Source: an uncultured Helicobacteraceae bacterium
Lineage (GTDB): Bacteria; Campylobacterota; Campylobacteria; Campylobacterales; Helicobacteraceae
Length of the DNA stretch: 64,000 nt
Assembly (NCBI GenBank): GCA_934668765.1
Contig: CAKUOH010000003.1
Span: forward strand, 49,211 to 113,210
Direction: 5' to 3'
The notes beneath the pieces were generated by a model, which saw nothing but the letters and a program-made list of their open reading frames with translations, ran no database searches and was not told the DNA's origin. Positions 1 through 64,000 of the stretch are shown here, in pieces. The number at the start of each line of letters is the position of its first letter. Position 1 is the stretch's first letter. The translations under genes and the position numbers were made by a program.

Positions 1-2
1 TC

Positions 3-1196
3 ATTGACTTTGGCAAATACAATATCGCTGGAATCAAAGGAATGGTTGTATTTATGGGCGTGGGACTTTTGGCAACACTTATTATGCAATCTACTCACGC
101 CACGCTAGTGCTAATTATGGCAGCATTAAGCACAGGGCAAATCGACCTTGGCAATGGTATGGCACTCACAATCGGCGCACAGCTAGGTAGCTCCATTACC
201 ACAGGGCTTGGAGCGTTAAATGCGAGTATTGATGGCAAAAGGCTAGCAGTGGCACATATCGCCTTTAACACGCTAACCGCGGCAGTGGCGATAATCTTTT
301 ACATTCCCATACAAGAAGTCGTAGAGCTAATCGCCAAAGCCGTAGGAATCGAAAATATCAATTATAAAATTGCGATTTTTCACACGCTATTTAACTGCCT
401 TGGAATCGCCCTTATGCTCCCTATATTAAAGAAATTTGTCTATTATCTTATCAAATTTATTGCCGTGCGAAAAAGTGGCGATTTGGATAGCCCGATTTAT
501 TTAGACCCATCAAAAATCGACTTTGCAAACGCTTCGCTAGATGCGATTCGCAATGAAACAAAACATTTATATGACAATACGCTAGGCATTATAAGCCATA
601 GCATTGGTTTTGATAGGGGACAGATTCGCTCTTTTGAGCCGATTGACAATTTGCTAAAAAATAAAAAATTGCTAAAAGATGAAATCGATATTGACGCGCT
701 TTATGAATCCAAAGTCAAATCGCTTTCAAATGCCATAATGGAATTTACCGCGAGTGCCAAAACGCATATGGGTAAAGAAGAGCAGATGAAAGAAGTCTAT
801 GCCCTGCAAATGGCAAGCAAAAGCATTGTCGATGCGGCAAAGCAAGTGCAGCTAGTCTATAACAATCTTAAAAAATATTCACTCTCTGAAAATAAAGTTC
901 TATCCGATGAATATAGCAAAATGCGCGGAACTTTGGCAAAACTCTTGCGAAGTATTGAAGAGCTGCGAATCACAGATAGCGAAGAAAACGCTCAAATTGT
1001 GAAAAAAATCGCCAAATACAAGGCATTTTTCAATTATGATGATTTTGATATTATCAACAAAATTGACGCGCTTGTATCAAACAAATCCATTAGCATTGCG
1101 GAGGGCACTTCAATGCTAAATGATTTAAGCTTTATGCGCCGAATCGCGCTATCGTTGGTAGAAGCGATTGATTATCTTTATGGCGTGGAAGTGTAA
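3..1196 (+). CDS. Na/Pi symporter family protein, C-terminal part (cut by window start)
   Basis: The reading frame is open from base 3, so the gene begins upstream of the window and the ATG at 42 is internal. The first ~150 visible residues are hydrophobic and carry a QSTHAT motif plus a QLGSSITTG stretch, typical of the repeated Na_Pi_cotrans domain (NptA/YjbB type) that imports or exports phosphate with sodium. From about residue 170 the protein turns into a hydrophilic helical region resembling the PhoU-like domain often fused to these transporters. It is an inner-membrane protein with a cytosolic regulatory tail. It ends at a good terminator and faces the next gene tail to tail. Family assignment is firm; the direction and exact ion transported are inferred. 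Confidence 0.85.
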   Translation: MDFGKYNIAGIKGMVVFMGVGLLATLIMQSTHATLVLIMAALSTGQIDLGNGMALTIGAQLGSSITTGLGALNASIDGKRLAVAHIAFNTLTAAVAIIFYIPIQEVVELIAKAVGIENINYKIAIFHTLFNCLGIALMLPILKKFVYYLIKFIAVRKSGDLDSPIYLDPSKIDFANASLDAIRNETKHLYDNTLGIISHSIGFDRGQIRSFEPIDNLLKNKKLLKDEIDIDALYESKVKSLSNAIMEFTASAKTHMGKEEQMKEVYALQMASKSIVDAAKQVQLVYNNLKKYSLSENKVLSDEYSKMRGTLAKLLRSIEELRITDSEENAQIVKKIAKYKAFFNYDDFDIINKIDALVSNKSISIAEGTSMLNDLSFMRRIALSLVEAIDYLYGVEV

Positions 1197-1208
1197 ATTT
1201 ATACGTAA

Positions 1209-1240
1209 GATTTGGCAACACGCCAAATCGCTATTTTTTT
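1209..1240 (+). terminator. Rho-independent terminator after the Na/Pi symporter
   Basis: Stem GATTTGGC (1209-1216), loop AACAC, stem GCCAAATC (1222-1229), then GCTA and a run of seven T. It lies 12 bases after the symporter stop codon and touches the stop codon of the convergent ATPase gene. Confidence 0.85.
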
Positions 1241-2363
1241 AATCTAACGCAAAATTTATAAAGCTAATTAGTGGGATTGTCTTACCATTTATTACAATCT
1301 CATCATTTAAATCAATCGTAAGCACCGCGATTTCAAGCCCCATAAAATCCACGCCTTTTAGCAAATCCACTATCATTTCCTTGCTTTTAAATGGCATTAA
1401 AATATAGCCATTTTTGCCACAAATTAGCGGGATTTTCTCGCTGTAAAAAATCTCTGCACCCTTTTTTTGTGGACTAGATTCGCGCTCCAAAGATTCGCCA
1501 CTAGATTCGCGCTGATTTGCGCTAGATTCACGCCCCAAAAGCTCCAAAAACACCATATTTTCAAAACTTGCCATAAAATTGCGCTCATAACTTATTGCAC
1601 TTCGCAAACTAAAATCAAACAAAAACGCCTTTTTGGGGGCTTTTGGCTTATTACAATGCGCCACAAAGCGCACGATTCTACGCTCTTCAAACTCATCTAT
1701 CACGCCATAAATCCTATTTTTTGACATTTTGCTATCTTTTTTTAAAATATTATAGAGCTGAAAAATGCTTACAGGGCTTGATTGAAAGCGCACTAGCTCC
1801 AAAAAAATATCCATATTTTCCCGCATTATCGCAATTAGCATTTTTTGCTTTGCCTCTAATTTGGCAAAATCGCGCAATGACAAATACTGCGAGTTAAGCA
1901 TAATAGGGAGATTCCCAAACTTTATAAATTTCTCAAAAAGCTCTTTTAGATTTAGCTCTTGCGCATCAAAACTGATAAATTCCTCAAAATTTAGGGGCAA
2001 AATCTCTAATCGCTCAAATCCGCGTAAATTTGCGCTAGATTCGCTTATAGTGATGATGTTTGCAATATTTGGCAGGTTTGGAAAATTATTAGCAAAATCG
2101 TGCGGAATATTATCCAAAATAAGCAAATCGCATTTTTTTTCAAAGGCGATTTTTAGTAGTATCTGCCCTATCAAATCCCGCGAATTGCGCAAATCTGCAA
2201 AGTCGATATAAAGCGGATTTTTAAAATTTCTTGCATAATTTAGCGCGATGCTACTCTTGCCACTTTGTGGCGCACCAAAAATATGCACTTTTGGCGCACC
2301 AATCCCAAATCTACGCGGATTTAGATGTTGCTTTAATTTTGCGTTTGAAATCTCAAAAATCAT
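1239..2363 (-). CDS. AAA-type ATP-binding protein
   Basis: About 374 residues. A Walker A motif (GAPQSGKSS) lies near residue 32 and a Walker B-like segment (CDLLILDN) near residue 80. The arrangement suggests an AAA_14/archaeal-ATPase type protein with a C-terminal DUF4143-like region, but I do not know its substrate. The start at 2363 gives an ATGA overlap with the stop of the glycosyltransferase; a longer start at 2408 would overlap that gene by 49 bases and is less likely. Residues around 285-305 are a low-complexity Glu-Ser-Ser-rich stretch written by repeated GATTCGC words (1485-1535), probably a tolerated loop. It is the last gene of the leftward run from hypF. Confidence 0.7.
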   Translation of the reverse strand: MIFEISNAKLKQHLNPRRFGIGAPKVHIFGAPQSGKSSIALNYARNFKNPLYIDFADLRNSRDLIGQILLKIAFEKKCDLLILDNIPHDFANNFPNLPNIANIITISESSANLRGFERLEILPLNFEEFISFDAQELNLKELFEKFIKFGNLPIMLNSQYLSLRDFAKLEAKQKMLIAIMRENMDIFLELVRFQSSPVSIFQLYNILKKDSKMSKNRIYGVIDEFEERRIVRFVAHCNKPKAPKKAFLFDFSLRSAISYERNFMASFENMVFLELLGRESSANQRESSGESLERESSPQKKGAEIFYSEKIPLICGKNGYILMPFKSKEMIVDLLKGVDFMGLEIAVLTIDLNDEIVINGKTIPLISFINFALD

Positions 2364-3466
2364 CTGCGATTTTGCTTTGCCCAAAAATTTGCGCGAATCT
2401 CCACGCAATTTAGGGCAAAATATAAGGCTTTGCGAATCACAAAAAAGTAGATTCGCGAGAGTTCGCGGGTGAGTTTTTGGTAGAATTGCATTTTGGGCTT
2501 TTCGCGCCCTGAAATGGTGCTTTGCGTGGCATTTGCCGAATCTTCAGTGATGATAAAGGGCAAAAAAATGATATTTTTAACGCTGTGAATAAAAAACATA
2601 TCCATATAATCATCAACGCAAAATAGCCAAAATCTTGCATTTTTGATAAATTTTTGTGCAGCTTTTGGCGTGAGATAATAGCCCTGTCCTCCGCTAACAT
2701 TACCAAAAGAAATATAAAAATTATTGCAAATCTGCGACATTTTTCGCTCAAATAAATAATATAAGCGCACATATTCAAATGGTGATTTTATAATTTCTAC
2801 GATTTGGCAAAAATCTTGCATAAAATCTATGTCGTCCTCCAAAACTACGATAGGTAAATCTAGCGCAACGCACTTTTCCCACAAGCGATAATGTGAGCTA
2901 AAACACGCAATTTCGCCAAAACTCAAATCCTTACCCTTTACAAAGCGCGTGAGCTTGGAGCTGTATTGCTTGGGGATATTTGCGGAGTTTATTTTAAAAT
3001 CGTTTGCATCAGTGGCAGGAAAAAAGTGAAAATGCAATGCAAATTCCGTGCTTTGCGTAGAAATTAAAAAAATATCATCATTGCGAGATTTTGGATTCGC
3101 AAAATCGCGGCAATCCATTTGATTTTTTTGGATTGCTTCGTGCGAATCTGCGATTCGCCCTCGCAATGACGATTCGGATTCCCCCTCCCTTGCGGAGGGG
3201 GTTGGGGGGTGGGTAGAGTCGCTATTTGAAAATTTAATGCTACTATTTGTTTGTGAATTTACCCACCCCCTTAATCCCCCTCCGCAAGGGAGGGGGGGAT
3301 AATCTTTTCGCAATGACGGGGCGGAGCGGAGGGGGCGGATAATTTTCTCTCCATCAATATAAATCGCACTAAATCCCCTAATCTTAGCGATTTTGCGCCT
3401 CATAGATTCATATCTATCCTTTGAACGCGCCAAATTTATGATAAAAATCTCTATATTTTGCACCAT
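2360..3466 (-). CDS. Glycosyltransferase family 25 (LOS/LPS biosynthesis) with in-frame repeat insertion
   Basis: 368 residues. The N-terminus (IFIINLARSKDRYESM) and the VVLEDDIDF motif identify family GT25, enzymes that add galactose or similar sugars to lipooligosaccharide at the cytoplasmic face of the inner membrane. Residues ~44-130 do not belong to the family: they are translated from TCATTGCGAG-type repeats (3077-3170) and a C-rich palindromic element (3181-3298). The frame stays open through the whole insert, so the product is presumably made with an ~85-residue extra loop between the first beta-alpha unit and the catalytic region. It follows hypC by 23 bases and overlaps the ATPase gene by four. 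Whether the enzyme is still active cannot be told from sequence. Confidence 0.8.
   Translation of the reverse strand: MVQNIEIFIINLARSKDRYESMRRKIAKIRGFSAIYIDGEKIIRPLRSAPSLRKDYPPLPCGGGLRGWVNSQTNSSIKFSNSDSTHPPTPSAREGESESSLRGRIADSHEAIQKNQMDCRDFANPKSRNDDIFLISTQSTEFALHFHFFPATDANDFKINSANIPKQYSSKLTRFVKGKDLSFGEIACFSSHYRLWEKCVALDLPIVVLEDDIDFMQDFCQIVEIIKSPFEYVRLYYLFERKMSQICNNFYISFGNVSGGQGYYLTPKAAQKFIKNARFWLFCVDDYMDMFFIHSVKNIIFLPFIITEDSANATQSTISGREKPKMQFYQKLTRELSRIYFFVIRKALYFALNCVEIRANFWAKQNRR
3077..3170. repeat. TCATTGCGAG-type palindromic repeats inside the GT25 gene
   Basis: Two units. The first begins TCATTGCGAG at 3078 and ends GGCAATCCA near 3117; the second, inverted, begins GGATTGCTTCG at 3130 and ends CTCGCAATGA near 3169. 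On the coding (minus) strand they read S-L-R-G ... H-E-A-I-Q and D-C-R-D ... S-R-N-D, in frame. Confidence 0.85.
3181..3298. repeat. C-rich palindromic element with inverted ends, inside the GT25 gene
   Basis: Left arm 3181-3214 (CCCCCTCCCTTGCGGAGG then GGGTTGGGGGGTGGGTA) and right arm 3260-3298 (TACCCACCCCC then a CCCCCTCCGCAAGGGAGGGG core) are inverted copies around a 45-base centre. Each arm is itself a CCCCCTCC...GGAGGGGG palindrome. Very similar elements occur at 25771-25884, 49796-49912 and 63667-63908. Confidence 0.9.
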
Positions 3467-3489
3467 TTTCTACACTTCAAAAAGCGAAT

Positions 3490-3732
3490 CTAAACTTCCT
3501 CATTTTCCATTTCGTGCACGATTTCATCATAGATTTTTAGCGATTCTATCGCGCTTTGCTCATCGATTTTGCTTATCACAAAGCCGATATGCAGCAGCAC
3601 AAATTCGCCCTCACACACTTCCTCGCCCATCAAATCCAAACTCGCCTCGCGTTTAACGCCCATAGTATCAAGCATTGCGGTATTTTTGTCCTTGTCGATG
3701 GATATGACTTTTGATGGGATTGCTAGGCACAT
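3490..3732 (-). CDS. hypC: Hydrogenase maturation chaperone HypC
   Basis: 80 residues starting MCLAIPSKV, the diagnostic HypC/HupF N-terminus whose Cys2 carries the Fe(CN)2CO group with HypD and binds the hydrogenase large-subunit precursor. Normal family length. It sits one base after hypB, so the two are translationally coupled in the hypFBC operon. hypA, hypD and hypE are not in this window and must lie elsewhere if [NiFe]-hydrogenase is made. Confidence 0.96.
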   Translation of the reverse strand: MCLAIPSKVISIDKDKNTAMLDTMGVKREASLDLMGEEVCEGEFVLLHIGFVISKIDEQSAIESLKIYDEIVHEMENEEV

Positions 3733-3733
3733 T

Positions 3734-4390
3734 TTACGCCTCCCTTATTGATTTGATATGCGCTAATAGCGCGGATACGTTATCTTTGTCCTTGCTATTT
3801 AGCGTGAAAAGCGTAGCTTTGGGATTTAGCTTCGCCAAATCGCTTTTAACTTGCGCAATTTTAAAGCCAAAAAGTGCGCCAATATCGCTTTTGCTAACCA
3901 CCACAATATCGGCGATTAGAAACATACTAGGATATTTTAGCACCTTGTCATCGCCCTCTGGCGTGGATAAAAGCACGATTTTTAGAGATTCGCCCAAGTC
4001 ATAGCTAGCAGGACAGACTAAATTGCCGACATTTTCAATGATAAGGTAGTCGATATTTTCTAGCGCACCCGCGCTTTTTAGGCTAAAATACGCCTTTTCT
4101 ACCATACTCGCCTCCAAATGACAAGCCTCACCTGTGGTGATTTGGTAAGCGTGAATCCCACGCTTTTGCAAACGCTCGGCATCGCGATTCGTCTCCAAAT
4201 CCCCCTCAATCACGGCAAATCTAAAATCGCTATCCTCGCTAAATCTCTCTAACATTGTCGTTTTGCCACTGCCGGGCGCACTCATAATATTTATCACAAA
4301 AAGATTATCTTTGGCAAAAGATTCGCGCAACTCACGCGCCTTTAAGTCATTTTTGCTTAAAATTTTTTGTGCTACTTCGATATTTTGCAT
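3734..4390 (-). CDS. hypB: Hydrogenase nickel-incorporation GTPase HypB
   Basis: 218 residues. Walker A (SAPGSGKTT) near residue 38, and the metal-binding G-domain region (GEACHLEA) typical of HypB. It delivers nickel, using GTP hydrolysis, to [NiFe]-hydrogenase and, in Helicobacter, also to urease maturation. The protein lacks both the His-rich N-terminal stretch and the CxxCGC motif seen in some HypB proteins, as I recall for H. pylori HypB. It starts three bases after hypF ends. Confidence 0.96.
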   Translation of the reverse strand: MQNIEVAQKILSKNDLKARELRESFAKDNLFVINIMSAPGSGKTTMLERFSEDSDFRFAVIEGDLETNRDAERLQKRGIHAYQITTGEACHLEASMVEKAYFSLKSAGALENIDYLIIENVGNLVCPASYDLGESLKIVLLSTPEGDDKVLKYPSMFLIADIVVVSKSDIGALFGFKIAQVKSDLAKLNPKATLFTLNSKDKDNVSALLAHIKSIREA

Positions 4391-4393
4391 TTT

Positions 4394-6925
4394 TTACCTT
4401 TCAAAGTCTCCGCGCAAAAATGCCACGATTTGCCCAACTGCGATTCCGCCGTCATTTGTGGGAATTTCGCGATTAAAATAGTGCAAAATCTTATGCGCTT
4501 GAAATTTGCGCGAAATTTTATCACAAAGAATCTTATTTGCAAACACGCCACCGCTAAAAATCACTTTTAGATTCGGCGCATTTTGACGCAAATCAAGCGC
4601 GATTTGCAGAATAATTTGCGCAAGAGTGTTTATAAATTTTGTAGCGATAAGCGCAGGATTGCCGTAATCGCGCACAATTCCACGAATGATTTTATCAATG
4701 CAAATCTCGCCATTTTTAATCTCAAAATTATAATGCGCCCATATTTTAGGCGTATAAAGAGACTCGATATATCCGCCACTCTCGCCCTCAAAACTCTGCG
4801 ATTCTAATCCGCACATAAATGCCACAAAATCAAAGATTCGCCCCACAGAGCTTGTTTTTGGCGTATTTAGATTTTTTTGAAACATTTGGTAAAAAAGTGC
4901 GACATTTTGAAATTGCGATTCAAGTGGAATCGCCCTACCATACACGCTAAAAAGAACGCCAAGCGCGATTTTGCGAATATCTTTTATAGCAGATTCGCCC
5001 CCTAACAGCGCAAAACGGCTAAAATGGGCGATTCTATATAATTTATGTGCGTTAGCACACCGAATCTCGCCCATTTCGTTAGCTTTGCTTTCTCGAAATG
5101 ACAGATTTTTCGATTCTAGATTCGCAGAATCTACAACGGAAGGAATCGCAGTAGTGCTTTCGTAGTTTTTTGGGATTTTTGGGGTGGAGACTAGACTTGG
5201 AGTCTGCGACACCCCAAAAATCCCAAAATCTGCGGAATGACTACCCGAGAACGAATTGCCCAACCAAAAAAACTCCCCACCCCAAATTGTGCCATCTTCG
5301 CCTAATCCCGTGCCATCAAAAACCACACCCAAAATATTTTCATCATTTTTGTGCGCCAAATTATTATCAAATAGACAGCTATAAAAATGTGCGCGGTGGT
5401 GGTAGATTCGCGCTATTTTCACACTAAAATCTTGTCCGCCCCATTTTTGCACCAAAGATTTTGCGATTTTGCTACTCTCATAGCCACTATGACAATCGCA
5501 TAAAATCACACTAGGACGCACATCATAGAGTTTTAGCAAAAACTCAATCTCGCGCCTATAAGATTCTATCACGCTAATATTATCCAAATCCCCTATATAG
5601 CGCGAAATTAGCATATAGCCATTAAAAAATAGTGCAATTTGGCTCTTTTGGTGCGCACCTAATGCTAAAATCACTTCATTGCTCTTAAATTTTATCTGCC
5701 TTAAAAATGGGTAATCGCCCCGCCCTGCGCGGAGATTCATCACTACTCCATTACGCAAGATTCGCTTTAAACTATCATCGATGGGATTTATAATCGCGCG
5801 ATTATAATCAAGCAAATAATCATAAATATGCGCTATTTTTGCCTGTGCTACGCTCTTATCGATGATAATAGATTCGCCACTCAAATTTGCCGAAGTAAAA
5901 ATCAAAGGTTTATCGCAATCTTTAAAAAGTAGCTTATGAAGCGCAGAATAGGCGATTATAACGCCATAAGTATTTAAATGGCAACTCAAATTTTGTGGCA
6001 AAGCGACTTTTGGGCGATTTAGCAAAACAATGGGCGCGGATGGCGATAGAAGCGCGGTTTCCTCAACCTTTGAAATGTGAAAATATTTTTTGGCACTTTT
6101 TATGTCGCTAAACATTATCGCAAAGGGCTTTCGTGGGCGGGATTTTCGCGCTCTTAACTCTGCAATCGTGCGCTCCCTAACCGCGCAAATAAGATTAAAT
6201 CCGCCAATTCCTTTAAAACAAATGATTTTGCCCTGCTTTATTTTCTCACGCACAAAGGCAAAAATCGCGCTTTGATTCGTAAAATCCACGCTAGATTCGC
6301 GCAAAATCATAGTGCCGTTTTTATCAAAAACCGCAAGTTTTATCCCGCAATCACTGCAACTATTTGGCTGTGCGTGGAATCGGCGATTTTTGGTATCGCT
6401 GTATTCTTGTGCGCACGATTTACACATTTTAAAGCCACTCATTGCCGTTCGCTCCCTGTCATAAGGCAGATTTTGAATGATTGTCCATCTTGGACCGCAA
6501 TTTATGCAGTTTATAAAAGCATAGTTAAAACGCCTATCTTGCGGACTTTGTAGCTCTTTTTGGCAATCTTTGCAAAGTGCCAAATCACGCGGAATCGCAG
6601 AATAAAAATCTTTAAGATTCGCGCTTTTTTGGTTTTTTTGATTTGTTTTACTCGCCAAAATACAAAAATTGCTAAAAACTTTACTTTTTTCTACATTGCG
6701 AATCGAAATGCGCGAAATTATCGCATTTTGCGGAGGTTTCGCCTTTAATATTGCCACAAAATCTGCAATTTTTTGCGAATCTTTTGCCTGTATCAAAATA
6801 CTTATATTAGAATTTGTATTTTTTACATAACCATTTACTTGTAATTTTCGCGCTAAATTATACACAAAAGGGCGAAATCCTACGCCCTGCACGAGTCCTG
6901 TGATAAAAATTTTTTTGGTTATCAT
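4394..6925 (-). CDS. hypF: Carbamoyltransferase HypF with an extra loop of repeat origin
   Basis: 843 residues, against ~750 usual. Order of parts: acylphosphatase domain (VQGVGFRPFVY, residues ~12-22), two Cys4 zinc fingers (CKDC...CINCG and CKSC...CSDCG, ~115-190), YrdC-like domain (RPRKPFAIMF, ~260), then the Kae1/TobZ-like domain with FDGTGLGEDG (~535) and FSGGVFANK near the end. HypF makes the thiocarbamate on HypE that becomes the cyanide ligands of the hydrogenase iron. Between GGEFFWLGN and YRIAHFSRFALLGGES about 60 residues are added (roughly 558-628), written by a GGGATTTTTGGGGTG palindrome and a TCATTTCGAG-type repeat. First gene of the hypFBC operon. Confidence 0.95.
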   Translation of the reverse strand: MITKKIFITGLVQGVGFRPFVYNLARKLQVNGYVKNTNSNISILIQAKDSQKIADFVAILKAKPPQNAIISRISIRNVEKSKVFSNFCILASKTNQKNQKSANLKDFYSAIPRDLALCKDCQKELQSPQDRRFNYAFINCINCGPRWTIIQNLPYDRERTAMSGFKMCKSCAQEYSDTKNRRFHAQPNSCSDCGIKLAVFDKNGTMILRESSVDFTNQSAIFAFVREKIKQGKIICFKGIGGFNLICAVRERTIAELRARKSRPRKPFAIMFSDIKSAKKYFHISKVEETALLSPSAPIVLLNRPKVALPQNLSCHLNTYGVIIAYSALHKLLFKDCDKPLIFTSANLSGESIIIDKSVAQAKIAHIYDYLLDYNRAIINPIDDSLKRILRNGVVMNLRAGRGDYPFLRQIKFKSNEVILALGAHQKSQIALFFNGYMLISRYIGDLDNISVIESYRREIEFLLKLYDVRPSVILCDCHSGYESSKIAKSLVQKWGGQDFSVKIARIYHHRAHFYSCLFDNNLAHKNDENILGVVFDGTGLGEDGTIWGGEFFWLGNSFSGSHSADFGIFGVSQTPSLVSTPKIPKNYESTTAIPSVVDSANLESKNLSFRESKANEMGEIRCANAHKLYRIAHFSRFALLGGESAIKDIRKIALGVLFSVYGRAIPLESQFQNVALFYQMFQKNLNTPKTSSVGRIFDFVAFMCGLESQSFEGESGGYIESLYTPKIWAHYNFEIKNGEICIDKIIRGIVRDYGNPALIATKFINTLAQIILQIALDLRQNAPNLKVIFSGGVFANKILCDKISRKFQAHKILHYFNREIPTNDGGIAVGQIVAFLRGDFER
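5168..5228. repeat. 61-base palindromic element inside hypF
   Basis: TTTTGGGATTTTTGGGGTG (5168-5186) is perfectly inverted at 5210-5228 (CACCCCAAAAATCCCAAAA), with an inner AGACT (5188-5192) / AGTCT (5201-5205) pair. It is translated in hypF as part of a loop rich in Ser, Thr and Pro. A second, TCATTTCGAG-like unit lies just beside it (about 5060-5105). Confidence 0.9.
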
Positions 6926-7118
6926 AGCAGATTTGCTTTAAGATAAAAATTCAAAATACTTGTATTTAATCGCATTTTTGCCACCAAAAAATCCCTTTAT
7001 AAAGGGCAATCTTTAAGATTGCTTTAATCTTACTTTGCCTAAAATTCGCCATTTTTTACAATTTTTAAAAAATGTAAATGGGATTTTATCCTAAAAATTT
7101 TTAATTTGGAGTTTTGAC
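6926..7118. other. Divergent intergenic region hypF / RRM gene with three hairpins
   Basis: Contains three palindromes: CCCTTTATAAAGGG (6993-7006), GCAATCTTTAAGATTGC (7006-7022) and CATTTTTTA...TAAAAAATG (7050-7058 with 7066-7074). The first two share a base and could form alternative structures. They may end read-through transcription from the left or form a structured 5' leader for the RRM gene. Function is a guess. Confidence 0.45.
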
Positions 7119-7367
7119 TTGAAAAGTATTTATGTAGGAAATGTGCCTTACAGCGCGACAAAAGAGCAGTTGAGTGAATTATTTGAAAGATTTGGCAAAG
7201 TGCATTCAGTGAAAATTATCCTTGACAAAGAGAGCAAACGCCCAAAAGGCTTTTGCTTTGTAGAGATGGAGGATAAAGAGGCTTTGGAAGCGATTGCAAA
7301 GTTAGATAATGAGGAATTTTTGGGCAGACGCCTAAAAGTCAATGAAGCAAAGGTAAGAAAGCCTTAA
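7119..7367 (+). CDS. Single-RRM RNA-binding protein
   Basis: 82 residues, one complete RRM: RNP2 IYVGNV at residues 4-9 and RNP1 KGFCFVEM at ~44-51. It belongs to the small bacterial/cyanobacterial RRM proteins that bind single-stranded RNA and are often cold-induced. The start is a TTG at 7119 with TTTGGAG seven bases upstream; no in-frame ATG would keep RNP2. An A/T-rich hairpin precedes the ribosome site, so post-transcriptional control is possible. Confidence 0.93.
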   Translation: MKSIYVGNVPYSATKEQLSELFERFGKVHSVKIILDKESKRPKGFCFVEMEDKEALEAIAKLDNEEFLGRRLKVNEAKVRKP

Positions 7368-7472
7368 AGACAATTTGTATCTTGGGTAGCTATGTGGCAA
7401 TCCAAAGATTCGCATAAAATTAAGAATGCTTATTATAAAATATCGCATTTTTAATGTTAAGGAATCTAAAAA

Positions 7473-9443
7473 ATGAGCAAATCCAAAGCCCACGAATCTA
7501 GCCCACATAACCATAAATCGCATTCGTGTGCTTGTTGCGATTCAAGCGACATTACGCAGACAAATGATGATAATTTCAGCACAAAAAGGGAATTAGCATT
7601 TCTTTTGTCTTTAATCGCGGTATTTTTAGGCGCAGTGGCGGTTTTGCATTTTGTCGAATCCCAAGTCATAAAATATATATCAATCGGCATTTTAGTCATC
7701 ATCTATCTAATCTCTGGCAAAGAGATTTTTGCAAATGCCTTTGCTAATTTCAAAAAAGGCGATTTTTTTGACGAAAACGCGCTAATGTTTAGTGCCACAA
7801 TCGCAGCATTTTGCATAAATGCTTATGAAGAAGCGGTGGCAGTTATGCTATTTTTTCGCACGGGTGAGTTTTTTCAAGAAATGGCACTAAATAATTCTAA
7901 AAAATCCATAAAATCCCTGCTTGAAATCGCCCCAAATATCGCACATTTAAAGCGCGAATCCCAAATCATCGACATTGCACCCAAAGACTTGCAAATAAAT
8001 GATATTTTTATCACTCGTCCGGGCGAAAAAATCCCGCTTGATGGCGTTGTGATAAATGGGGAGAGTTTAGTGGATACAAAGGCACTCACAGGCGAACCTA
8101 TCCCCGTTTTGGCAAAAAAAGATAGCAAGATTTTGGGCGGGACGCTCAATCTAAATGGCGTTTTGGAAGTCCGTGCCACAAAACTTTACGCAGATTCAAG
8201 CATTGCAAAAATCATTGATTTAGTCCAAAATGCCACGCAAAACAAAGCAAAGGCAGAGAGTTTCATCACAAAATTTGCAAGAATCTACACGCCTATCGTG
8301 TTTTTCTTTGCGCTTTGTGTGGCGATAATCCCACCACTGCTTGGATTTGGCGATTTTAGTGAGTGGATTTACCGCGCACTTGTGGTGCTAATGGTTAGCT
8401 GTCCTTGTGCGCTTGTGATTTCCGTGCCACTCGCATATTTTGGCGGAATCGGAGCTGCGTCTAAAAACGCGATTTTAATCAAAGGTGCGAATTATTTAGA
8501 ATCGCTTGCCGAAATTAGCCATATCGCCTTTGATAAGACGGGGACGCTCACAAAGGGCATCTTTAAGATTGTAAAGATTGAAGCGCAAAATGGTTTTAGC
8601 GAAGATGAAGTGTTGCAGTCCGCCTTTTGTGCGGAAAATTTCTCAAATCACCCCATTGCTTTGGCAATCAAGGCAGAATATGAAAAACGCATAAATAATC
8701 ACACTATTTCACATTCTTGCACTCACACAACGCACGAAAATATAAGCGGTATGGGCATAAAAGCCACTTGCAATTATCAAAATATTTTGGCTGGAAATGA
8801 TAAGATTTTACATAAATTCAATGTCCCTCACGATAATTGCCACATTCAAGGCACGGTGGCGCATATCGCGGTAAATGACAAATATGCGGGCTACATAATG
8901 ATAGCCGATGAGTTAAAAGATGATAGCGTGTCGGCGATTCGCGCCTTGCGCGATTTGGGCGTGAAAAAAATGGCAATGCTAACAGGTGATAATGAATTTG
9001 CTTCAAAAGAAATCAGCGCGAGTTTGGGGCTAGATTGCGTGCATTATAATCTTTTGCCTGAAGAAAAGGCGCGAATCTTTAGCGACTTTGCAAGTGGCGC
9101 GAAAGGCAAAAGCGTCTTTGTGGGCGATGGTATCAATGACGCACCAAGTATCGCAGTAGCCGATATAGGCATAAGTATGGGTGGCGTGGGAAGCGATGTT
9201 AGCAAAGAGAGTGCGGATATTTTGATAGTCGATGATAGCATTACCAAAATCGCTACCGCCATAAAAATCGCACGCAAGACAAAGCGCATAATTTGGCAAA
9301 ATATCGCCTTTGCATTAGGCGTGAAAGTGGTGTTTATCGTGCTAGGGCTTTTTGGAATCGCAAATATTTGGGAAGCGGTGTTTGGCGATGTGGGGGTGGC
9401 GTTAATAGCACTATCAAATGCAATGCGAATCTTAAAAGTGTAA
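7473..9443 (+). CDS. CPx-type (P1B) heavy-metal translocating ATPase, ZntA/CadA-like
   Basis: 656 residues. All P-type landmarks are present: TGEP phosphatase motif, CPC in the membrane (SCPCAL, ~residue 310), phosphorylation site DKTGTLT (~354) and hinge GDGINDAP (~550). It should export Zn/Cd/Pb or Co from the cytosol. The N-terminus has no GMTCxxC metal-binding domain, only a short His/Cys patch (SPHNHKSHSCACC), so metal sensing at that end is reduced. A likely -10 (TATTATAAAA, 7431-7440) and TAAGGA ribosome site precede the ATG. It stands alone. In H. pylori the similar CadA pump is needed for metal resistance and urease activity; that role here is inferred. Confidence 0.93.
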   Translation: MSKSKAHESSPHNHKSHSCACCDSSDITQTNDDNFSTKRELAFLLSLIAVFLGAVAVLHFVESQVIKYISIGILVIIYLISGKEIFANAFANFKKGDFFDENALMFSATIAAFCINAYEEAVAVMLFFRTGEFFQEMALNNSKKSIKSLLEIAPNIAHLKRESQIIDIAPKDLQINDIFITRPGEKIPLDGVVINGESLVDTKALTGEPIPVLAKKDSKILGGTLNLNGVLEVRATKLYADSSIAKIIDLVQNATQNKAKAESFITKFARIYTPIVFFFALCVAIIPPLLGFGDFSEWIYRALVVLMVSCPCALVISVPLAYFGGIGAASKNAILIKGANYLESLAEISHIAFDKTGTLTKGIFKIVKIEAQNGFSEDEVLQSAFCAENFSNHPIALAIKAEYEKRINNHTISHSCTHTTHENISGMGIKATCNYQNILAGNDKILHKFNVPHDNCHIQGTVAHIAVNDKYAGYIMIADELKDDSVSAIRALRDLGVKKMAMLTGDNEFASKEISASLGLDCVHYNLLPEEKARIFSDFASGAKGKSVFVGDGINDAPSIAVADIGISMGGVGSDVSKESADILIVDDSITKIATAIKIARKTKRIIWQNIAFALGVKVVFIVLGLFGIANIWEAVFGDVGVALIALSNAMRILKV

Positions 9444-9596
9444 GCACAGGCAATTTGTATTTACTAAAGAAACCGCGCTCCGCTTGTTTTGGGTGTGCAA
9501 TTTCGTGGATTCCTGCACAAATCACGCTAGATTCCACGACTCCAAACTTACTATGATTCTACACATTTCTTTTTCATTTAAGCTAAAATTAAAATA

Positions 9597-9624
9597 GGGG
9601 GGGGGTAAAATACAATCCTATAAA
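9597..9624 (+). promoter_or_regulatory. Promoter region with a G9 tract, upstream of the DnaJ-zinc-finger/DUF285 pair
   Basis: Nine G at 9597-9605 are followed by candidate -10 boxes TACAAT (9611-9616) and TATAAA (9619-9624), 16-30 bases before the ATG at 9641. The tract therefore fills the spacer or the -35 position. Slippage of such a tract changes promoter spacing in other bacteria, which would make this locus phase-variable at transcription. Confidence 0.55.
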
Positions 9625-9640
9625 AATTAAAAGGGCATAA

Positions 9641-10750
9641 ATGCAAAGCAATAATTCAAACAAAAATGACAATAACTACAAAGCACAATGTGAATCTTTT
9701 ATCAAAGAATGGCTAGGCAAAAATACTTTTCATAAATGCGAAACCATTGCTTTGGAAAACTACGAAGAGCGTAATGTTGAGTTTAAAGCCAAAGTTTGCA
9801 ATGTATTTAAAATAGAAATCATAAAAAAGAAAAATGTGGCACAGATAAACGCATTTACAAACAACCTTAAACACAATAAACCACAATTTAAAGATGAGAC
9901 ATTTTATACAAGGCAGGATTACGAATTTGCATTAAAGAAAAATCTCGCTATTGCAAATGAAGTAGGTTTTCAAAAGCTATTTAATAGAATAAAAGATGGC
10001 GATTTTGGCATATTTAAAAAAGAATGTTATTTTTATATAGATGAAGCACGAATCACATATCAATATAAATGCCATAAATGCAATGGGTTAGGGCATTTGC
10101 GATGTGAGTGCAAAAATGGCAAGGTAAAATGTGGCTCTTATGGCTGCAAAAATGGCAGGATTAGACGCACTCAAAGCAAAAGCGGTTCGCCATTATTTTT
10201 TGTGAATACGCGTGTATCATCAAACTTTAATGTCGCACTGCCACTTTTACACAACAAAAAAGAGCAGGTATATTATGATGATTGCGATAATTGTCAAGGC
10301 ACAGGATTGCAAACCTGCTCTAAATGCAATGGCAGTGCTATATTAAAGTGCGGTGCGTGTGATGGCAGTGGATTGCAATATGAAGTTGTAATTTTTGCGT
10401 GTAGCACGAATCCAAAATACAATTTTATCTACCCTGAAAATATCAATAAAAAAGAACGCAAAATCTTAAAAAACATAAATAATTTGCCTAAAATAGCGCA
10501 TTTTGTGCGAGAATCTATCGAATCACAAAATAACACAATCTTTGAAAAATACAAAATTTCCGTGCCTTTTGCGACATTTAGCACGACTACAAATGGCAAA
10601 AACAGCGATTGGACTCTCTATGGCAAAAATATAAAGATTTTTAAGAAAAATATTTTTGCATTTAAAAAGTATGTGATTTTCGGTGGTATTTTTGTGCTTA
10701 TCGTTGTTTGCGCCATCGCGTGTATATTATGGCTAAAATATATAAAATAA
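9641..10750 (+). CDS. Tail-anchored protein with DnaJ-type zinc-finger repeats, unknown function
   Basis: 369 residues, not recognised as a named family. The N-terminal ~140 residues are hydrophilic and featureless to me. Two clusters of CxxC motifs of the DnaJ cysteine-rich type follow: CHKCNGLG...CECKNGK...CGSYGC (from ~residue 144) and CDNCQGTG...CSKCNGSA...CGACDGSG (~214-250). There is no J-domain. A single hydrophobic helix at ~344-366 followed by KYIK would anchor the C-terminus in the inner membrane with the bulk in the cytosol. It is 11 bases from the DUF285 gene and probably cotranscribed with it. A zinc-dependent protein-binding role is the most that can be inferred. Confidence 0.8.
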   Translation: MQSNNSNKNDNNYKAQCESFIKEWLGKNTFHKCETIALENYEERNVEFKAKVCNVFKIEIIKKKNVAQINAFTNNLKHNKPQFKDETFYTRQDYEFALKKNLAIANEVGFQKLFNRIKDGDFGIFKKECYFYIDEARITYQYKCHKCNGLGHLRCECKNGKVKCGSYGCKNGRIRRTQSKSGSPLFFVNTRVSSNFNVALPLLHNKKEQVYYDDCDNCQGTGLQTCSKCNGSAILKCGACDGSGLQYEVVIFACSTNPKYNFIYPENINKKERKILKNINNLPKIAHFVRESIESQNNTIFEKYKISVPFATFSTTTNGKNSDWTLYGKNIKIFKKNIFAFKKYVIFGGIFVLIVVCAIACILWLKYIK

Positions 10751-10761
10751 AGGATTTAACA

Positions 10762-12453
10762 ATGCAAAATTTAGAAAATAATGATTTTATTCATAGTGAA
10801 ACTTTAAGCGCATTCTTATCGCGTGAAAAACTCCAAAAAATAGATGGCAAATACAAGCCAAATCATAATCAGCTTAAAAGTCTCGTGTGCTATGATGAAG
10901 TGAATCTAGGCGAGATTGATACAAGCGAAATCACAAGTTTTAGAGAGCTATTTAAAAACTCCACTAGGCGCGATTTTAGCGGGATAGATTCTTGGGATAC
11001 AAGCAAAGTAACGACATTTATGAGTTGCTTTGAAAATGCCGTGTATTTTAATGAAAATATTAACGCGTGGAATGTTAGCAATGGCACAAACTTTATGCAA
11101 ATGTTTTATAATGCAAAGTCCTTTAATCAGCCACTTGATGGCTGGAAAATGAGCAGTGCGACAAATACCATTAGAATGTTTTTTCAAGCAAAAGAGTTTA
11201 ATCAAAACATAGAATCTTGGGATATGTCTAATGTCGTTTGGGCGTGGGAAATGTTTCGTGGGGCAGAGAATTTTAATAGCCCACTAAATAAATGGAATGT
11301 CTCTAGCGTAACCAAAATGCAGGGAATGTTTCTTTACGCTAAATCTTTTAATCAGTCGCTTGATAAATGGAATGTCGGCAATGTAGTGGATATGCAGGGG
11401 ATTTTTAGCGGAGCGCAATCTTTCAATCAAAACTTAAGCGCGTGGGGCGACAAACTAGGCAAAGTGCGCAATGCCAAAAGGGCATTTGCCGATACCAAAT
11501 CGCTAACAAAAGATTTTTTGAAGGATTGGAAATTTTCTAGTTTTTGCGATAAAGAAAATATCATCAAAGGTAGCGCATTAGAGGCTAAAACAACAAGCAC
11601 CGCAACAAAAAGTAAAAATCTTTATAATTTTGCCATTAGTCAAATTAACAAAAAAGAGATTCCAAACAAAATAAGGACATTTGAATCTAACACATTTAAG
11701 GAATCTTATATTAAATGGCTACCCAAAAATATCAAAGATGAAACTAAAATCTATCTAGCAAAGTGCGATGAAAACGACAATCTAATAAGTGGCGATGAAA
11801 AATCGTGGGATTTTGCTTATTATGAAATTTTTAATCGTTATTTTATGATAGAAAAGTATGAATCAAGCAACCAAAGCAATGAAATTCAATTAGAAAATCC
11901 TGCTTTTTACATTATCCAAAAGCGTAAAATTAGTGATTTGCAAAAAGATGAAAATTTTAGAGCAGATGAAGTCAAAGATATTTATGAAAGCAGTGATTTA
12001 AGCATAAAAATAGATTCACAAAATATGTGGATAGCAAATAGTGATTTGACAGATAATAGTGAGGCTATTTTGGGATTGCTAAATATTTTCATATTAGCAC
12101 AAAGCTACATAATTCAAATGCAAACGCTAGAAGAAATAGCGCGCGACAATAGCGACAATTCAAAAGAACTGCAAAAATGCTATAAAAAAATATGCGAATT
12201 TGACTTGCGACATTACCGAAATCAACCCATTTTACAAAATACATTTTTGCAACATATTTGGCAAAAAATCTCTGCGGTTTATATGGTGGCACAAACACAC
12301 GATGAGTTAAAAGAAGTTATCACGCAAATGGCTGGGCTTGTAAATGAGCGCAAACAAACGCTATTTAATTGGCTTATGTTTGCGGTGGCGGTATTTTCCG
12401 CGCTTGGTGCGATTTTGGCTGCGATTCCTGTGGTGGAAAAGTGGGTAAATTAG
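10762..12453 (+). CDS. DUF285 (BspA-like leucine-rich-type repeat) protein with C-terminal membrane anchor
   Basis: About 563 residues. I place the start at 10762 (AGGA at 10751-10754); the ATG at 10708 lies inside the previous gene and lacks a ribosome site. Residues ~50-235 are six to seven repeats of ~24 residues with the pattern FNQ-L--W-VSNVT-M--MF, the DUF285/BspA repeat usual in surface proteins of Mycoplasma and gut bacteria. Residues ~240-530 are unlike anything I recognise. The end has one hydrophobic helix (WLMFAVAVFSALGAILAAI) followed by VVEKWVN. There is no signal peptide, so the repeats should face the cytosol, unusual for this repeat family. Its partner is the zinc-finger protein just upstream. 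Confidence 0.82.
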   Translation: MQNLENNDFIHSETLSAFLSREKLQKIDGKYKPNHNQLKSLVCYDEVNLGEIDTSEITSFRELFKNSTRRDFSGIDSWDTSKVTTFMSCFENAVYFNENINAWNVSNGTNFMQMFYNAKSFNQPLDGWKMSSATNTIRMFFQAKEFNQNIESWDMSNVVWAWEMFRGAENFNSPLNKWNVSSVTKMQGMFLYAKSFNQSLDKWNVGNVVDMQGIFSGAQSFNQNLSAWGDKLGKVRNAKRAFADTKSLTKDFLKDWKFSSFCDKENIIKGSALEAKTTSTATKSKNLYNFAISQINKKEIPNKIRTFESNTFKESYIKWLPKNIKDETKIYLAKCDENDNLISGDEKSWDFAYYEIFNRYFMIEKYESSNQSNEIQLENPAFYIIQKRKISDLQKDENFRADEVKDIYESSDLSIKIDSQNMWIANSDLTDNSEAILGLLNIFILAQSYIIQMQTLEEIARDNSDNSKELQKCYKKICEFDLRHYRNQPILQNTFLQHIWQKISAVYMVAQTHDELKEVITQMAGLVNERKQTLFNWLMFAVAVFSALGAILAAIPVVEKWVN

Positions 12454-12501
12454 ATTTGGCACTAAATCGCAGAATTTATCATAAAATTTTAAACCATTGT
12501 T

Positions 12502-12520
12502 TCCTATAATTCCACGCAAA
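12502..12520 (+). promoter_or_regulatory. purB promoter -10 region, 19-mer shared with mntP
   Basis: TCCTATAATTCCACGCAAA; consensus TATAAT at 12505-12510, 30 bases before the purB ATG. The identical 19 bases occur on the minus strand at the mntP promoter (28510-28528). Confidence 0.7.
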
Positions 12521-12540
12521 TTTTAATCAAAGGCAAAATT

Positions 12541-13875
12541 ATGGTTAAACGATATGCGCGAGATGAGATGAAAAAAAAGTGGAGCAAAAAGGCGAAATTT
12601 AGCGCGTGGCTTGAGGTAGAAAAGGCTGTCGTGCGCGGATGGAATGAGCTAGGATTCATCGATGATAAGACGGCGGATAAAATCTGCAAGGACGCGAAAT
12701 TTGATATTGATGAGATTGAGGAAATCGAAAAGGTTACAAAGCACGATTTAATCGCCTTTACGACTTCGGTGGCACACTCTTTGGGGGAAGAATCGCGCTT
12801 TTTTCACTATGGAATCACAAGTAGCGATACCATTGATACGGCGGTGGCACTGCAAATTCGCGATAGTCTTTTTCTAATTATTGATGATTTAAACGCACTT
12901 TTGGCAACTTTGGAGCAAAAGGCGATGGAGCACAAAGATACGCTTATGGTGGGGCGAAGCCATGGGATTCACGGCGAACCCATTACCTTTGGGCTTGTGG
13001 TGGCGATTTGGTTTGATGAGATTAGGCGACATTTGGATTGCTTAAAACGCACTCTGCAAATAGTATCGGTGGGTAAAATCAGCGGTGCTATGGGCAATAT
13101 GGCGCATTCGCCCATTGAGCTAGAGGAAATTGTATGCAGAGATTTGGGGCTAGATTGCGCCAAAGTTAGCAATCAAATAATTCAGCGCGACAGATACGCA
13201 AGACTAATGTGCGACATTGCGCTTTTAGCAAGTAGCTGCGAGAAAATCGCCGTCTCTATTCGCCACTTTCAGCGCACGGAGGTTTATGAATGCGAGGAAT
13301 TTTTCGCAAAAGGGCAAAAGGGCAGTAGCGCAATGCCACACAAACGCAATCCCGTGTTAAGCGAAAATATCACGGGACTTTGCCGAATCCTGCGCTCTTA
13401 TGCGATTCCTGCGATGGAAAATGTCGCTTTGTGGCACGAGCGCGATATAAGCCATTCAAGTGTCGAGCGATTTATCCTGCCTGACGCATTTATAACGCTT
13501 GACTTTATGCTAAACCGCCTAAATGATTTGCTAAAAAATTTAGTCGTTTATCCCAAAAATATGATGAAAAATTTGGAGCTCACAGGTGGATTAGTCTTTT
13601 CGCAACGAATCTTACTAGAACTCCCCAAAAAGGGCTTATCACGCGAGGAATCTTACGCTATCGTGCAACGAAATGCAATGAAAGTGTGGGAAGCACTGCA
13701 AAATGGCGAAGCGTCTAAAAATGCCAATAAAGAGAGTTTGTTTTTGCAGTATTTGCTAAATGATAGCGAACTAACCGCCAAAATGTCGCCTGAATCAATC
13801 ACGGAGTGCTTTGATTATGGCTATTATTTAAAAAATGTCGATAAGATTTTTAAGCGTGTGTTTGGCAAGCAATAG
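12541..13875 (+). CDS. purB: Adenylosuccinate lyase
   Basis: 444 residues, normal length. The fumarase/aspartase superfamily signature SSAMPHKRNPV starts near residue 261 and the GRSHGIHGEP segment near 139 holds the catalytic histidine. It cleaves SAICAR to AICAR and adenylosuccinate to AMP in purine synthesis. It is monocistronic with its own promoter and runs into murE tail to tail with only six bases between stop codons. No terminator hairpin is visible. Confidence 0.97.
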   Translation: MVKRYARDEMKKKWSKKAKFSAWLEVEKAVVRGWNELGFIDDKTADKICKDAKFDIDEIEEIEKVTKHDLIAFTTSVAHSLGEESRFFHYGITSSDTIDTAVALQIRDSLFLIIDDLNALLATLEQKAMEHKDTLMVGRSHGIHGEPITFGLVVAIWFDEIRRHLDCLKRTLQIVSVGKISGAMGNMAHSPIELEEIVCRDLGLDCAKVSNQIIQRDRYARLMCDIALLASSCEKIAVSIRHFQRTEVYECEEFFAKGQKGSSAMPHKRNPVLSENITGLCRILRSYAIPAMENVALWHERDISHSSVERFILPDAFITLDFMLNRLNDLLKNLVVYPKNMMKNLELTGGLVFSQRILLELPKKGLSREESYAIVQRNAMKVWEALQNGEASKNANKESLFLQYLLNDSELTAKMSPESITECFDYGYYLKNVDKIFKRVFGKQ

Positions 13876-13881
13876 GGGCAT

Positions 13882-15180
13882 TTAGTGCGTTGTGGCATAA
13901 AACTCTCGCACGATTTGCCTATCATCAAAGGGGATTTTTTTATCGCCGATGATTTGATAAGTCTCATCGCCCTTGCCTAAAATTAACAAAATCTCATCGC
14001 TTTGCAAATCTTTTAGCGCGGAGATTATGGCATTTTTACGATTCGCCTCCACGATGACTTTTTCTTTATTTGTGATTCCGCCCAAAATCTCATCAATTAT
14101 ATCCTCCGCCCTTTCATTGCGCGGATTATCGCTTGTAATATAAATCTTTTGTGCGTAAATTTCTGCGATTTTGCCCATTTTGGGGCGTTTTGTCTTATCG
14201 CGATTCCCACCTGCGCCAAAAACTACCACGATTTTCGCGCCCAAAAATGCCTCAAAAACATTTTGCATTCCCTCCGCCGTGTGGGCAAAATCCACCACCA
14301 CAAGCGGATTTCTATGCACTACCTGCATTCGCCCCTCCACGCCACCAAATTCGCCCAAACTCTGCGCGATTTGCTCTAGCGATAAATCAGGCAAAACCAA
14401 CCGCACTGCCGCAATCGCCGCAATTATATTATAGAGATTGTATTTGCCTGTGAGCGCGGATTCAATGCTTATATGTTCACTTTTTTTAGCGCGAAAATCA
14501 TTCCATAATATTAGTGAGTGAATATTTGGACGCGCCGAATACGCCTCCACTTTAAGATTCGCAACATTTTCAATGCCGTAAGTGTAGGTATTTTCGACAT
14601 TAAATCTTGCCAAATCGCAGTCCTTGTTGATTAGCTTTAAGCCACTATCTGCGAAAAACGCATTCTTTGTGTCAATGTAATTTTGTATAGTTTTGTGAAA
14701 ATCCAAATGGTCGCTTTGGATATTTGTAAGAATCTTTAGCGCAAATTCTAACCCCTCAATGCGCTTTTGGGCGATTCCGTGTGAGCTAACCTCCATAATC
14801 ACAAAGTCGCATTGTTGCTGACTTGCCATATTTATAAAATGATATAGCTCAAGCAGAGTGGGCGTGGTAAGTCCCTTTGGTGCGACTTGCGCGTCATTTA
14901 TAAAAACGCCCCTAGTGCCAATCAACGCAGCTTTGAATCCGAGCGTAAGAAGCATAGAGTAAATGCAGCTAGCAGTCGTGGTTTTGCCATTTGTCCCCGT
15001 AATGCCGATGATTTTTGGTTGTGGAAGCAAGTAATTTTTTAGCTCATTTGGCACAATGACTTTGCAGGGCAGATTGTTTGCGTATTTTTCATTTAACGCA
15101 GTTTTCACAAAAATGCTATTTTTATCAATTTCTTGCGTGTTGTCGGTTAGATTCACGCCATTGTCTAGCAAAATTTTCAT
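13882..15180 (-). CDS. murE: UDP-MurNAc-L-Ala-D-Glu:meso-diaminopimelate ligase MurE
   Basis: 432 residues. ATP-binding motif GITGTNGKTTTA lies near residue 58 and the DNPRNE motif near 348. DNPR marks specificity for meso-diaminopimelate rather than lysine. The enzyme adds DAP to the peptidoglycan stem peptide in the cytosol. It is the last gene of the nfu-(HP1493-like)-murE run and overlaps the preceding gene by four bases (ATGA), the same order as HP1492-1494 in H. pylori. Confidence 0.97.
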   Translation of the reverse strand: MKILLDNGVNLTDNTQEIDKNSIFVKTALNEKYANNLPCKVIVPNELKNYLLPQPKIIGITGTNGKTTTASCIYSMLLTLGFKAALIGTRGVFINDAQVAPKGLTTPTLLELYHFINMASQQQCDFVIMEVSSHGIAQKRIEGLEFALKILTNIQSDHLDFHKTIQNYIDTKNAFFADSGLKLINKDCDLARFNVENTYTYGIENVANLKVEAYSARPNIHSLILWNDFRAKKSEHISIESALTGKYNLYNIIAAIAAVRLVLPDLSLEQIAQSLGEFGGVEGRMQVVHRNPLVVVDFAHTAEGMQNVFEAFLGAKIVVVFGAGGNRDKTKRPKMGKIAEIYAQKIYITSDNPRNERAEDIIDEILGGITNKEKVIVEANRKNAIISALKDLQSDEILLILGKGDETYQIIGDKKIPFDDRQIVREFYATTH

Positions 15181-15869
15181 TTGCGTTTCCCTAAATCGCC
15201 ACTAGATTCGCCAAAATCTTGCTCCGAATCTTGCCCTAATTTTTCGCTAGATTCGCGCCCCATTTTTTCTAATGCTTTTTTTAAAATGCCTTGAATCTTG
15301 CCATCATAGATGATTTCACTATCTAGCGTCTCAATGTATTGTAGCGAAATATGTGGCAAGTCATTTTCGACAAGCAAGTCCAAAAACTCCACGAAATCGC
15401 CCTTATTTGTGAAAATAATCTTTGTGCTAAACATCGCGTATTCAAAGATTTTCTTAAAATTACTAGCCGCCACTAGTTTCTTAAAATCGCTATACAAAAT
15501 GCCATCAATATCGTTAATTTTGGCGTTTTCAAAGTCATTGACAAGCTCGGCAAAATGATTTGTATTTCTATCCAAAATGCTAATGATATTTAGGATAGTA
15601 TCCTCTGCGTGGGCGATTTTTTGCAATTTTAGAATCTGATAATATTCAAAGAGTTTTTGTGCTTGCTCCTCGTTTTCAACGGCTATGTCGCTTAAAAGGA
15701 CGCCGATTTTTGCTTCTTTATTGCTATCATCAGCAAGTGCCAAGTCATTATATAGTCGCAAAGAAAGCCCATAATCCTTTGCTAAAAACGCCTTTTTTGC
15801 TTTTGATAGCTTTGCTAAAATCTTTCTATCCAAGATTTTTACATTTTCCAAAATTTTGCCTTTTATCAT
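15177..15869 (-). CDS. Conserved Helicobacter protein, HP1493-like, unknown function
   Basis: About 230 residues, helical and TPR-like in character (KAKKAFLAKDYGLSLRLYNDLA), no membrane segment. Position between nfu and murE matches HP1493. The frame is open to 15902, but the extra residues come from a TCATTGCGAG repeat (15875-15905), so I prefer ATG at 15869 (or 15878); neither has a clear ribosome site. The last ~25 residues are an acidic Ser/Glu/Asp tail written by GATTCGC words. Translationally coupled to murE. A cytosolic scaffold role is possible but unsupported. Confidence 0.75.
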   Translation of the reverse strand: MIKGKILENVKILDRKILAKLSKAKKAFLAKDYGLSLRLYNDLALADDSNKEAKIGVLLSDIAVENEEQAQKLFEYYQILKLQKIAHAEDTILNIISILDRNTNHFAELVNDFENAKINDIDGILYSDFKKLVAASNFKKIFEYAMFSTKIIFTNKGDFVEFLDLLVENDLPHISLQYIETLDSEIIYDGKIQGILKKALEKMGRESSEKLGQDSEQDFGESSGDLGKRK

Positions 15870-15874
15870 TATTG

Positions 15875-15905
15875 TCATTGCGAGGGCTTTAGCCCGAAGC
15901 AATCC
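15875..15905. repeat. TCATTGCGAG-type palindromic repeat at the start of the HP1493-like gene
   Basis: TCATTGCGAGGGCTTTAGCC then CGAAGCAATCC. Its GGGCTTTAGCCC centre is a perfect hairpin. It sits exactly where the 5' end of the gene should be, and may supply the ATG codon at 15878. Confidence 0.8.
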
Positions 15906-15914
15906 AAAAAATCT

Positions 15915-16160
15915 CTAATTCACACTCACCACTTCAATCTCAGGGTGAATCTCACTTCTTAATGTGCGCTCAATGCCATTTTTAAGCGTCCTATTGCTAC
16001 TTGGACAGCCCTTACACGCGCCCTCTAGTCGCACAAAAACTCTGCCGTCCTTGATACTATCAAGCGTGATATTCCCACCATCAAGCAAAATACTAGGACG
16101 CAGTCGCTCTAACACACTCTCCACAGGCTCTAAAAGTTCCTCATCGCTAAAAATTACCAT
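15915..16160 (-). CDS. nfu: NifU-like (Nfu) Fe-S scaffold domain protein
   Basis: 81 residues, a stand-alone NifU C-terminal domain with the CxxC cluster ligand pair in GACKGCPSS (~residues 34-40). It carries and transfers [4Fe-4S] clusters to client enzymes in the cytosol. First gene of the murE run. An extended -10 promoter (TGC-TAGAAT) lies 28-36 bases upstream. Confidence 0.93.
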   Translation of the reverse strand: MVIFSDEELLEPVESVLERLRPSILLDGGNITLDSIKDGRVFVRLEGACKGCPSSNRTLKNGIERTLRSEIHPEIEVVSVN

Positions 16161-16187
16161 TTATAAACTCCCAAAAATTTGGCGTGG

Positions 16188-16196
16188 ATTCTAGCA
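16188..16196 (-). promoter_or_regulatory. Extended -10 promoter of nfu
   Basis: Minus strand TGCTAGAAT followed by CCACGCC. The same TGCTAGAAT occurs before ndk (33618-33626) and the M16 protease gene (38102-38110), and TGCTATAAT before the outer-membrane gene at 28988, so it looks like this organism's common housekeeping promoter. Confidence 0.65.
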
Positions 16197-16275
16197 TAAA
16201 AGATTAAAATGATTGTTGAAATTTTTGGCACGATTTTATGCTTTGATTTTTAGGACATTTTTAGTGTAAATTGCC

Positions 16276-16596
16276 CTAAACTTCAATATCTAAGATTCCA
16301 TCTTCGCCGTAAATATTTATATGCTCTTTTTTGTGTGAATCCGCGCTGTTTTTAGGTGCAGATTCGCGCGAATCTGCTTCATAACCTTGCTTATTTCCGC
16401 TTTGCCCATCTTTGTCAATCTCTTTGCTTTCCTCTGTGGGGCGGACTTCTGCGATTTCTTGCATTTTCTCGCTAAATTCCTGTATGTTTATCGCATTTTG
16501 GGCGTTTGGAGCGTTTAACTGCGCTGCTTGCATTTGCGAATTTAGAAGCGTATTTTGGTTGATATAGGCGATATTGCCAACTTGCGTGATAGCCAT
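16276..16596 (-). CDS. Small protein, probably flagellum-associated (FliA-type promoter)
   Basis: 106 residues starting MAITQVGNIAYINQN. The N-terminal half is helical with many Gln, Asn and Ala; the middle (residues ~50-90) is charged and low-complexity; it ends EDGILDIEV. No membrane segment or signal peptide. I do not recognise a family, but the N-terminus resembles small proteins I associate with Campylobacterota flagellar regulons, and a sigma-28-like promoter lies just upstream. A secreted or cytosolic flagellar accessory role is inference from that promoter. Confidence 0.7.
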   Translation of the reverse strand: MAITQVGNIAYINQNTLLNSQMQAAQLNAPNAQNAINIQEFSEKMQEIAEVRPTEESKEIDKDGQSGNKQGYEADSRESAPKNSADSHKKEHINIYGEDGILDIEV

Positions 16597-16637
16597 TTTG
16601 CCCTCCGTAGCGTTAAAATGGTGCTAAAAGCGTTTGT

Positions 16638-16664
16638 AAATCGGCTAAAAAATCTCTAACATTA
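16638..16664 (-). promoter_or_regulatory. Candidate sigma-28 (FliA) promoter
   Basis: On the minus strand TAAT, 15 bases, then GCCGATTT, close to the FliA consensus TAAA-N15-GCCGATAA. It ends 41 bases before the ATG at 16596. The core TTTTAGCCGATTT is repeated exactly upstream of flgL (60616-60628). Confidence 0.6.
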
Positions 16665-16786
16665 ACCTTTGCAAAATCTTTAAATAACGCAAAATCAAAA
16701 TTTGCAATGTGGCAAATGGCAACCTAAATCCATTTTACGCTTTTTACATTCAAATCAGCAATGCCAAAAATCTTTTTTATTTTGAT

Positions 16787-18139
16787 TCACACCTTCACGC
16801 TAATCGTTCCATAATTGCTGTAAGCGACATTTGCGCCATCTTTTATTTTCACAAATTTTCGCTTGGTATAATCCACCAAAAAATTCCCGCCTTTTAGCTT
16901 GGCAAACGCTACCAAAATCTCGCCTGCCTTTTGCAAAATCTCTATCTTTACGCTCACATTTTTCGCGCTATGGATTATTAGATGAGAGCTAGGAATATCG
17001 CGTATGTGCATCCAAATATCATCACTTCGCGCATTATGCAGAAGTGCGATATTTTCATTTGCATTTTTGCCAATCGAAATTTTAGTATTTTCAATCAAAA
17101 AACTTTCATATTTTTGGGGCTTTTGAGGATTTTTTTTCGCGCTTTTTTTAGCAGGATTCGCGGGATTTTTCGCGCTTTTTTGCATTATCATTTTTATATC
17201 ATTAGCATTTTTTGCGGATTCGATAAAGCTAATTTTTGCATTCAAAAAAGCGATATTTTCATCTAAATTTTGCTCTTGTAAAATGAGATTTTTTGCCTTT
17301 GCTTTTAGCTTTTTGCTTTTGGCAAAAAATTCATTTATGAGATTTTTGCGCAAATCTATATCATTACCCACGCTAAATACTAGTTTTTTGCCTTCATAGT
17401 CATTTAGCTCAATCGTGCCATTTTGGATTTTTGCTTGTGGATTTATCTGCAATAATTCGCCGATTTTTGCGTAATCTTTGGCGTGAATCTCTAGCGTATT
17501 TTTATTAGGTAAATTGCCTTTTAAAACTATTAGTTTTTTGATTTTTTGACTTAGATTTTCAATCGCCACGCTTTTAGCGTTTGTCAAATTACTTGTATTT
17601 TTTTTATTTTTATTATTGTGTAAAAATGTCAAAATATCGCCCTTTATTTCAAAGGGTTTTAATTTCGCGCTATCTTGCTGTGGTAGTGGTGTAAGGGCGA
17701 TTCCATTTTTTATCACTCGACTATTTTGGGCGATTTTTCGCAGTGCTTCTAAAATCACACCTTTTGAATCCACCAAAATCGCATTTGTGTATTTGCCCGT
17801 AAATTCAAGCTGAAGCGTGGTTGTAAGCATTTTATATTGCATATTTTTTTGCATTTTTAATTGCAAGATTCGATTATTGCCATCAATGTCGCAATCTAAA
17901 ATTTGTGCTTTGACGCAGTATTTTTTGAGTGCCAAATCAAAGGGCGCATTGTAAGTTTTTATCCCAAAATCCGCGCCTTCATCGCAAAAAATCGCACTTT
18001 TTCCTTTTGTCAAATCCACAAAAAATACATTTGAATCAAGCACTAATTTTATTAGATTATCACCCACGCGTCCGCAGTGCGTGATATTTTTGTAGGTTTT
18101 AAAGAGTTTGGCGACTTCTTTTAGGACAAAGATATTCAT
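16787..18139 (-). CDS. NFACT family protein (RqcH/Rqc2 homologue, 'fibronectin-binding' type)
   Basis: 450 residues. NFACT-N domain at the start, a central helical pair of segments, and an NFACT-R domain at the end (HNARSDDIWMHIRDIPSSHL, KLKGGNFLVDYTKRKFVKIK). Members bind stalled 50S-peptidyl-tRNA complexes and add alanine tails for ribosome rescue; H. pylori HP1392 is the counterpart, historically annotated as fibrinogen-binding. The middle contains a Lys/Pro/Ala-rich linker (~320-345). Overlaps recN by four bases, same order as HP1392-1393. Confidence 0.9.
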   Translation of the reverse strand: MNIFVLKEVAKLFKTYKNITHCGRVGDNLIKLVLDSNVFFVDLTKGKSAIFCDEGADFGIKTYNAPFDLALKKYCVKAQILDCDIDGNNRILQLKMQKNMQYKMLTTTLQLEFTGKYTNAILVDSKGVILEALRKIAQNSRVIKNGIALTPLPQQDSAKLKPFEIKGDILTFLHNNKNKKNTSNLTNAKSVAIENLSQKIKKLIVLKGNLPNKNTLEIHAKDYAKIGELLQINPQAKIQNGTIELNDYEGKKLVFSVGNDIDLRKNLINEFFAKSKKLKAKAKNLILQEQNLDENIAFLNAKISFIESAKNANDIKMIMQKSAKNPANPAKKSAKKNPQKPQKYESFLIENTKISIGKNANENIALLHNARSDDIWMHIRDIPSSHLIIHSAKNVSVKIEILQKAGEILVAFAKLKGGNFLVDYTKRKFVKIKDGANVAYSNYGTISVKV

Positions 18140-19665
18140 TTTAAATGCGCTAGTTTTTCTTTTGCGAAGTTTAGTGCCTCATCTGTGATATTTGCACCAC
18201 TTATCATTCTAGCGATTTCGTTTATTCGCCCATTTTTATCAAGTAGCTTTACCGCGCTACCATTGGTGCTTTTTGTGATTAAATAGTGATTATTTGCAAA
18301 ACTTGGCATTTGTGATTGATGAGAGATGGCAAAAATCTGATAGTTTTTTGACAAAATCGACAGACATTCCGCCACGCCCTCACTCTCGCTACCGCTTAAA
18401 TTCGCATCAATTTCATCTAAAATCAAAATCCCGCAATTCGCGCTTGAATCCGCCTCGATACACATTATCGCCAACTTCAAGCGATTAAATTCGCCACTGC
18501 TTAAAGTCGCAATGGTAGAATTTTTTAGCATAATTTCAAGTTTATCTATACCCTTAAAGCTCATTTCAGCTCTGCTAATTGTCGCTTTTGGCTTATTTAG
18601 CTTCAATCTATCGCAGTAATGCGCCAACTTCGCGTTAAAATCCTGCAAGGCATTTTCTCTAAATTTGCTAATTTCAGTGGCTTTTTTTTGCGTAGATTCG
18701 CGCAAAATGGCGAGTTCTTTTTCAATGGTAGTTTTATTAAAAGAGAGATTTTCATAATGCTCCAAATCCGCCTTTTTCTGCGCCAAATGCTGTAAAGTCG
18801 CCTCAATGCTACCATATTTATGCACGAAATTTGAAAGTGATTCAAGGCGATTTAGGATTTCTTCAATGCTATCTTGCGATAGATTTTCTAGTCGCTCTTC
18901 CTCATCAAACACAATTCCCTCAATCTCGCGCAAAACTTCACCATAAATTTCCTTGCTTTTATCAATAGATTCCAAAAACGCTACAATCCCGCTAAAACCA
19001 TCTAATTGGGGCTTTATCGCAGCGATTCGCTCCAAAATTTTCTCTTTTTTGGATAAATCTTTTTTGATTTCTAAAAGTTCCTCATATTCGCCCACTTTTG
19101 GATTTACAGATTCAATTTGCGCTATTTCATACGCGGCAAATTCACGCAAAGACGCGACATTTTTTTCCTCATTTTCTAAAATCGCTAGTTCATTTTGCTT
19201 GGCAATGAGATTTGCAAAATCGCTCTCAAAAGATTCGCATAGCTCTTTGAATCTAGCCTCCGCAATCAGCGAATCAAGCGTTTTTAGCAGATTGTCCGCT
19301 TTTAGTTCATTAACCGAATGCGCCGTGATATACTTCACATACTCGCCAAATAGCTCTTTTGCGCGTTTTTTAGAAAAACTCTGCGCATTTAAAAAATATT
19401 TGATTTTGTCCTTTTTGACAATGCTTAAAATTAACTCCGAATCCGCTTCAATATCATCGGGCAAGGGGATTTGCGCGTTTATATCAAAAGTCGCTTCGAT
19501 TAGATTCGCATTTGTTTCTTTTAACCCAAAAAGTGCCAAAATGCTCTCCATTAGCACAGATTTCCCGCTCCCACTAACGCCACTAAAGATATTAAACGCA
19601 GGACTTGGCGTAATGCAAACCTCCCTAAAAGTAATGGAATCTTTAATCAAAAGTCGCTCAATCAT
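18136..19665 (-). CDS. recN: DNA repair ATPase RecN
   Basis: 509 residues, SMC-like. Walker A GVSGSGKSVLMES near residue 30, long coiled-coil region (~150-370), signature segment TLSSGEFNRLKLA and Walker B CGILILDEIDANLS near 430. Acts at double-strand breaks in homologous repair. Its own -10 (TATAAT on the minus strand at 19699-19704) lies 34 bases upstream, in the 75-base gap after nadK, so it can be transcribed apart from nadK. Confidence 0.95.
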   Translation of the reverse strand: MIERLLIKDSITFREVCITPSPAFNIFSGVSGSGKSVLMESILALFGLKETNANLIEATFDINAQIPLPDDIEADSELILSIVKKDKIKYFLNAQSFSKKRAKELFGEYVKYITAHSVNELKADNLLKTLDSLIAEARFKELCESFESDFANLIAKQNELAILENEEKNVASLREFAAYEIAQIESVNPKVGEYEELLEIKKDLSKKEKILERIAAIKPQLDGFSGIVAFLESIDKSKEIYGEVLREIEGIVFDEEERLENLSQDSIEEILNRLESLSNFVHKYGSIEATLQHLAQKKADLEHYENLSFNKTTIEKELAILRESTQKKATEISKFRENALQDFNAKLAHYCDRLKLNKPKATISRAEMSFKGIDKLEIMLKNSTIATLSSGEFNRLKLAIMCIEADSSANCGILILDEIDANLSGSESEGVAECLSILSKNYQIFAISHQSQMPSFANNHYLITKSTNGSAVKLLDKNGRINEIARMISGANITDEALNFAKEKLAHLK

Positions 19666-19698
19666 CTGCCTTCAAAACTCCAAAGCCAAATTTTTGAA

Positions 19699-19704
19699 AT
19701 TATA
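19699..19704 (-). promoter_or_regulatory. recN promoter -10 box
   Basis: TATAAT on the minus strand in the context TTATGTATAATTTC. No clear -35, as is usual in Campylobacterota. Confidence 0.55.
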
Positions 19705-19740
19705 CATAATTTTTTGCATTATTTTGGGGATATTAAGATT

Positions 19741-20631
19741 CTAATCGCCCCAGCCAAATTTTTCGCGTAGGACGGCAAAATAATCACGCGCTTTGTCATA
19801 AATCAAATGCGCATTTTTATCCAAAATGCTCACGCAAAATTTCGCACCTTGCGGAAAATCAATAATGTCTTGCCCATCGATGATAATCTTTGCTCTGCCC
19901 TCACTTACGGCAAATTCTAGGCTAAACTCATCATTTAAAATCAAAGGCTTTTGCGTGAGCGAGTGCGCACACACGGGCGTTAGCAAAATATTGCGATTAT
20001 ATGGATAGACAATCGGTCCCCCAGCACTGATATTATACGCACTAGAGCCTGTGGGAGTGCCGATGATAAGCCCGTCCGCGCGATAAGTATTGAAATATTT
20101 GCCGTTGATTTTTGCTTCTATGCTAATCATACCTGAAATATTTTGCTTTGTGATAAGAAATTCATTCACACAGCGGAGTGTTTGGGGATTTTGTGGTGCG
20201 TTTGGATTTGTGCTATTAGATTCGCTTATAATTTCGCCTTTTAAAAGCAAATGCGAATAAAGCGCGAAATCACCCCTTTTTAGCTTTGATAAAAAATCGC
20301 TTAATTCATCGATTTGAATCGCAGTCAAAAAACCAACGCGTCCCATATTTACGCCAAAAATAGGCTTGTTAAAGTCGATTGAATGACGGATTAGCGAAAT
20401 TAGCGTCCCATCGCCACCGATACTTACCAAAACATCGCTCCACGCGCAGAGTTCTGCGAATCTAATGCCATTAGATTCGCCTATCATCTCCGCGCTATTA
20501 GCTTCAAGGGCGATTTCTATGCCAAAATCATTTGCGATTCGCACAAAAAGCGCAAATGAATCTTTTAGGGTTGGCGTGTTTGGGCGCAAAAACACACCGA
20601 TTTTATCAACTAATACGGCTTTTTGCTCCAT
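19741..20631 (-). CDS. nadK: NAD kinase
   Basis: 296 residues. GGDGTLI (~residue 71) is the catalytic/ATP motif, and GTPTGSSAYNISAGGP is the second conserved block. Phosphorylates NAD to NADP in the cytosol. A short low-complexity loop (SNSTNPNAPQNPQ, ~150-163) is family-atypical. Upstream of recN, matching HP1393-1394. Confidence 0.97.
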   Translation of the reverse strand: MEQKAVLVDKIGVFLRPNTPTLKDSFALFVRIANDFGIEIALEANSAEMIGESNGIRFAELCAWSDVLVSIGGDGTLISLIRHSIDFNKPIFGVNMGRVGFLTAIQIDELSDFLSKLKRGDFALYSHLLLKGEIISESNSTNPNAPQNPQTLRCVNEFLITKQNISGMISIEAKINGKYFNTYRADGLIIGTPTGSSAYNISAGGPIVYPYNRNILLTPVCAHSLTQKPLILNDEFSLEFAVSEGRAKIIIDGQDIIDFPQGAKFCVSILDKNAHLIYDKARDYFAVLREKFGWGD

Positions 20632-20669
20632 ATTCGCACCATATTAAAATACAATTCGCACCTAATGCG

Positions 20670-21452
20670 CTATCGTTGCAAATAATAAGCTTTTACTTGA
20701 AAACCTCTCTTGCCACGCGCTTGCTGACTTGGACCCTCAAATGCAGCGACATTAGAATAGCCTCGCATAATGGCGATAATCCCCTCACGCGCACGAAAAC
20801 TAGCTAATCCCTCTTGTTTTAGCTCGGCACTTGGACCTGAATATGGATTGCCATCAACGATTCCGCTAACCTCAATGGCAATTAGCTCGTTATTTGCGTC
20901 AATTAGCCTTTGCACTGCGCTTAAAATCTCATCTTCGCATTTTTTTGGCATATTCCACCTGCCATTACGCATATTGCTACACAGATAAATGTCCGCATTG
21001 TTTGGCTTAATAGTGTATTTTAGGCTTGCAACCATAGCTTTGCCTTTGGGTGCGGTTGTCGCCACAGGTGCGGGAGTTGATTTAGGTTGCGTTTGTGCTA
21101 CGGGCTGCGGGGCTGATTTCGGTGCAGGTGGTGGCGTTTGCGCTACTTGCTTGGGCGTGGATTTAGCAGTAGGGGCAGGTGTTGGTTGCGTTACTGTGGG
21201 CTGCAAATCGGATTGTGAATTAGCAGGTTGTAAATCCGCCACGCTTGAATCTGCACTCAAATCTACCGCAGGTGGATTCACATCTTGTGCGAACTCTATG
21301 GGCGCATCATTTTCATACGCCACGCCCTCTTGATTGTAGAAAAATATGTAGGTAATAAGTCCTAAAATGATTACCATTAGGGCAATTAGCCCCAAAACCA
21401 ATATCGCTTTTTTGTTGTCCTCGTTTTCATCGGCGTTACCAAATAATCCCAT
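20670..21452 (-). CDS. Inner-membrane-anchored protein with Pro/Ala linker and possible OmpA-like C-terminus
   Basis: 260 residues. A hydrophobic helix at ~17-39 with charged residues before it makes a signal anchor. Residues ~70-130 are a Thr/Pro/Ala/Lys-rich linker (e.g. TPKQVAQTPPPAPKSAPQ), as in proteins that cross the periplasm. The last ~120 residues contain IEVSGIVDGNPYSG...LASFRAREGIIAIM, which has the spacing of OmpA/MotB peptidoglycan-binding domains (G-xxD ... RA), but the match is weak. I do not know its role. It precedes nadK by 38 bases in the same direction. Confidence 0.7.
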   Translation of the reverse strand: MGLFGNADENEDNKKAILVLGLIALMVIILGLITYIFFYNQEGVAYENDAPIEFAQDVNPPAVDLSADSSVADLQPANSQSDLQPTVTQPTPAPTAKSTPKQVAQTPPPAPKSAPQPVAQTQPKSTPAPVATTAPKGKAMVASLKYTIKPNNADIYLCSNMRNGRWNMPKKCEDEILSAVQRLIDANNELIAIEVSGIVDGNPYSGPSAELKQEGLASFRAREGIIAIMRGYSNVAAFEGPSQQARGKRGFQVKAYYLQR

Positions 21453-21507
21453 TTTTGTGCTCCTTAGAATATTTAAAACGAAATAATCGCCAAATTAAAG
21501 AGAAACT

Positions 21508-22293
21508 TTAACTAGCGATTTCAAAATTATGCTTGATAATATCGAACGCTTCTTTCAATTCGATAAATTTTATATTATATGCCTCGATGATTTTCTCATC
21601 TTGCCCAAAGACTTTATCGGGGTGATATTGCTTGATTAGCTCCAAATATTTCGCACGAATCTCAAAAAAACTCTCACTCTCATCGCAACCCAAAATGCGA
21701 TATGCGTTTTTAAGATTGCGCTCTGCTTTGGTGAGATATGATGGATATTTTTTGGGCTTAAAGCTATCATAGTCAAATTCCAAGCGCACATTGTGGATAA
21801 TCTTGCTACCGATTATATCCATAATCGAACTCCAAAACGCGCTATTTTGCGTATCCAAATAAATATGGCATAAATCACTGCTAATGACTAAATGCGACAA
21901 AATCGCGCCAATGTAGCGTTTAGCGATATGATTTGGTCTATCTAAAATCAGCACCGCACGATTTGTCCCTAAAATGCGAAAAGATATATTCACACACTCC
22001 ACAAGTGCGTTTGTCGAAAGGATTTTGATACGAATGGGTAGATAGCTCATCTCTAAAATCGGGTCTAAATCCGCATCAATCTCATCACAAGCCCCCTGCG
22101 TAGCCAAATGATAAACCCAAGTGATAAAATAATCCTTTTTAAACCGCGCCCCATCATCCAAAATCAAAATCGAACTTGATAGGTGTGAAATCTGCTGAAA
22201 ATGCTTTTTTGCATAGTTAAGAATCCGCGTGAGTGCGGGATTGTATTCCTCAATGCTAATTTGCACAAATCTACTAAACGCCTCAACTCTCAC
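21508..22293 (-). CDS. Protein with C-terminal J-domain
   Basis: 261 residues. A J-domain occupies ~197-257 (NAYRILGCDESESFFEIRAK, then YHPDK with the HPD motif needed to stimulate DnaK). The N-terminal ~190 residues are unlike DnaJ and have no Cys-rich zinc region, so this is a specialised type III J-protein that would bring DnaK to a particular client. Conserved in Campylobacterota to my memory; client unknown. Follows res by 73 bases in the same direction. Confidence 0.82.
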   Translation of the reverse strand: MRVEAFSRFVQISIEEYNPALTRILNYAKKHFQQISHLSSSILILDDGARFKKDYFITWVYHLATQGACDEIDADLDPILEMSYLPIRIKILSTNALVECVNISFRILGTNRAVLILDRPNHIAKRYIGAILSHLVISSDLCHIYLDTQNSAFWSSIMDIIGSKIIHNVRLEFDYDSFKPKKYPSYLTKAERNLKNAYRILGCDESESFFEIRAKYLELIKQYHPDKVFGQDEKIIEAYNIKFIELKEAFDIIKHNFEIAS

Positions 22294-22366
22294 AAAAATC
22301 TATCCTTGCCTAAAATTTAAATTTTTCTTTAAATATCTTTGCGTTTCGTAAGCAAAAAGGATTCCG

Positions 22367-25345
22367 TTAAATATCATTTTTATTTAAAAATTCTTGCAAA
22401 ATCTTTGTAATTTTTTCGCCTTCAAATTGCGCACTAAATTGTATCTTTGCGCCAAAAATCCCACTTTTTTCCAAAAACTGCTCGGCGCGAGATATTTTTA
22501 GATTTTCTACCTTGCTTAAATCACGCAAATCTTTGCCCTTGCTCTCAATTATGCAATATATCTGCTCACCATTTTCACACTTCAAAACATAAGCAAAATC
22601 TGGCGTATAGCTTATCCCACCTGCCACAGGGATTTTTAACGCATTTTTAGGAATTTTCGTAAAAACCTCCACTTTTTCAATATCATCTGATAAGATATTT
22701 TCTCTCTCAATTTCCGAGTCATAAAACAATTCATCAAAAAGATAGCTGGGCGGAATTTTTTTATTCTCCTCTTCGTTGCCTTTTTGTCTGCCTAAATTGC
22801 CACTTTCTATGCTCGGCAATTCTTTGCCTTTTTCGTCCGTAAAACTCGTAGGGTGAATACTGCTTGCGATTTTGACAAATCCCACTTCAAAGCTACTTGT
22901 CGCATTTTCAAACAAAAATCTATTAAATTCACTTTTTAGTAGGGCAACATTTCGCGCATTAAAAAATTGCGATTCAAAGCCCACAGATTCTAGCACTTTG
23001 CGTAATGTCCCCACATTTACCAAAAGTGCGTTTGCGCTCTGCTGTAAAAACTCGCTTTTGCCCATTGCTTGATATTGCATATTTTTGCCATCGCTCACAT
23101 TTTCTTTGCGCAAAATTTCTTGCAAACTCGCGCTATTGTCCCTCATTTCTAGTCGTTTGGTTGTCGTGGTGATATTTGATTGCACAGCTTGATTTTGCAT
23201 AAATTCACGCAAAAATACTTCAAGCAATGCGCTAAATTCTCCCTCGCTTTTGATTTTATACTCTAAAATCACTTTTTGATTGATAGTCTCCCAAAGTTCT
23301 CGTAAAATTTTGTAATTATCACGGCGGATATGCGCCTTTGTTTGTGTTTTGCCACTTTGTCGCACTTTGTCTTTTTGTAAATTTTCTTTGTCAAAGGCGT
23401 TTGGATAAAGTTCTTTTAGCCTTAACATACCATTTTCTAAAAACACCAAATTCTCGTCAATCACGCCTTTTTCCACTAGCTCCATTTGTAGTTTTAGCCT
23501 GCTTAACCCTGAAACTTCACAAAGTTTATCTATCATCACTTCATCTAGCTTTGTAGCATTTTCACTAAATATCACGCCACTTTGGGCATTTATATCACTT
23601 ATAAGGCTTTGCGCAAAATCTCGCTCACTATCATTTACTATATAATGCAAATAATGCGCCCCAAAATCACCATCATTCCCCACGCGCGACATATATTCAT
23701 TCACAGGCAGCCTAAGCCCACGCCCAACCTCTTGGAGTTTGCTTATCTCGCTTCCGCTAGAACGCAACTTGCATATCACAAAGACATTTGGATTGTCCCA
23801 GCCCTCACGCAAAGTCCATTTAGAAAAGATAAAACGCCTTATATTCTCGCAGCTTAACAGCTTTTCTTTGTCGTGTAAAATTTCATTTATCTCACTTACG
23901 ACATACTCTTCTTTATTTGAGTTATCTTTGGAAAAATACCCGCCGCTAATGCCTCGCAAATCACGCAATGACTTTTCTAAATACTCCTTATAAAACCCAC
24001 TCGCCTCTTTTAAATTCTCACGCATTAAATTCTCGGCGATTTTTTCAAACTCGATTCGCAAAATCTCATTTTGCTTATTTTCGCTACGATAGCTTACAAT
24101 ATCCTCGATAAAAAATAGCGTGAGTGGCTTTATCTTTGTCTCGCTTTGCATTAGCACCTTTTCTAGCGCGAAATGCGCTTGCAGTGCTTCGGTAAGCATT
24201 TGTGTTTGCATTTGTGGCAAATACGCATTTAGGTTAATCCTATCGCCCTTTTTTAGCTCGTTGTTATCGTCTTGATTGTTGAGTTTAAATTTTGTGATTG
24301 CGTTTGCTTTTTTGGTTTTCATCTCCACACACAAATGCGCTAAATTCTCATCTATCACGCCCAAACTCTCACCAGCATTTAATCTCACTTGCCTAAGTGC
24401 TCCGCTTTTGCCCTGCTCTTTGAGTTCAAATTTGGCTTGATTGTTTTCTATGCCGCTAAATTCTACCCATTTGTGCTTTTCGCTACCTTGTGCCTCGCAG
24501 ACACTGATTTCCACGCCTTTGACTAGATTGTCATTAAACGCACTAATGGCGTTGAGTTGGTAGATAAGATTGTGATATTTATTTCCTCGCCCGTCCTCTT
24601 TAAATGTCGCGCCATAGCGAAAAATCATCTGCGGATTTATGGCTTTTTCTGTTTTATTCACAATCCTCGCCCACGCCTTATTTGTCTCATCAAACCTATG
24701 CGGCTCATCTACAATGCACACCGCATTTACCGCATTAAGCGCGTCATAAGGATTGCTAAATTCATCACACAAGTTTTGTTCATAATCCTCATTCATCGAA
24801 GTCGCCGTAAGCATTTGGGCGTTTATGATTAAAAAATGCACCTCTTTTGGATTGTCATTTTCTATAAAATCACGCAACCCATTTGGCATTAGCTTTCTGC
24901 TTTTTTTGCCGGCTTGTTTTTTAGCTTCGATTGCATTAGCAATGATTTCAAGCTCAAATTCGCTTTTAAAATGCTCTCTTGTAGCAACGGCTTGTAAAAA
25001 GTTAAGCGTGTTGGCTTTTATGGCTAGGCTTGGGACGATGATGATAAATTTTCGCAACCCAAATTCCTTACACAACTCTAATGCCATTTTAGTGTAGGTG
25101 TAAGTTTTTCCCGTCCCTGTCTCCATACATATATCAAACACCCTTGTAAGCGTGTGCAAAGAATTTATATTCTCTCGTTTTTGCAGCTCTCTTAAATTTG
25201 CGCTTAAATTTGAGTCGTTAATGCTTATCTTTGGGTTAAAACTTTTGTTTAAGATTGCTTCTACGCGCGCACCTTTTAAGGCTAACAAAACACAATCTAT
25301 CGCCTTGCTTTGGTGTGGCAAATTTCTTTCATAACTAAATCCCAT
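22367..25345 (-). CDS. res: Type III restriction endonuclease subunit Res
   Basis: 992 residues, normal length. Helicase part with Walker A (METGTGKT, ~73) and DEPH box (IVDEPHRF, ~208). C-terminal nuclease motif PD...ESK (P915-D916 with E934 and K936 by my count) intact. With Mod it cuts DNA ~25 bases from an unmethylated asymmetric site after ATP-driven sliding. The Mod stop and Res start overlap as TAATG. All key residues appear intact, so the enzyme is probably active if mod is. Confidence 0.95.
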   Translation of the reverse strand: MGFSYERNLPHQSKAIDCVLLALKGARVEAILNKSFNPKISINDSNLSANLRELQKRENINSLHTLTRVFDICMETGTGKTYTYTKMALELCKEFGLRKFIIIVPSLAIKANTLNFLQAVATREHFKSEFELEIIANAIEAKKQAGKKSRKLMPNGLRDFIENDNPKEVHFLIINAQMLTATSMNEDYEQNLCDEFSNPYDALNAVNAVCIVDEPHRFDETNKAWARIVNKTEKAINPQMIFRYGATFKEDGRGNKYHNLIYQLNAISAFNDNLVKGVEISVCEAQGSEKHKWVEFSGIENNQAKFELKEQGKSGALRQVRLNAGESLGVIDENLAHLCVEMKTKKANAITKFKLNNQDDNNELKKGDRINLNAYLPQMQTQMLTEALQAHFALEKVLMQSETKIKPLTLFFIEDIVSYRSENKQNEILRIEFEKIAENLMRENLKEASGFYKEYLEKSLRDLRGISGGYFSKDNSNKEEYVVSEINEILHDKEKLLSCENIRRFIFSKWTLREGWDNPNVFVICKLRSSGSEISKLQEVGRGLRLPVNEYMSRVGNDGDFGAHYLHYIVNDSERDFAQSLISDINAQSGVIFSENATKLDEVMIDKLCEVSGLSRLKLQMELVEKGVIDENLVFLENGMLRLKELYPNAFDKENLQKDKVRQSGKTQTKAHIRRDNYKILRELWETINQKVILEYKIKSEGEFSALLEVFLREFMQNQAVQSNITTTTKRLEMRDNSASLQEILRKENVSDGKNMQYQAMGKSEFLQQSANALLVNVGTLRKVLESVGFESQFFNARNVALLKSEFNRFLFENATSSFEVGFVKIASSIHPTSFTDEKGKELPSIESGNLGRQKGNEEENKKIPPSYLFDELFYDSEIERENILSDDIEKVEVFTKIPKNALKIPVAGGISYTPDFAYVLKCENGEQIYCIIESKGKDLRDLSKVENLKISRAEQFLEKSGIFGAKIQFSAQFEGEKITKILQEFLNKNDI

Positions 25346-27465
25346 TAAGCAAACCTCGCTCGCACAAGGATTTTAAGCCCTTTTTTATTAGCATAAGAAG
25401 TTATGCCCTCTGCTAATTCGCGGATTTTCGCACTATCAAAGGCATTGTTTAGATAGCTTATCTCTTTAATCACAAAATCTTTGTCGCTATCGATTCGCGA
25501 AATCAAAGCTTTTAACGCACTAGAATCAAAGCCACCATTTAGCAAGTAGAGATTTTCCCCTGCCAAAATTGCGCTATATCCGCCTAAATCCACTTGAATA
25601 TTTTGCGCATTTAATGGCGTAAAATCTTGCAATCTAAAAGTCTCCAAAAGCGCGTTTTTATCACTATCGCTTAAATCAACCAAACTGCCACTTTGTGAAT
25701 CTAAATTATTTTCACGCAATTCATAGATTTTAAATCCTAAATCCGCAGATTCTCTCTCTTTTGCGAAAGATACCCCGCCCCAAACCCCTCCCGCAAGGGG
25801 AGGGGCTTCTTTTGATTCCCCATCCCTTGCGAGAAAATCGCCATTTTGTTCCCCCTCCCTTGCGGAGGGGGCTAGGGGGTGGGTATTGTCATTGAGAGAA
25901 TCGCGTAGCGATTCGTGGCAATCTATTGTATTTTGTTTGGATTGCTTCGGCGATAAATCGCCTCGCAATGACGAAGTAGCGATTTTGTTTGCCGCGCGTT
26001 TAATGCGCTCTTTGGTAATGTCAAAAATCGTAGGATTTTCGCTTCCTAGCTCATTTTTACAAAACTCATAAGCCGTTTTTGATTTGCTTTTGTCGATAAC
26101 TTCATCTAACTGCACCAAAATAAACTCTCTATTGCCTTTATCTTGGGCGTTTAACTCCATAACCGCTTGGGCAGTCGTTCCGCTTCCTGCAAAAAAGTCT
26201 AAAATAATATCGTTTGAATTTGGCGTGGTTGAAAGTTGCAAAAGCGTTTTTATTAAATTTAGTGGTTTTGGAGTATCAAAAATTTTTTGATTATTAAATA
26301 AATTCAAAATTTCTTTCGTTGCGTCTGTTGTAGTTCCATAGTCGGTAAAAATTGTTCTAGTTTTTATGATTTTTTCCTTATCTTTTACTTCGTCAAAATA
26401 AATTACTTCATAAGGCGTTAATCTTCCTTTGCTATTTTCTTGCCAATAAATATGTTCGCTATCTAAATTTTCAGGTTTTTTACGCCAGTTCCCTTCTTTA
26501 CCATTTGGGGCAACAGGATAAACATCATTTCCGTTTGGGTCTTTGATAGGATAAAAAAGGCTCGGTGCATTTTCTCTTAAAGCATTGCTTCCCCATTTTT
26601 CTAATTTCATTATTTTTGCTTTTTTGCCATTGATGATTTTGTTAAAATCTGCCTCATCGTGTGCTCGTTTATCATCATTTATTTCCCATTCTTTTTTTGT
26701 ATAACATAAAATATACTCGTGTTCTTTGGCAAAGTATTGTGAATCTTGACTTCCGCCTTTTTTCTTTTGCCAAATAATATTAGCCACAAAATTTTCCTCC
26801 CCGAAAATTTCATCACATAAAAGTTTTAAATTTGCCTGTTCGTTATCGTCAATGCTAATAAAAATCACGCCGTCCTCGCGCAAAAGCTGCCTAGCGATAT
26901 ATAAACGCGGATACATAAAACTAAGCCACGCGCTATGCGTGCTAGAATTTTTAAGCGTAAGATTAAGTATGCTGCTTGCTTCTTCAATCTCTATATTTGC
27001 CATTTGCGCCAAACTCTGCGGCGTGAAACTTCGCTCGTCATTGTAGATAAAGTCTCCATTGCCTGTGTTATAAGGCGGGTCGATATAAATCATCTTTACT
27101 TTGCGGTAATAAGCGTTTTTTAGGTGTTTTAGCACTTCTAAATTGTCGCCTTTGATAAGGACATTTTTAGAATTTGCATTTTGCGGCTGTGCGTTGTGCG
27201 CGGAATCTTGCGCAATCAGCGTGTGTGTAGGTAAATGACGCAAGAGTTTAGCATAAGACTTGCCAAGCCAATTTAGGCTGTATGACTCTTTTGAGAGTGA
27301 AAACGCCGCTTCATTTTCTAAATCTTGCGTTGCTGTGTTTGTTTGTGCGTTATTTTCTTGTGCCAAATCCAAAATAGCCTCTTGAAGTTTTTGTGGCATT
27401 AAATCGCCGTTTTTGTCAAAGCACTGCGGAAAATGCTCTTTAAGTGCGTGGAATCTATCTAACAT
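25345..27465 (-). CDS. mod: Type III DNA methyltransferase Mod with in-frame repeat insertion
   Basis: 706 residues. DPPYNTG catalytic motif (~128) precedes the AdoMet motif FAGSGTT (~425), the beta-class order for N6-adenine methyltransferases. The target recognition region lies between them. Residues ~493-575 are foreign: they translate two TCATTGCGAG-type repeats and a C-rich palindromic element (25771-25973), replacing the loop before the conserved GFKIYEL block. The frame is open throughout. No simple tetranucleotide repeat of the H. pylori mod type is seen, so classic phase variation is absent. Couples to res by a one-base overlap. Confidence 0.95.
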   Translation of the reverse strand: MLDRFHALKEHFPQCFDKNGDLMPQKLQEAILDLAQENNAQTNTATQDLENEAAFSLSKESYSLNWLGKSYAKLLRHLPTHTLIAQDSAHNAQPQNANSKNVLIKGDNLEVLKHLKNAYYRKVKMIYIDPPYNTGNGDFIYNDERSFTPQSLAQMANIEIEEASSILNLTLKNSSTHSAWLSFMYPRLYIARQLLREDGVIFISIDDNEQANLKLLCDEIFGEENFVANIIWQKKKGGSQDSQYFAKEHEYILCYTKKEWEINDDKRAHDEADFNKIINGKKAKIMKLEKWGSNALRENAPSLFYPIKDPNGNDVYPVAPNGKEGNWRKKPENLDSEHIYWQENSKGRLTPYEVIYFDEVKDKEKIIKTRTIFTDYGTTTDATKEILNLFNNQKIFDTPKPLNLIKTLLQLSTTPNSNDIILDFFAGSGTTAQAVMELNAQDKGNREFILVQLDEVIDKSKSKTAYEFCKNELGSENPTIFDITKERIKRAANKIATSSLRGDLSPKQSKQNTIDCHESLRDSLNDNTHPLAPSAREGEQNGDFLARDGESKEAPPLAGGVWGGVSFAKERESADLGFKIYELRENNLDSQSGSLVDLSDSDKNALLETFRLQDFTPLNAQNIQVDLGGYSAILAGENLYLLNGGFDSSALKALISRIDSDKDFVIKEISYLNNAFDSAKIRELAEGITSYANKKGLKILVRARFA
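25771..25973. repeat. Composite palindromic repeats inside mod
   Basis: C-rich arms at 25771-25805 (TACCCCGCCCC then CCCCTCCCGCAAGGGG) and 25851-25884 (CCCCCTCCCTTGCGGAGGGG then GCTAGGGGGTGGGTA) are inverted to each other. Then come TCATTGAGAG...GTGGCAATCTA (25889-25925) and inverted GGATTGCTTCGG...CTCGCAATGACG (25939-25973). All are translated in mod. Confidence 0.9.
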
Positions 27466-27504
27466 AATTATTTTGTCCTTCTAAAATCAAAAATAAATCT
27501 CGCA

Positions 27505-27885
27505 TTATAGTAGAGAGTTACTAATAAAACTTTGAATTGCAGTCGAATCAATGCCACTTACCCACGCAATGTCCTTTATGTCGATATGTGAAATCGTCCG
27601 TGAGCGAAGCAAAAAATCTAAGCGCGAAAAATGCACCCTTGCTTCGTAAGCATAAATTTGCGATTTGGCATTAGATTCGCTTTTAGATTCGCTACTCAAA
27701 TCTAAATTTAACTCCGCGCTTTTAGATTTATCGAATTTTGTTAGCGTTAGATTTGCGCTCTCTACTTGCGAATCTGCCCATTTTTGCAATGCAAAAGCCA
27801 CACTTAAAAGCACAATCGCAATGCTACTTAAAACAAACAACGCAATTTTCGCCCATTTGGGGAAAATACCACCAAAATTTTTCAT
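27505..27885 (-). CDS. Small single-pass membrane protein, unknown
   Basis: 126 residues. One hydrophobic helix at ~11-32 after a Lys-containing N-terminus, then a Ser/Glu/Lys-rich stretch (~60-75, written by GATTCGC words) and a hydrophilic end. Not recognised. It is upstream of mod on the same strand (39 bases apart) and downstream of mntP, so it could lead the mod-res transcript, but nothing ties it to restriction. Confidence 0.6.
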   Translation of the reverse strand: MKNFGGIFPKWAKIALFVLSSIAIVLLSVAFALQKWADSQVESANLTLTKFDKSKSAELNLDLSSESKSESNAKSQIYAYEARVHFSRLDFLLRSRTISHIDIKDIAWVSGIDSTAIQSFISNSLL

Positions 27886-27933
27886 ATTTGTCCTTCGAAT
27901 CTAAATTTTAAAAACGCAAATTGTAGCATAAAT

Positions 27934-28494
27934 TCACGCAGTCAAATGCTCCCATAATATTTTTGTGCCAAGCGCGATTAGCACGACTCCGCCTAGCAAA
28001 GCCGCCTTGTTGCCCAGAAAAAGCCCGAAGCGATTGCCGATTTTTAGCGCAATGATGGAGCAAATTGCCGTGATTGCGCCTATAATCGTTGCACAAAGGA
28101 CGATGTCGCTTTGCTCAATCGCTAGACTAACGCCAACTGCGAGTGCGTCAATGCTAGTGGCGATGGCAAGTGGGAGCATCGCGCGAACGCCAAATTCTGC
28201 GCTATTTGAATCGCAAGTTTGCGCTGTGAAAGATTCGCATATCATTTTTGCGCCGATGAGTGCAAGTAACCCAAATGCGATGAAATGGTCGATTGCGCCG
28301 ACGAATCCGCCGATTGCCACACCTAAAAAGTAGCCCAAAAGTGGCATTAACGCCTGAAATCCGCCAAAGTAAAGCCCTACGATTGCGCACTGCTTTGGCG
28401 TAACGCGCTTTACGCTAAAACCCTTGCAAAGGCTCACGGCAAAGGCGTCCGCCGCTAGTGCTAGTGATAATAAAATGACGCTAAAAACTCCCAT
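27934..28494 (-). CDS. mntP: Manganese efflux pump MntP (YebN family)
   Basis: 186 residues, six predicted membrane helices in two similar halves, each beginning with an acidic helix ([11 protein letters not shown] near the start; [13 protein letters not shown] in the second half), the MntP signature. Exports Mn(II). The ATG has AAAGGA upstream and a consensus -10 at 28520-28525. Its promoter has an A9/G9 tract beside the expected -35. No yybP-ykoY riboswitch fold could be recognised by eye. Confidence 0.93.
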
Positions 28495-28509
28495 AAATTT
28501 CCTTTAATC

Positions 28510-28528
28510 TTTGCGTGGAATTATAGGA
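28510..28528 (-). promoter_or_regulatory. mntP promoter -10 region, 19-mer shared with purB
   Basis: Minus strand TCCTATAATTCCACGCAAA with TATAAT at 28520-28525, identical to 12502-12520. Confidence 0.7.
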
Positions 28529-28546
28529 TAAAATGTGGATTGGCGC

Positions 28547-28564
28547 AAAAAAAAAGGGGGGGGG
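28547..28564. repeat. A9-G9 mononucleotide tracts upstream of mntP
   Basis: Nine A (28547-28555) followed by nine G (28556-28564) on the plus strand. On the mntP strand this is C9T9, starting about where its -35 should be. Such tracts slip during replication. Confidence 0.75.
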
Positions 28565-28578
28565 TTGTAAGTGCGAAT

Positions 28579-28864
28579 CGTTATTGTGAGAATTTGGCTT
28601 GTCAAATTCGTGGCAATCCAAAAAAATACCCACTTGTCATTGCGAAAAGTCGGCACGACTTTGTGGTAATCCAAACCAAATCCGTCATTGCGAGAATCGC
28701 AAAGCGATTCGTGGCAATCTATTTTTTAGATTGCTTTGGTTTTTGTAAAGCCCTCGCAATGACGAATGGGAGTGGATTGCTTCGTTGTTTTCGCTTCGCT
28801 TAAACTGCCTCGCAATGACGAAAAAGTGGGCAAATCATCATTGCAAACGCAGTGAAGCAATCAT
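28579..28864. repeat. Array of six TCATTGCGAG-type palindromic repeats
   Basis: Units at about 28579-28620, 28636-28672, 28683-28721, 28729-28764 (inverted), 28774-28820 (inverted) and 28838-28864. Each is a hairpin with TCATTGCGAG at one end and GGCAATCCA/TCTA at the other. Open frames here are by-products of the repeats. Apart from them the 490 bases between mntP and the next gene hold only promoter signals. Confidence 0.85.
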
Positions 28865-28935
28865 TATTTTTAGCAATTTTGATTTTGTTGCGAATCTAAT
28901 TTTGCATTAAAAAAGCACAGCGACAAATGAATTTT

Positions 28936-28944
28936 TGCTATAAT
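28936..28944 (+). promoter_or_regulatory. Extended -10 promoter of the phase-variable outer-membrane gene
   Basis: TGC followed by consensus TATAAT (28939-28944), 44 bases before the ATG at 28988. Confidence 0.75.
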
Positions 28945-28987
28945 TTTGGCATTGCATTTTGCAAAATCTAATACAAAGGACTTAAAA

Positions 28988-29724
28988 ATGGACGCAGGAC
29001 GCAAGATTTGCGTGGTATTTATCGCAATATTTATGATTTGCTTAAACGCAGACGAATCGCAAGTTGGGGGGGGGGGGATATAGATTCCACTAATCTCACT
29101 TTAACTAATCCGCAAAACACGACAGATACAAATCATACAAAAATCACATTACTTCCACCACAAAAGCAAAAATCAGGCGGATTTTTTGGCGCGGAATTTG
29201 GTGTGGGTTTGAGATACAGTAATTTACTTGCAAATATTTTTAGTGGCTATCAATGGTATTTTATTGATAGCAATCCATATTTTCAACTAGGACTGCGTTT
29301 AAGGGGACATTTTGGATATATAAATACAATCAAAGATTATTATAACATTAGCAATTACAGCCAAAGAATCAATGGCTTTCAGTATGGATTAGAATCGCAT
29401 TTGGTGATGGACTTTTTAAACACTGCCAAACATACTTTAGGTGGGCATATCGCGGTTTTGAGTGGATTTGGTGGGATTCATACATTTCATAAATCTTATG
29501 GTTGGTATGGTGTAGAAGAGCAAAATAAAAAATGGATTCAAACAAAATTATATGTCATTCCATTTAGCACGGGGATTCATTATTACTATGATACAAATCA
29601 TCAAATATTTGCAACCTTTAAATTGCAACTGGGAGTGTATTATTATCCAGATACATACCAATCATATTATACATATTATTCATCGCCTTTTGTGCTTACA
29701 CTGGGCTACTCATATAAATTTTAG
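28988..29724 (+). CDS. Phase-variable outer-membrane beta-barrel protein, switched OFF by G12 tract
   Basis: ATG at 28988 (AAGGA nine bases upstream) opens a signal peptide ending near ICLNADES. Twelve G (29066-29077) then lead that frame to TAG at 29081-29083. The barrel itself is in another frame, open from upstream of the tract to 29724: GAEFGVGLRYSN, alternating aromatic beta-strands, final residues GYSYKF with the C-terminal Phe used for outer-membrane assembly. The two frames join if the tract is 10 or 13 G, giving ~245 residues. It resembles the small Helicobacter outer-membrane proteins but I cannot name a family. So the cell sequenced has it off. Confidence 0.85.
29066..29077 (+). 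repeat. G12 contingency tract in the outer-membrane gene
   Basis: Twelve consecutive G directly after the signal-peptide codons. Frame arithmetic: G10 or G13 is ON; G11 and G12 are OFF. Confidence 0.9.
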
Positions 29725-29735
29725 GGAGGTGCATT

Positions 29736-30419
29736 ATGACAAAAATAAGATTCGCTCCGCAAGATAGGCAAAAACTTGCAGAAATTTTAATGCTATTTTT
29801 TATCCACAGCAACACACAAGGGCGATTTATCCCAAGCGAAGCAAATCCAAGTGCAATAATAAATCCGCTAAATGATTTTTTGGCAAAATATAGCTATATT
29901 GCGGATTGTTCTTTTGGGCGCAATGGCGGATTTTCACATAATCCATATATAATTTTCATTCGCAAAGACACGCCACATATTCGCGCAAGTAAGGGCGTTT
30001 ATTGTCGTGTGTGCTTTCATAGAAAAGAGATAGATTCGCGTAAAATCGAAGTTAGCGTGAATCAATCCTATCAAAATAGCTATGAATTTTTGGCAAAAGA
30101 TAAAGTGCAAAAATATATCGATGATAGCGCGAAAACTAGCTTTTTCCAATATCCAAACTGCGATACTAGCGACATTATCGATAAATTAGAAATGGATTTA
30201 AGCTACTTTGTGGCAATTCCTATCAATAAGCTAGAATCTACGGACAATATTTCACACACGCAAATCAAACAAATACAATGCAAATGCTGTGGGGTGCAAA
30301 AAGATTTTAGCGAATTTTACTTTGTCGATGGTGGATTAAAAATTGATGGCATAGAAAATCTAAAATTTGAAGTATGCAAACAATGCGTAAGTGCTTTGGA
30401 TTATTTTTGCGTGAAATGA
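29736..30419 (+). CDS. Unknown protein, possible McrB N-terminal-like (DUF3578) domain plus zinc ribbon
   Basis: 227 residues. Strong ribosome site GGGAGG and only 11 bases after the outer-membrane gene. The stretch NPYIIFIRKDTPHIRASKGV...CRVCFHRKE...VSVNQSYQNS recalls the DUF3578/MrcB_N DNA-binding domain (KGxYxVYLF...SLNQG), which in McrB reads modified cytosine. This is weak pattern matching. The end has CKCCGVQKDFSEFYF...CKQC, a four-Cys zinc site like those of some HNH-adjacent proteins. No GTPase domain or McrC partner is nearby. It could be an orphan modification reader or unrelated. Confidence 0.6.
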   Translation: MTKIRFAPQDRQKLAEILMLFFIHSNTQGRFIPSEANPSAIINPLNDFLAKYSYIADCSFGRNGGFSHNPYIIFIRKDTPHIRASKGVYCRVCFHRKEIDSRKIEVSVNQSYQNSYEFLAKDKVQKYIDDSAKTSFFQYPNCDTSDIIDKLEMDLSYFVAIPINKLESTDNISHTQIKQIQCKCCGVQKDFSEFYFVDGGLKIDGIENLKFEVCKQCVSALDYFCVK

Positions 30420-30501
30420 GCGAAATAGGACTTTGGGCGTCCCATTGAGCGAAATTTTATGTAAAAATAATCCAAATGATTACCCAAATACAAATTGCCG
30501 A

Positions 30502-31467
30502 CTACCCATTAAAATAAACCAAACTAGAACCCCAAGTAAGCCCCCCGCCAAACGCGTCTAATAGCAATAAATCGCCGTTTTTTAATCGCCCATCATTATA
30601 AATCTCATCAATCGCCATAGGGATACTTGCAGCGGAAGTGTTGCCGTATTTTTGCACGGTTAGGACGATTTTTTGCGAATCCATTTTGAGCGTCTCTCCC
30701 ACTGCATTTATAATCCGCAAATTCGCTTGGTGTGGGATAAAAAAGTCAATGTCATTTGCACTTATATTGTTTTTTGCTAAAATCTCGCTTACATCGCTTA
30801 CTAGCGTCTTAACTGCGAGTTTAAAAATCTCATTGCCTTTCATTTGAATCTTTGCATTATGTGGTGTGCAAAGCAGATTCGCATACTTTCCATTCGCGCT
30901 TATGCTAATATCCAAAATCGACTTTTTAATATTGTCTGTCTGTCCCACAACCGCAGCTCCCGCGCCATCGCCAAAGAGAATACAGGTGCTTCTATCGCTA
31001 AAATCAAGCACCGAGCTAGTCTTTTCCGCGCCCACAAGCAAGATATTGCGATACGCACCACTCTCAATGTAGGACTTTGCAATGGAGAGCAGGTAGATAA
31101 ACCCGCTACACGCCGCCGAAATGTCAAATGCAGGTTTATCCCAAATGCCTAGCTTGTGCGAGATAAGTGTCGCAGTGGAGGGCATACAAAGATAGTCAGG
31201 CGACAAAGTCGCGCAAATCACTATATCAATATCATCTGTTTTTAGATTCGCGCGTTTTAGAGCGATTTTTGCCGCTTCCACGCCCATATCGCTTGTGCTT
31301 TGCGATTCATTAGCAAAAAATCGGCTCTTAATCCCTGTGCGTTTCGTTATCCATTCATCGCTAGTATCTAGCGTTTTTTCAAAGTCCGCATTGCTAACGC
31401 TACGACTAGGCACAAATGACGCTATGGATTTTAGCGAAGCATAAATTTTAGGGCGAATCTCAGGCAT
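30502..31467 (-). CDS. fabH: Beta-ketoacyl-ACP synthase III
   Basis: 321 residues. Catalytic triad visible: Cys in DISAACSGF (~114), His in IPHQANLRI (~248) and Asn in YGNTSAAS (~278). Starts fatty-acid elongation by condensing acetyl-CoA with malonyl-ACP. Last gene of the ndk...fabH leftward cluster, 12 bases after plsX. Confidence 0.97.
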
Positions 31468-31479
31468 TGTTACGCTCCG

Positions 31480-32517
31480 CTATGAATTTTTGCGCGAAAT
31501 ATCAGTGCGCAAATCATTGTGCGAATTTTGGCGTGAATCTTGGTGCGAATCAAAAATATGCGTGATTTTCTCAACCACACGCGATTGAACCGCGCTTATG
31601 CCTTGATAAATAGCACATTCAATCGCCCGTGCATTGCTTTTGCCGTGGCAGATAATTAGATTTTTATTCACGCCCAAAAGTGGCGCACCGCCATATTCTG
31701 CGTAATGTGTGCGCTTTTTTAGTGCTTTAAAAACGCCTTTCATAAGCAATGCGCCGATTTTGTAGCGCAAACTTTTGCTAATTTCTTCTTTTAAAATCGC
31801 TCCAATTGCTTCTGCCACGCCCTCACTTGCTTTAAGCACCAAATTGCCATCAAATCCATCGCATACGATTACCTCAACACTAGCATTAAAAATGTCATTA
31901 CCCTCGACATTGCCCTTGAAATATGGAAAATCTTTAAGAATCTTAAACGCCTCTTTGGTTAGCTCATTGCCTTTGGAATCTTCCTCGCCATTAGCCAAAA
32001 GCCCCACGCGTGGGCTATCATAGCCTAGCACGGATTTTGCATACTCATAGCCCATCTGTGCAAACTGCACTAAATGCTCTGCCTTGCAATCCACATTCGC
32101 CCCAGCATCCAAAATCACGCTAGGATTTTTGCTTATGCTAGGCATAGTCGTGCAAATCGCAGGACGCGAAACGCCATTCACGCGCCCAAATTTAAGCGTA
32201 GCAAGGCTCATACTTGCTCCACTATGTCCCGCAGAAATCACCACATCGCCCTTATCTTCGCACACAAGCTCGACTGCTTGATAAATCGAACTATCTTTTT
32301 TCTTTAACGCGGTAGTCGCACTTTCTTCCATCCTAATGAAATCTGCGCAGTGGTGAATCGAAACGCGCTCATCTGGCGTGATATGCTTACGAATCTCGCT
32401 CTCATCGCCCACAACAATCGCGCTAAAATCACTTCGTGCATTCAAAGCAGCCTGTAATCCTGCGATAATAGGACTTGCGCCGTTATCGCCACCCATCGCA
32501 TCAAGCACTATTTTCAT
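31480..32517 (-). CDS. plsX: Phosphate acyltransferase PlsX
   Basis: 345 residues. [15 protein letters not shown] at the N-terminus is diagnostic. Makes acyl-phosphate from acyl-ACP for PlsY in phospholipid synthesis. The last ~20 residues ([13 protein letters not shown]) are an Asp/Ser-rich tail coded by GATTC-type words and exceed the normal family end. Start overlaps the rpmF stop as TAATG. Confidence 0.96.
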
Positions 32518-32669
32518 TATTTATAATTGCCTGTTTCTTTGCAGATTGTGTGTGGGAGCTTCCAATTCCCGTTTTTGTCCTTTATGGGCATTTGCAATTT
32601 GACTTTGTAATGCGTCCTGCGTTTCAAACCTCTTGTCCTACTAACGCGTCTTTTGGGAACAACTGCCAT
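32517..32669 (-). CDS. rpmF: 50S ribosomal protein L32
   Basis: 50 residues, [20 protein letters not shown] at the start and ending KETGNYK. A basic L32 lacking most of the zinc-binding cysteines (one Cys remains, ICKETG). Ribosome site GGAGG-like (AGGAGGTTTAAA) just upstream. It couples to plsX by a one-base overlap, tying ribosome and lipid synthesis as in many bacteria. Confidence 0.95.
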
Positions 32670-32689
32670 TTTAAACCTCCTTTATAAAG

Positions 32690-33088
32690 TTAATCTTTTG
32701 TGTGATATTCTAATTTTATCGATTCAATTTCGCCTAAAAATAGCGAATCTAAATCGATAAAATTATCAAAAACCTCAATCACGGCAGGATTTTCATCGCT
32801 TGATTCGGCAAAATCATTTGCGTGGATTATATGCGATTCACGGCGCGAATCTTGCCATAGCCCATTTTTGACAAATAGCATTAAATGTAAATTTAGATTT
32901 TTCATAAATTCCTCACCACTTTTATCACAAATTAGCTGTATCTCCCCGCTCATTGTTGAATCTAGCCTTACTAATCCATTTTCTAACCTAGAAATTTTGC
33001 CATCGATTTTTATGTCAAAATCACTATCTTTTAGATTTAGCGTAAATTTTTTTGGCTCTATTGCGATTTTTCTAAACTCGATTTTCAA
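32690..33088 (-). CDS. DUF177 (YceD-like) protein
   Basis: 132 residues. Position directly before rpmF and the central segment LDSTMSGEIQLICDKSGEEF match the YceD/DUF177 family, implicated in 23S rRNA processing or accumulation. The second Cys of the usual CxxC pair is replaced by Ser (CDKSG), so the zinc-like pair is lost. Cotranscribed with rpmF-plsX-fabH. Confidence 0.85.
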   Translation of the reverse strand: MKIEFRKIAIEPKKFTLNLKDSDFDIKIDGKISRLENGLVRLDSTMSGEIQLICDKSGEEFMKNLNLHLMLFVKNGLWQDSRRESHIIHANDFAESSDENPAVIEVFDNFIDLDSLFLGEIESIKLEYHTKD

Positions 33089-33168
33089 AAAATTACCCTA
33101 GATTCGCGCTAAAATTTACAAAGATTCACAACTAGATTCAAGCCAAGATTCGCTACAACTCGCCAAAT

Positions 33169-33582
33169 CTAGCTTATTTGCGTTTGCGAAAAGAAAAAGG
33201 CGATTTCATTTTTCGCATTCTCCAAGCTATCGCTGCCGTGCACCGCATTTGCATCAATGCTCTCTGCAAAATCCGCGCGAATCGTGCCTTTTGTCGCCTT
33301 TTTCGGGTCGGTATCGCCCATAAGCTCACGATTTTTTCTCACAGCATTTTCGCCCTCTAGCACTAGCACCACGACAGGTCCGCTTGTCATAAAATCCACC
33401 AAATCCCTAAAAAACGGGCGTTCTTTGTGAATCGCATAAAAATCCTGCGCGTTTTTGGTGCTTAACTGTAACTTTCTCATCGCGGCGATTCGCAAACCGT
33501 TGCTCTCAAATCTATCAATGATTTTGCCAATCGCATTCTTTTTTACGGCGTCTGGCTTGATAATCGAAAGTGTCCTCTCCAC
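33169..33582 (-). CDS. ndk: Nucleoside diphosphate kinase
   Basis: 137 residues. IIKPDAV at the start and the active-site NAVHGSDS with the phosphorylated His (~116). Balances NTP and dNTP pools. First gene of the cluster with an extended -10 promoter about 40 bases upstream. Confidence 0.98.
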
Positions 33583-33617
33583 GAAAATCTCCTAATTTTT
33601 TTAAAAATAAAAGCGCA

Positions 33618-33626
33618 ATTCTAGCA
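33618..33626 (-). promoter_or_regulatory. Extended -10 promoter of ndk
   Basis: Minus strand TGCTAGAAT, then TGCGCTTTTATTTTT; 36 bases before the ndk start. Confidence 0.65.
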
Positions 33627-33676
33627 TAAAAATTTTAGATTTTGATTAAAGAGTGCATTTTGATTTGTAGATTCTT

Positions 33677-33862
33677 GGATTGCTTCGATTCGGCAGTGCC
33701 GAATCTCGCAATGACGGCATATCCCGTCATTCTTAAGCGAGTGAAACGAGCGAAGAAACCAAAAAGATTTTCTAGTAATTCTTGGATTCTTCGGCTTTCT
33801 TGCGAAAGCATCAGAATAACGATTCATTTTTTTTGAATTGCTTCACTTCGTTTGCAATGACA
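33677..33862. repeat. Repeat cluster between ndk and the TonB receptor gene
   Basis: Three elements fill this gap: inverted TCATTGCGAG-type unit (33677-33715, centre GATTCGGCAGTGCCGAATC), a different element CGTCATTCTTAAGCGAG...CATCAGAATAACG (33725-33821, with GTGAAACGAGCG near its left end and CGGCTTTCTTGCGAAAGC hairpin at its right), and GAATTGCTTCACTTCG...GCAATGACA (33835-33862). The short open frames across here have no coding character. Confidence 0.8.
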
Positions 33863-33941
33863 GAGCAAGGCGAATCGCGTTTCGTGCTGTTATCACACGA
33901 ATCTGCGACTTTTTAAAAGTTGCAGATTCAAAGCAAAATCC

Positions 33942-36380
33942 CTAAAAATCAAATTGCAATGACATAAAATATCTGCGTCCTTCGCGAATATAGTTGTAAT
34001 TATTTGCGTAAGTAAGTGTATTTCCACCATTGTCGCCCATATAAGATTCATAGTCAATAAAGTCCGTTCCTAGCAAGTTATACACGGCAAAATTTATGCG
34101 AAAGTGCTTTGTCGGTGCGATATACGCGCCTATGTGCATTAGATATATGGGTTTATAGTATTCGCCAAGTGCGGCGGCTGCGGTGTTTGGTGTGTTTGGA
34201 TTGCCACGATAAATCCCCGCTTTGATTTCGCCACGCAAATATCCGCCTACGAATTCGCTATCGTAGTTTAGGGACGCGTTGAAGTTGTGCAAAGGCACAT
34301 TTGTAAGGCGAGAGCCGACATTACTTGCATTTGAATCTTTGGTAATTTTTGAGAATGTATAAGTGTATGCAGTATTTAGGCTTATGTCGCCGTGATTTGC
34401 GATATTTATGGGTTTTATACCAAGTGCGACTTCCGCGCCATAGGTTTTTGCCTTGCCTATATTGACATAATATGAACAGCCACTCGTGGCACTACAAGTA
34501 AAGCCTGTGTTGCCGACAGGTTGATTTTGCGTAATGCTACCAATAGTTGAAATTCTATCCTTAAAATCCGTGTAAAATCCCGTAAGAGAGACATTAAAAT
34601 AATCATTATCGCTTATGATTGAGAGTTCGTAATTTACGCTAGATTCAGGCTTTAACTTGGGATTGCCATAAGTGTGAGTAGTGCCTTGTCCGCTTAAATT
34701 TGCCACGCCGTTTATGAGATTTGATAGTGCTGGGGTTTTGTATCCTGTGGAGATTCCGCCCTTAATGGTTAGCCATTTATCTATCGCGTTATAAGCGATA
34801 TATGCGCGGGGGCTGACATTTGCGCCAAAGATTGAGTTAAAATTCCCGCGCACACCAGCGGTAATAAATACTTTGTCTATTAGCATTAACTCGCCCTCAG
34901 TAAAAATCGCGCCGATGTGTTGCTCTTGCAGTGCCTTTTTGCCAGCTGCTTGAAAGAGTTTGTCCTTAAAAGAATTATACCAATAACGCCCACCCGCGTT
35001 TAAATTTAACCCTACCCAATCATTAAATACAAATAGCATTTGCGCTTTGGAATCTAAAATAATATCTTGCCCCGTAAGCTCACGGCTATCCCCTGCGGTT
35101 ACGCCGTTACCCGTTCGTAAGTTGTTTATTGTCGGTGCATTTGCGGCAAATGTCGAAGTAGGCACGAATCTATCAGGATTCATCATTAGATTGTATTGCA
35201 AACTTGTATCAGTGCCAAGACTTGTCAAAATCGCATTTGAATCATCGATATAATTGCCCTTGTGATTGACAATAGCATTGAATCGATACATATCCATATC
35301 CGCGCCATAGCCATTTTGAGCGCGTCCCGTGCTTGGAGTATAATTCCCTAAAAGCCCTTGTGAATTATCATACATTAACTGCGAATAATCCGCATCAAAA
35401 TACACGCTATTTATGGGTAGTCCGCTATATGTGGCAGATTGACTATTCCAATTTAATCTACCGCCGACATTAAATCCCTCCATAGGTGCTAGTCCTACGA
35501 TATTATTGCGACTTGCATTTGTTAGTCCATTATTGTTAGTAGGAATCACGCGTAAATCCCCAGCCGCCGCGCGTTTATTGTAACGCCCACGCAAGGTTAA
35601 TCCCCAATTTTTCGCGCCATTTAGCGGACCTGCGGTGTAGAGATTGAATCCCATTGTATCGCCAAAGGCGCGTTGCTCTTGCGCAGTGTATTCTACGCCA
35701 AAACTCACACCCCATTTTTCAAAATTTTTCTTTGTGATGATATTTACCACGCCACCCATCGCATCAGAGCCATAAATCGTGCTTGCAGGTCCGCGAATGA
35801 CTTCGATTCGCTCAATAGCACTTAATGGTGGCATAAAACTCGTTACGCTATCGCCAAAACCATTTGGAAACAGTGCAGAGTCGCCATTTATGCGTTTGCC
35901 ATCATTTAATATAAGCGTGTAGCTAGAACCCATACCACGAATGCTAATGCCATAACCGCCCGTTTTGCTTACACCGCTATCAATAGAGACGCCGGGCACA
36001 TTTGCAATCGCCTCCGCAATATCGCGCACGGGGCGGGATTTTAAATCCTGTGCTTTGATTACGCTGATACTTGCTGGGGCATCTTTCAAATCCTGCTCAT
36101 AGCCACTTGCAGAAATTACACTCTCGCCAATATAAACTTCATCGGCTTTAGCGATTTGGGCTTCTATGCTTTTGGATTCGACTGAATCTACGCTAGATTC
36201 GCGTGAATCTTGTGAATCTTGGCGTGAATCTAAACTCGAATCCGTGCTTTGTGTGCTTGAATCTTGAGAATCTAACTCATCGGCATTGAGATTTTGTCCT
36301 AAAATCCCCCCCCCCATTAGCGTTGCAACTAATAGGACTTTGGCGAAAAATTTGCATTGTTTGAACGGTGTAGTTTTCAT
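33942..36380 (-). CDS. TonB-dependent outer-membrane receptor (CfrA/FrpB/CirA-like), phase-variable, currently ON
   Basis: About 812 residues. Start at 36380 chosen because GGAG lies eight bases upstream; the ATG at 36392 has none. Signal peptide (VLLVATLMGGGILGQNLNA) contains a G10 tract in frame. Then an Asp/Ser-rich stretch (~25-60), TonB-box-like EVYIGESVIS, plug domain (APASISVIKAQDLK...IRGMGSSYTLILNDGKRIN...IEVIRGPASTIYGSDAMGGVVNI) and a 22-strand barrel ending SLQFDF. Likely takes up a ferric or other metal chelate; ligand unknown. Monocistronic with an AT-rich upstream region that may hold a Fur-type site. Confidence 0.92.
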   Translation of the reverse strand: MKTTPFKQCKFFAKVLLVATLMGGGILGQNLNADELDSQDSSTQSTDSSLDSRQDSQDSRESSVDSVESKSIEAQIAKADEVYIGESVISASGYEQDLKDAPASISVIKAQDLKSRPVRDIAEAIANVPGVSIDSGVSKTGGYGISIRGMGSSYTLILNDGKRINGDSALFPNGFGDSVTSFMPPLSAIERIEVIRGPASTIYGSDAMGGVVNIITKKNFEKWGVSFGVEYTAQEQRAFGDTMGFNLYTAGPLNGAKNWGLTLRGRYNKRAAAGDLRVIPTNNNGLTNASRNNIVGLAPMEGFNVGGRLNWNSQSATYSGLPINSVYFDADYSQLMYDNSQGLLGNYTPSTGRAQNGYGADMDMYRFNAIVNHKGNYIDDSNAILTSLGTDTSLQYNLMMNPDRFVPTSTFAANAPTINNLRTGNGVTAGDSRELTGQDIILDSKAQMLFVFNDWVGLNLNAGGRYWYNSFKDKLFQAAGKKALQEQHIGAIFTEGELMLIDKVFITAGVRGNFNSIFGANVSPRAYIAYNAIDKWLTIKGGISTGYKTPALSNLINGVANLSGQGTTHTYGNPKLKPESSVNYELSIISDNDYFNVSLTGFYTDFKDRISTIGSITQNQPVGNTGFTCSATSGCSYYVNIGKAKTYGAEVALGIKPINIANHGDISLNTAYTYTFSKITKDSNASNVGSRLTNVPLHNFNASLNYDSEFVGGYLRGEIKAGIYRGNPNTPNTAAAALGEYYKPIYLMHIGAYIAPTKHFRINFAVYNLLGTDFIDYESYMGDNGGNTLTYANNYNYIREGRRYFMSLQFDF
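36306..36315 (-). repeat. G10 contingency tract in the TonB receptor signal peptide
   Basis: Ten C on the plus strand; coding strand ATG GGG GGG GGG ATT gives Met-Gly-Gly-Gly-Ile in the hydrophobic core. In frame now; any change not a multiple of three truncates the protein. Confidence 0.88.
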
Positions 36381-36392
36381 AATGTGCTCCAT

Positions 36393-36646
36393 TTTATAAA
36401 TTTGAAATGTGAATTTTCTTTAAGATTCACGCGTGATTTGCGGATATTTTGTTAATTCTGCTAGGAATCTGCTACCATATTTTACGAATCATTCTTATAG
36501 TAAATCTTAAAAAAGCGAATGGTAGTATTTTGAAATTTAAATTTAACTTAAATATAAGAATTGTTTTTAAAATAAAATATAAACTTTTATAAAACTTATG
36601 ATAGCATTCGCGCTAATTTTAAAGATAAAAGGGGGCGCGAAACACA
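36393..36646. other. Divergent AT-rich regulatory region
   Basis: 254 bases between the TonB receptor (leftward) and the small protein gene (rightward). Candidate -10 boxes: minus strand TAAAAT (36479-36484) and plus strand TATGAT (36597-36602). GAATCATTC (36486-36494) is a near-palindrome within ACGAATCATTCTTATAG, loosely like a Fur half-site pair; this is weak. No gene seen. Confidence 0.4.
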
Positions 36647-36886
36647 ATGTTTGATAAGATAAATGCCACAATCAAGGGCATAGAGGATAGTATGCAAGAG
36701 ATTCAGATTTTGCTCTCTATGCACAAAATTAGCTTTGTGGAGTATATGATGATAAAGCGCGGGAGTATGGACTACCCAGAGCATTTGGAGATGTGGAAGT
36801 TGGAGCAAATTGATAATGAAGTGGAGAAATTAAAAGAAAAAATCAATGAGCTAAATAAAATCAAAAAGGAATTTTTGGTGTATTAG
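36647..36886 (+). CDS. Small coiled-coil protein, unknown
   Basis: 79 residues, no signal or membrane segment. Residues ~52-76 (LEQIDNEVEKLKEKINELNK) form heptads typical of a short coiled coil. AAAGGGGG precedes the ATG. Clean codon usage and a plausible promoter make it a likely real gene. Function not recognised. Confidence 0.65.
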   Translation: MFDKINATIKGIEDSMQEIQILLSMHKISFVEYMMIKRGSMDYPEHLEMWKLEQIDNEVEKLKEKINELNKIKKEFLVY

Positions 36887-36931
36887 ATTCGTGCGAATCT
36901 ACCGCAATGACGGCAAATAAAGGCGATAAAA

Positions 36932-37984
36932 ATGTATAAAAAACTACGCAAATATATCTTTAAATTAGACCCAGAAAACGCACATCATATCACAGAAAAT
37001 CTGCTGATTTTAGCACAGGCAACGCCATTTGTGTTAGAAAAATTAGCACTGCGATTTTGTGTGGCTGATTCGCGGCTAAAAACTAGCGTGTGCGGAATGG
37101 ATTTTTACAATCCTGTGGGCTTGGCGGCAGGTTTTGATAAAAATGCTACGATGACAAAGGGGCTTTTGTCGCTTGGATTTGGGCATATTGAGCTAGGCAC
37201 GATTACGCCAAAGCCCCAAGATGGCAATCCAAAACCGCGCCTTTTTCGATTCGTAGCGGAAAATAGCATTCAAAATGCGATGGGATTTAATAATGACGGC
37301 GCAACTGCGATTTTACGGCGCATTAGTCGAATCTATCCCTTTGCCGTGCCACTTGGCATAAACATAGGCAAAAACAAAATCACAGAACCCCAAAAAGCCC
37401 TATTTGACTACAAAAAATTAGTATCAAACTTTAAAAGCGTGGGCGATTATTTTGCTGTGAATCTATCATCTCCAAATACGCCCAACCTGCGCGATTTGCA
37501 AAATGAAGAGTTTGTCAAAACGCTATTTAGTGAGCTGACAAGGCAAAGCAATAAGCCCATTTTCCTAAAAATCTCGCCTGATATGCAAATCGATTCGATG
37601 CTTCGTGTGTGTGAATGTGCGATAAATAACGGCGCGGCGGGGATTATAGCCACAAATACGACTATCGACTACGCGCTTTTAAAGGGCGCACGGGATTTTG
37701 GGGGCATTAGTGGCGAAGCGTTAAAGAAAAAGTCGCGCGAAGTTTTTAGCATTTTGAGTGAAAATTTCTTTGGCAAAACCGCACTAATCTCGGTGGGTGG
37801 CATAAATGACGGCGATGAGGCTTATGAGCGAATCAAACTTGGTGCGAATCTTGTGCAAATTTATAGCGCGATGATTTTTGAAGGACCTGCGCTGGTTAGC
37901 GAAATCAACAAGGGGATTTTGGCGCGTTTGGAAGAAGATGGGTTTAAGAATATTAACGAAGCGGTGGGCAAATCGTTGCATTAA
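36932..37984 (+). CDS. pyrD: Dihydroorotate dehydrogenase (quinone), class 2
   Basis: 350 residues. N-terminal ~40 residues are the membrane-associating helices of class 2; NLSSPNTPNLR (~176) carries the catalytic Ser; TNTTIDY and SVGGINDGDEA are FMN-binding. Oxidises dihydroorotate to orotate and passes electrons to menaquinone. First of the pyrD-M16-dapA-SDR-pgsA block known from HP1011-1016. A small repeat (36889-36912, GATTCGTGCGAATC with GCAATGACGG) sits just upstream. Confidence 0.97.
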   Translation: MYKKLRKYIFKLDPENAHHITENLLILAQATPFVLEKLALRFCVADSRLKTSVCGMDFYNPVGLAAGFDKNATMTKGLLSLGFGHIELGTITPKPQDGNPKPRLFRFVAENSIQNAMGFNNDGATAILRRISRIYPFAVPLGINIGKNKITEPQKALFDYKKLVSNFKSVGDYFAVNLSSPNTPNLRDLQNEEFVKTLFSELTRQSNKPIFLKISPDMQIDSMLRVCECAINNGAAGIIATNTTIDYALLKGARDFGGISGEALKKKSREVFSILSENFFGKTALISVGGINDGDEAYERIKLGANLVQIYSAMIFEGPALVSEINKGILARLEEDGFKNINEAVGKSLH

Positions 37985-38101
37985 AGTCGCATTATCTCTT
38001 GTGATTTGATAAAATTTCATCAAATCAGCGCAAATTTTAATGAAAACAAATACAAAATCTTTGTAAAATACCACTAAAATTTGCCTTAAAAAATTTTATT
38101 A

Positions 38102-38110
38102 TGCTAGAAT
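38102..38110 (+). promoter_or_regulatory. Extended -10 promoter of the M16 protease gene
   Basis: TGCTAGAAT, 33 bases before the ATG at 38143. It covers the more upstream ATG at 38101, which argues against that start. Confidence 0.65.
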
Positions 38111-38142
38111 TGCAAATTTATTTTTTGAATTTTAGGATTTTT

Positions 38143-39495
38143 ATGAAAAAATTAGGAGTAATTTTAATGTGTTCCCTTGCATTTGCGAATCTAGCAAACG
38201 CCGCGCCCACCACTAAAAAAGCCACAAATCAAAAAAGTTCGCTTCATAAATACGATGAGCTAGTTTTGCCTAATGGGCTGCAAATCGTAGCGATTCCTAT
38301 GAAAAACAACTCGCAGGTTGTGGACATAAATATATTTTATAAAGTCGGTTCGCGCAACGAAGTGCTGGGCAAAAGTGGCATAGCACATATATTAGAGCAT
38401 TTGAGTTTTAAAAGCACCAAAAAGCTCAAAGCTGGGGAATTTGATGAGATTGTCAAAGGCTTTGGCGGAAATAACAATGCTTCTACTAGCTTTGATTACA
38501 CGCGCTATTTTATCAAAGCACACAAGGACAATTTAGACAAATCACTATCCCTTTTTGCCGAGCTAATGCAAAATCTTTCACTTAAAGATAGCGAATTTCA
38601 AACCGAACGCAATGTCGTAGCAGAGGAGCGTCTCTGGCGCACGGACAATAGCCCTACGGGATATTTGTATTTTCGGCTTTTTAACACGGCATTTATCACG
38701 CATAGCTATCATTGGACGCCCATTGGCTTTATGGAGGATATAAAATCGTGGGATATTAAAGATATACGCGAATTTTACAAGAATTTTTATCAGCCTAAAA
38801 ACGCCATTATTGTGGTGGCTGGGGACATCGAATCAAATACGCTTTTTAAAGTCGCTAAAAAGCATTTTAGCAATATCAAAAATACGCGTGAGATTCCTGC
38901 TATCCCACAAGCTAGGGCAAAAGAAGCCCCGCAAGATGACAAGCGATTTGTAGAGATTCGGCGTGAGAATCAAGAAGTAGAGATTTATGCTTTGGCGTAT
39001 AAAATCCCAAATTTCGAGCATAAAGACCAAATCGCGCTGTCGCTTTTAAGCTATATTCTAAGCAATGGCAAAAGCGCGATTTTAGCGCAAAATATGGTTA
39101 CCAAAGAGCAAATCGCTCAAAGCGTGTATTGCTACAATATGGAGTTAAAAGATGATGGGCTTTTTATCTTTATGGCAGCGGGAAATAAAGGGATTAAGGC
39201 TGAATCCTTGCAAGATTCACTGCTAAAACAGCTTGAATCAATTAAAAAAGGCAAAATCACAGCCCAAGACATTGACAAAGCAAAAATCAATATTAAAGCA
39301 GACTTCATCTATGGGCTTGAAAATAGCTCATCGGTGGCTTCACTCTATGGTAGCTACTTTGCGCGGGGTAATATCAAGCCACTTTTAGAATATGAGGAAA
39401 ATTTCGATAAAATCACGGCAAAAGATTTGGTGGCGGTGGCAAATAAATATTTTAACCACGAGCATTCAACGACATTATTTTTAAGGAAAAAATGA
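38143..39495 (+). CDS. Periplasmic M16 zinc protease (PqqE/YmxG-like)
   Basis: About 450 residues from the ATG at 38143, which starts a signal peptide ([19 protein letters not shown]). Inverted zinc motif HILEH (HxxEH) at ~85 and downstream Glu in [12 protein letters not shown] single-length M16 with two lobes, counterpart of HP1012. Degrades peptides in the periplasm; substrates unknown. 26-31 bases before dapA, likely cotranscribed. Confidence 0.92.
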
Positions 39496-39526
39496 TGGAT
39501 TTAGCAAGATTTTCAAGGAAATGGCA

Positions 39527-40414
39527 ATGACAAAGGTTATAGGCGCGATGAGTGCGCTAATCACGCCATTTAAAAATGACAAAGTAGATTTTGTAAGCTA
39601 TGAAAAAATCATCAAGCGACAAATTGCATATAAAATGGATGCGTGCGTCCCTATCGGCACGACAGGCGAATCCACAACTTTAAGCCACGATGAGCATAAA
39701 GAGTGCATTGAAGTAGCAGTTAGCATTTGCAAAGGTAGTGGCGTCCAAGTCCTAGCGGGTGCGGGTAGCAACTCTACAAAAGAAGCGATTGAGTTAGCGA
39801 AATTCGCACAACGCGCGGGAGCGGACGCGATTTTATGTGTATCGCCATATTATAATAAACCCACGCAAGAGGGGCTTTATCAGCACTTTTTGGCAATCGC
39901 AAATGCTATTGAAATCCCTGTGCTACTTTATAATATCCCATCACGCACGGGCGTTAGTATAGATATAGCCACCATAGAACGACTTTTTAAGGCAAATCCA
40001 AACATTTATGGTATAAAAGAAGCAAGTGGCGATATTGAACGCGTGGTTGCGCTAAATGCGAAAATGCCAGACTTTGCGATTTTAAGCGGGGAGGACGCCA
40101 TCAATTATCCCATTTTGGCAAGTGGTGGCATAGGAGCGATTAGCGTAACGGGCAATTTACTACCCGATAAAATCGTGGAGTTAGTGGATAGTGCGCGAAA
40201 TGGGGACTTTGAAAAATCCCGCAAAATCAATGCCGAGCTTTTTGCGATTAACAAAGCCCTATTTTGTGAAACGAATCCTATCCCAATCAAAACGGCAATG
40301 TGGCTTTGTGGGCTTATTGAATCTTTGGAATTTAGATTGCCATTAAGTCCGATGAGTGCGCAGAATTTAGCATATTTAGAAACTATAATCCAACAATATG
40401 AGGTGCAAAAATGA
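39527..40414 (+). CDS. dapA: 4-hydroxy-tetrahydrodipicolinate synthase
   Basis: About 295 residues. Schiff-base Lys in GIKEASGD (~161) and Tyr in [11 protein letters not shown] (~133). Condenses pyruvate and aspartate semialdehyde toward DAP and lysine, so it feeds MurE in this window. Start at 39527 (AAGGA seven bases upstream) rather than 39521, where the ribosome site would be too close. Overlaps the SDR gene by four bases. Confidence 0.97.
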
Positions 40415-41211
40415 ATAATAATATGAAAGGCAAAGTGCTTGTAATTAGCGGTGCTACGAGAGGAATCGGCAAGGCAATATTATATAGATTCGCGCAAAAT
40501 GGCGTGAGCGTGGCTTTTACTTATAATCGCAACGAAGAGGAAGCGCAAAAAATCGCAAATGATGTGGAGAGCAAATTTGGCATAAAAGCACGATTTTACC
40601 CGCTAAATGTGCTTGAACCAGAGCAATACACGGAGCTTTTTACAAAGATTGACGCGGATTTTGGGCGCGTGGATTTTTTCGTCTCAAATGCAATCATTTA
40701 TGGCAAAAGTGTGGCGGGAGGATTCGCGCCCTTTATGCGATTACGCCCAAGAGGATTAAATAATATCTACACGGCTACCGTTTTAGCCTTTGTGGTGGGT
40801 GCACAAGAGGCAGCAAAACGAATGCAAAAAAATTTAGAAAATGGCGAATCTTGCGGTGGCGCAATAGTTTCTTTAAGCTCCACAGGCAATCTAGTCTATA
40901 TGCCAAACTACGCAGGACACGGCAACTCCAAAAACGCCGTTGAGACAATGGTAAAATACGCCGCACAGGAATTAGGTGAATTTAAGATTCGCGTAAATGC
41001 CGTAAGTGGCGGTCCTATTGACACAGACGCACTCCGCGCATTCCCAGACTATGAGCAAGTAAAGGCAAAAGTAGAAGAGCAATCCCCGCTAAATCGTATG
41101 GGGACGCCTGATGATTTGGCTGGTGCGGTGTATTTCCTTTGCGATGAAAGTCAAAGTGCGTGGGTTACGGGGCAGACTTTTGTAATTGATGGCGGGACGA
41201 CATTTAAGTAG
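40411..41211 (+). CDS. SDR-family reductase with Tyr-x6-Lys site, enoyl-ACP-reductase-like (HP1014 type)
   Basis: 266 residues. Cofactor motif GATRGIG near residue 12 (Gly-rich TGxxxGIG type). The expected SDR YxxxK is absent: the only candidate is YAGHGNSK (Tyr-x6-Lys), the spacing of FabI/FabL enoyl-ACP reductases. H. pylori HP1014 has been annotated as a 7-alpha-hydroxysteroid dehydrogenase. Ending [11 protein letters not shown] is standard SDR. Enoyl-ACP reduction in fatty-acid synthesis is a fair inference; steroid activity is not supported by sequence. Overlaps dapA (ATGA). Confidence 0.85.
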
Positions 41212-41237
41212 GATTTTGTAAGGATTTACCCCACGAT

Positions 41238-41771
41238 ATGCGCAATATTCCCAATGTCCTAACCACTTTGCGAATCTTTCTTGCTTTTTTGTTGCTATGT
41301 GTGATTATTTATCGCCCACTGCCAGACTTCGTGGATTTTTCGTGGGTGAATTATACGGCGTGTTTGATTTTTTGCATTGCTTCGATTACGGATTTTTTTG
41401 ATGGCTATATCGCGCGAATCTATAATGTCAAATCCAAATTTGGCGAGGTTTTTGACCCATTGGCAGATAAAATGCTGATTTTAGGCGCATTTATCGGGCT
41501 TTTGCTATTAGAGAGGGCGAATCCTTGGGCGGTATTTTTGATTTTAAGTAGGGAGTTTTTTATCACAGGACTTCGCGTAATGGCAGCAAGCGAGGGCAGA
41601 AATGTCGCTGCAAATAATTTAGGCAAATACAAAACAGGCTTTCAAATCACCGCTGTGGCGTTTTTACTAGCGGATTTATTTCCCGGGGGAGAGGCATTGC
41701 TATGGATTGCGGTGGCTGTAACGCTGTATTCGGGCTATGATTACACGAAAGCATATTATAAAAGCGCGTGA
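41238..41771 (+). CDS. pgsA: CDP-diacylglycerol-glycerol-3-phosphate phosphatidyltransferase
   Basis: 177 residues, about five membrane helices. CDP-alcohol transferase motif DGYIAR...GEVFDPLADK (D-G-x2-A-R-x8-G-x3-D-x3-D) complete. Makes phosphatidylglycerol phosphate in the inner membrane. 26 bases after the SDR gene and followed by rseP, the order also seen in Campylobacter. Confidence 0.95.
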   Translation: MRNIPNVLTTLRIFLAFLLLCVIIYRPLPDFVDFSWVNYTACLIFCIASITDFFDGYIARIYNVKSKFGEVFDPLADKMLILGAFIGLLLLERANPWAVFLILSREFFITGLRVMAASEGRNVAANNLGKYKTGFQITAVAFLLADLFPGGEALLWIAVAVTLYSGYDYTKAYYKSA

Positions 41772-41867
41772 AATGGGCGAATCTTGCGCGTGAAACATAT
41801 CAAATCTAATGCGAATCGTGGCAAATCTAGCGCAAATTGCGCAAAATAAAAATTTAAAGGCAAATAA

Positions 41868-42935
41868 ATGTGGCTAATTATCTCAATTTTGGTATTATCA
41901 TTTCTTATCTTTTTCCACGAGCTAGGGCATTTTTTGGTGGCACGACTCTTTGGCGTAAAGGTAGAAGTTTTTAGCATAGGTTTTGGCAAAAAGATTCTTA
42001 CAAAGCGCGTAAATGGCACAGAATACGCCATCTCTGCCATTCCACTTGGTGGCTATGTGCAGATGAAAGGGCAGGACGATTTAGACCCACTAAAACGAAG
42101 CACCGATAGCGATAGCTACACCGTAAAGCCACATTGGCAAAAAATTTGCATTTTATTTGCTGGGAGTGGGGCGAATCTGCTTTTGGCATTTTTGTTGTAT
42201 ATTTACATTGGACTTGCTGGGATTAACGCACTTTTGCCTATTGTGGGGGAAAGTATGGAGGATTCACCTGCTAAAATCGCAGGGCTAAAAACGGGTGATA
42301 AAATCGTGCGAATCGATAGCAAAGAGATTAAAATTTGGCGTGATATTGCGGACTATGTGGGCGATAAAAAAGAGGCGATAAATATAAGTTTTTTGCGTGA
42401 TGGCGAAAAGCACGAAGTTTCCTTAATCCCGCAAGTAAAAGACGCCAAAAATATCTTTGGTGAGAGCGTAAAACAGAGTTTTATCGGCATTCGTGCAAAA
42501 GGCGAAGTTGGAGTCGTTTACTATGGATTGAGTGAAATTATCCCATTTGCCTTTGGAGAAACGCTATATGCAGGGAAAATGATACTTTTAAGTATCCAAA
42601 AACTTATCAGTGGCATTGTCCCTACAAGTGAGCTAGGCGGTCCCATTGCTATCGTGCAGATTATCTCAAATGCCACAGATAGCGGACTTATCGCGCTTTT
42701 TAGTATAACTGCGCTAATTTCGATAAATTTGGGGCTACTCAATCTTTTTCCCATACCTGCGCTAGATGGCGGACATATCATTTTCACGCTCTATGAGTGG
42801 ATAATGCGCAAACCAATAAGTGAAAAGGTGCTGTATCGGCTAATTGTCTTTGGGTGGGCATTGCTTTTAAGCCTAATGGCACTTGGAATCTACAATGACA
42901 TAGCGCGAATCGCCACAAAAAATTCGCCTTTTTAG
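41868..42935 (+). CDS. rseP: Site-2 intramembrane zinc protease RseP
   Basis: 355 residues. HELGH in the first helix (~20), a single PDZ domain (~110-200, GESMEDSPAKIAGLKTGDKI) and the second metal motif NLFPIPALDGGH (~285). Cleaves membrane anti-sigma or signal peptides. Most proteobacterial RseP have two PDZ domains; one here is normal for Campylobacterota. Confidence 0.95.
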   Translation: MWLIISILVLSFLIFFHELGHFLVARLFGVKVEVFSIGFGKKILTKRVNGTEYAISAIPLGGYVQMKGQDDLDPLKRSTDSDSYTVKPHWQKICILFAGSGANLLLAFLLYIYIGLAGINALLPIVGESMEDSPAKIAGLKTGDKIVRIDSKEIKIWRDIADYVGDKKEAINISFLRDGEKHEVSLIPQVKDAKNIFGESVKQSFIGIRAKGEVGVVYYGLSEIIPFAFGETLYAGKMILLSIQKLISGIVPTSELGGPIAIVQIISNATDSGLIALFSITALISINLGLLNLFPIPALDGGHIIFTLYEWIMRKPISEKVLYRLIVFGWALLLSLMALGIYNDIARIATKNSPF

Positions 42936-42956
42936 GCACAAAATATGGAGGCAAAA

Positions 42957-43640
42957 ATGCAAGAAATTTTACAAGAAAATCTTAGAGTTGTGATTGAAAA
43001 TATCGAAAATGAGCGACTAAAATACTCTGCTCATCACATCATAAAGTTAATTGCTGTATCCAAATATGCGTCTTTGGAGCAAATAATCGCGCTTTATAAT
43101 GCAGGACAAAGGGCATTTGGTGAAAATAAAGTTCAAGATTTAAAGGCAAAAATGCAAGATTCGCAAAATCTCCCGCTTGAATGGCACTTTATTGGCACTT
43201 TGCAAGAAAATAAAATAAATGCGCTTTTAGGCTTAAAACCCACGCTTTTTCAGGCACTAGATTCTATGAAACTCGCAGTTGCTTTGCAAAAACGACTTGA
43301 ATTAAACAATCAAACCCTAAATTGCCTACTTGAAGTTAATAGTTCGCTTGAATCTAGTAAGTCTGGATTCAGCCTTGAATCTGCCATAGATTCATATCAA
43401 AAAATACAAGATTCTTGCAAAAATATCCGCCTAAAAGGCATTATGACGATTGCAACTAATACAGATGATATAAAAATACAAGATTCTTGCTTTAAAAAAA
43501 CAAAAGATATTTTTGATTCGCTTCGTCCAAATGGCGCAGAGATTTTATCGGCTGGAATGAGTAGCGATTATAAAGTCGCCATTGCAAATGGCGCAAATAT
43601 GGTGCGAATCGGCAGTGAGATTTTTAAAATCAATATTTAA
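42957..43640 (+). CDS. yggS: PLP homeostasis protein YggS (PROSC family)
   Basis: About 227 residues. PLP-binding Lys in LIAVSKYA and phosphate-binding AGMSSDYKVAI...MVRIGS. Binds pyridoxal phosphate and keeps B6 and amino-acid balance; no known catalysis. Start at 42957 because the ATG at 42945 itself contains the GGAGG ribosome site for it. Confidence 0.93.
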   Translation: MQEILQENLRVVIENIENERLKYSAHHIIKLIAVSKYASLEQIIALYNAGQRAFGENKVQDLKAKMQDSQNLPLEWHFIGTLQENKINALLGLKPTLFQALDSMKLAVALQKRLELNNQTLNCLLEVNSSLESSKSGFSLESAIDSYQKIQDSCKNIRLKGIMTIATNTDDIKIQDSCFKKTKDIFDSLRPNGAEILSAGMSSDYKVAIANGANMVRIGSEIFKINI

Positions 43641-43662
43641 TGCTTTAAAATCAAAGATTATT

Positions 43663-45981
43663 TTACAAGCGATTTAACACTTCTTCGCATAACGCCCCAA
43701 AGTCGCCATTTAGCTTTACACATTGTTGAAATTCCGCTTTTGCCTTTGCATTATTGCCTAGCTCATAATACGCCGAGCCACGCAGATAATGCGCTTTTTG
43801 CGATTCGGCATTATTTGCATTGTGTAGATTTGTCAGAACTTTTAGCATTTCGCTAAATCGATTATCGCTAAAAAGCACATCAGCATAGCTTAACTCCGCA
43901 AAGGGCGAAAATTCATAAGTTTTATGTATTTTTTGAAGCGCAATCAAATCTTTGGCGTATTTTTCCACTGCGATATTGTCGCCATCATTTAGCGCAAAGC
44001 TCAACATTTCCTTTGTCATAGGGATTAGAGCGCGATTTTGCGGTGCAATTTTGACTAGCTCATTAAAGACACTAATGGCTTCATTTTTGCGCCCCAGATT
44101 CACAAGTGAAAAAAAGAGCATTTCCCCTGCATTAAGTTTTTGCGCAAAATCTTTTGTAACGCCCATCACATCGCGACTTGCGGATGCTGCGCGATTATAG
44201 TCATTTAGCGCGTAATTTACACGCGCTTCGTTATAAAGCCACAAGATTTTAGATTCGCCACTTGCATTTGGTAGCATTTCGCTACTTAATCCCCGCGCCA
44301 ACTCAAATAATGACACATTAAATAGGCACTCAAAAAGCTCCCGCGCATTATTAGTAATCACACGCGATTCATTATAATAGCTAATCATCTCCGCGCAATC
44401 CTTGCTATTTTCAATTATCGCAATGTAGGCATTTTTCACAATCTCGCTATTTTCTTCCAAATGCGGCTTTAACTCCAAAACTTCCTTATATCGCCCTAGT
44501 GCAAGTAGATTTTGCGCTTTTTTTTGATAGGCAAGTTTGGCATTATCGCTATTTGGGTAAGTGGCGATTATGTAGTCATACTGCGTGATTTGCTTCTCCA
44601 TATCGCCCTCATCAAGCAAAAATAGCAAATTATCACTGCGCTTTTTGATGGTGGGAATCTCATCAGATTCATTAGCAAAAAGCTGTAAAAACTCGCTATA
44701 CACGCGATACGCATCGCTAGGCATACTTGCTAGTTCATACCAATTTCCCACATTTAGCATTAGCTTTTCTTTGAAATTATCGTTAGTTAGCTTTTTAAGC
44801 ATAGATTCACCTGCCTTTGCACTCAAAGCATAAAGCCCATTTTCTGCCCAAAGTGCAAGTTGTGCCGTGCTAGAATCAATATGCGCTAAAAAATAATTTG
44901 GATTCGCACTTACCACCTTGCTAATAAGATTTTCCGCGCCTTTTTTGTCGTCATTTTTCAAAGCCCACTGCGCCCAATTTAGCGCGACAAAACTCGCTGT
45001 ATCCAAATCTTTCGCGCTCTCATAGGCTCTAGCATAAAGCGTAGGTGGCTGACGCCTATCGCCATTTGTGGCAAGATTATGCGCCATTCCCACAAGCGCG
45101 TATTGCGCGTATTTGGAATCCTCAAATTCCTCCAAGATTCGGCTGTAATAATATCGCGATTCGTTAAAAATGCGGAGTTTGGCGTAATTTTTAGCGATGA
45201 TATACAGCACTTCAGGGACATTCGTATCAGTAGGATAGGCTTTTATCCACGCTTTAGCGATATTTATCGCATCATCTGGGACTTGCGTAGTGCGCGACAT
45301 AGCGCGAATCTTATATAGCAGCGCATCTCGCGCAAAAATGCTATTTGGATAATTATTCAAAATATTATCCGCAGCAGCAATCGTTTCGGCGTCCTGCTTG
45401 TTTTGATAATAGCTCTGCAGATTCAAAAACGCACCCAAATCCGCACCCTCTTCAAATGTGAGCGGACTTGCGTCAATATTTAGCTCTGCAATGCTAGGAA
45501 GTGCGGAGTTTGGGATATGAATGGGAAAATTTAGCCCATTATAAGATTTGCCCGATAAAAATGGGATTTCGCCCTCAAAGCCTATGATTTGCCACACGCG
45601 CGAATCTTTTGGACGCTCTTTTGGAATGGCGATTTCACTTTTTAAATCAAAGGCATTTGCAAAAAGGCGGATTTTTTTGTTGCCCTCGATATTTGCGCGA
45701 ATAAAAAGATGAAATTTGCGATTTTTTATCTCTGTGTAAATATCAAAAAATTCCAAACTTTGCTTTGGAAAACTCGCGCTTGGTGGCTTATCAATGCGAC
45801 ATTCAATAAGAGTGATATTATCATTTATATCACGCGTCTCAACGCAAGGAAAGGGCGAATCATATTTTAGCGTCAAAATGCTAAATCGCTTGTTATGCTC
45901 TATGCCATAGTCAATTTCGATATTTAGCGCAAAGAGATTCGCCACGCAAAGCGCAAAAAGTGCAAAGATTATTTTAAAAAT
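43663..45981 (-). CDS. pflA: Paralysed flagella protein PflA, TPR-rich, periplasmic
   Basis: About 772 residues, TPR/SEL-like helical repeats throughout the C-terminal two thirds (e.g. AKNYAKLRIFNESRYYYSRI, YLRGSAYYELGNNAKAKAEF). Identity rests on length, repeats and position after nuoN as in HP1273-1274. PflA is a motor disk component needed for rotation. The first plausible standard start is GTG at 45945, but that cuts a signal peptide in half. The frame upstream reads FKIIFALFALCVANLFA back to an ATT at 45979-45981 with AGAGG six bases before it, so I propose ATT initiation. The AGAGG overlaps the nuoN stop. Confidence 0.85.
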   Translation of the reverse strand: MFKIIFALFALCVANLFALNIEIDYGIEHNKRFSILTLKYDSPFPCVETRDINDNITLIECRIDKPPSASFPKQSLEFFDIYTEIKNRKFHLFIRANIEGNKKIRLFANAFDLKSEIAIPKERPKDSRVWQIIGFEGEIPFLSGKSYNGLNFPIHIPNSALPSIAELNIDASPLTFEEGADLGAFLNLQSYYQNKQDAETIAAADNILNNYPNSIFARDALLYKIRAMSRTTQVPDDAINIAKAWIKAYPTDTNVPEVLYIIAKNYAKLRIFNESRYYYSRILEEFEDSKYAQYALVGMAHNLATNGDRRQPPTLYARAYESAKDLDTASFVALNWAQWALKNDDKKGAENLISKVVSANPNYFLAHIDSSTAQLALWAENGLYALSAKAGESMLKKLTNDNFKEKLMLNVGNWYELASMPSDAYRVYSEFLQLFANESDEIPTIKKRSDNLLFLLDEGDMEKQITQYDYIIATYPNSDNAKLAYQKKAQNLLALGRYKEVLELKPHLEENSEIVKNAYIAIIENSKDCAEMISYYNESRVITNNARELFECLFNVSLFELARGLSSEMLPNASGESKILWLYNEARVNYALNDYNRAASASRDVMGVTKDFAQKLNAGEMLFFSLVNLGRKNEAISVFNELVKIAPQNRALIPMTKEMLSFALNDGDNIAVEKYAKDLIALQKIHKTYEFSPFAELSYADVLFSDNRFSEMLKVLTNLHNANNAESQKAHYLRGSAYYELGNNAKAKAEFQQCVKLNGDFGALCEEVLNRL

Positions 45982-45990
45982 GCCACACCT

Positions 45991-47460
45991 CTAAATTGCG
46001 AGATACTGCCCCAAATAAGCCATAATCATTCCCAAAAATGCGATTGCGCCGATACAGACGACAAATGCGATAGTAATGACAGCGATACTAGCGGGACTTG
46101 CATTTTGCGTGTAAATTTCTGGTTTGACGCTTAATGGCTCTTTTAGAAACATAAAAATGATTAACTTCATATAATAATAAATCGCAATCGCGCTATTTAA
46201 TAGCAAAATGATTGCAAGGGCGATATAACCGCTATTTATTGCGCTTGAAATTACAAAGATTTTGCCCCAAAATAGCCCAAAAGGCGGGATTCCGCCTAAT
46301 GATAGCATAAAAACCGCAAAGGCTATCGCAAGTAAAGGCGCGGTTTTGATTAGTCCGCTAAATTTTGCGTATGGAAAATCAAAGCGCAAATCAAAGGTGC
46401 GTTTTTTGTTATGTGAAAGCCAAAGCAACCCAAATGCACCCAAATTACTAAATGCAAACAAAATCCAATACAAAAATAGCGCATTTATGCTATCTACGCT
46501 TCCTACAAAAATACAAGCTAGTCCAAATCCTGCCTGTGAAATGGAGCTATATGCAAGCATTCGCTGCACATCGCTTTGCACTAGCGCAATAATGTTTGGA
46601 ATCGTAGTCGTTAGCGCGACAATAATCAAAAACACAACATTTGCAAATTCAAATCCCAAAAACGCGCTAAATACGCGAATCGCTACAATAAATCCTGCGA
46701 TTTTAGTGGCAATGGACATATAAAATGCCAAAGGTGGATTTGCGCCTTCATAAATATCTGGCACCCACGAGTGAAATGGGAAAAATGATAGTTTAAATCC
46801 AACCGCGCCAAGCAAAAAGATAAATCCAAGCAAAAGAAAATATCTATTGCTTTCTTTGGTATTTGTCGCATACTCCGCAAATACCGCTAAATCGCCTAAC
46901 TCCAAGCTCCCCACACTTGCATAAATAAAGACGATTCCAAATGCAAAAAATCCGCTTCCCACTGCGCCAAGTGTGAAATATTTTAGTGCGGATTCTAAAC
47001 TCTTATCATTTTTGCTTAAAGCAATAAGCGCGTAAAGTGCCAAAGAACTCGCCTCTAATCCTAAAAATATGACAATTAGATTCGCGCTTGAAACCATAAA
47101 CTGATAGCCTGCAATCATAAACAAAAATAGCGCGTAAAATTCGGCACATTCAAACTCGCGGTAGCTATTTTTTGACAAACTTAAAAAGATAAATAAAATC
47201 GAAGTTGTTAGGATTATGATTTGCGCCACAAGCGCGAATCCATCCATTATAATAAAGCCAAAAAATCCGCTTTCTCCGCCATCCATAAAAATCACAGAAG
47301 CTAGGCTCAATGCCAAAATTATCGCGCTTAAACTAACGAAAATCCCGCGATAAAAGCGCGGAATGATTAAATCAAGCACCAAAATGCCAAGTGCGCCAAG
47401 TAAAGTGATGATAATAGGGACAATGCTAAAAATATTTAGCGAAGCGAGAGTAAGATTCAT
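45991..47460 (-). CDS. nuoN: Complex I subunit NuoN
   Basis: 489 residues, 13-14 membrane helices, proton-pumping antiporter-like subunit. Conserved Lys and Glu blocks and FGLFWGKIFVI near residue 390 are present. The stop of nuoM and start of nuoN overlap by four bases. Followed by pflA. Confidence 0.96.
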   Translation of the reverse strand: MNLTLASLNIFSIVPIIITLLGALGILVLDLIIPRFYRGIFVSLSAIILALSLASVIFMDGGESGFFGFIIMDGFALVAQIIILTTSILFIFLSLSKNSYREFECAEFYALFLFMIAGYQFMVSSANLIVIFLGLEASSLALYALIALSKNDKSLESALKYFTLGAVGSGFFAFGIVFIYASVGSLELGDLAVFAEYATNTKESNRYFLLLGFIFLLGAVGFKLSFFPFHSWVPDIYEGANPPLAFYMSIATKIAGFIVAIRVFSAFLGFEFANVVFLIIVALTTTIPNIIALVQSDVQRMLAYSSISQAGFGLACIFVGSVDSINALFLYWILFAFSNLGAFGLLWLSHNKKRTFDLRFDFPYAKFSGLIKTAPLLAIAFAVFMLSLGGIPPFGLFWGKIFVISSAINSGYIALAIILLLNSAIAIYYYMKLIIFMFLKEPLSVKPEIYTQNASPASIAVITIAFVVCIGAIAFLGMIMAYLGQYLAI

Positions 47461-49133
47461 AACCGCACCTCCCTTTCTAGTGAATCTTTGAGCGAATCTT
47501 GCAAATCAATCGCGTTTGATTCAAAAGATTCGTTTGAATCGTTTGAATCAATCGCATTTGATTCGCCCAAATCCTGCGAATCTAGCATATTCAATTCACT
47601 TGATTCCTTTGAATCCTGCCAAATATCCGCATTTATTTGCCTTAAAAATTCTTTATTTTCATCTAGCAAGGATTTTTCGCCCATAAACGCCACTAGATTT
47701 TTAACGGATAAATCGATTTTATCCAAAATGGGTTTGGGATAGATTCCTAGCCAAATCACTGTGATAACAAGCGGAATTATGGCACAAGATTCGCGTAAAT
47801 TTATATCAGCTAGATTTGCATTATGTGGTTTTAGCTCATTTAAAAAGACGCTACGAAATAGATTTAGCATATAAATCGCACCCAAAATTATGCCACTTCC
47901 TGCCAAAAATGCAAACAATTTATTCACGCCAAAAAATCCTAGCAAGCTTAAAAATTCGCCCACAAATCCCATCGTAAGAGGCAATCCCACACTTCCCATT
48001 AGCAAAATCGCAAATAATAGCGTATATTTTGGCATAACACGCGCAATTCCCCCATAATGCGCTATCATTTTGGTATGTGTCCTATCATACAAAATCCCCA
48101 CCATTATAAAGAGCGCACCGCTAATAATCCCGTGGCTAAGCATAAAAAACACACTTCCGCTAATACCCTCCACATTTAGCGCAAAAGTCCCTAGCACAAT
48201 TACGCCCATATGCGAAATAGAGCTATAAGCGATAACTTGTTTCATATCATCTTGCGCAAATGCTATAAGCGCGGCATAAACTACCATTATTACGCACAGA
48301 ATCGCAATGGGCGTGATAAAAGCGATACTTGCATCTGGAAATAGTGGCAAAGAAAATCGCACAAAGGCATAAGTCCCCATTTTTAGCAAAATCGCAGCCA
48401 AAATCACAGAGCCTGTGGTGGGAGCTTGTCCGTGCGCGTAAGGTAGCCAAGTATGAAGCGGAAACATAGGCACTTTTACGGCGATTCCTATAAAAAAGGC
48501 GACAAATAATATCTTTTGCAAATCTAACCCCATTTGCAACATATACCAATCAAGCAGATTAAAGCTCCAAATGCCCGTAGTTGCGAAATACAAATATGCA
48601 AAATATAAGATTCCAAAGAGCATTACAAGCGAAGCGCAAAATGTGTAAAGAAAAAATTTGATTGACGCATAGATTCGCTTTTCACTTCCCCAAGCACCGA
48701 TGATATAAAGCATAGGCACTAGACTAATCTCCCAAAAAATATAAAACAAAATCATATTTAGCGACACAAACACGCCAATCATAATGCTCTCCAACCACAA
48801 AAGCGCGATTAGAAAATTTTTCATCGATTCGACACTATGTAAAAAAATCACACACAAAAGCGTGATAAACGCACTTAAAACCACCAAAAATAGCGAGATT
48901 CCATCAATACCGATATAATAATTTATGCCATTTGTGATAGGTAGAATGCTGACAAATTGAAAGTTTGGATTGCCACTATCAAACAAAAACCATAATAGCA
49001 CACAAAGCCCAAGTTCAATCGCGCTAATGATTATTGCGTAGTATTTTACGCTTGTAGAATCCATCATTTTGCCAAACATTAGCAAGGTTGAGAGTGCGGG
49101 TAAAAATAAAATGATATTTAATAAATGTTCCAT
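47457..49133 (-). CDS. nuoM: Complex I subunit NuoM with acidic Ser-rich tail
   Basis: 558 residues. Antiporter-like core with WEISLVPMY-type motif (WEISLVPMLY, ~130) and HTWLPYAHGQAP (~225). The last ~55 residues (47465-47640) are foreign to the family: Asp, Glu, Ser and Asn runs such as DSNDSNESFESNAID, coded by repeated GATTC words. The tail would be on the membrane surface. It ends in EVRL just at the nuoN start. Confidence 0.95.
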   Translation of the reverse strand: MEHLLNIILFLPALSTLLMFGKMMDSTSVKYYAIIISAIELGLCVLLWFLFDSGNPNFQFVSILPITNGINYYIGIDGISLFLVVLSAFITLLCVIFLHSVESMKNFLIALLWLESIMIGVFVSLNMILFYIFWEISLVPMLYIIGAWGSEKRIYASIKFFLYTFCASLVMLFGILYFAYLYFATTGIWSFNLLDWYMLQMGLDLQKILFVAFFIGIAVKVPMFPLHTWLPYAHGQAPTTGSVILAAILLKMGTYAFVRFSLPLFPDASIAFITPIAILCVIMVVYAALIAFAQDDMKQVIAYSSISHMGVIVLGTFALNVEGISGSVFFMLSHGIISGALFIMVGILYDRTHTKMIAHYGGIARVMPKYTLLFAILLMGSVGLPLTMGFVGEFLSLLGFFGVNKLFAFLAGSGIILGAIYMLNLFRSVFLNELKPHNANLADINLRESCAIIPLVITVIWLGIYPKPILDKIDLSVKNLVAFMGEKSLLDENKEFLRQINADIWQDSKESSELNMLDSQDLGESNAIDSNDSNESFESNAIDLQDSLKDSLEREVRL

Positions 49134-49154
49134 TTATATTTTCCTTTCTTTGCC

Positions 49155-51266
49155 CTAAAATGCGACTAAAAGCAGTGCTAATGCCACAAAGATTCCGCTA
49201 AACATAAAGATAAGGTTTTGCGTTAAGATTCCACTCTGCGATTTTCTTGCATTTTGTCCGCTTTGAATGAATATTCGCGCGATTAAATCCACCACAAAAT
49301 CAATGATTTTTAAATCAATCTCTTTCCATAAAAATTCTGCCACTGCTTTATAAGGGCGCACAAAAATAATGTCATAAAGTTTGGGGATATAATATTGATT
49401 TTTTAGTAGTTTATAAATGCAATTTTCTTGTATTTTTGCTTTGTCGATGCGCCACCATTTGCTTTGTTTGTGATAGATAAAAATCGCAAAAATAATCCCA
49501 CAAATTGCCACAAATAGCGCGACTGTGATTAGAATCGCAATCGTGGGCGAATCTAAATGTGTTTCTTTTGGGCTAATAAATAACCCTACAAAATCCATAA
49601 AACTATGCTCAAAAAATCCAGCGATGATAGCTAAAATCGCTAATGGCGTCATAGCGTAGAGCATAACTTTTGACGCTTCGTGTGGCAGTGCGTGTGCGTT
49701 GTCTTGTGGCGAATCGTGCGCGTGAGTTTTGCTAGATTTGTGTGCCATTTTTGAGTTTTGTTCCCCCTCCCTTGCGGAGAGATTCCCAAAAGATTCCCCC
49801 TCCCTTGCGGAGGGGGTTAGGGGGTGGGTAGATTCATTATTTGCAAATTTCTCGCTACTATTATTTTGAGCGTCAAACCCACCCCCTTTGTCCCCCTCCG
49901 CAAGGGAGGGGGAAATATTAGATTCTGTGCTTTTATAGCGTTTCGGTGCAAAAAATACTAACATTATTAGCCGAAAGCTATAAAACGCCGTTAGAAACGC
50001 GCTTAATAATAGCACCGCATAAATGCCAAAATTCCCCTCCACAAATGCCACTTCCAAAATCTTATCTTTGGAGAAAAACCCTGCAAATGGGTAGATTCCA
50101 GCTAGAGCCGTTGATGCGATTATCATTAAAATCGCGCTAAATCTTAACGGCTTCCACAAAGCCCCCATTTTGCTAATGTCAAGCTTATCATTCATTGCGT
50201 GCATTACATTTCCCGCGCCCAAAAATAGTAGTGATTTGAAAAATGCGTGGGTGGTTAGATGAAAAAGTGCGATTGCATAATACCCAAGCCCCCCAGCCAC
50301 AAACATATAGCCAAGTTGCGATAGTGTCGAGTAGGCGATAATGCGCTTTAAGTCATTATTGACAAGTGCCATACTTGCCGCAAAAATCGCCACAAACGCG
50401 CCCAAATACGCAATGATTAGCGAAATATGCGGAATCAAATCATAAATAGGATTCGCACGAATGACTAAATAAACCCCTGCCGTTACCATTGTAGCAGCGT
50501 GAATTAGCGCAGATACAGGCGTAGGACCCTCCATAGCATCCGCTAGCCAAGTATGCAATGGGAATTGCGCGGATTTTCCCATCGCACCAATAAAAAGCAA
50601 AATGCCTATTAGAGTTAGCGTCCATTCGCTACTTTCGATATTTGCGCTGTCATTTAATGCGGTGAAAATATCTACATAGCGCACACTTCCAAAGGTAAAG
50701 AAAAGCAAAAATATGCCAAGTAGCATTCCTAAATCTGCCACACGATTCATTATAAACGCCTCATTTGCAGCAAAAGACGCGCTTTTGCGATTATGCCAAA
50801 AGCCTATTAGCATCCAAGAGCAAAGCCCTACGCCCTCCCAGCCGATAAAAAGCCCCAAAAAATTATCGCTCATCACAAGGATTAGCATTGAAAATACAAA
50901 CGCACTCAAAAACGCAAAAAATTTATTGAAGCATTCATCGTGTGCCATATAGCCCACAGAATAGATATGCACAAACAGCGAGACGATTAGCACCACCAAA
51001 ATCATCACGCAAGATATGCCATCAATCACAAAGCCAAAGTCTATGCTAAATCGCCCTGCGACAATCCACGGGGCTAGATTCGCACTTAATATTGTGCCGT
51101 TTGCCACTGCGAGTAATGCCAAAAGTGCGATTATTAGCGCGAATCCTAGCGCGACTATCGGCACGATTGCAGCAAGTAGATTTTTTTTGCTAAAAGCAAA
51201 AAGCGTGGCAAAAAGAGAGCCAAATAACGGCGCAAAAAGTATCAACTCTACAATAAAACCTTGCAT
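49155..51266 (-). CDS. nuoL: Complex I subunit NuoL with in-frame repeat insertion
   Basis: 703 residues, ~90 more than usual. Core motifs GWEGVGLCSWMLIGFW (~145) and HTWLADAMEGPTPVSALIHA (~235) are intact, and the C-terminal long amphipathic helix and last helix are present. After FAPKRYKS about 75 residues (~445-520) translate C-rich palindromic elements (49763-49912) before HEASKVMLYAMTP resumes; this is a surface loop between membrane helices 13 and 14. Open frame throughout, so complex I is presumably built with this loop. Confidence 0.95.
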   Translation of the reverse strand: MQGFIVELILFAPLFGSLFATLFAFSKKNLLAAIVPIVALGFALIIALLALLAVANGTILSANLAPWIVAGRFSIDFGFVIDGISCVMILVVLIVSLFVHIYSVGYMAHDECFNKFFAFLSAFVFSMLILVMSDNFLGLFIGWEGVGLCSWMLIGFWHNRKSASFAANEAFIMNRVADLGMLLGIFLLFFTFGSVRYVDIFTALNDSANIESSEWTLTLIGILLFIGAMGKSAQFPLHTWLADAMEGPTPVSALIHAATMVTAGVYLVIRANPIYDLIPHISLIIAYLGAFVAIFAASMALVNNDLKRIIAYSTLSQLGYMFVAGGLGYYAIALFHLTTHAFFKSLLFLGAGNVMHAMNDKLDISKMGALWKPLRFSAILMIIASTALAGIYPFAGFFSKDKILEVAFVEGNFGIYAVLLLSAFLTAFYSFRLIMLVFFAPKRYKSTESNISPSLAEGDKGGGFDAQNNSSEKFANNESTHPLTPSAREGESFGNLSAREGEQNSKMAHKSSKTHAHDSPQDNAHALPHEASKVMLYAMTPLAILAIIAGFFEHSFMDFVGLFISPKETHLDSPTIAILITVALFVAICGIIFAIFIYHKQSKWWRIDKAKIQENCIYKLLKNQYYIPKLYDIIFVRPYKAVAEFLWKEIDLKIIDFVVDLIARIFIQSGQNARKSQSGILTQNLIFMFSGIFVALALLLVAF
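49763..49912. repeat. C-rich palindromic elements inside nuoL
   Basis: A lone half-unit CCCCCTCCCTTGCGGAG (49763-49779), then a full element with left arm 49796-49830 (ends GGGTGGGTA) and inverted right arm 49877-49912 (starts ACCCACCCCC), centre ~46 bases. Translated on the minus strand as SPSLAEGDKGGG and THPLTPSAREGES. Confidence 0.9.
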
Positions 51267-51276
51267 AATTAGCCCT

Positions 51277-51579
51277 TTATCCTTTCATTGTGCTTATTTT
51301 TTCTAAATCTAGGCTTTTGTGTTTGCGATACATAATAATCAGTAGTCCAAGCCCCACAGCCACTTCACTTGCAGCGATTGCGATAATAAAAAGTGCGAAA
51401 ATCTGCCCGTCCATATTGCCATAATATTTGCTAATCGCTACTAATGCGATATTTGCAGCATTTAGCATAATTTCAGTAGAGAAAAATAACATTAGCAGAT
51501 TTTTACGCCGCATAATGCCTACTGCGCCTAATGCAAACAAAATCGCACTTAAAAGCAAATAATGATTTAACACTATCAT
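51277..51579 (-). CDS. nuoK: Complex I subunit NuoK
   Basis: 100 residues, three helices, normal length; conserved Glu in LLMLFFSTEIMLNAAN (~36) and in ASEVAVGLGLL. Overlaps nuoJ by four bases. Confidence 0.96.
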   Translation of the reverse strand: MIVLNHYLLLSAILFALGAVGIMRRKNLLMLFFSTEIMLNAANIALVAISKYYGNMDGQIFALFIIAIAASEVAVGLGLLIIMYRKHKSLDLEKISTMKG

Positions 51580-52121
51580 AGATTTTCCTTTGAGTTTAGA
51601 TTCGTATCGCGCAAACCTTGCGAATCTTTTTTGACTAAGATAATCCCTGCAATCATTGCTATTAGTAACATTACCGCAGCGATTTCAAAAGGCAGTAGAT
51701 ATTTAGTAAAAAGCAAGATTCCTAACTGCTCGACATTGCCACTACTTGCGGGACTTGCGATATTATCGTTAGTTTGCAATATCAAAATACGCGGGATTAG
51801 AATGATAAATGCCACCATTGCCGCACTCCCCACGCCCAAAATAGCGATGATTTTGGTGTGGCGGACGCGCTCACGCACTTTCTCATCACTATCAAAAAAC
51901 ATCATTCCAAACGCATACAATGCCATAACTGCACCCGTATAGACAGAAATCTGCACCACACCCAAAAAGTCCGCGCCAAGCGTGAAAAATAGCCCTGATA
52001 TAAAAATCATTCCCGCTGCAAGCGCACTCATCGCATATAAGATATTTGCGCTAAACACCACTACGGCAAAAGATGCGATGATGAGAATGGCAAAGAGATA
52101 AAATGAGATGAGTTCTAACAT
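51576..52121 (-). CDS. nuoJ: Complex I subunit NuoJ
   Basis: 181 residues, five helices; conserved [23 protein letters not shown] in helix 3. Membrane-arm subunit near the quinone channel. Overlaps the nuoI end by seven bases. Confidence 0.95.
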
Positions 52122-52888
52122 AACGAATCCTTTTGTGTGGCAAATTCGTCTTTCGGCGATAAATCGGGGAGTTTGTTGTTCGCTTCGTCAATAGACGCTT
52201 TAGTCTTATTTCCTTGCTCACAACTGCACAACCCCGATTTCTCACTCGAAATACTAGAATTTGCATTTGCAGTGGAAGCGTTTTTCAAATCAGCGGAATG
52301 CTTATCTAAAGACGAATTGCTAACATAGCCCGTAGGTGTCCATTTCACATACAAATCCGCATCTTTGCTTAAACTTCCATATCCATCAAACTCGCTAATA
52401 TCCCCACGCAGTGCCAAATCAAGTGGCGTTAGCATACTATCTTTATTTGCAAAATGCGCCCTTTGCTCGGCGGCATTTTCATATCGCTCCCCATGGATTA
52501 TAGCAATTTCAGGGCAGACTTCCGCACAAAATCCGCAATAAATACATCTCCCAAAATTTATCGTGTAGCTAGTGATTTTTTTGCGCGAATCCGCCCCATA
52601 ACTCGTTTCAATCTTTATGCAGTTGCTAATGCAGATTTTCTCACAAAGCCCACAGCCAATGCACCGTTCATTGCCACTCTCTAATAGACGCATAAGTTTA
52701 TGAATCGCCCTATATCGCGCGGATAGTGGGATTTTCTCAAGCGGATATTTTATCGTTGCAATACTTTTTGGCGAAAATAGCTCTAATAAAGTGATTTTTA
52801 GCCCTTTGAATAAATCTAGCGCGAAACTTCGCTTTAAAAATCGCTTAAAACTTGGGGCTTCGCCACTTTGAATTAGCTTATAACTCAT
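52115..52888 (-). CDS. nuoI: Complex I subunit NuoI with a long C-terminal tail
   Basis: About 257 residues from ATG at 52888 (AGGGAG upstream; the longer start at 52966 overlaps nuoH). Two ferredoxin motifs: [15 protein letters not shown] (~80) and [13 protein letters not shown] (~120) hold clusters N6a and N6b. After PTGYVS the last ~70 residues are a Ser/Asn/Lys-rich tail that includes an imperfect palindromic element (52161-52240). The tail is not needed by family homologues. Confidence 0.95.
52161..52240. repeat. 80-base palindromic element in the nuoI tail
   Basis: AAATCGGGG (52161-52169) and inverted CCCCGATTT (52232-52240), with similar GTTGT-GC inner arms. Translated in nuoI as [20 protein letters not shown] followed by KLPDL. 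Unlike the other elements, seen once here. Confidence 0.7.
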
Positions 52889-52899
52889 CTTTTTCTCCC

Positions 52900-53874
52900 T
52901 TATATCAACACAAAACCTGTGATTAAGATATTTACAATCGCTAGGGGCATTAGCACTTTCCAGCATAGCCCCATAAGCTGGTCAGGGCGGATATGTGGAA
53001 AAGTCGCCCTAGCCCAGCAAAACAAAAAGATAAAAAACGCAACTTTTAGCAAAATCGCAACGCCACCGGGGATTATCCAAATGGGATTAAATCCACCGCA
53101 AAATATGATACTTACGATAAATGAAAGCGTGAACATATTTGCATATTCGCCGATAAAAAACATTCCCCATTTTAGCCCACAATACTCCGTAATATAGCCT
53201 GCCACAATCTCCGCTTCGTGCTCTAGCAAGTCAAAAGGCGTGCGATTCGTCTCTGCATACCCAGCCACCAAAAATAGCACAAACGCCACAGGCTGATAGC
53301 AAATAAGCCAAAGTCCATCTTTTTGATAGTTATTTAAATCAATAAGCGATAGTGAGCCTACTACCATAATGGGCGCAAGGATTGCTAATCCGCTTACCAC
53401 TTCAAAACTCAAAAGTTGCGATACTGCCCTAGCTGCGCCGATAAGCGAGTATTTATTCGCCGAACTCAAACCCGCAAGCAAAGGTCCATAAGCACCCACC
53501 GCACTAACGCTTAAAACAAACAAAATGCCAACATTTATATCCGCTACAATAGGGCGAATCGTCTCTCCAAAAAGTGTAAATTCAGGCAAAAACGGCACGG
53601 GAGCCATTGCGATAAATGCCGTAGCTACCGCGATTATCGGAGCTAGACGAAATAAAAGCGCGTTTGCATTTTTGGGGATAATGTCCTCTTTAACAAAAAG
53701 TTTAATGCCATCAGCCACCACCTGCAAAAGTCCCCAAGGTCCTATGTGCGTGGGTCCTAGACGCTTTTGCATTAGTCCTAAAACCTTTCTATCCAAATAT
53801 GTCCCATACCCTGCTAGTGCGGAAAATACGAGCAAAATCACTAAAATTTTTATAATAATCTCTAAAAAGCTCAT
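52900..53874 (-). CDS. nuoH: Complex I subunit NuoH
   Basis: 324 residues, eight helices; conserved [21 protein letters not shown] segment and [20 protein letters not shown] loop near the quinone site. Starts two bases after nuoG ends. Confidence 0.96.
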
Positions 53875-53875
53875 T

Positions 53876-56317
53876 TTACTTTATCCTTTTTGCGCTCTGA
53901 ATCTGCGCGAATCTTGCGCCATTAAAAGCACTAATCGCATTTTCAATCTGTGGCGAAATCGCAAAAAAATCGCCATCCATTTCAAAGTCAATGTAGATTT
54001 TTGCGCAAATCTCTGTGCCATTTATTTCTAGTGCGACTTCATCGCCGATTTTTGCGCCCATATTTAACGCCAAATCCTGCATTTTTGCTTTGGAGACATA
54101 AATACCAAAAGGCGTAGTAAATTGCTTACAATACCTTGTGTATGGGTAAAAGTGTGGCGTAATGTCGCGTAAATACGCAATAGACGCATTTGTCTCTTTG
54201 GCACTTTCGCGGGATTCTGCGCAATCAAGCACTCGATGAACCTCTAGTTCTATCTCGTGCTTTCGTGCTTGAAAGCCCACGAAATTATCCAAAGATACTT
54301 CCGCACTGTCGCTGACTGTTTTATCGTTGCCAAACTTGCGCTCTAATATTTTCCCACGCATATCCGCCCCGCTATTATCATAAAAATTTGGCAGATTCGG
54401 CATAGAAAAATCGCACTCTAAATTTAGCGATTTACAAAGCGATTCAAGATATTTTGGCGCAGAAAATAGCGCATTTATCGGCAAAAGGCGATTATCTATA
54501 TTTACAATGCTATCATTTATCGCACTAAAATAGGGCAAAACAAAGTCCGCATTTACGCTATCAAAGCTAAATTCGCCCTTTGTGCGCCACCCGATAATCG
54601 CGCCATTAGATTTGCTAGATTCGCACAAATCGTCCAAAGATTGCGCCGAATCTAACGACAAATTCATATAAATCCCATTTGCATTACTGCTTGGCGGATT
54701 TAGCATTAGATTGATTTTGCCCTGTTTTGCTAGATTTGCCAAAAGATTCGCTAGATATGGCGCGTTTTTATTGCTATAAAAATCACTGCCGATAATTAGC
54801 AAAGGCACGGCAGATTCAAGCATTTTTTGTAACTCCAAAAATTTTTCATATTCCAAGCCACATTTTGCAAAAATCTCGTAATACTCACGCTTTTGCATTT
54901 TCGCAACTTCTTTTGTCTCGCCATTTTCATCTTTAATCTGCTCTTTTATTTCAAAATCCACCGCAATTTTAGGCAAATCCGCCAAAATCTTTGAATCCAA
55001 AATCCCGCAAATCGCCAAAATCACGGCGGATTCTGCATTTGGCAAATGAATTATCTCTAAAAATTTCTTGCTTAAATTTGAAAGCAAATTATCGCGCATC
55101 GCACTTGCAAACACAAAGGCGCAGTCTTTTTGCATTTTTAGAGTGTTATTGATTTTATAGCGCACTAGCGGATTTTCGTATTTTGGATTCCCGCTTACTG
55201 CAATAATTAGCTTATGTGCGGAAAACGATTCAAGCGTAGCACGGGGCGAATCACCTAAAATATCCAAAATCTTAAAGTAATTTTCTAATTCCTTATTTAT
55301 GAGTTTCACGCCAAAATGCTCTTTTAGTTTTTGCAAAAACTTCGCTTCGTTATTAGTGGTGTTTCCGCCCACTTTGATTGCCTTTGCGTTGCAAATCGCA
55401 TTTGTCGCACGGCACAAAGATTTATCGCTCAAATCTACGGACGATTCGCACAAATCTAATTCCTGCCCAAATCGCCCACCAGCACAAATGGGATTAAAAT
55501 TAAAATCATTTGTTACGCGATAAAGGCGCATTTGATTTTTAGCGTCCTTTTTGCCCTCTAATACGATTTTGCACCCAGCGGGGCAGAGATTGCAAGTGCT
55601 ATCCACTTTTTGTAATTCCCACGCATTTGTGGTGTATTGAAAAGATTTCACGCCAAGCGCACCCACAGGGCAGACACTAACGCATTCCACGCAGTCATTG
55701 CAGGGATTTTCGCCGATAAATCCTATCACGCCTTTTTGAGTGCGATTCCACACGCTAAAAGCGTCCTTTGGCATTTTTTCTTTCCACTTTGCTGAATCTA
55801 GCTGTGGGATTGAATCGCTTTTTACCACTTTTAGATTCGCCTCGCCCAAATTATCCTTACACGCCGTTACGCACCGCTCACAAAGGATACAAAGGCTAGG
55901 GTCATACTTCACTTGCCCCCAAGAGTCGTGCTTTTTAAGCGAATCTGCCACAAAATAGCTTTGATTATCCACGCCAAATAAAAGCGTAAAGTCCTGCAAC
56001 TCACACTCGCCACTTTTATCGCACACACCGCATTCTAGCGGATGATTCACACAATAGCTTTGCATTATCGCTTTGCGTTCAAGCATTATTTCAGGCGTGT
56101 TTGTAACAACGCTCATTCCGTCTTTAACCTTGACATTGCAAGAATACACGCGCTTTTCATCTATCTCAACCATACATAGCTTACACGCCAAAGTCGGCGA
56201 ACAGCCACTGAGATAGCAAATCGCGGGGATAAAAATGCCATTTGCCCTAGCGACATTTAGCAAATATTCGTCCTCGTTTGCGTGAATCTTAATGCCATTT
56301 ATGGTAATTTCTGCCAT
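53876..56317 (-). CDS. nuoG: Complex I subunit NuoG
   Basis: 813 residues. Fe-S ligands in order: [2Fe-2S] CYLSGCSP...CKLC...C, then HPLECGVCDKSGECELQ, CILCERCVTACK and CNDCVECVSVCP, followed by a degenerate molybdopterin-type domain. In this group NuoG receives electrons without NuoE/NuoF. Preceded by the NuoF-position gene. Confidence 0.95.
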   Translation of the reverse strand: MAEITINGIKIHANEDEYLLNVARANGIFIPAICYLSGCSPTLACKLCMVEIDEKRVYSCNVKVKDGMSVVTNTPEIMLERKAIMQSYCVNHPLECGVCDKSGECELQDFTLLFGVDNQSYFVADSLKKHDSWGQVKYDPSLCILCERCVTACKDNLGEANLKVVKSDSIPQLDSAKWKEKMPKDAFSVWNRTQKGVIGFIGENPCNDCVECVSVCPVGALGVKSFQYTTNAWELQKVDSTCNLCPAGCKIVLEGKKDAKNQMRLYRVTNDFNFNPICAGGRFGQELDLCESSVDLSDKSLCRATNAICNAKAIKVGGNTTNNEAKFLQKLKEHFGVKLINKELENYFKILDILGDSPRATLESFSAHKLIIAVSGNPKYENPLVRYKINNTLKMQKDCAFVFASAMRDNLLSNLSKKFLEIIHLPNAESAVILAICGILDSKILADLPKIAVDFEIKEQIKDENGETKEVAKMQKREYYEIFAKCGLEYEKFLELQKMLESAVPLLIIGSDFYSNKNAPYLANLLANLAKQGKINLMLNPPSSNANGIYMNLSLDSAQSLDDLCESSKSNGAIIGWRTKGEFSFDSVNADFVLPYFSAINDSIVNIDNRLLPINALFSAPKYLESLCKSLNLECDFSMPNLPNFYDNSGADMRGKILERKFGNDKTVSDSAEVSLDNFVGFQARKHEIELEVHRVLDCAESRESAKETNASIAYLRDITPHFYPYTRYCKQFTTPFGIYVSKAKMQDLALNMGAKIGDEVALEINGTEICAKIYIDFEMDGDFFAISPQIENAISAFNGARFAQIQSAKRIK

Positions 56318-56318
56318 T

Positions 56319-57080
56319 TTACGCCCTTTGAATTGCTATATTTTTAAATGGGTAGCTTTTGGATTCTAACCGCACACCGCTTAAAATGCCGATGATTCCG
56401 CTAAATTTTTCATCTAATTTGCAAATAGCGCAAATCTCTTGTGAATCTAGCGCAAATCTAATCTCTTGTTTATCGCCCAAATGCCACGCACGAGCAAATT
56501 CGCGTGAGATTTTTAGCGTGGGATTCGCGCCTAAATCGCGTGAATCTTGCTTTAAATCTTCGCTTACTTTGTTTAAATCTTGCGCTACAAAAATCACGCA
56601 ACCATTATGCTCTGGCAAATTTGCCAAAGATTCAAGCGCAAAGTCCTGTGGCAAGGATTCACATAACACTTCAAATTTAGAGTGCGATTTTAGGGCGGAG
56701 AGCATATTTAAAATACTATTTTTTCTTGCGTGGTGCGTAATATCTTCGCCCACAATAAGCAGTGGTTTTTTGCGTGTGAAAATTTGATTTTTTAGCTCCG
56801 CTAATTCCTCTTCGCTGACATTTGATTCCGCACTCAAATAGCCGTAATCAAGGGATTTTATAAAGCTATCTAGCTTTGAATCTGCGCCCTTATCGGCAAA
56901 TTCATATAGCAATAACGCCACTACTCCCTCTTCTGTGCCGACTTCATAGCGCACATAAAAATCGCATTCGCAATCCAAAAATGGATAAAAGCACACATCA
57001 CATTTTGACAATATCGCAGGATTGTAAAAGCCGAGCGTTACGATAAAATCATAGTTTTTTAGCGTGGATTTGCTAATCAT
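56319..57080 (-). CDS. NuoF-position protein (HP1265-like), not a NuoF homologue
   Basis: 253 residues, no FMN/NADH-binding or Cys4 cluster motif of NuoF. It has DVCFYPFLDCECDFYVRYEV and LLIVGEDITHHARKN, somewhat reminiscent of NuoG's molybdopterin fold. It fills the nuoF place between the 113-residue gene and nuoG as HP1265 and Cj1574c do. In C. jejuni published work ties the equivalents to flavodoxin as electron donor. Overlaps its upstream neighbour by four bases. Confidence 0.85.
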   Translation of the reverse strand: MISKSTLKNYDFIVTLGFYNPAILSKCDVCFYPFLDCECDFYVRYEVGTEEGVVALLLYEFADKGADSKLDSFIKSLDYGYLSAESNVSEEELAELKNQIFTRKKPLLIVGEDITHHARKNSILNMLSALKSHSKFEVLCESLPQDFALESLANLPEHNGCVIFVAQDLNKVSEDLKQDSRDLGANPTLKISREFARAWHLGDKQEIRFALDSQEICAICKLDEKFSGIIGILSGVRLESKSYPFKNIAIQRA

Positions 57081-57418
57081 TTGTCGCTCACTTTTTCATT
57101 GCAAGATTCTACGCTTTGCGTGGAATCGTGGCAATTTATATTTGAATCGTGGATTGCTTTATTTGCCTTGCTTTCTTGCAATGACGAATCTTTTGTTTTT
57201 TTTACCACTATCGTCCAATCCACTTCATTAAATCGCAAGGAATTCATAAGTGTCCAGCCATTTTGCGCCACTAAATTTGCACTTTTTTCAACGCCACTAA
57301 AATCGCCCACTTCAAAAAGAAAAATCCCCACTTCGCCGTTTTTTAGCTCACGCTCCACAATCTCACACATTCGCACATCAAATGCCGCGCCCAAATGCCG
57401 TAAATCAAACCGCTTCAT
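57077..57418 (-). CDS. NuoE-position protein (HP1264-like) with repeat-coded tail
   Basis: 113 residues; H. pylori's is ~76. Core ([17 protein letters not shown]...[13 protein letters not shown]) ends near residue 72. The remaining ~40 residues come partly from a TCATTGCAAG-type repeat (57150-57186), read [12 protein letters not shown]. No thioredoxin-like [2Fe-2S] motif of NuoE. Overlaps nuoD by four bases. Confidence 0.85.
57150..57186. repeat. TCATTGC-type repeat in the NuoE-position gene
   Basis: GGATTGCTTTATTTGCC...TTGCAATGA on the plus strand. Closely matches the repeat in hypF at the protein level (S-x-x-E-S-K-A-N). Confidence 0.8.
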
Positions 57419-58644
57419 CTATCTACTTCGCCAAAGATGATATTTGTCGAGCCGATAATGGTAACGACATCAGCAAGATAATGTCCGGGCAATAAATCCT
57501 GTAACACTCCGCAGTGATAAAAGCTTGGCGCACGGACTTTTAGGCGATATGGATATGGTTCGCCGACTGAATTTATAAAAAAGCCAAGTTCGCCTTTGGG
57601 TGATTCGGTGGGCGCATAAGATTCGCCTTTGGGTGGGCGCATACCCTGCGTGGTTAGCACAAAATGCTGCATTAGTGAGTAATTTTGCGTCATAATCTGC
57701 TCTTTTGGCGCAGAAATGTATTCTGGCGCGTCTGCCATAATATCTTTTGGCGATTTTGGATACATTGCAATAAGCTGACGCAAAATGTGGGCAGACTGCC
57801 TAATCTCTTCCATATATAGCAAATATCGCGCATAGCAGTCGCCATCATTTGCATAAGGCACATCAAAATCTAACTCGCCATATAGTTCATAAGGCTCTTC
57901 TTTGCGAATATCCCATTTAAAGCCACTTGCACGAAGCATAACGCCACTTAATGCCCATTTTTTAGCAAGCTCAGGGCTGATTTTACCGACATTTTCTAGT
58001 CTTGCCCTCCAAATGCGATTTTTTTCTAGTAGATTTTCGATGCGCCCGATTTCTTTTGGCAGTCTATCCAAAAACGCACCCAAATTTTCGCACCAATTTT
58101 GTGGCAAATCAAGTGGCACACCGCCGATTCGCAAACTTGAATGCGTGAGTCTTGCCCCACAATAATCCTCCATTAAATCCAATCCATATTCGCGCTCTTT
58201 GAATCCATAGAGCATTATGGAGAGTGCGCCCACATCCATCCCGTGAATGGATATGAAAAAAATATGTGAAATTATGCGATTTAGCTCTAATAGCATTGTG
58301 CGGATTATTTGCGCGCGGAGCGGGATTTGTAGTCCTAGCAATTTTTCCACACTTGCGCAAAAGGCATAGTTATTTGAAGTAGCGTTAATATAGTCCATTC
58401 TATCTGTGGTAGGCAAAAACTCGTTGTAAATCATATTTTCTGCCATTTTTTCCATACCGCGATGAAGATACCCAATATCTGGCGTAGCTTTGGTAATCAT
58501 CTCGCCATCTAGTTCTAAAATAAGTCGTAACTGCCCGTGCGCTGATGGATGCTGGGGACCAAAATTTAAAATCATCTTATCATCATCGCGCTCAAAGATG
58601 ATATTTTCAAATTGCGGTTTTAGCTTTGTGTAAATTTGCTTCAT
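57415..58644 (-). CDS. nuoD: Complex I subunit NuoD
   Basis: 409 residues. [14 protein letters not shown] at ~27 and [14 protein letters not shown] at ~57 are the NuoD blocks that shape the quinone pocket. Follows nuoC directly (next base). Confidence 0.97.
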
Positions 58645-59418
58645 CTATCGCCTTTTGTCTAATTGCTTTTGTTGTTTGCTATCAAATTTTGTAACGACAA
58701 ATACGCCTTTTTCCTCTTGATAGCGAATCTCAGTGGGCAAATCTTTTGCTGTATCCTTTGGATTCGCACCCTTTGGCACTTCAAAGCCAATATGCGCGAA
58801 ATTCATAGTATCATTTTCATCGACAAATGCCGAATCGCGCTGTTCTGCGCCCACTTTGTCGCGGTATTCTCTGCCAAAAATCTTATCGATTTCATACCAT
58901 TGCGCATCCTCATCGCCCTGCAATGGATAATCCTTGCGCAGTGGATGTCCGCTCCAATCATCTGGCATCAAAAGCCGTTTTAGATTCGGGTGATTTAAAA
59001 AGCGAATCCCAAACATATCATAAGCCTCCCTCTCGCACCAAAGGGCATTACGATAAATGTGGGCGCAGGAATCAATCTCTTTTGCAGTGATAGTTTTCAC
59101 ACGCACACGAGTGATTCGCTCCATTGATAAAAGCTGATAAAATAGCTCAAATCTATCATCAGGCAAATGAATCGCACTCATTTCGCTCAACACATCAAAG
59201 CCATAATCATAGCAAATCCCTAACGCCTCCAAAATATCGCTCTTCTCTACGCACACGACTAAATCGCCTAGCTCGATGAATGAATCCAGCACCTTTATGC
59301 GGTTTTCAAGCATTGCCAAAATGCCATCAAACTTCGTGCCTTTCGCACTAACTTTTGGCGTCTCGCGTGGAATCTCAAAGCGATTTTTATGATAGACTTT
59401 TTTTTGCATATCAATCAT
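58645..59418 (-). CDS. nuoC: Complex I subunit NuoC
   Basis: About 257 residues; start at 59418 preferred for AAAGG nine bases upstream. ERFFLFYQLLSM-type and ALWCEREAYDMFGIRFLNHPNLKRLLMP (~130-160, quoted in part) signatures are present: EREAYDMFGI, and RLLMPDDWSGHPLRKDYP. Peripheral-arm subunit beside NuoD. Confidence 0.95.
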   Translation of the reverse strand: MIDMQKKVYHKNRFEIPRETPKVSAKGTKFDGILAMLENRIKVLDSFIELGDLVVCVEKSDILEALGICYDYGFDVLSEMSAIHLPDDRFELFYQLLSMERITRVRVKTITAKEIDSCAHIYRNALWCEREAYDMFGIRFLNHPNLKRLLMPDDWSGHPLRKDYPLQGDEDAQWYEIDKIFGREYRDKVGAEQRDSAFVDENDTMNFAHIGFEVPKGANPKDTAKDLPTEIRYQEEKGVFVVTKFDSKQQKQLDKRR

Positions 59419-59446
59419 TATTTTACGCCTTTGCATTGCTCTGCCT

Positions 59447-59926
59447 TTAAATCATTCGCTTGGGAGCTAGATTCGGAGCTGCTTTGGTGCTACGAATCTT
59501 TTGTTGCAACACCATAATAGCATATTGCAAAGTCTCAGGGCGTGGAGCGCAGCCCGGCAGGTAAATATCCACAGGGATAATCCTATCAACGCCCTGCACT
59601 GTGGCATAAGTATTAAACATACCGCCAGTATTTGCGCAACTACCCATAGAAATCACCCATTTTGGTTCGGGCATTTGGTCATACAATCTCCGCACAAATT
59701 CCGCGTGTTTTTTCGTAACCGTCCCCGCTACAATCATCAAATCACTCTGCCTAGGGCTTGCGCGGAAAATCGTGCCAAATCTATCCAAATCATAGCGCGA
59801 ACCACCCGCTGCCATCATTTCAATCGCACAGCACGCCAAACCATAAGTCATTCCCCAAAGCGAGTTGCTAGTCGCCCAATTTACCACTTTATCAAGTTTT
59901 GTCAATGCTATTTGAGACTCTGCCAT
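59447..59926 (-). CDS. nuoB: Complex I subunit NuoB
   Basis: About 159 residues from ATG at 59926 (AGGGGG upstream). Cluster N2 ligands: tandem CC in LACCAIEMM (~30), GSCANTGG (~98) and PGCAPRPE (~129). Overlaps nuoA's end by 19 bases. Confidence 0.96.
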
Positions 59927-60297
59927 AGCAATGCCCCCTTTCTCCACGCATAAATAAAGCCGATAAGCAAAAGCGTGATAAATAAAATCATCTCCACAAA
60001 GCCAAATAACCCTAATGCTTTAAAATTCACCGCCCACGGAAACATAAAGATAATCTCCACATCAAAGAGTATAAAAAGTAGCGCGATTAGGTAATAGTGC
60101 GTGGAAATGCGGTTTTGCTGCCTATTTGGAATGACGCCACATTCATAACTACTCACTTTTAGCTTTTCACGGGATTTGGAAGCGATTTTATTGCTTAAAA
60201 TTCGCTGAATCCATAGCGTAACACCAAACGCCCCAAATGTTATCACAAATAGCATAAACGCCCCAAAATACGGATATGCGAATGTCGAATGCGTCAT
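59908..60297 (-). CDS. nuoA: Complex I subunit NuoA
   Basis: About 129 residues from ATG at 60297 (AGGGAGAG upstream); the longer frame to 60363 has no ribosome site. Three helices, loop [13 protein letters not shown] and [13 protein letters not shown] with conserved acidic residues. First gene of the leftward nuo operon. Confidence 0.95.
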
Positions 60298-60673
60298 CTC
60301 TCTCCCTTTTTCTTTTTTTGCTTTTTGCGCGAATCTTGCGGATAAAATAGATTCACACTGCAAATAAAGCGCGATTCTAAAATAAATAAACTTAAATATA
60401 AATTTTTGCGGTTTTTAAGATTTGATGGCGCAGTGCGTGAATTGTAGCGCATTTGTAGCAAATCTTGCGTGAATCAAAAAATCTAATAATGTGATTTTTT
60501 GAAACAAATTTGGAGGAATCGCACTATAATCATTGCGAGTTTTGATTGCAAACACTACATTTACGCAACCAAGTTCGCCTTATTTATAATATTTCGCCCA
60601 TTTTTACAGTGCAGATTTTAGCCGATTTGGGAATATTATTTGCTTAAAAATCGCATAGATTTAAGGAGAAATT
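60298..60673. promoter_or_regulatory. Divergent promoter region nuo / flgL
   Basis: On the plus strand consensus TATAAT boxes lie at 60525-60530 and 60585-60590, and a sigma-28-like GCCGATTT at 60621-60628 (TTTTAGCCGATTT, as before the gene at 16596), with only a poor -35. An AAGGAG ribosome site (60662-60667) serves flgL. The nuo side is A/T-rich without a clear box. Confidence 0.5.
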
Positions 60674-63226
60674 ATGCGCGTAACCTTTGGCACGAAGTAT
60701 AATCAAATGGATTATTACCAAAATACATTACAAAATCGTTTGCAGGACGCAAATACCAAAATCGCTTCAGGGCTAAAAATCAAATACGGCTATGAAGATT
60801 CAAGCGTTTTTAATCAAAATCTAAAAATGGAATACGACATTCATTCGCTAAATCAATCCATAGACATCGCCAATGACGCTAATACGCACACGCTTCACAC
60901 GGATAAAAGTTTGGGCGAAATCTCAAAAACGCTAGATGAATTTAAAGTCAAGCTAATTCACGCGGCAAATGACATTCACTCGCCCACTTCGCGTGGCGCA
61001 CTTGCAAATGACTTGCAAACACTGCGCAATCATATCCTTGCTATTGCAAATACTTCCGTAGGTGGCGAGTATATTTTCGCGGGGAGCAATATCAAAGTAA
61101 AGCCATTCAAAGATGATGGCACTTACACAGGCAATAATGAAAAATTGCAAGCACTTATCGCCCCAGAAGTCAAAAGCGCGTATAATCTTAACGGCATCGA
61201 GCTTTTTCATAGCAGAGATTTAGATAGATACAAAAGCATTACAGCAAATATTCAAAGGCTAAATCAAAGCAAACTTCACCCAGACATTATGGATAAACTA
61301 AATAAAACGCAAGTGCCAAGCGAAGTTTTTATCACCGAAGAGGATACTTTGCGCGATTTAATCGGCGATAATGACAATGACACGACAAATGACGAAAAGG
61401 CATTTTTTTACTTGCGCGGTAAACGCCCTGATGGGACTAGCTTTAAGGCGAAATTTGCCTTTGATGTAGCTTACAACAATCCGCAGTCCGCCACGCGCGT
61501 AAGCGACTTGCTCCGCAAAATAGGCGAAGCTTACGGCAACACTTCGCAAAATCAAGTAGTAGATGTCAAGCTAAATAAATGGGGACAGATTGAGATTACC
61601 GAGACAAAGCCGGGTGGCTCAAATATCGACTTTCATTTGATTGCAGCAAATGCTGATGTAAATGATGTAAATGAATTGCACCAAATTGGAGCGCGGGTAA
61701 CGAGCTTTCAAAAAAGCGCGTTTTTAGGGGATTTTTCACTCTCACGGATTCACGGAATCAAAAATAATTATGACGCAAGATACACGACTTTGGGCGTGGA
61801 GTTTGTTACAAATGATAATCAATACGCCAACAAGGCAACGCAATTAAGCGAGATTTTTGGCGTGGAAGCGAATCGAATCGAAATAAGCGGAATGCTACCA
61901 AATGCGCCAAGCGGTGCGGTGCAGGATTTTGCGATAGAGCCATTTTATGTGGATATTGCAAATAATACGGTGCAGGATTTGTTAAACGCGATAAAGACGC
62001 GATTTGGCGGGGATTTGATAGTGGAGATTAGCAATGGCAAAATAAATATCATTGATAATAATGTGGGCTCTTTGGAGCACGACCAAAAAGAGCCACCTTT
62101 TAATGGACCTAGTGGCTTTGCGATTACTATGCGGACGCTTGATTCGCAGGGCAATGAAAGAAATGCGATTCGCAATAGTTTTCAAACAAACTATGACAAA
62201 ACGGCTTTCACACACAAAGGCTCTTCACTTCTCTCAAATATCTCACAGATTCACGCTACAAGTGGAGAATACGCAAATGATTCGACAAAATTAAGCGAAG
62301 TAGCAAATAAAGATTTAAATGGCGAAAAATACATTATAAAGCTAAAAGACCACAATGGAATCGATGTCGAAGCTGCCATAGAGCTAGGCGCGGAAGGCTC
62401 ATATTTGCTTTTGCCAAATCGCAATAGTGGCGCGGGGGATTATCGAATCCCGCTTTATAATCCGCACGACAGACCGCCAGCCATTAGCATTACAGATGGC
62501 AATAGCGTAACATTTCGGCAGATTATGGATGCAATGAGTATTGCGCTAAATTATAGCAATCCCGAAGTGCAGCGATTTATCGATGCGCAGGGCAATAGCA
62601 CTGATGGCGTAAGCGAGAGTGGCAAAAAGGCTTACGAGCAACTAGTAGAGATAGCAAATCGCAATGTGAGCGTGTTTTTAAATAATGACGGGCAGATTGA
62701 GATTCAAGATAAAATCCGCTCATTAAGCAAAATGAGTTTTATGATGTATAGCGCAAATAGCGATAATTTTAGCGCGGAAGCGATAGAAAATGGTGCGCCG
62801 AGTTTGACTTTTAACGCAAACAACGCACTTACGATTGATAGAGCGCATATTAGCTTTTTTAAGCAACTAGATGAGATGATAGAAGCAGTGCGGAAAGGAA
62901 TCTACCGCCCTGACGCACTTGGGGATAATTATAATGCAGATTTGCGCAATTTAGGCATTCAAAATGCGCTCACGCGTTTTGACCACCTAAAAGACCACAT
63001 TGAGAAAAATATCGCGCTAAATGGGAGCTATGGCAGGGTTTTTGAAAATAGCATTAGACGCAATGAAGTGCTAAAAGTGCAGATTGAATCCATAAAGAGC
63101 GACACAATCGGCACGGATTTGGCAGAGACCTACAATCGATTCGCACAGCTTACAAATAACTATAACGCCGTCCTTGCTTCTACAAGCAAGGTAAATCAAA
63201 TGTCGCTAGTGGATTATTTGAGATAA
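60674..63226 (+). CDS. flgL: Flagellar hook-associated protein 3 FlgL
   Basis: 850 residues, close to the ~830 of H. pylori FlgL. N-terminal D0/D1 helices (MRVTFGTKYNQMDYYQNTLQ, NRLQDANTKIASGLKI) and C-terminal helices (AETYNRFAQLTNNYNAVLAS) are flagellin-like; the long middle is the surface domain found in Helicobacter. Forms the junction between hook and filament. Monocistronic here. A G/C-rich hairpin (GGGGC TTTT GCCCC, 63267-63280) follows, with no T-tract on this strand. Confidence 0.96.
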   Translation: MRVTFGTKYNQMDYYQNTLQNRLQDANTKIASGLKIKYGYEDSSVFNQNLKMEYDIHSLNQSIDIANDANTHTLHTDKSLGEISKTLDEFKVKLIHAANDIHSPTSRGALANDLQTLRNHILAIANTSVGGEYIFAGSNIKVKPFKDDGTYTGNNEKLQALIAPEVKSAYNLNGIELFHSRDLDRYKSITANIQRLNQSKLHPDIMDKLNKTQVPSEVFITEEDTLRDLIGDNDNDTTNDEKAFFYLRGKRPDGTSFKAKFAFDVAYNNPQSATRVSDLLRKIGEAYGNTSQNQVVDVKLNKWGQIEITETKPGGSNIDFHLIAANADVNDVNELHQIGARVTSFQKSAFLGDFSLSRIHGIKNNYDARYTTLGVEFVTNDNQYANKATQLSEIFGVEANRIEISGMLPNAPSGAVQDFAIEPFYVDIANNTVQDLLNAIKTRFGGDLIVEISNGKINIIDNNVGSLEHDQKEPPFNGPSGFAITMRTLDSQGNERNAIRNSFQTNYDKTAFTHKGSSLLSNISQIHATSGEYANDSTKLSEVANKDLNGEKYIIKLKDHNGIDVEAAIELGAEGSYLLLPNRNSGAGDYRIPLYNPHDRPPAISITDGNSVTFRQIMDAMSIALNYSNPEVQRFIDAQGNSTDGVSESGKKAYEQLVEIANRNVSVFLNNDGQIEIQDKIRSLSKMSFMMYSANSDNFSAEAIENGAPSLTFNANNALTIDRAHISFFKQLDEMIEAVRKGIYRPDALGDNYNADLRNLGIQNALTRFDHLKDHIEKNIALNGSYGRVFENSIRRNEVLKVQIESIKSDTIGTDLAETYNRFAQLTNNYNAVLASTSKVNQMSLVDYLR

Positions 63227-63289
63227 GCGTAGAAATAGTTTTAGATAGCCATTTACATTATAAAAAGGGGCTTTTGCCCCCTTCTAGCT

Positions 63290-64000
63290 TTGTCATTGCG
63301 AGATTCGCTTACAAACCCTGCATCGCAAAAGCGATTTGTGGCAAAGCAAAAAAGAATCAAAAGTAAATTCGTCATTGCGAGAAAAACGCAGTTTTTCGTG
63401 GCAATCTAAACTTTTCGTCATTGTGAGAATCTGCGCTTTTGTAAAAAAACAAATCGTCATTGTGAGACTTGCCGCTAGGTAAGTCGTGGCATCCAAATTT
63501 TCTGTCATTGTGAGATTCGCTTACGAACCCTGCAAATCCATAGGATTTTTGTGGCATCCAAACTTTATTTTCCCCCTCCCTTGCGGAGTTGTAGTTATCT
63601 TTTTTTCCATTGCGCGTGGTAACACCACACTTCCCCCCTCCCTTGCGGAGAATTTTGCATTTCTTTCCCCCTCCCTTGCGGATGGGGATTAAGGGGGTGG
63701 GTAGAATATTTTAGATTGCTTTGTTTTCTTTGTTTGCTCACAATGACGCTTTACTTTATCTTTGTCATTGCGAGAAGTAGATTTGTTAGAATCTGATTCG
63801 TGGCAATCTATATTTTGTTGGATTTTTTTGGATTGCTTTGTTTTTTTAGCAAAATCTCACATTAGCGATTTTACCCACCCCCTTAATCCCCCTCCGCAAG
63901 GGAGGGGGAAAGAGAAAAGAAACCTACCTACAATAAGGGAGGGGGAGAGATAAAGTGAATCGCCATCCAACAAGGGATGGGCTTAAAATTCTGTCATTGC
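63290..64000. repeat. Dense repeat region after flgL
   Basis: No gene visible. TCATTG(C/T)GAG-type units start near 63292, 63372, 63418, 63455 and 63504. C-rich half-units lie near 63573-63660. A full C-rich element has arms at 63667-63703 and 63872-63908, enclosing TCATTGCGAG...GTGGCAATCTA (63763-63808). Further degenerate copies run to the window edge, ending in CTGTCATTGC. Short open frames here are repeat artefacts. Confidence 0.85.

Follow-up and report, generated by a model that had tools for sequence, protein, structure and literature searches.

The 64,000-nucleotide stretch of Helicobacteraceae DNA analysed here (the window) carries near its start a gene coding for a GT25 glycosyltransferase. 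In a profile search, the Pfam GT25 family (PF01755) matched residues 135-288 of the open reading frame (ORF) with an E-value of 3.6e-31, and reading of the alignment placed before this match a stretch of about 94 residues that does not belong to the family. The initial annotation had described two TCATTGCGAG units and one C-rich element adding about 85 residues at positions 3077-3298, in a frame open across non-family DNA and between the first beta-alpha unit and the EDD region. The insert and its C-rich element were found and the frame stays open over the whole insert, along 368 codons, but the extent had to be widened to the 94 residues given above. Moreover, the two TCATTGCGAG matches, at 3078-3087 (+) and 3160-3169 (-), are not separate units: they terminate a single 92-bp palindrome, designated element A. 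In the same way, the C-rich core sits at 3184-3201 (-) and 3276-3293 (+), on the two arms of one element of about 119 bp, designated element B, in which inverted arms of 23-46 nt surround a spacer. Both elements are multi-copy: allowing at most one mismatch, TCATTGCGAG matched the window 27 times (mean of 6.2 and maximum of 14 in 100 shuffles), and the C-rich core, with at most three mismatches, matched 9 times (mean of 0 in 100 shuffles). The features of the window are collected in Table 1.

Table 1. Hosts and repeat elements in the window, with the evidence on which each assignment is based.
Feature	Position	Strand	Details and basis
GT25 glycosyltransferase gene, host of A and B	2360..3466	-	368-aa ORF; Pfam PF01755; AlphaFold2 model
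Non-family stretch in GT25, in frame, predicted disordered	3065..3346	-	About residues 41-134; alignment and pLDDT
Element A, 92-bp palindrome ended by inverted TCATTGCGAG; peptide SLRGRIADSHEAIQKNQMDCRDFANPKSRND	3078..3169	.	Motif matches; fold z -4.67
Element B, C-rich, inverted arms 3179-3201 and about 3260-3296; peptide PPLPCGGGLRGWV...THPPTPSAREGE	3179..3297	.	Core and arm searches; fold z -9.08
Partial A copy, 1 mismatch	3307..3316	-	Motif search
HypF gene, host of element C	4394..6925	-	843 aa; ORF, Pfam, PDB alignment
HypF insert, residues 555-626: C with exact 19-bp arms 5168-5186 and 5210-5228; A-like half TCATTTCGAG at 5092-5101	5048..5263	-	
Type III DNA methyltransferase gene, host of A and B	25345..27465	-	706 aa; Pfam N6_N4_Mtase 123-452, T3RM_EcoP15I_C 602-697
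In-frame A and B insert of the methyltransferase, about residues 497-573, between its two Pfam domains	25747..25977	-	
Clustered A copies not covered by any ORF of at least 100 aa	28570..28861	.	Motif search
A copies between ORFs	33665..33860	.	Motif search
NuoL gene, host of B	49155..51266	-	703 aa; Pfam, alignment
In-frame B insert in NuoL, residues 445-527; arms 49794-49816 and 49892-49914	49686..49934	-	
Dense A and B mosaic downstream of ORF 60674-63226, reaching the window end	63291..64000	.	Motif searches

An AlphaFold2 model of the GT25 protein, built from 62 aligned sequences, places the insert as the initial annotation had it: strand 3-11, helix 16-27 and strand 34-37 come first, the insert follows, and the EDD motif lies at residues 210-212, of which E210 and D211 are invariant in all 62 sequences. 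The pLDDT reaches at least 90 at 232 of the 368 residues and falls below 50 at residues 59-124 and 126-134; the insert is thus predicted to be unstructured on an otherwise confident fold. The best PDB fold matches to the model were chains of human COLGALT1 (GLT25D1), with modest TM-scores of 0.34-0.37.

P0001-P0017, the closest homologues, differ in the length of the insertion site; these 17 proteins have 327 to 561 aa. In P0003, P0004 and P0007 (327 aa), the A peptide is kept and B is reduced to a remnant of its end. As for homologues free of the repeat and having the same loop, which had been named as evidence against insertion, the family genomes (designated by G numbers) gave a divided answer: loops of similar size are present at this site in G001 (roughly 70 residues) and G004 (roughly 95 residues), but they differ in sequence, being Asp/Ser-rich and of low complexity, and the loop is short in G005 and G007, with frames of 271 and 265 residues respectively. 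An exact-core search detected neither A nor B in the G001 and G004 loops, so that loop expansion there does not need the elements, and the GT25 site can accommodate loops that arose otherwise. Two such Asp/Ser-rich insertions, both lacking A and B cores, are present in the G004 gene (L007); one of them is close to the domain's C-terminal part.

The other hosts of the window code for HypF, a type III DNA methyltransferase and NuoL. The HypF insert contains a further palindrome, element C, which spans 61 bp across its exact arms; these arms occur at a single DNA place in the window. In the solved structure 3vth, the counterparts of HypF residues 553 and 626 are residues 523 and 527. In strain 23-1045, whose HypF is 80% identical to that of the window, the same loop contains C and an extra B, whereas the window protein has C only; the 23-1045 protein also has a 21-residue insertion without any element. 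The NuoL insert is missing in all 30 aligned relatives (581-626 aa), the loci of which were fetched out of 99 matching genomes. Folded as single-stranded DNA, element C of HypF gave a z-score of -8.11, and neither this value nor those of A and B (Table 1) was equalled by any of 200 shuffles. Under the uniform rule described below, and with C excluded, three of the nine A/B clusters of the window lie inside ORFs, one at an edge and five outside. The mosaic at the end of the window includes 46-nt arms at 63662-63707 and 63868-63913, and an A-like inverted pair (TCATTGCAAG at 57096 and 57175) was observed in 57081-57414, between ORFs 56319-57080 and 57415-58644.

Protein searches with the GT25 insert alone retrieved 18 proteins, and those with the B-bearing stretch of a FolC-type Mur ligase retrieved 10. 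In a tally over all 92 retrieved proteins (BLASTP at an E-value of 0.001), the A peptide was carried by 15, the B peptide by 20 and the C peptide by 6. Sixteen host families other than GT25 were represented. Era, RNase III, KdsC, RecG, HypF, TrmB, an ABC ATPase and a sialidase are named after the source annotation; the identities of MurI, GltX, BioD and FolB rest on PDB matches; and RbfA, RimM, CoaBC and FolC are what we take the hosts to be from their Pfam accessions. Helicobacter sp. 23-1044 and 23-1045 are the named sources of many of these hosts. Since a protein collection contains intact frames only, gene-breaking insertions cannot be counted from it.

Internal inserts could be placed against solved structures in MurI, GltX (two inserts), BioD, FolB, HypF, Lon, KsgA and LysA, with some weakly aligned pieces (one FolB flank at 6.2, one KsgA flank at 6.5 and the last GltX piece at 9.7 bits). 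In MurI, residues 170-295 fall between the adjacent residues 193 and 194 of 3uhf. The element is terminal in Era, RNase III and RbfA, where the start or the end of the protein may be misplaced. Altogether, A, B and C are palindromic and lie in frame in unrelated genes, and relatives or homologues of known structure lack them at the corresponding positions. In one retrieved protein, P0071, an N-terminal half that we recognise as presumably BioF-type is joined via element sequence to a FolC-type C-terminal half; this protein is probably an assembly chimera, or else the product of recombination between elements.

The distribution of the repeats was followed in 121 genomes of the family. TCATTGCGAG was found in 103 of them, mostly at chance-like counts; the highest counts were those of G060 (422), G117 (356), G081 (297) and G057 (187), and among the matches listed the reversed control pattern gave at most 12 in any genome. 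The B core was present in nine of the 121 genomes, mainly G049 (48), G117 (19), G119 (11) and G120 (7). Full A palindromes, with a gap of 40-70 bases, were detected in G117 (40), G119 (16), G057 (16), G120 (12), G060 (1) and G116 (1), and none with this gap in G081 and G121. With 422 A words and a single full-palindrome place in G060, the in-gene copies of this genome must be mostly single or otherwise spaced units.

To score in-gene copies uniformly, A and B matches within 150 bp were merged into clusters, a simple greedy procedure delimited the ORFs (minimum 100 aa), and a cluster was counted as internal when at least 150 bp of ORF lay on either side. Beyond the window, stretches of related genomes were scored. 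For G060 and G057, 20 stretches of 20 kb each were taken from the main contigs (2.07 and 2.08 Mb), 19 of them following a 90-kb grid and the last one off it. For G049, G005, G117 and G119, stretches around listed copies were taken in listing order, copies at contig ends being left out; those of G117 and most of those of G119 start from full palindromes. In G060, 40/64 clusters were inside ORFs, 4 at edges and 20 outside, and in G049 the corresponding numbers were 25/38, 4 and 9. The other genomes gave 1/32 inside, 5 at edges and 26 outside (G057), 1/15, 2 and 12 (G005), 0/28, 1 and 27 (G117), and 1/31, 7 and 23 (G119). In the pool of G117, G119 and G057, ORFs enclose just 2 of the 91 clusters, 13 more lying near ORF ends; together with the 1/15 of G005, this indicates that in-gene insertion is no fixed property of the element. 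Compared with this pool, the share inside ORFs is higher in the window (3/9; Fisher P = 0.005), and for G005 the test gave P = 0.37; these comparisons are between differently sampled genomes.

A Pfam match over the curated cut-off was obtained for 27 of the 40 in-ORF clusters of G060 (11 were scanned without a match and 2 were unscanned) and for 20 of the 25 of G049 (5 scanned without a match). Named from Pfam, the hosts include PolA, Lon, PheT, KsgA, SerA and LysA in G049, and CarB, a pterin-binding enzyme, an MgsA/RarA-type ATPase, a Kdo transferase and a heavy-metal ATPase in G060, where some genes hold several clusters each. The sole in-ORF case of G057 sits between two carbamoyltransferase domains. 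From the 400-kb sample, one would extrapolate to about 200 in-ORF clusters on the 2.07-Mb main contig of G060. The Lon gene of G049 (L125, 3339-6167) has, besides its A-bearing insertion, a second one (about residues 626-666) in which neither the A nor the B core is present. In G119 (L103, 42-7556), A lies inside a 2504-aa ORF with PBECR1, ddrB-ParB and LPD23 domains, resembling a phage-like polyvalent protein, which is a possible route of transfer between strains.

Among the genomes compared, the nearest to the window by NuoL identity are G004 (77%), G001 (76%) and G005 (74%), as against 64% for G049 and 63% for G060. As G049 and G060 are thus the more distant, gene invasion is probably seen in separate lineages. 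We consider it reasonably likely that one and the same repeat exists in two states within the family, near-intergenic in G057, G117 and G119 and gene-invading in G060, G049 and the lineage of the window, which would amount to a proteome-wide insertion of loops by non-coding repeats, with a lineage-specific switch in insertion or in survival.

The reading frames of the elements were analysed in the same material. In 19 Pfam-supported hosts of G060, the left ends of A use all three phases (13, 5 and 1 cases), and B is read in three phases on one strand and in two on the other, giving different peptides. By residue modulo 3, the lengths of A are distributed 8, 10 and 8 in G117 (26 pairs) and 3, 9 and 3 in G119 (15 pairs). 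The mean number of open frames of A is 1.69 in G117, against 2.38 in shuffles, and 2.47 in G119, against 2.37; with two pairs each, the window gave 2.00 against 1.88, G005 2.50 against 1.65 and G049 2.00 against 1.35. For B pairs, the values were 1.50 against 0.95 in the window (n = 2) and 1.80 against 0.35 in G049 (n = 5). As all seven B pairs scored lie in ORFs, six internally and one near an end, survivorship can explain this excess. Elements designed to be coding were rejected as an explanation, given that the lengths of A in G117 and G119 are without multiple-of-3 bias and that their open frames are below or near those of shuffles. That the right end of A is never read in its TGA phase is a consequence of how an ORF is defined and does not count as evidence. 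Frame openness thus looks like a matter of survivorship and not of design. By our estimate, about one in ten unselected in-gene insertions would stay open (one third for length times about one third for frame), and the many intact decorated ORFs therefore suggest that the hosts are under selection.

The properties of the elements were compared with those of known repeats. Rickettsia palindromic elements (RPEs) are described as palindromic repeats of about 150 bp in several families (PMC10969869, PMC3733652), and of the 44 copies reported first, nearly half were in frame inside ORFs (PMC10969869). A and B are, like RPEs, multi-copy palindromes of about 100-150 bp and all three elements lie in frame in unrelated genes; unlike them, they reside in Helicobacteraceae, in a different phylum. 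The likeness is to the published description of RPEs, and several reading frames are used here. The in-ORF share of RPEs is similar to that of G060 (40/64 sampled clusters), but the copies are probably more numerous in all here; in view of the RPE figure, the share in itself is not new. In its behaviour, element A is like an RPE. The proposal of the initial annotation, that these are elements carried inside proteins in the manner of those of Rickettsia, is supported by the same peptides in many unrelated proteins, by the insertion points relative to relatives and structures, and by two other genomes in which most of the examined A/B clusters are within ORFs.

The CGTC-tagged REPs are described with an AT-initial stem of 8-9 bp, a loop of 4-5 nt, a CCA tail, an occurrence as dimers and no dedicated transposase; they form classes CGTC-1 to CGTC-4, and RPE-6 (CGTC-1) and RPE-4 (CGTC-4) of R. 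conorii, located inside genes, belong to them (PMC3733652). Element A similarly has a [C/T]GTC tag followed by AT and, in the window, a CCA or CTA tail after GCAAT, and it forms pairs with the tags outward without a matching RAYT transposase. Counting the six commonest tags, CGTC or TGTC precedes ATTGCGAG in 10/13 cases in the window, 26/31 in G005, 75/84 in G117, 39/59 in G119 and 21/29 in G049. The tail is CCA or CTA in 10/10 cases in the window (CCA in 6), 22/24 in G005 and 19/25 in G049. A differs from these REPs by its span from ATTGCGAG to GCAAT (median 24-34 nt), which is longer than their stem and loop, and by its tails in G117 and G119, which are mostly not CCA: CAA is the main tail in G117 (56/78) and the commonest in G119 (17/43). 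On the basis of these motifs, A appears to resemble the class of repeats that holds RPE-4 and RPE-6. B is similar to MITEs in its terminal inverted repeats, a likeness that concerns the arms alone. Intragenic REPs are also reported from Opitutus terrae, Thauera, Xanthomonas and others, mostly coding for 20 to 30 residues and, in clusters, for up to 82, although REPs are mostly intergenic overall (PMC3733652); they share with A, B and C their location within coding genes and have different sequences. Concerning mobilisation, the Y1 (RAYT) transposase family PF01797 was detected in 29/121 genomes, with one match in G119, five in G116 and none in G049, G056, G057, G060, G081, G082, G117 and G120. 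Mobilisation by RAYT was rejected: PF01797 does not track A copy number and is missing from most A-rich genomes. No mobilising enzyme emerged from the analysis.

It is highly probable, in our opinion, that these are non-autonomous palindromic repeats that landed in genes, where their persistence required a preserved frame free of stops and a loop able to tolerate them. The GT25 insert would then consist of two such repeats: A, a pair resembling CGTC-REPs, and B, which is C-rich and has inverted arms. They would belong to at least three families (A, B and C) presumably spread in these genomes by machinery acting in trans. To judge from the frame data, the insertion step would be blind to frame. 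In-gene copies would persist only with a frame-keeping length, a stop-free frame and a surface loop tolerating a disordered peptide, and purifying selection on the host gene would remove the remaining ones; some lineages may retain in-gene copies on a large scale, others nearly confining the repeat to intergenic DNA.

The order of events could also have been the reverse: surface loops would expand with low-complexity peptide rich in Ser, Asp, Asn and Glu, by slippage and recombination, and palindromes would afterwards move from loop to loop by homologous exchange and not by transposition into virgin sites. The GT25-site loops of G001 and G004 without A or B cores are compatible with this possibility, as are the variable site length in P0001-P0017, the element-free 21-residue insertion in the HypF of 23-1045 and the Ser/Asp/Glu-rich stretches seen by eye beside many elements in the retrieved proteins. 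However, insertion also took place into otherwise conserved short loops, as in MurI between adjacent residues, and the NuoL loop is short in 30/30 aligned relatives, so that we hold this order to be possible and rather unlikely. A selection for the element peptides themselves, as modules useful for linking, binding or regulation, could be invoked from the recurrence of the same peptide in many housekeeping enzymes; this is very improbable, in view of the several frames of B with their different peptides, the use of all three phases by the left ends of A (though 13/19 are in one), the predicted disorder of the GT25 insert and the unrelated functions of the hosts. Misassembly at repeats, pseudogenes or miscalled ORFs might account for P0071, for several carriers on short contigs and for the terminal cases, if start sites are in error. 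As a general explanation, such an artefact is barely conceivable: the P0001 and P0002 clusters comprise 10 and 14 member sequences, 27 of the 64 clusters on the 2.07-Mb main contig of G060 are in Pfam-supported ORFs, and the domains align on either side of the inserts in PDB alignments.

It is in Rickettsia that palindromic elements within proteins are best known, and elsewhere REPs provide scattered examples; the main text of PMC3733652 does not name Helicobacter. A literature search, which covered a minority of subscription journals, gave no report of such elements in Helicobacter among the matches listed. What is new here is the phylum, the co-occurrence of three families, the likely number of copies and the existence of gene-invading and intergenic lineages with a common repeat. 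The carriers include the genes for Lon, PolA, PheT, CarB, MurI and NuoL, and relatives keep the repeat out of their genes. The Helicobacteraceae thereby offer a comparative system for the movement of repeats, for the tolerance of genes to them and for the origin of long disordered protein loops.
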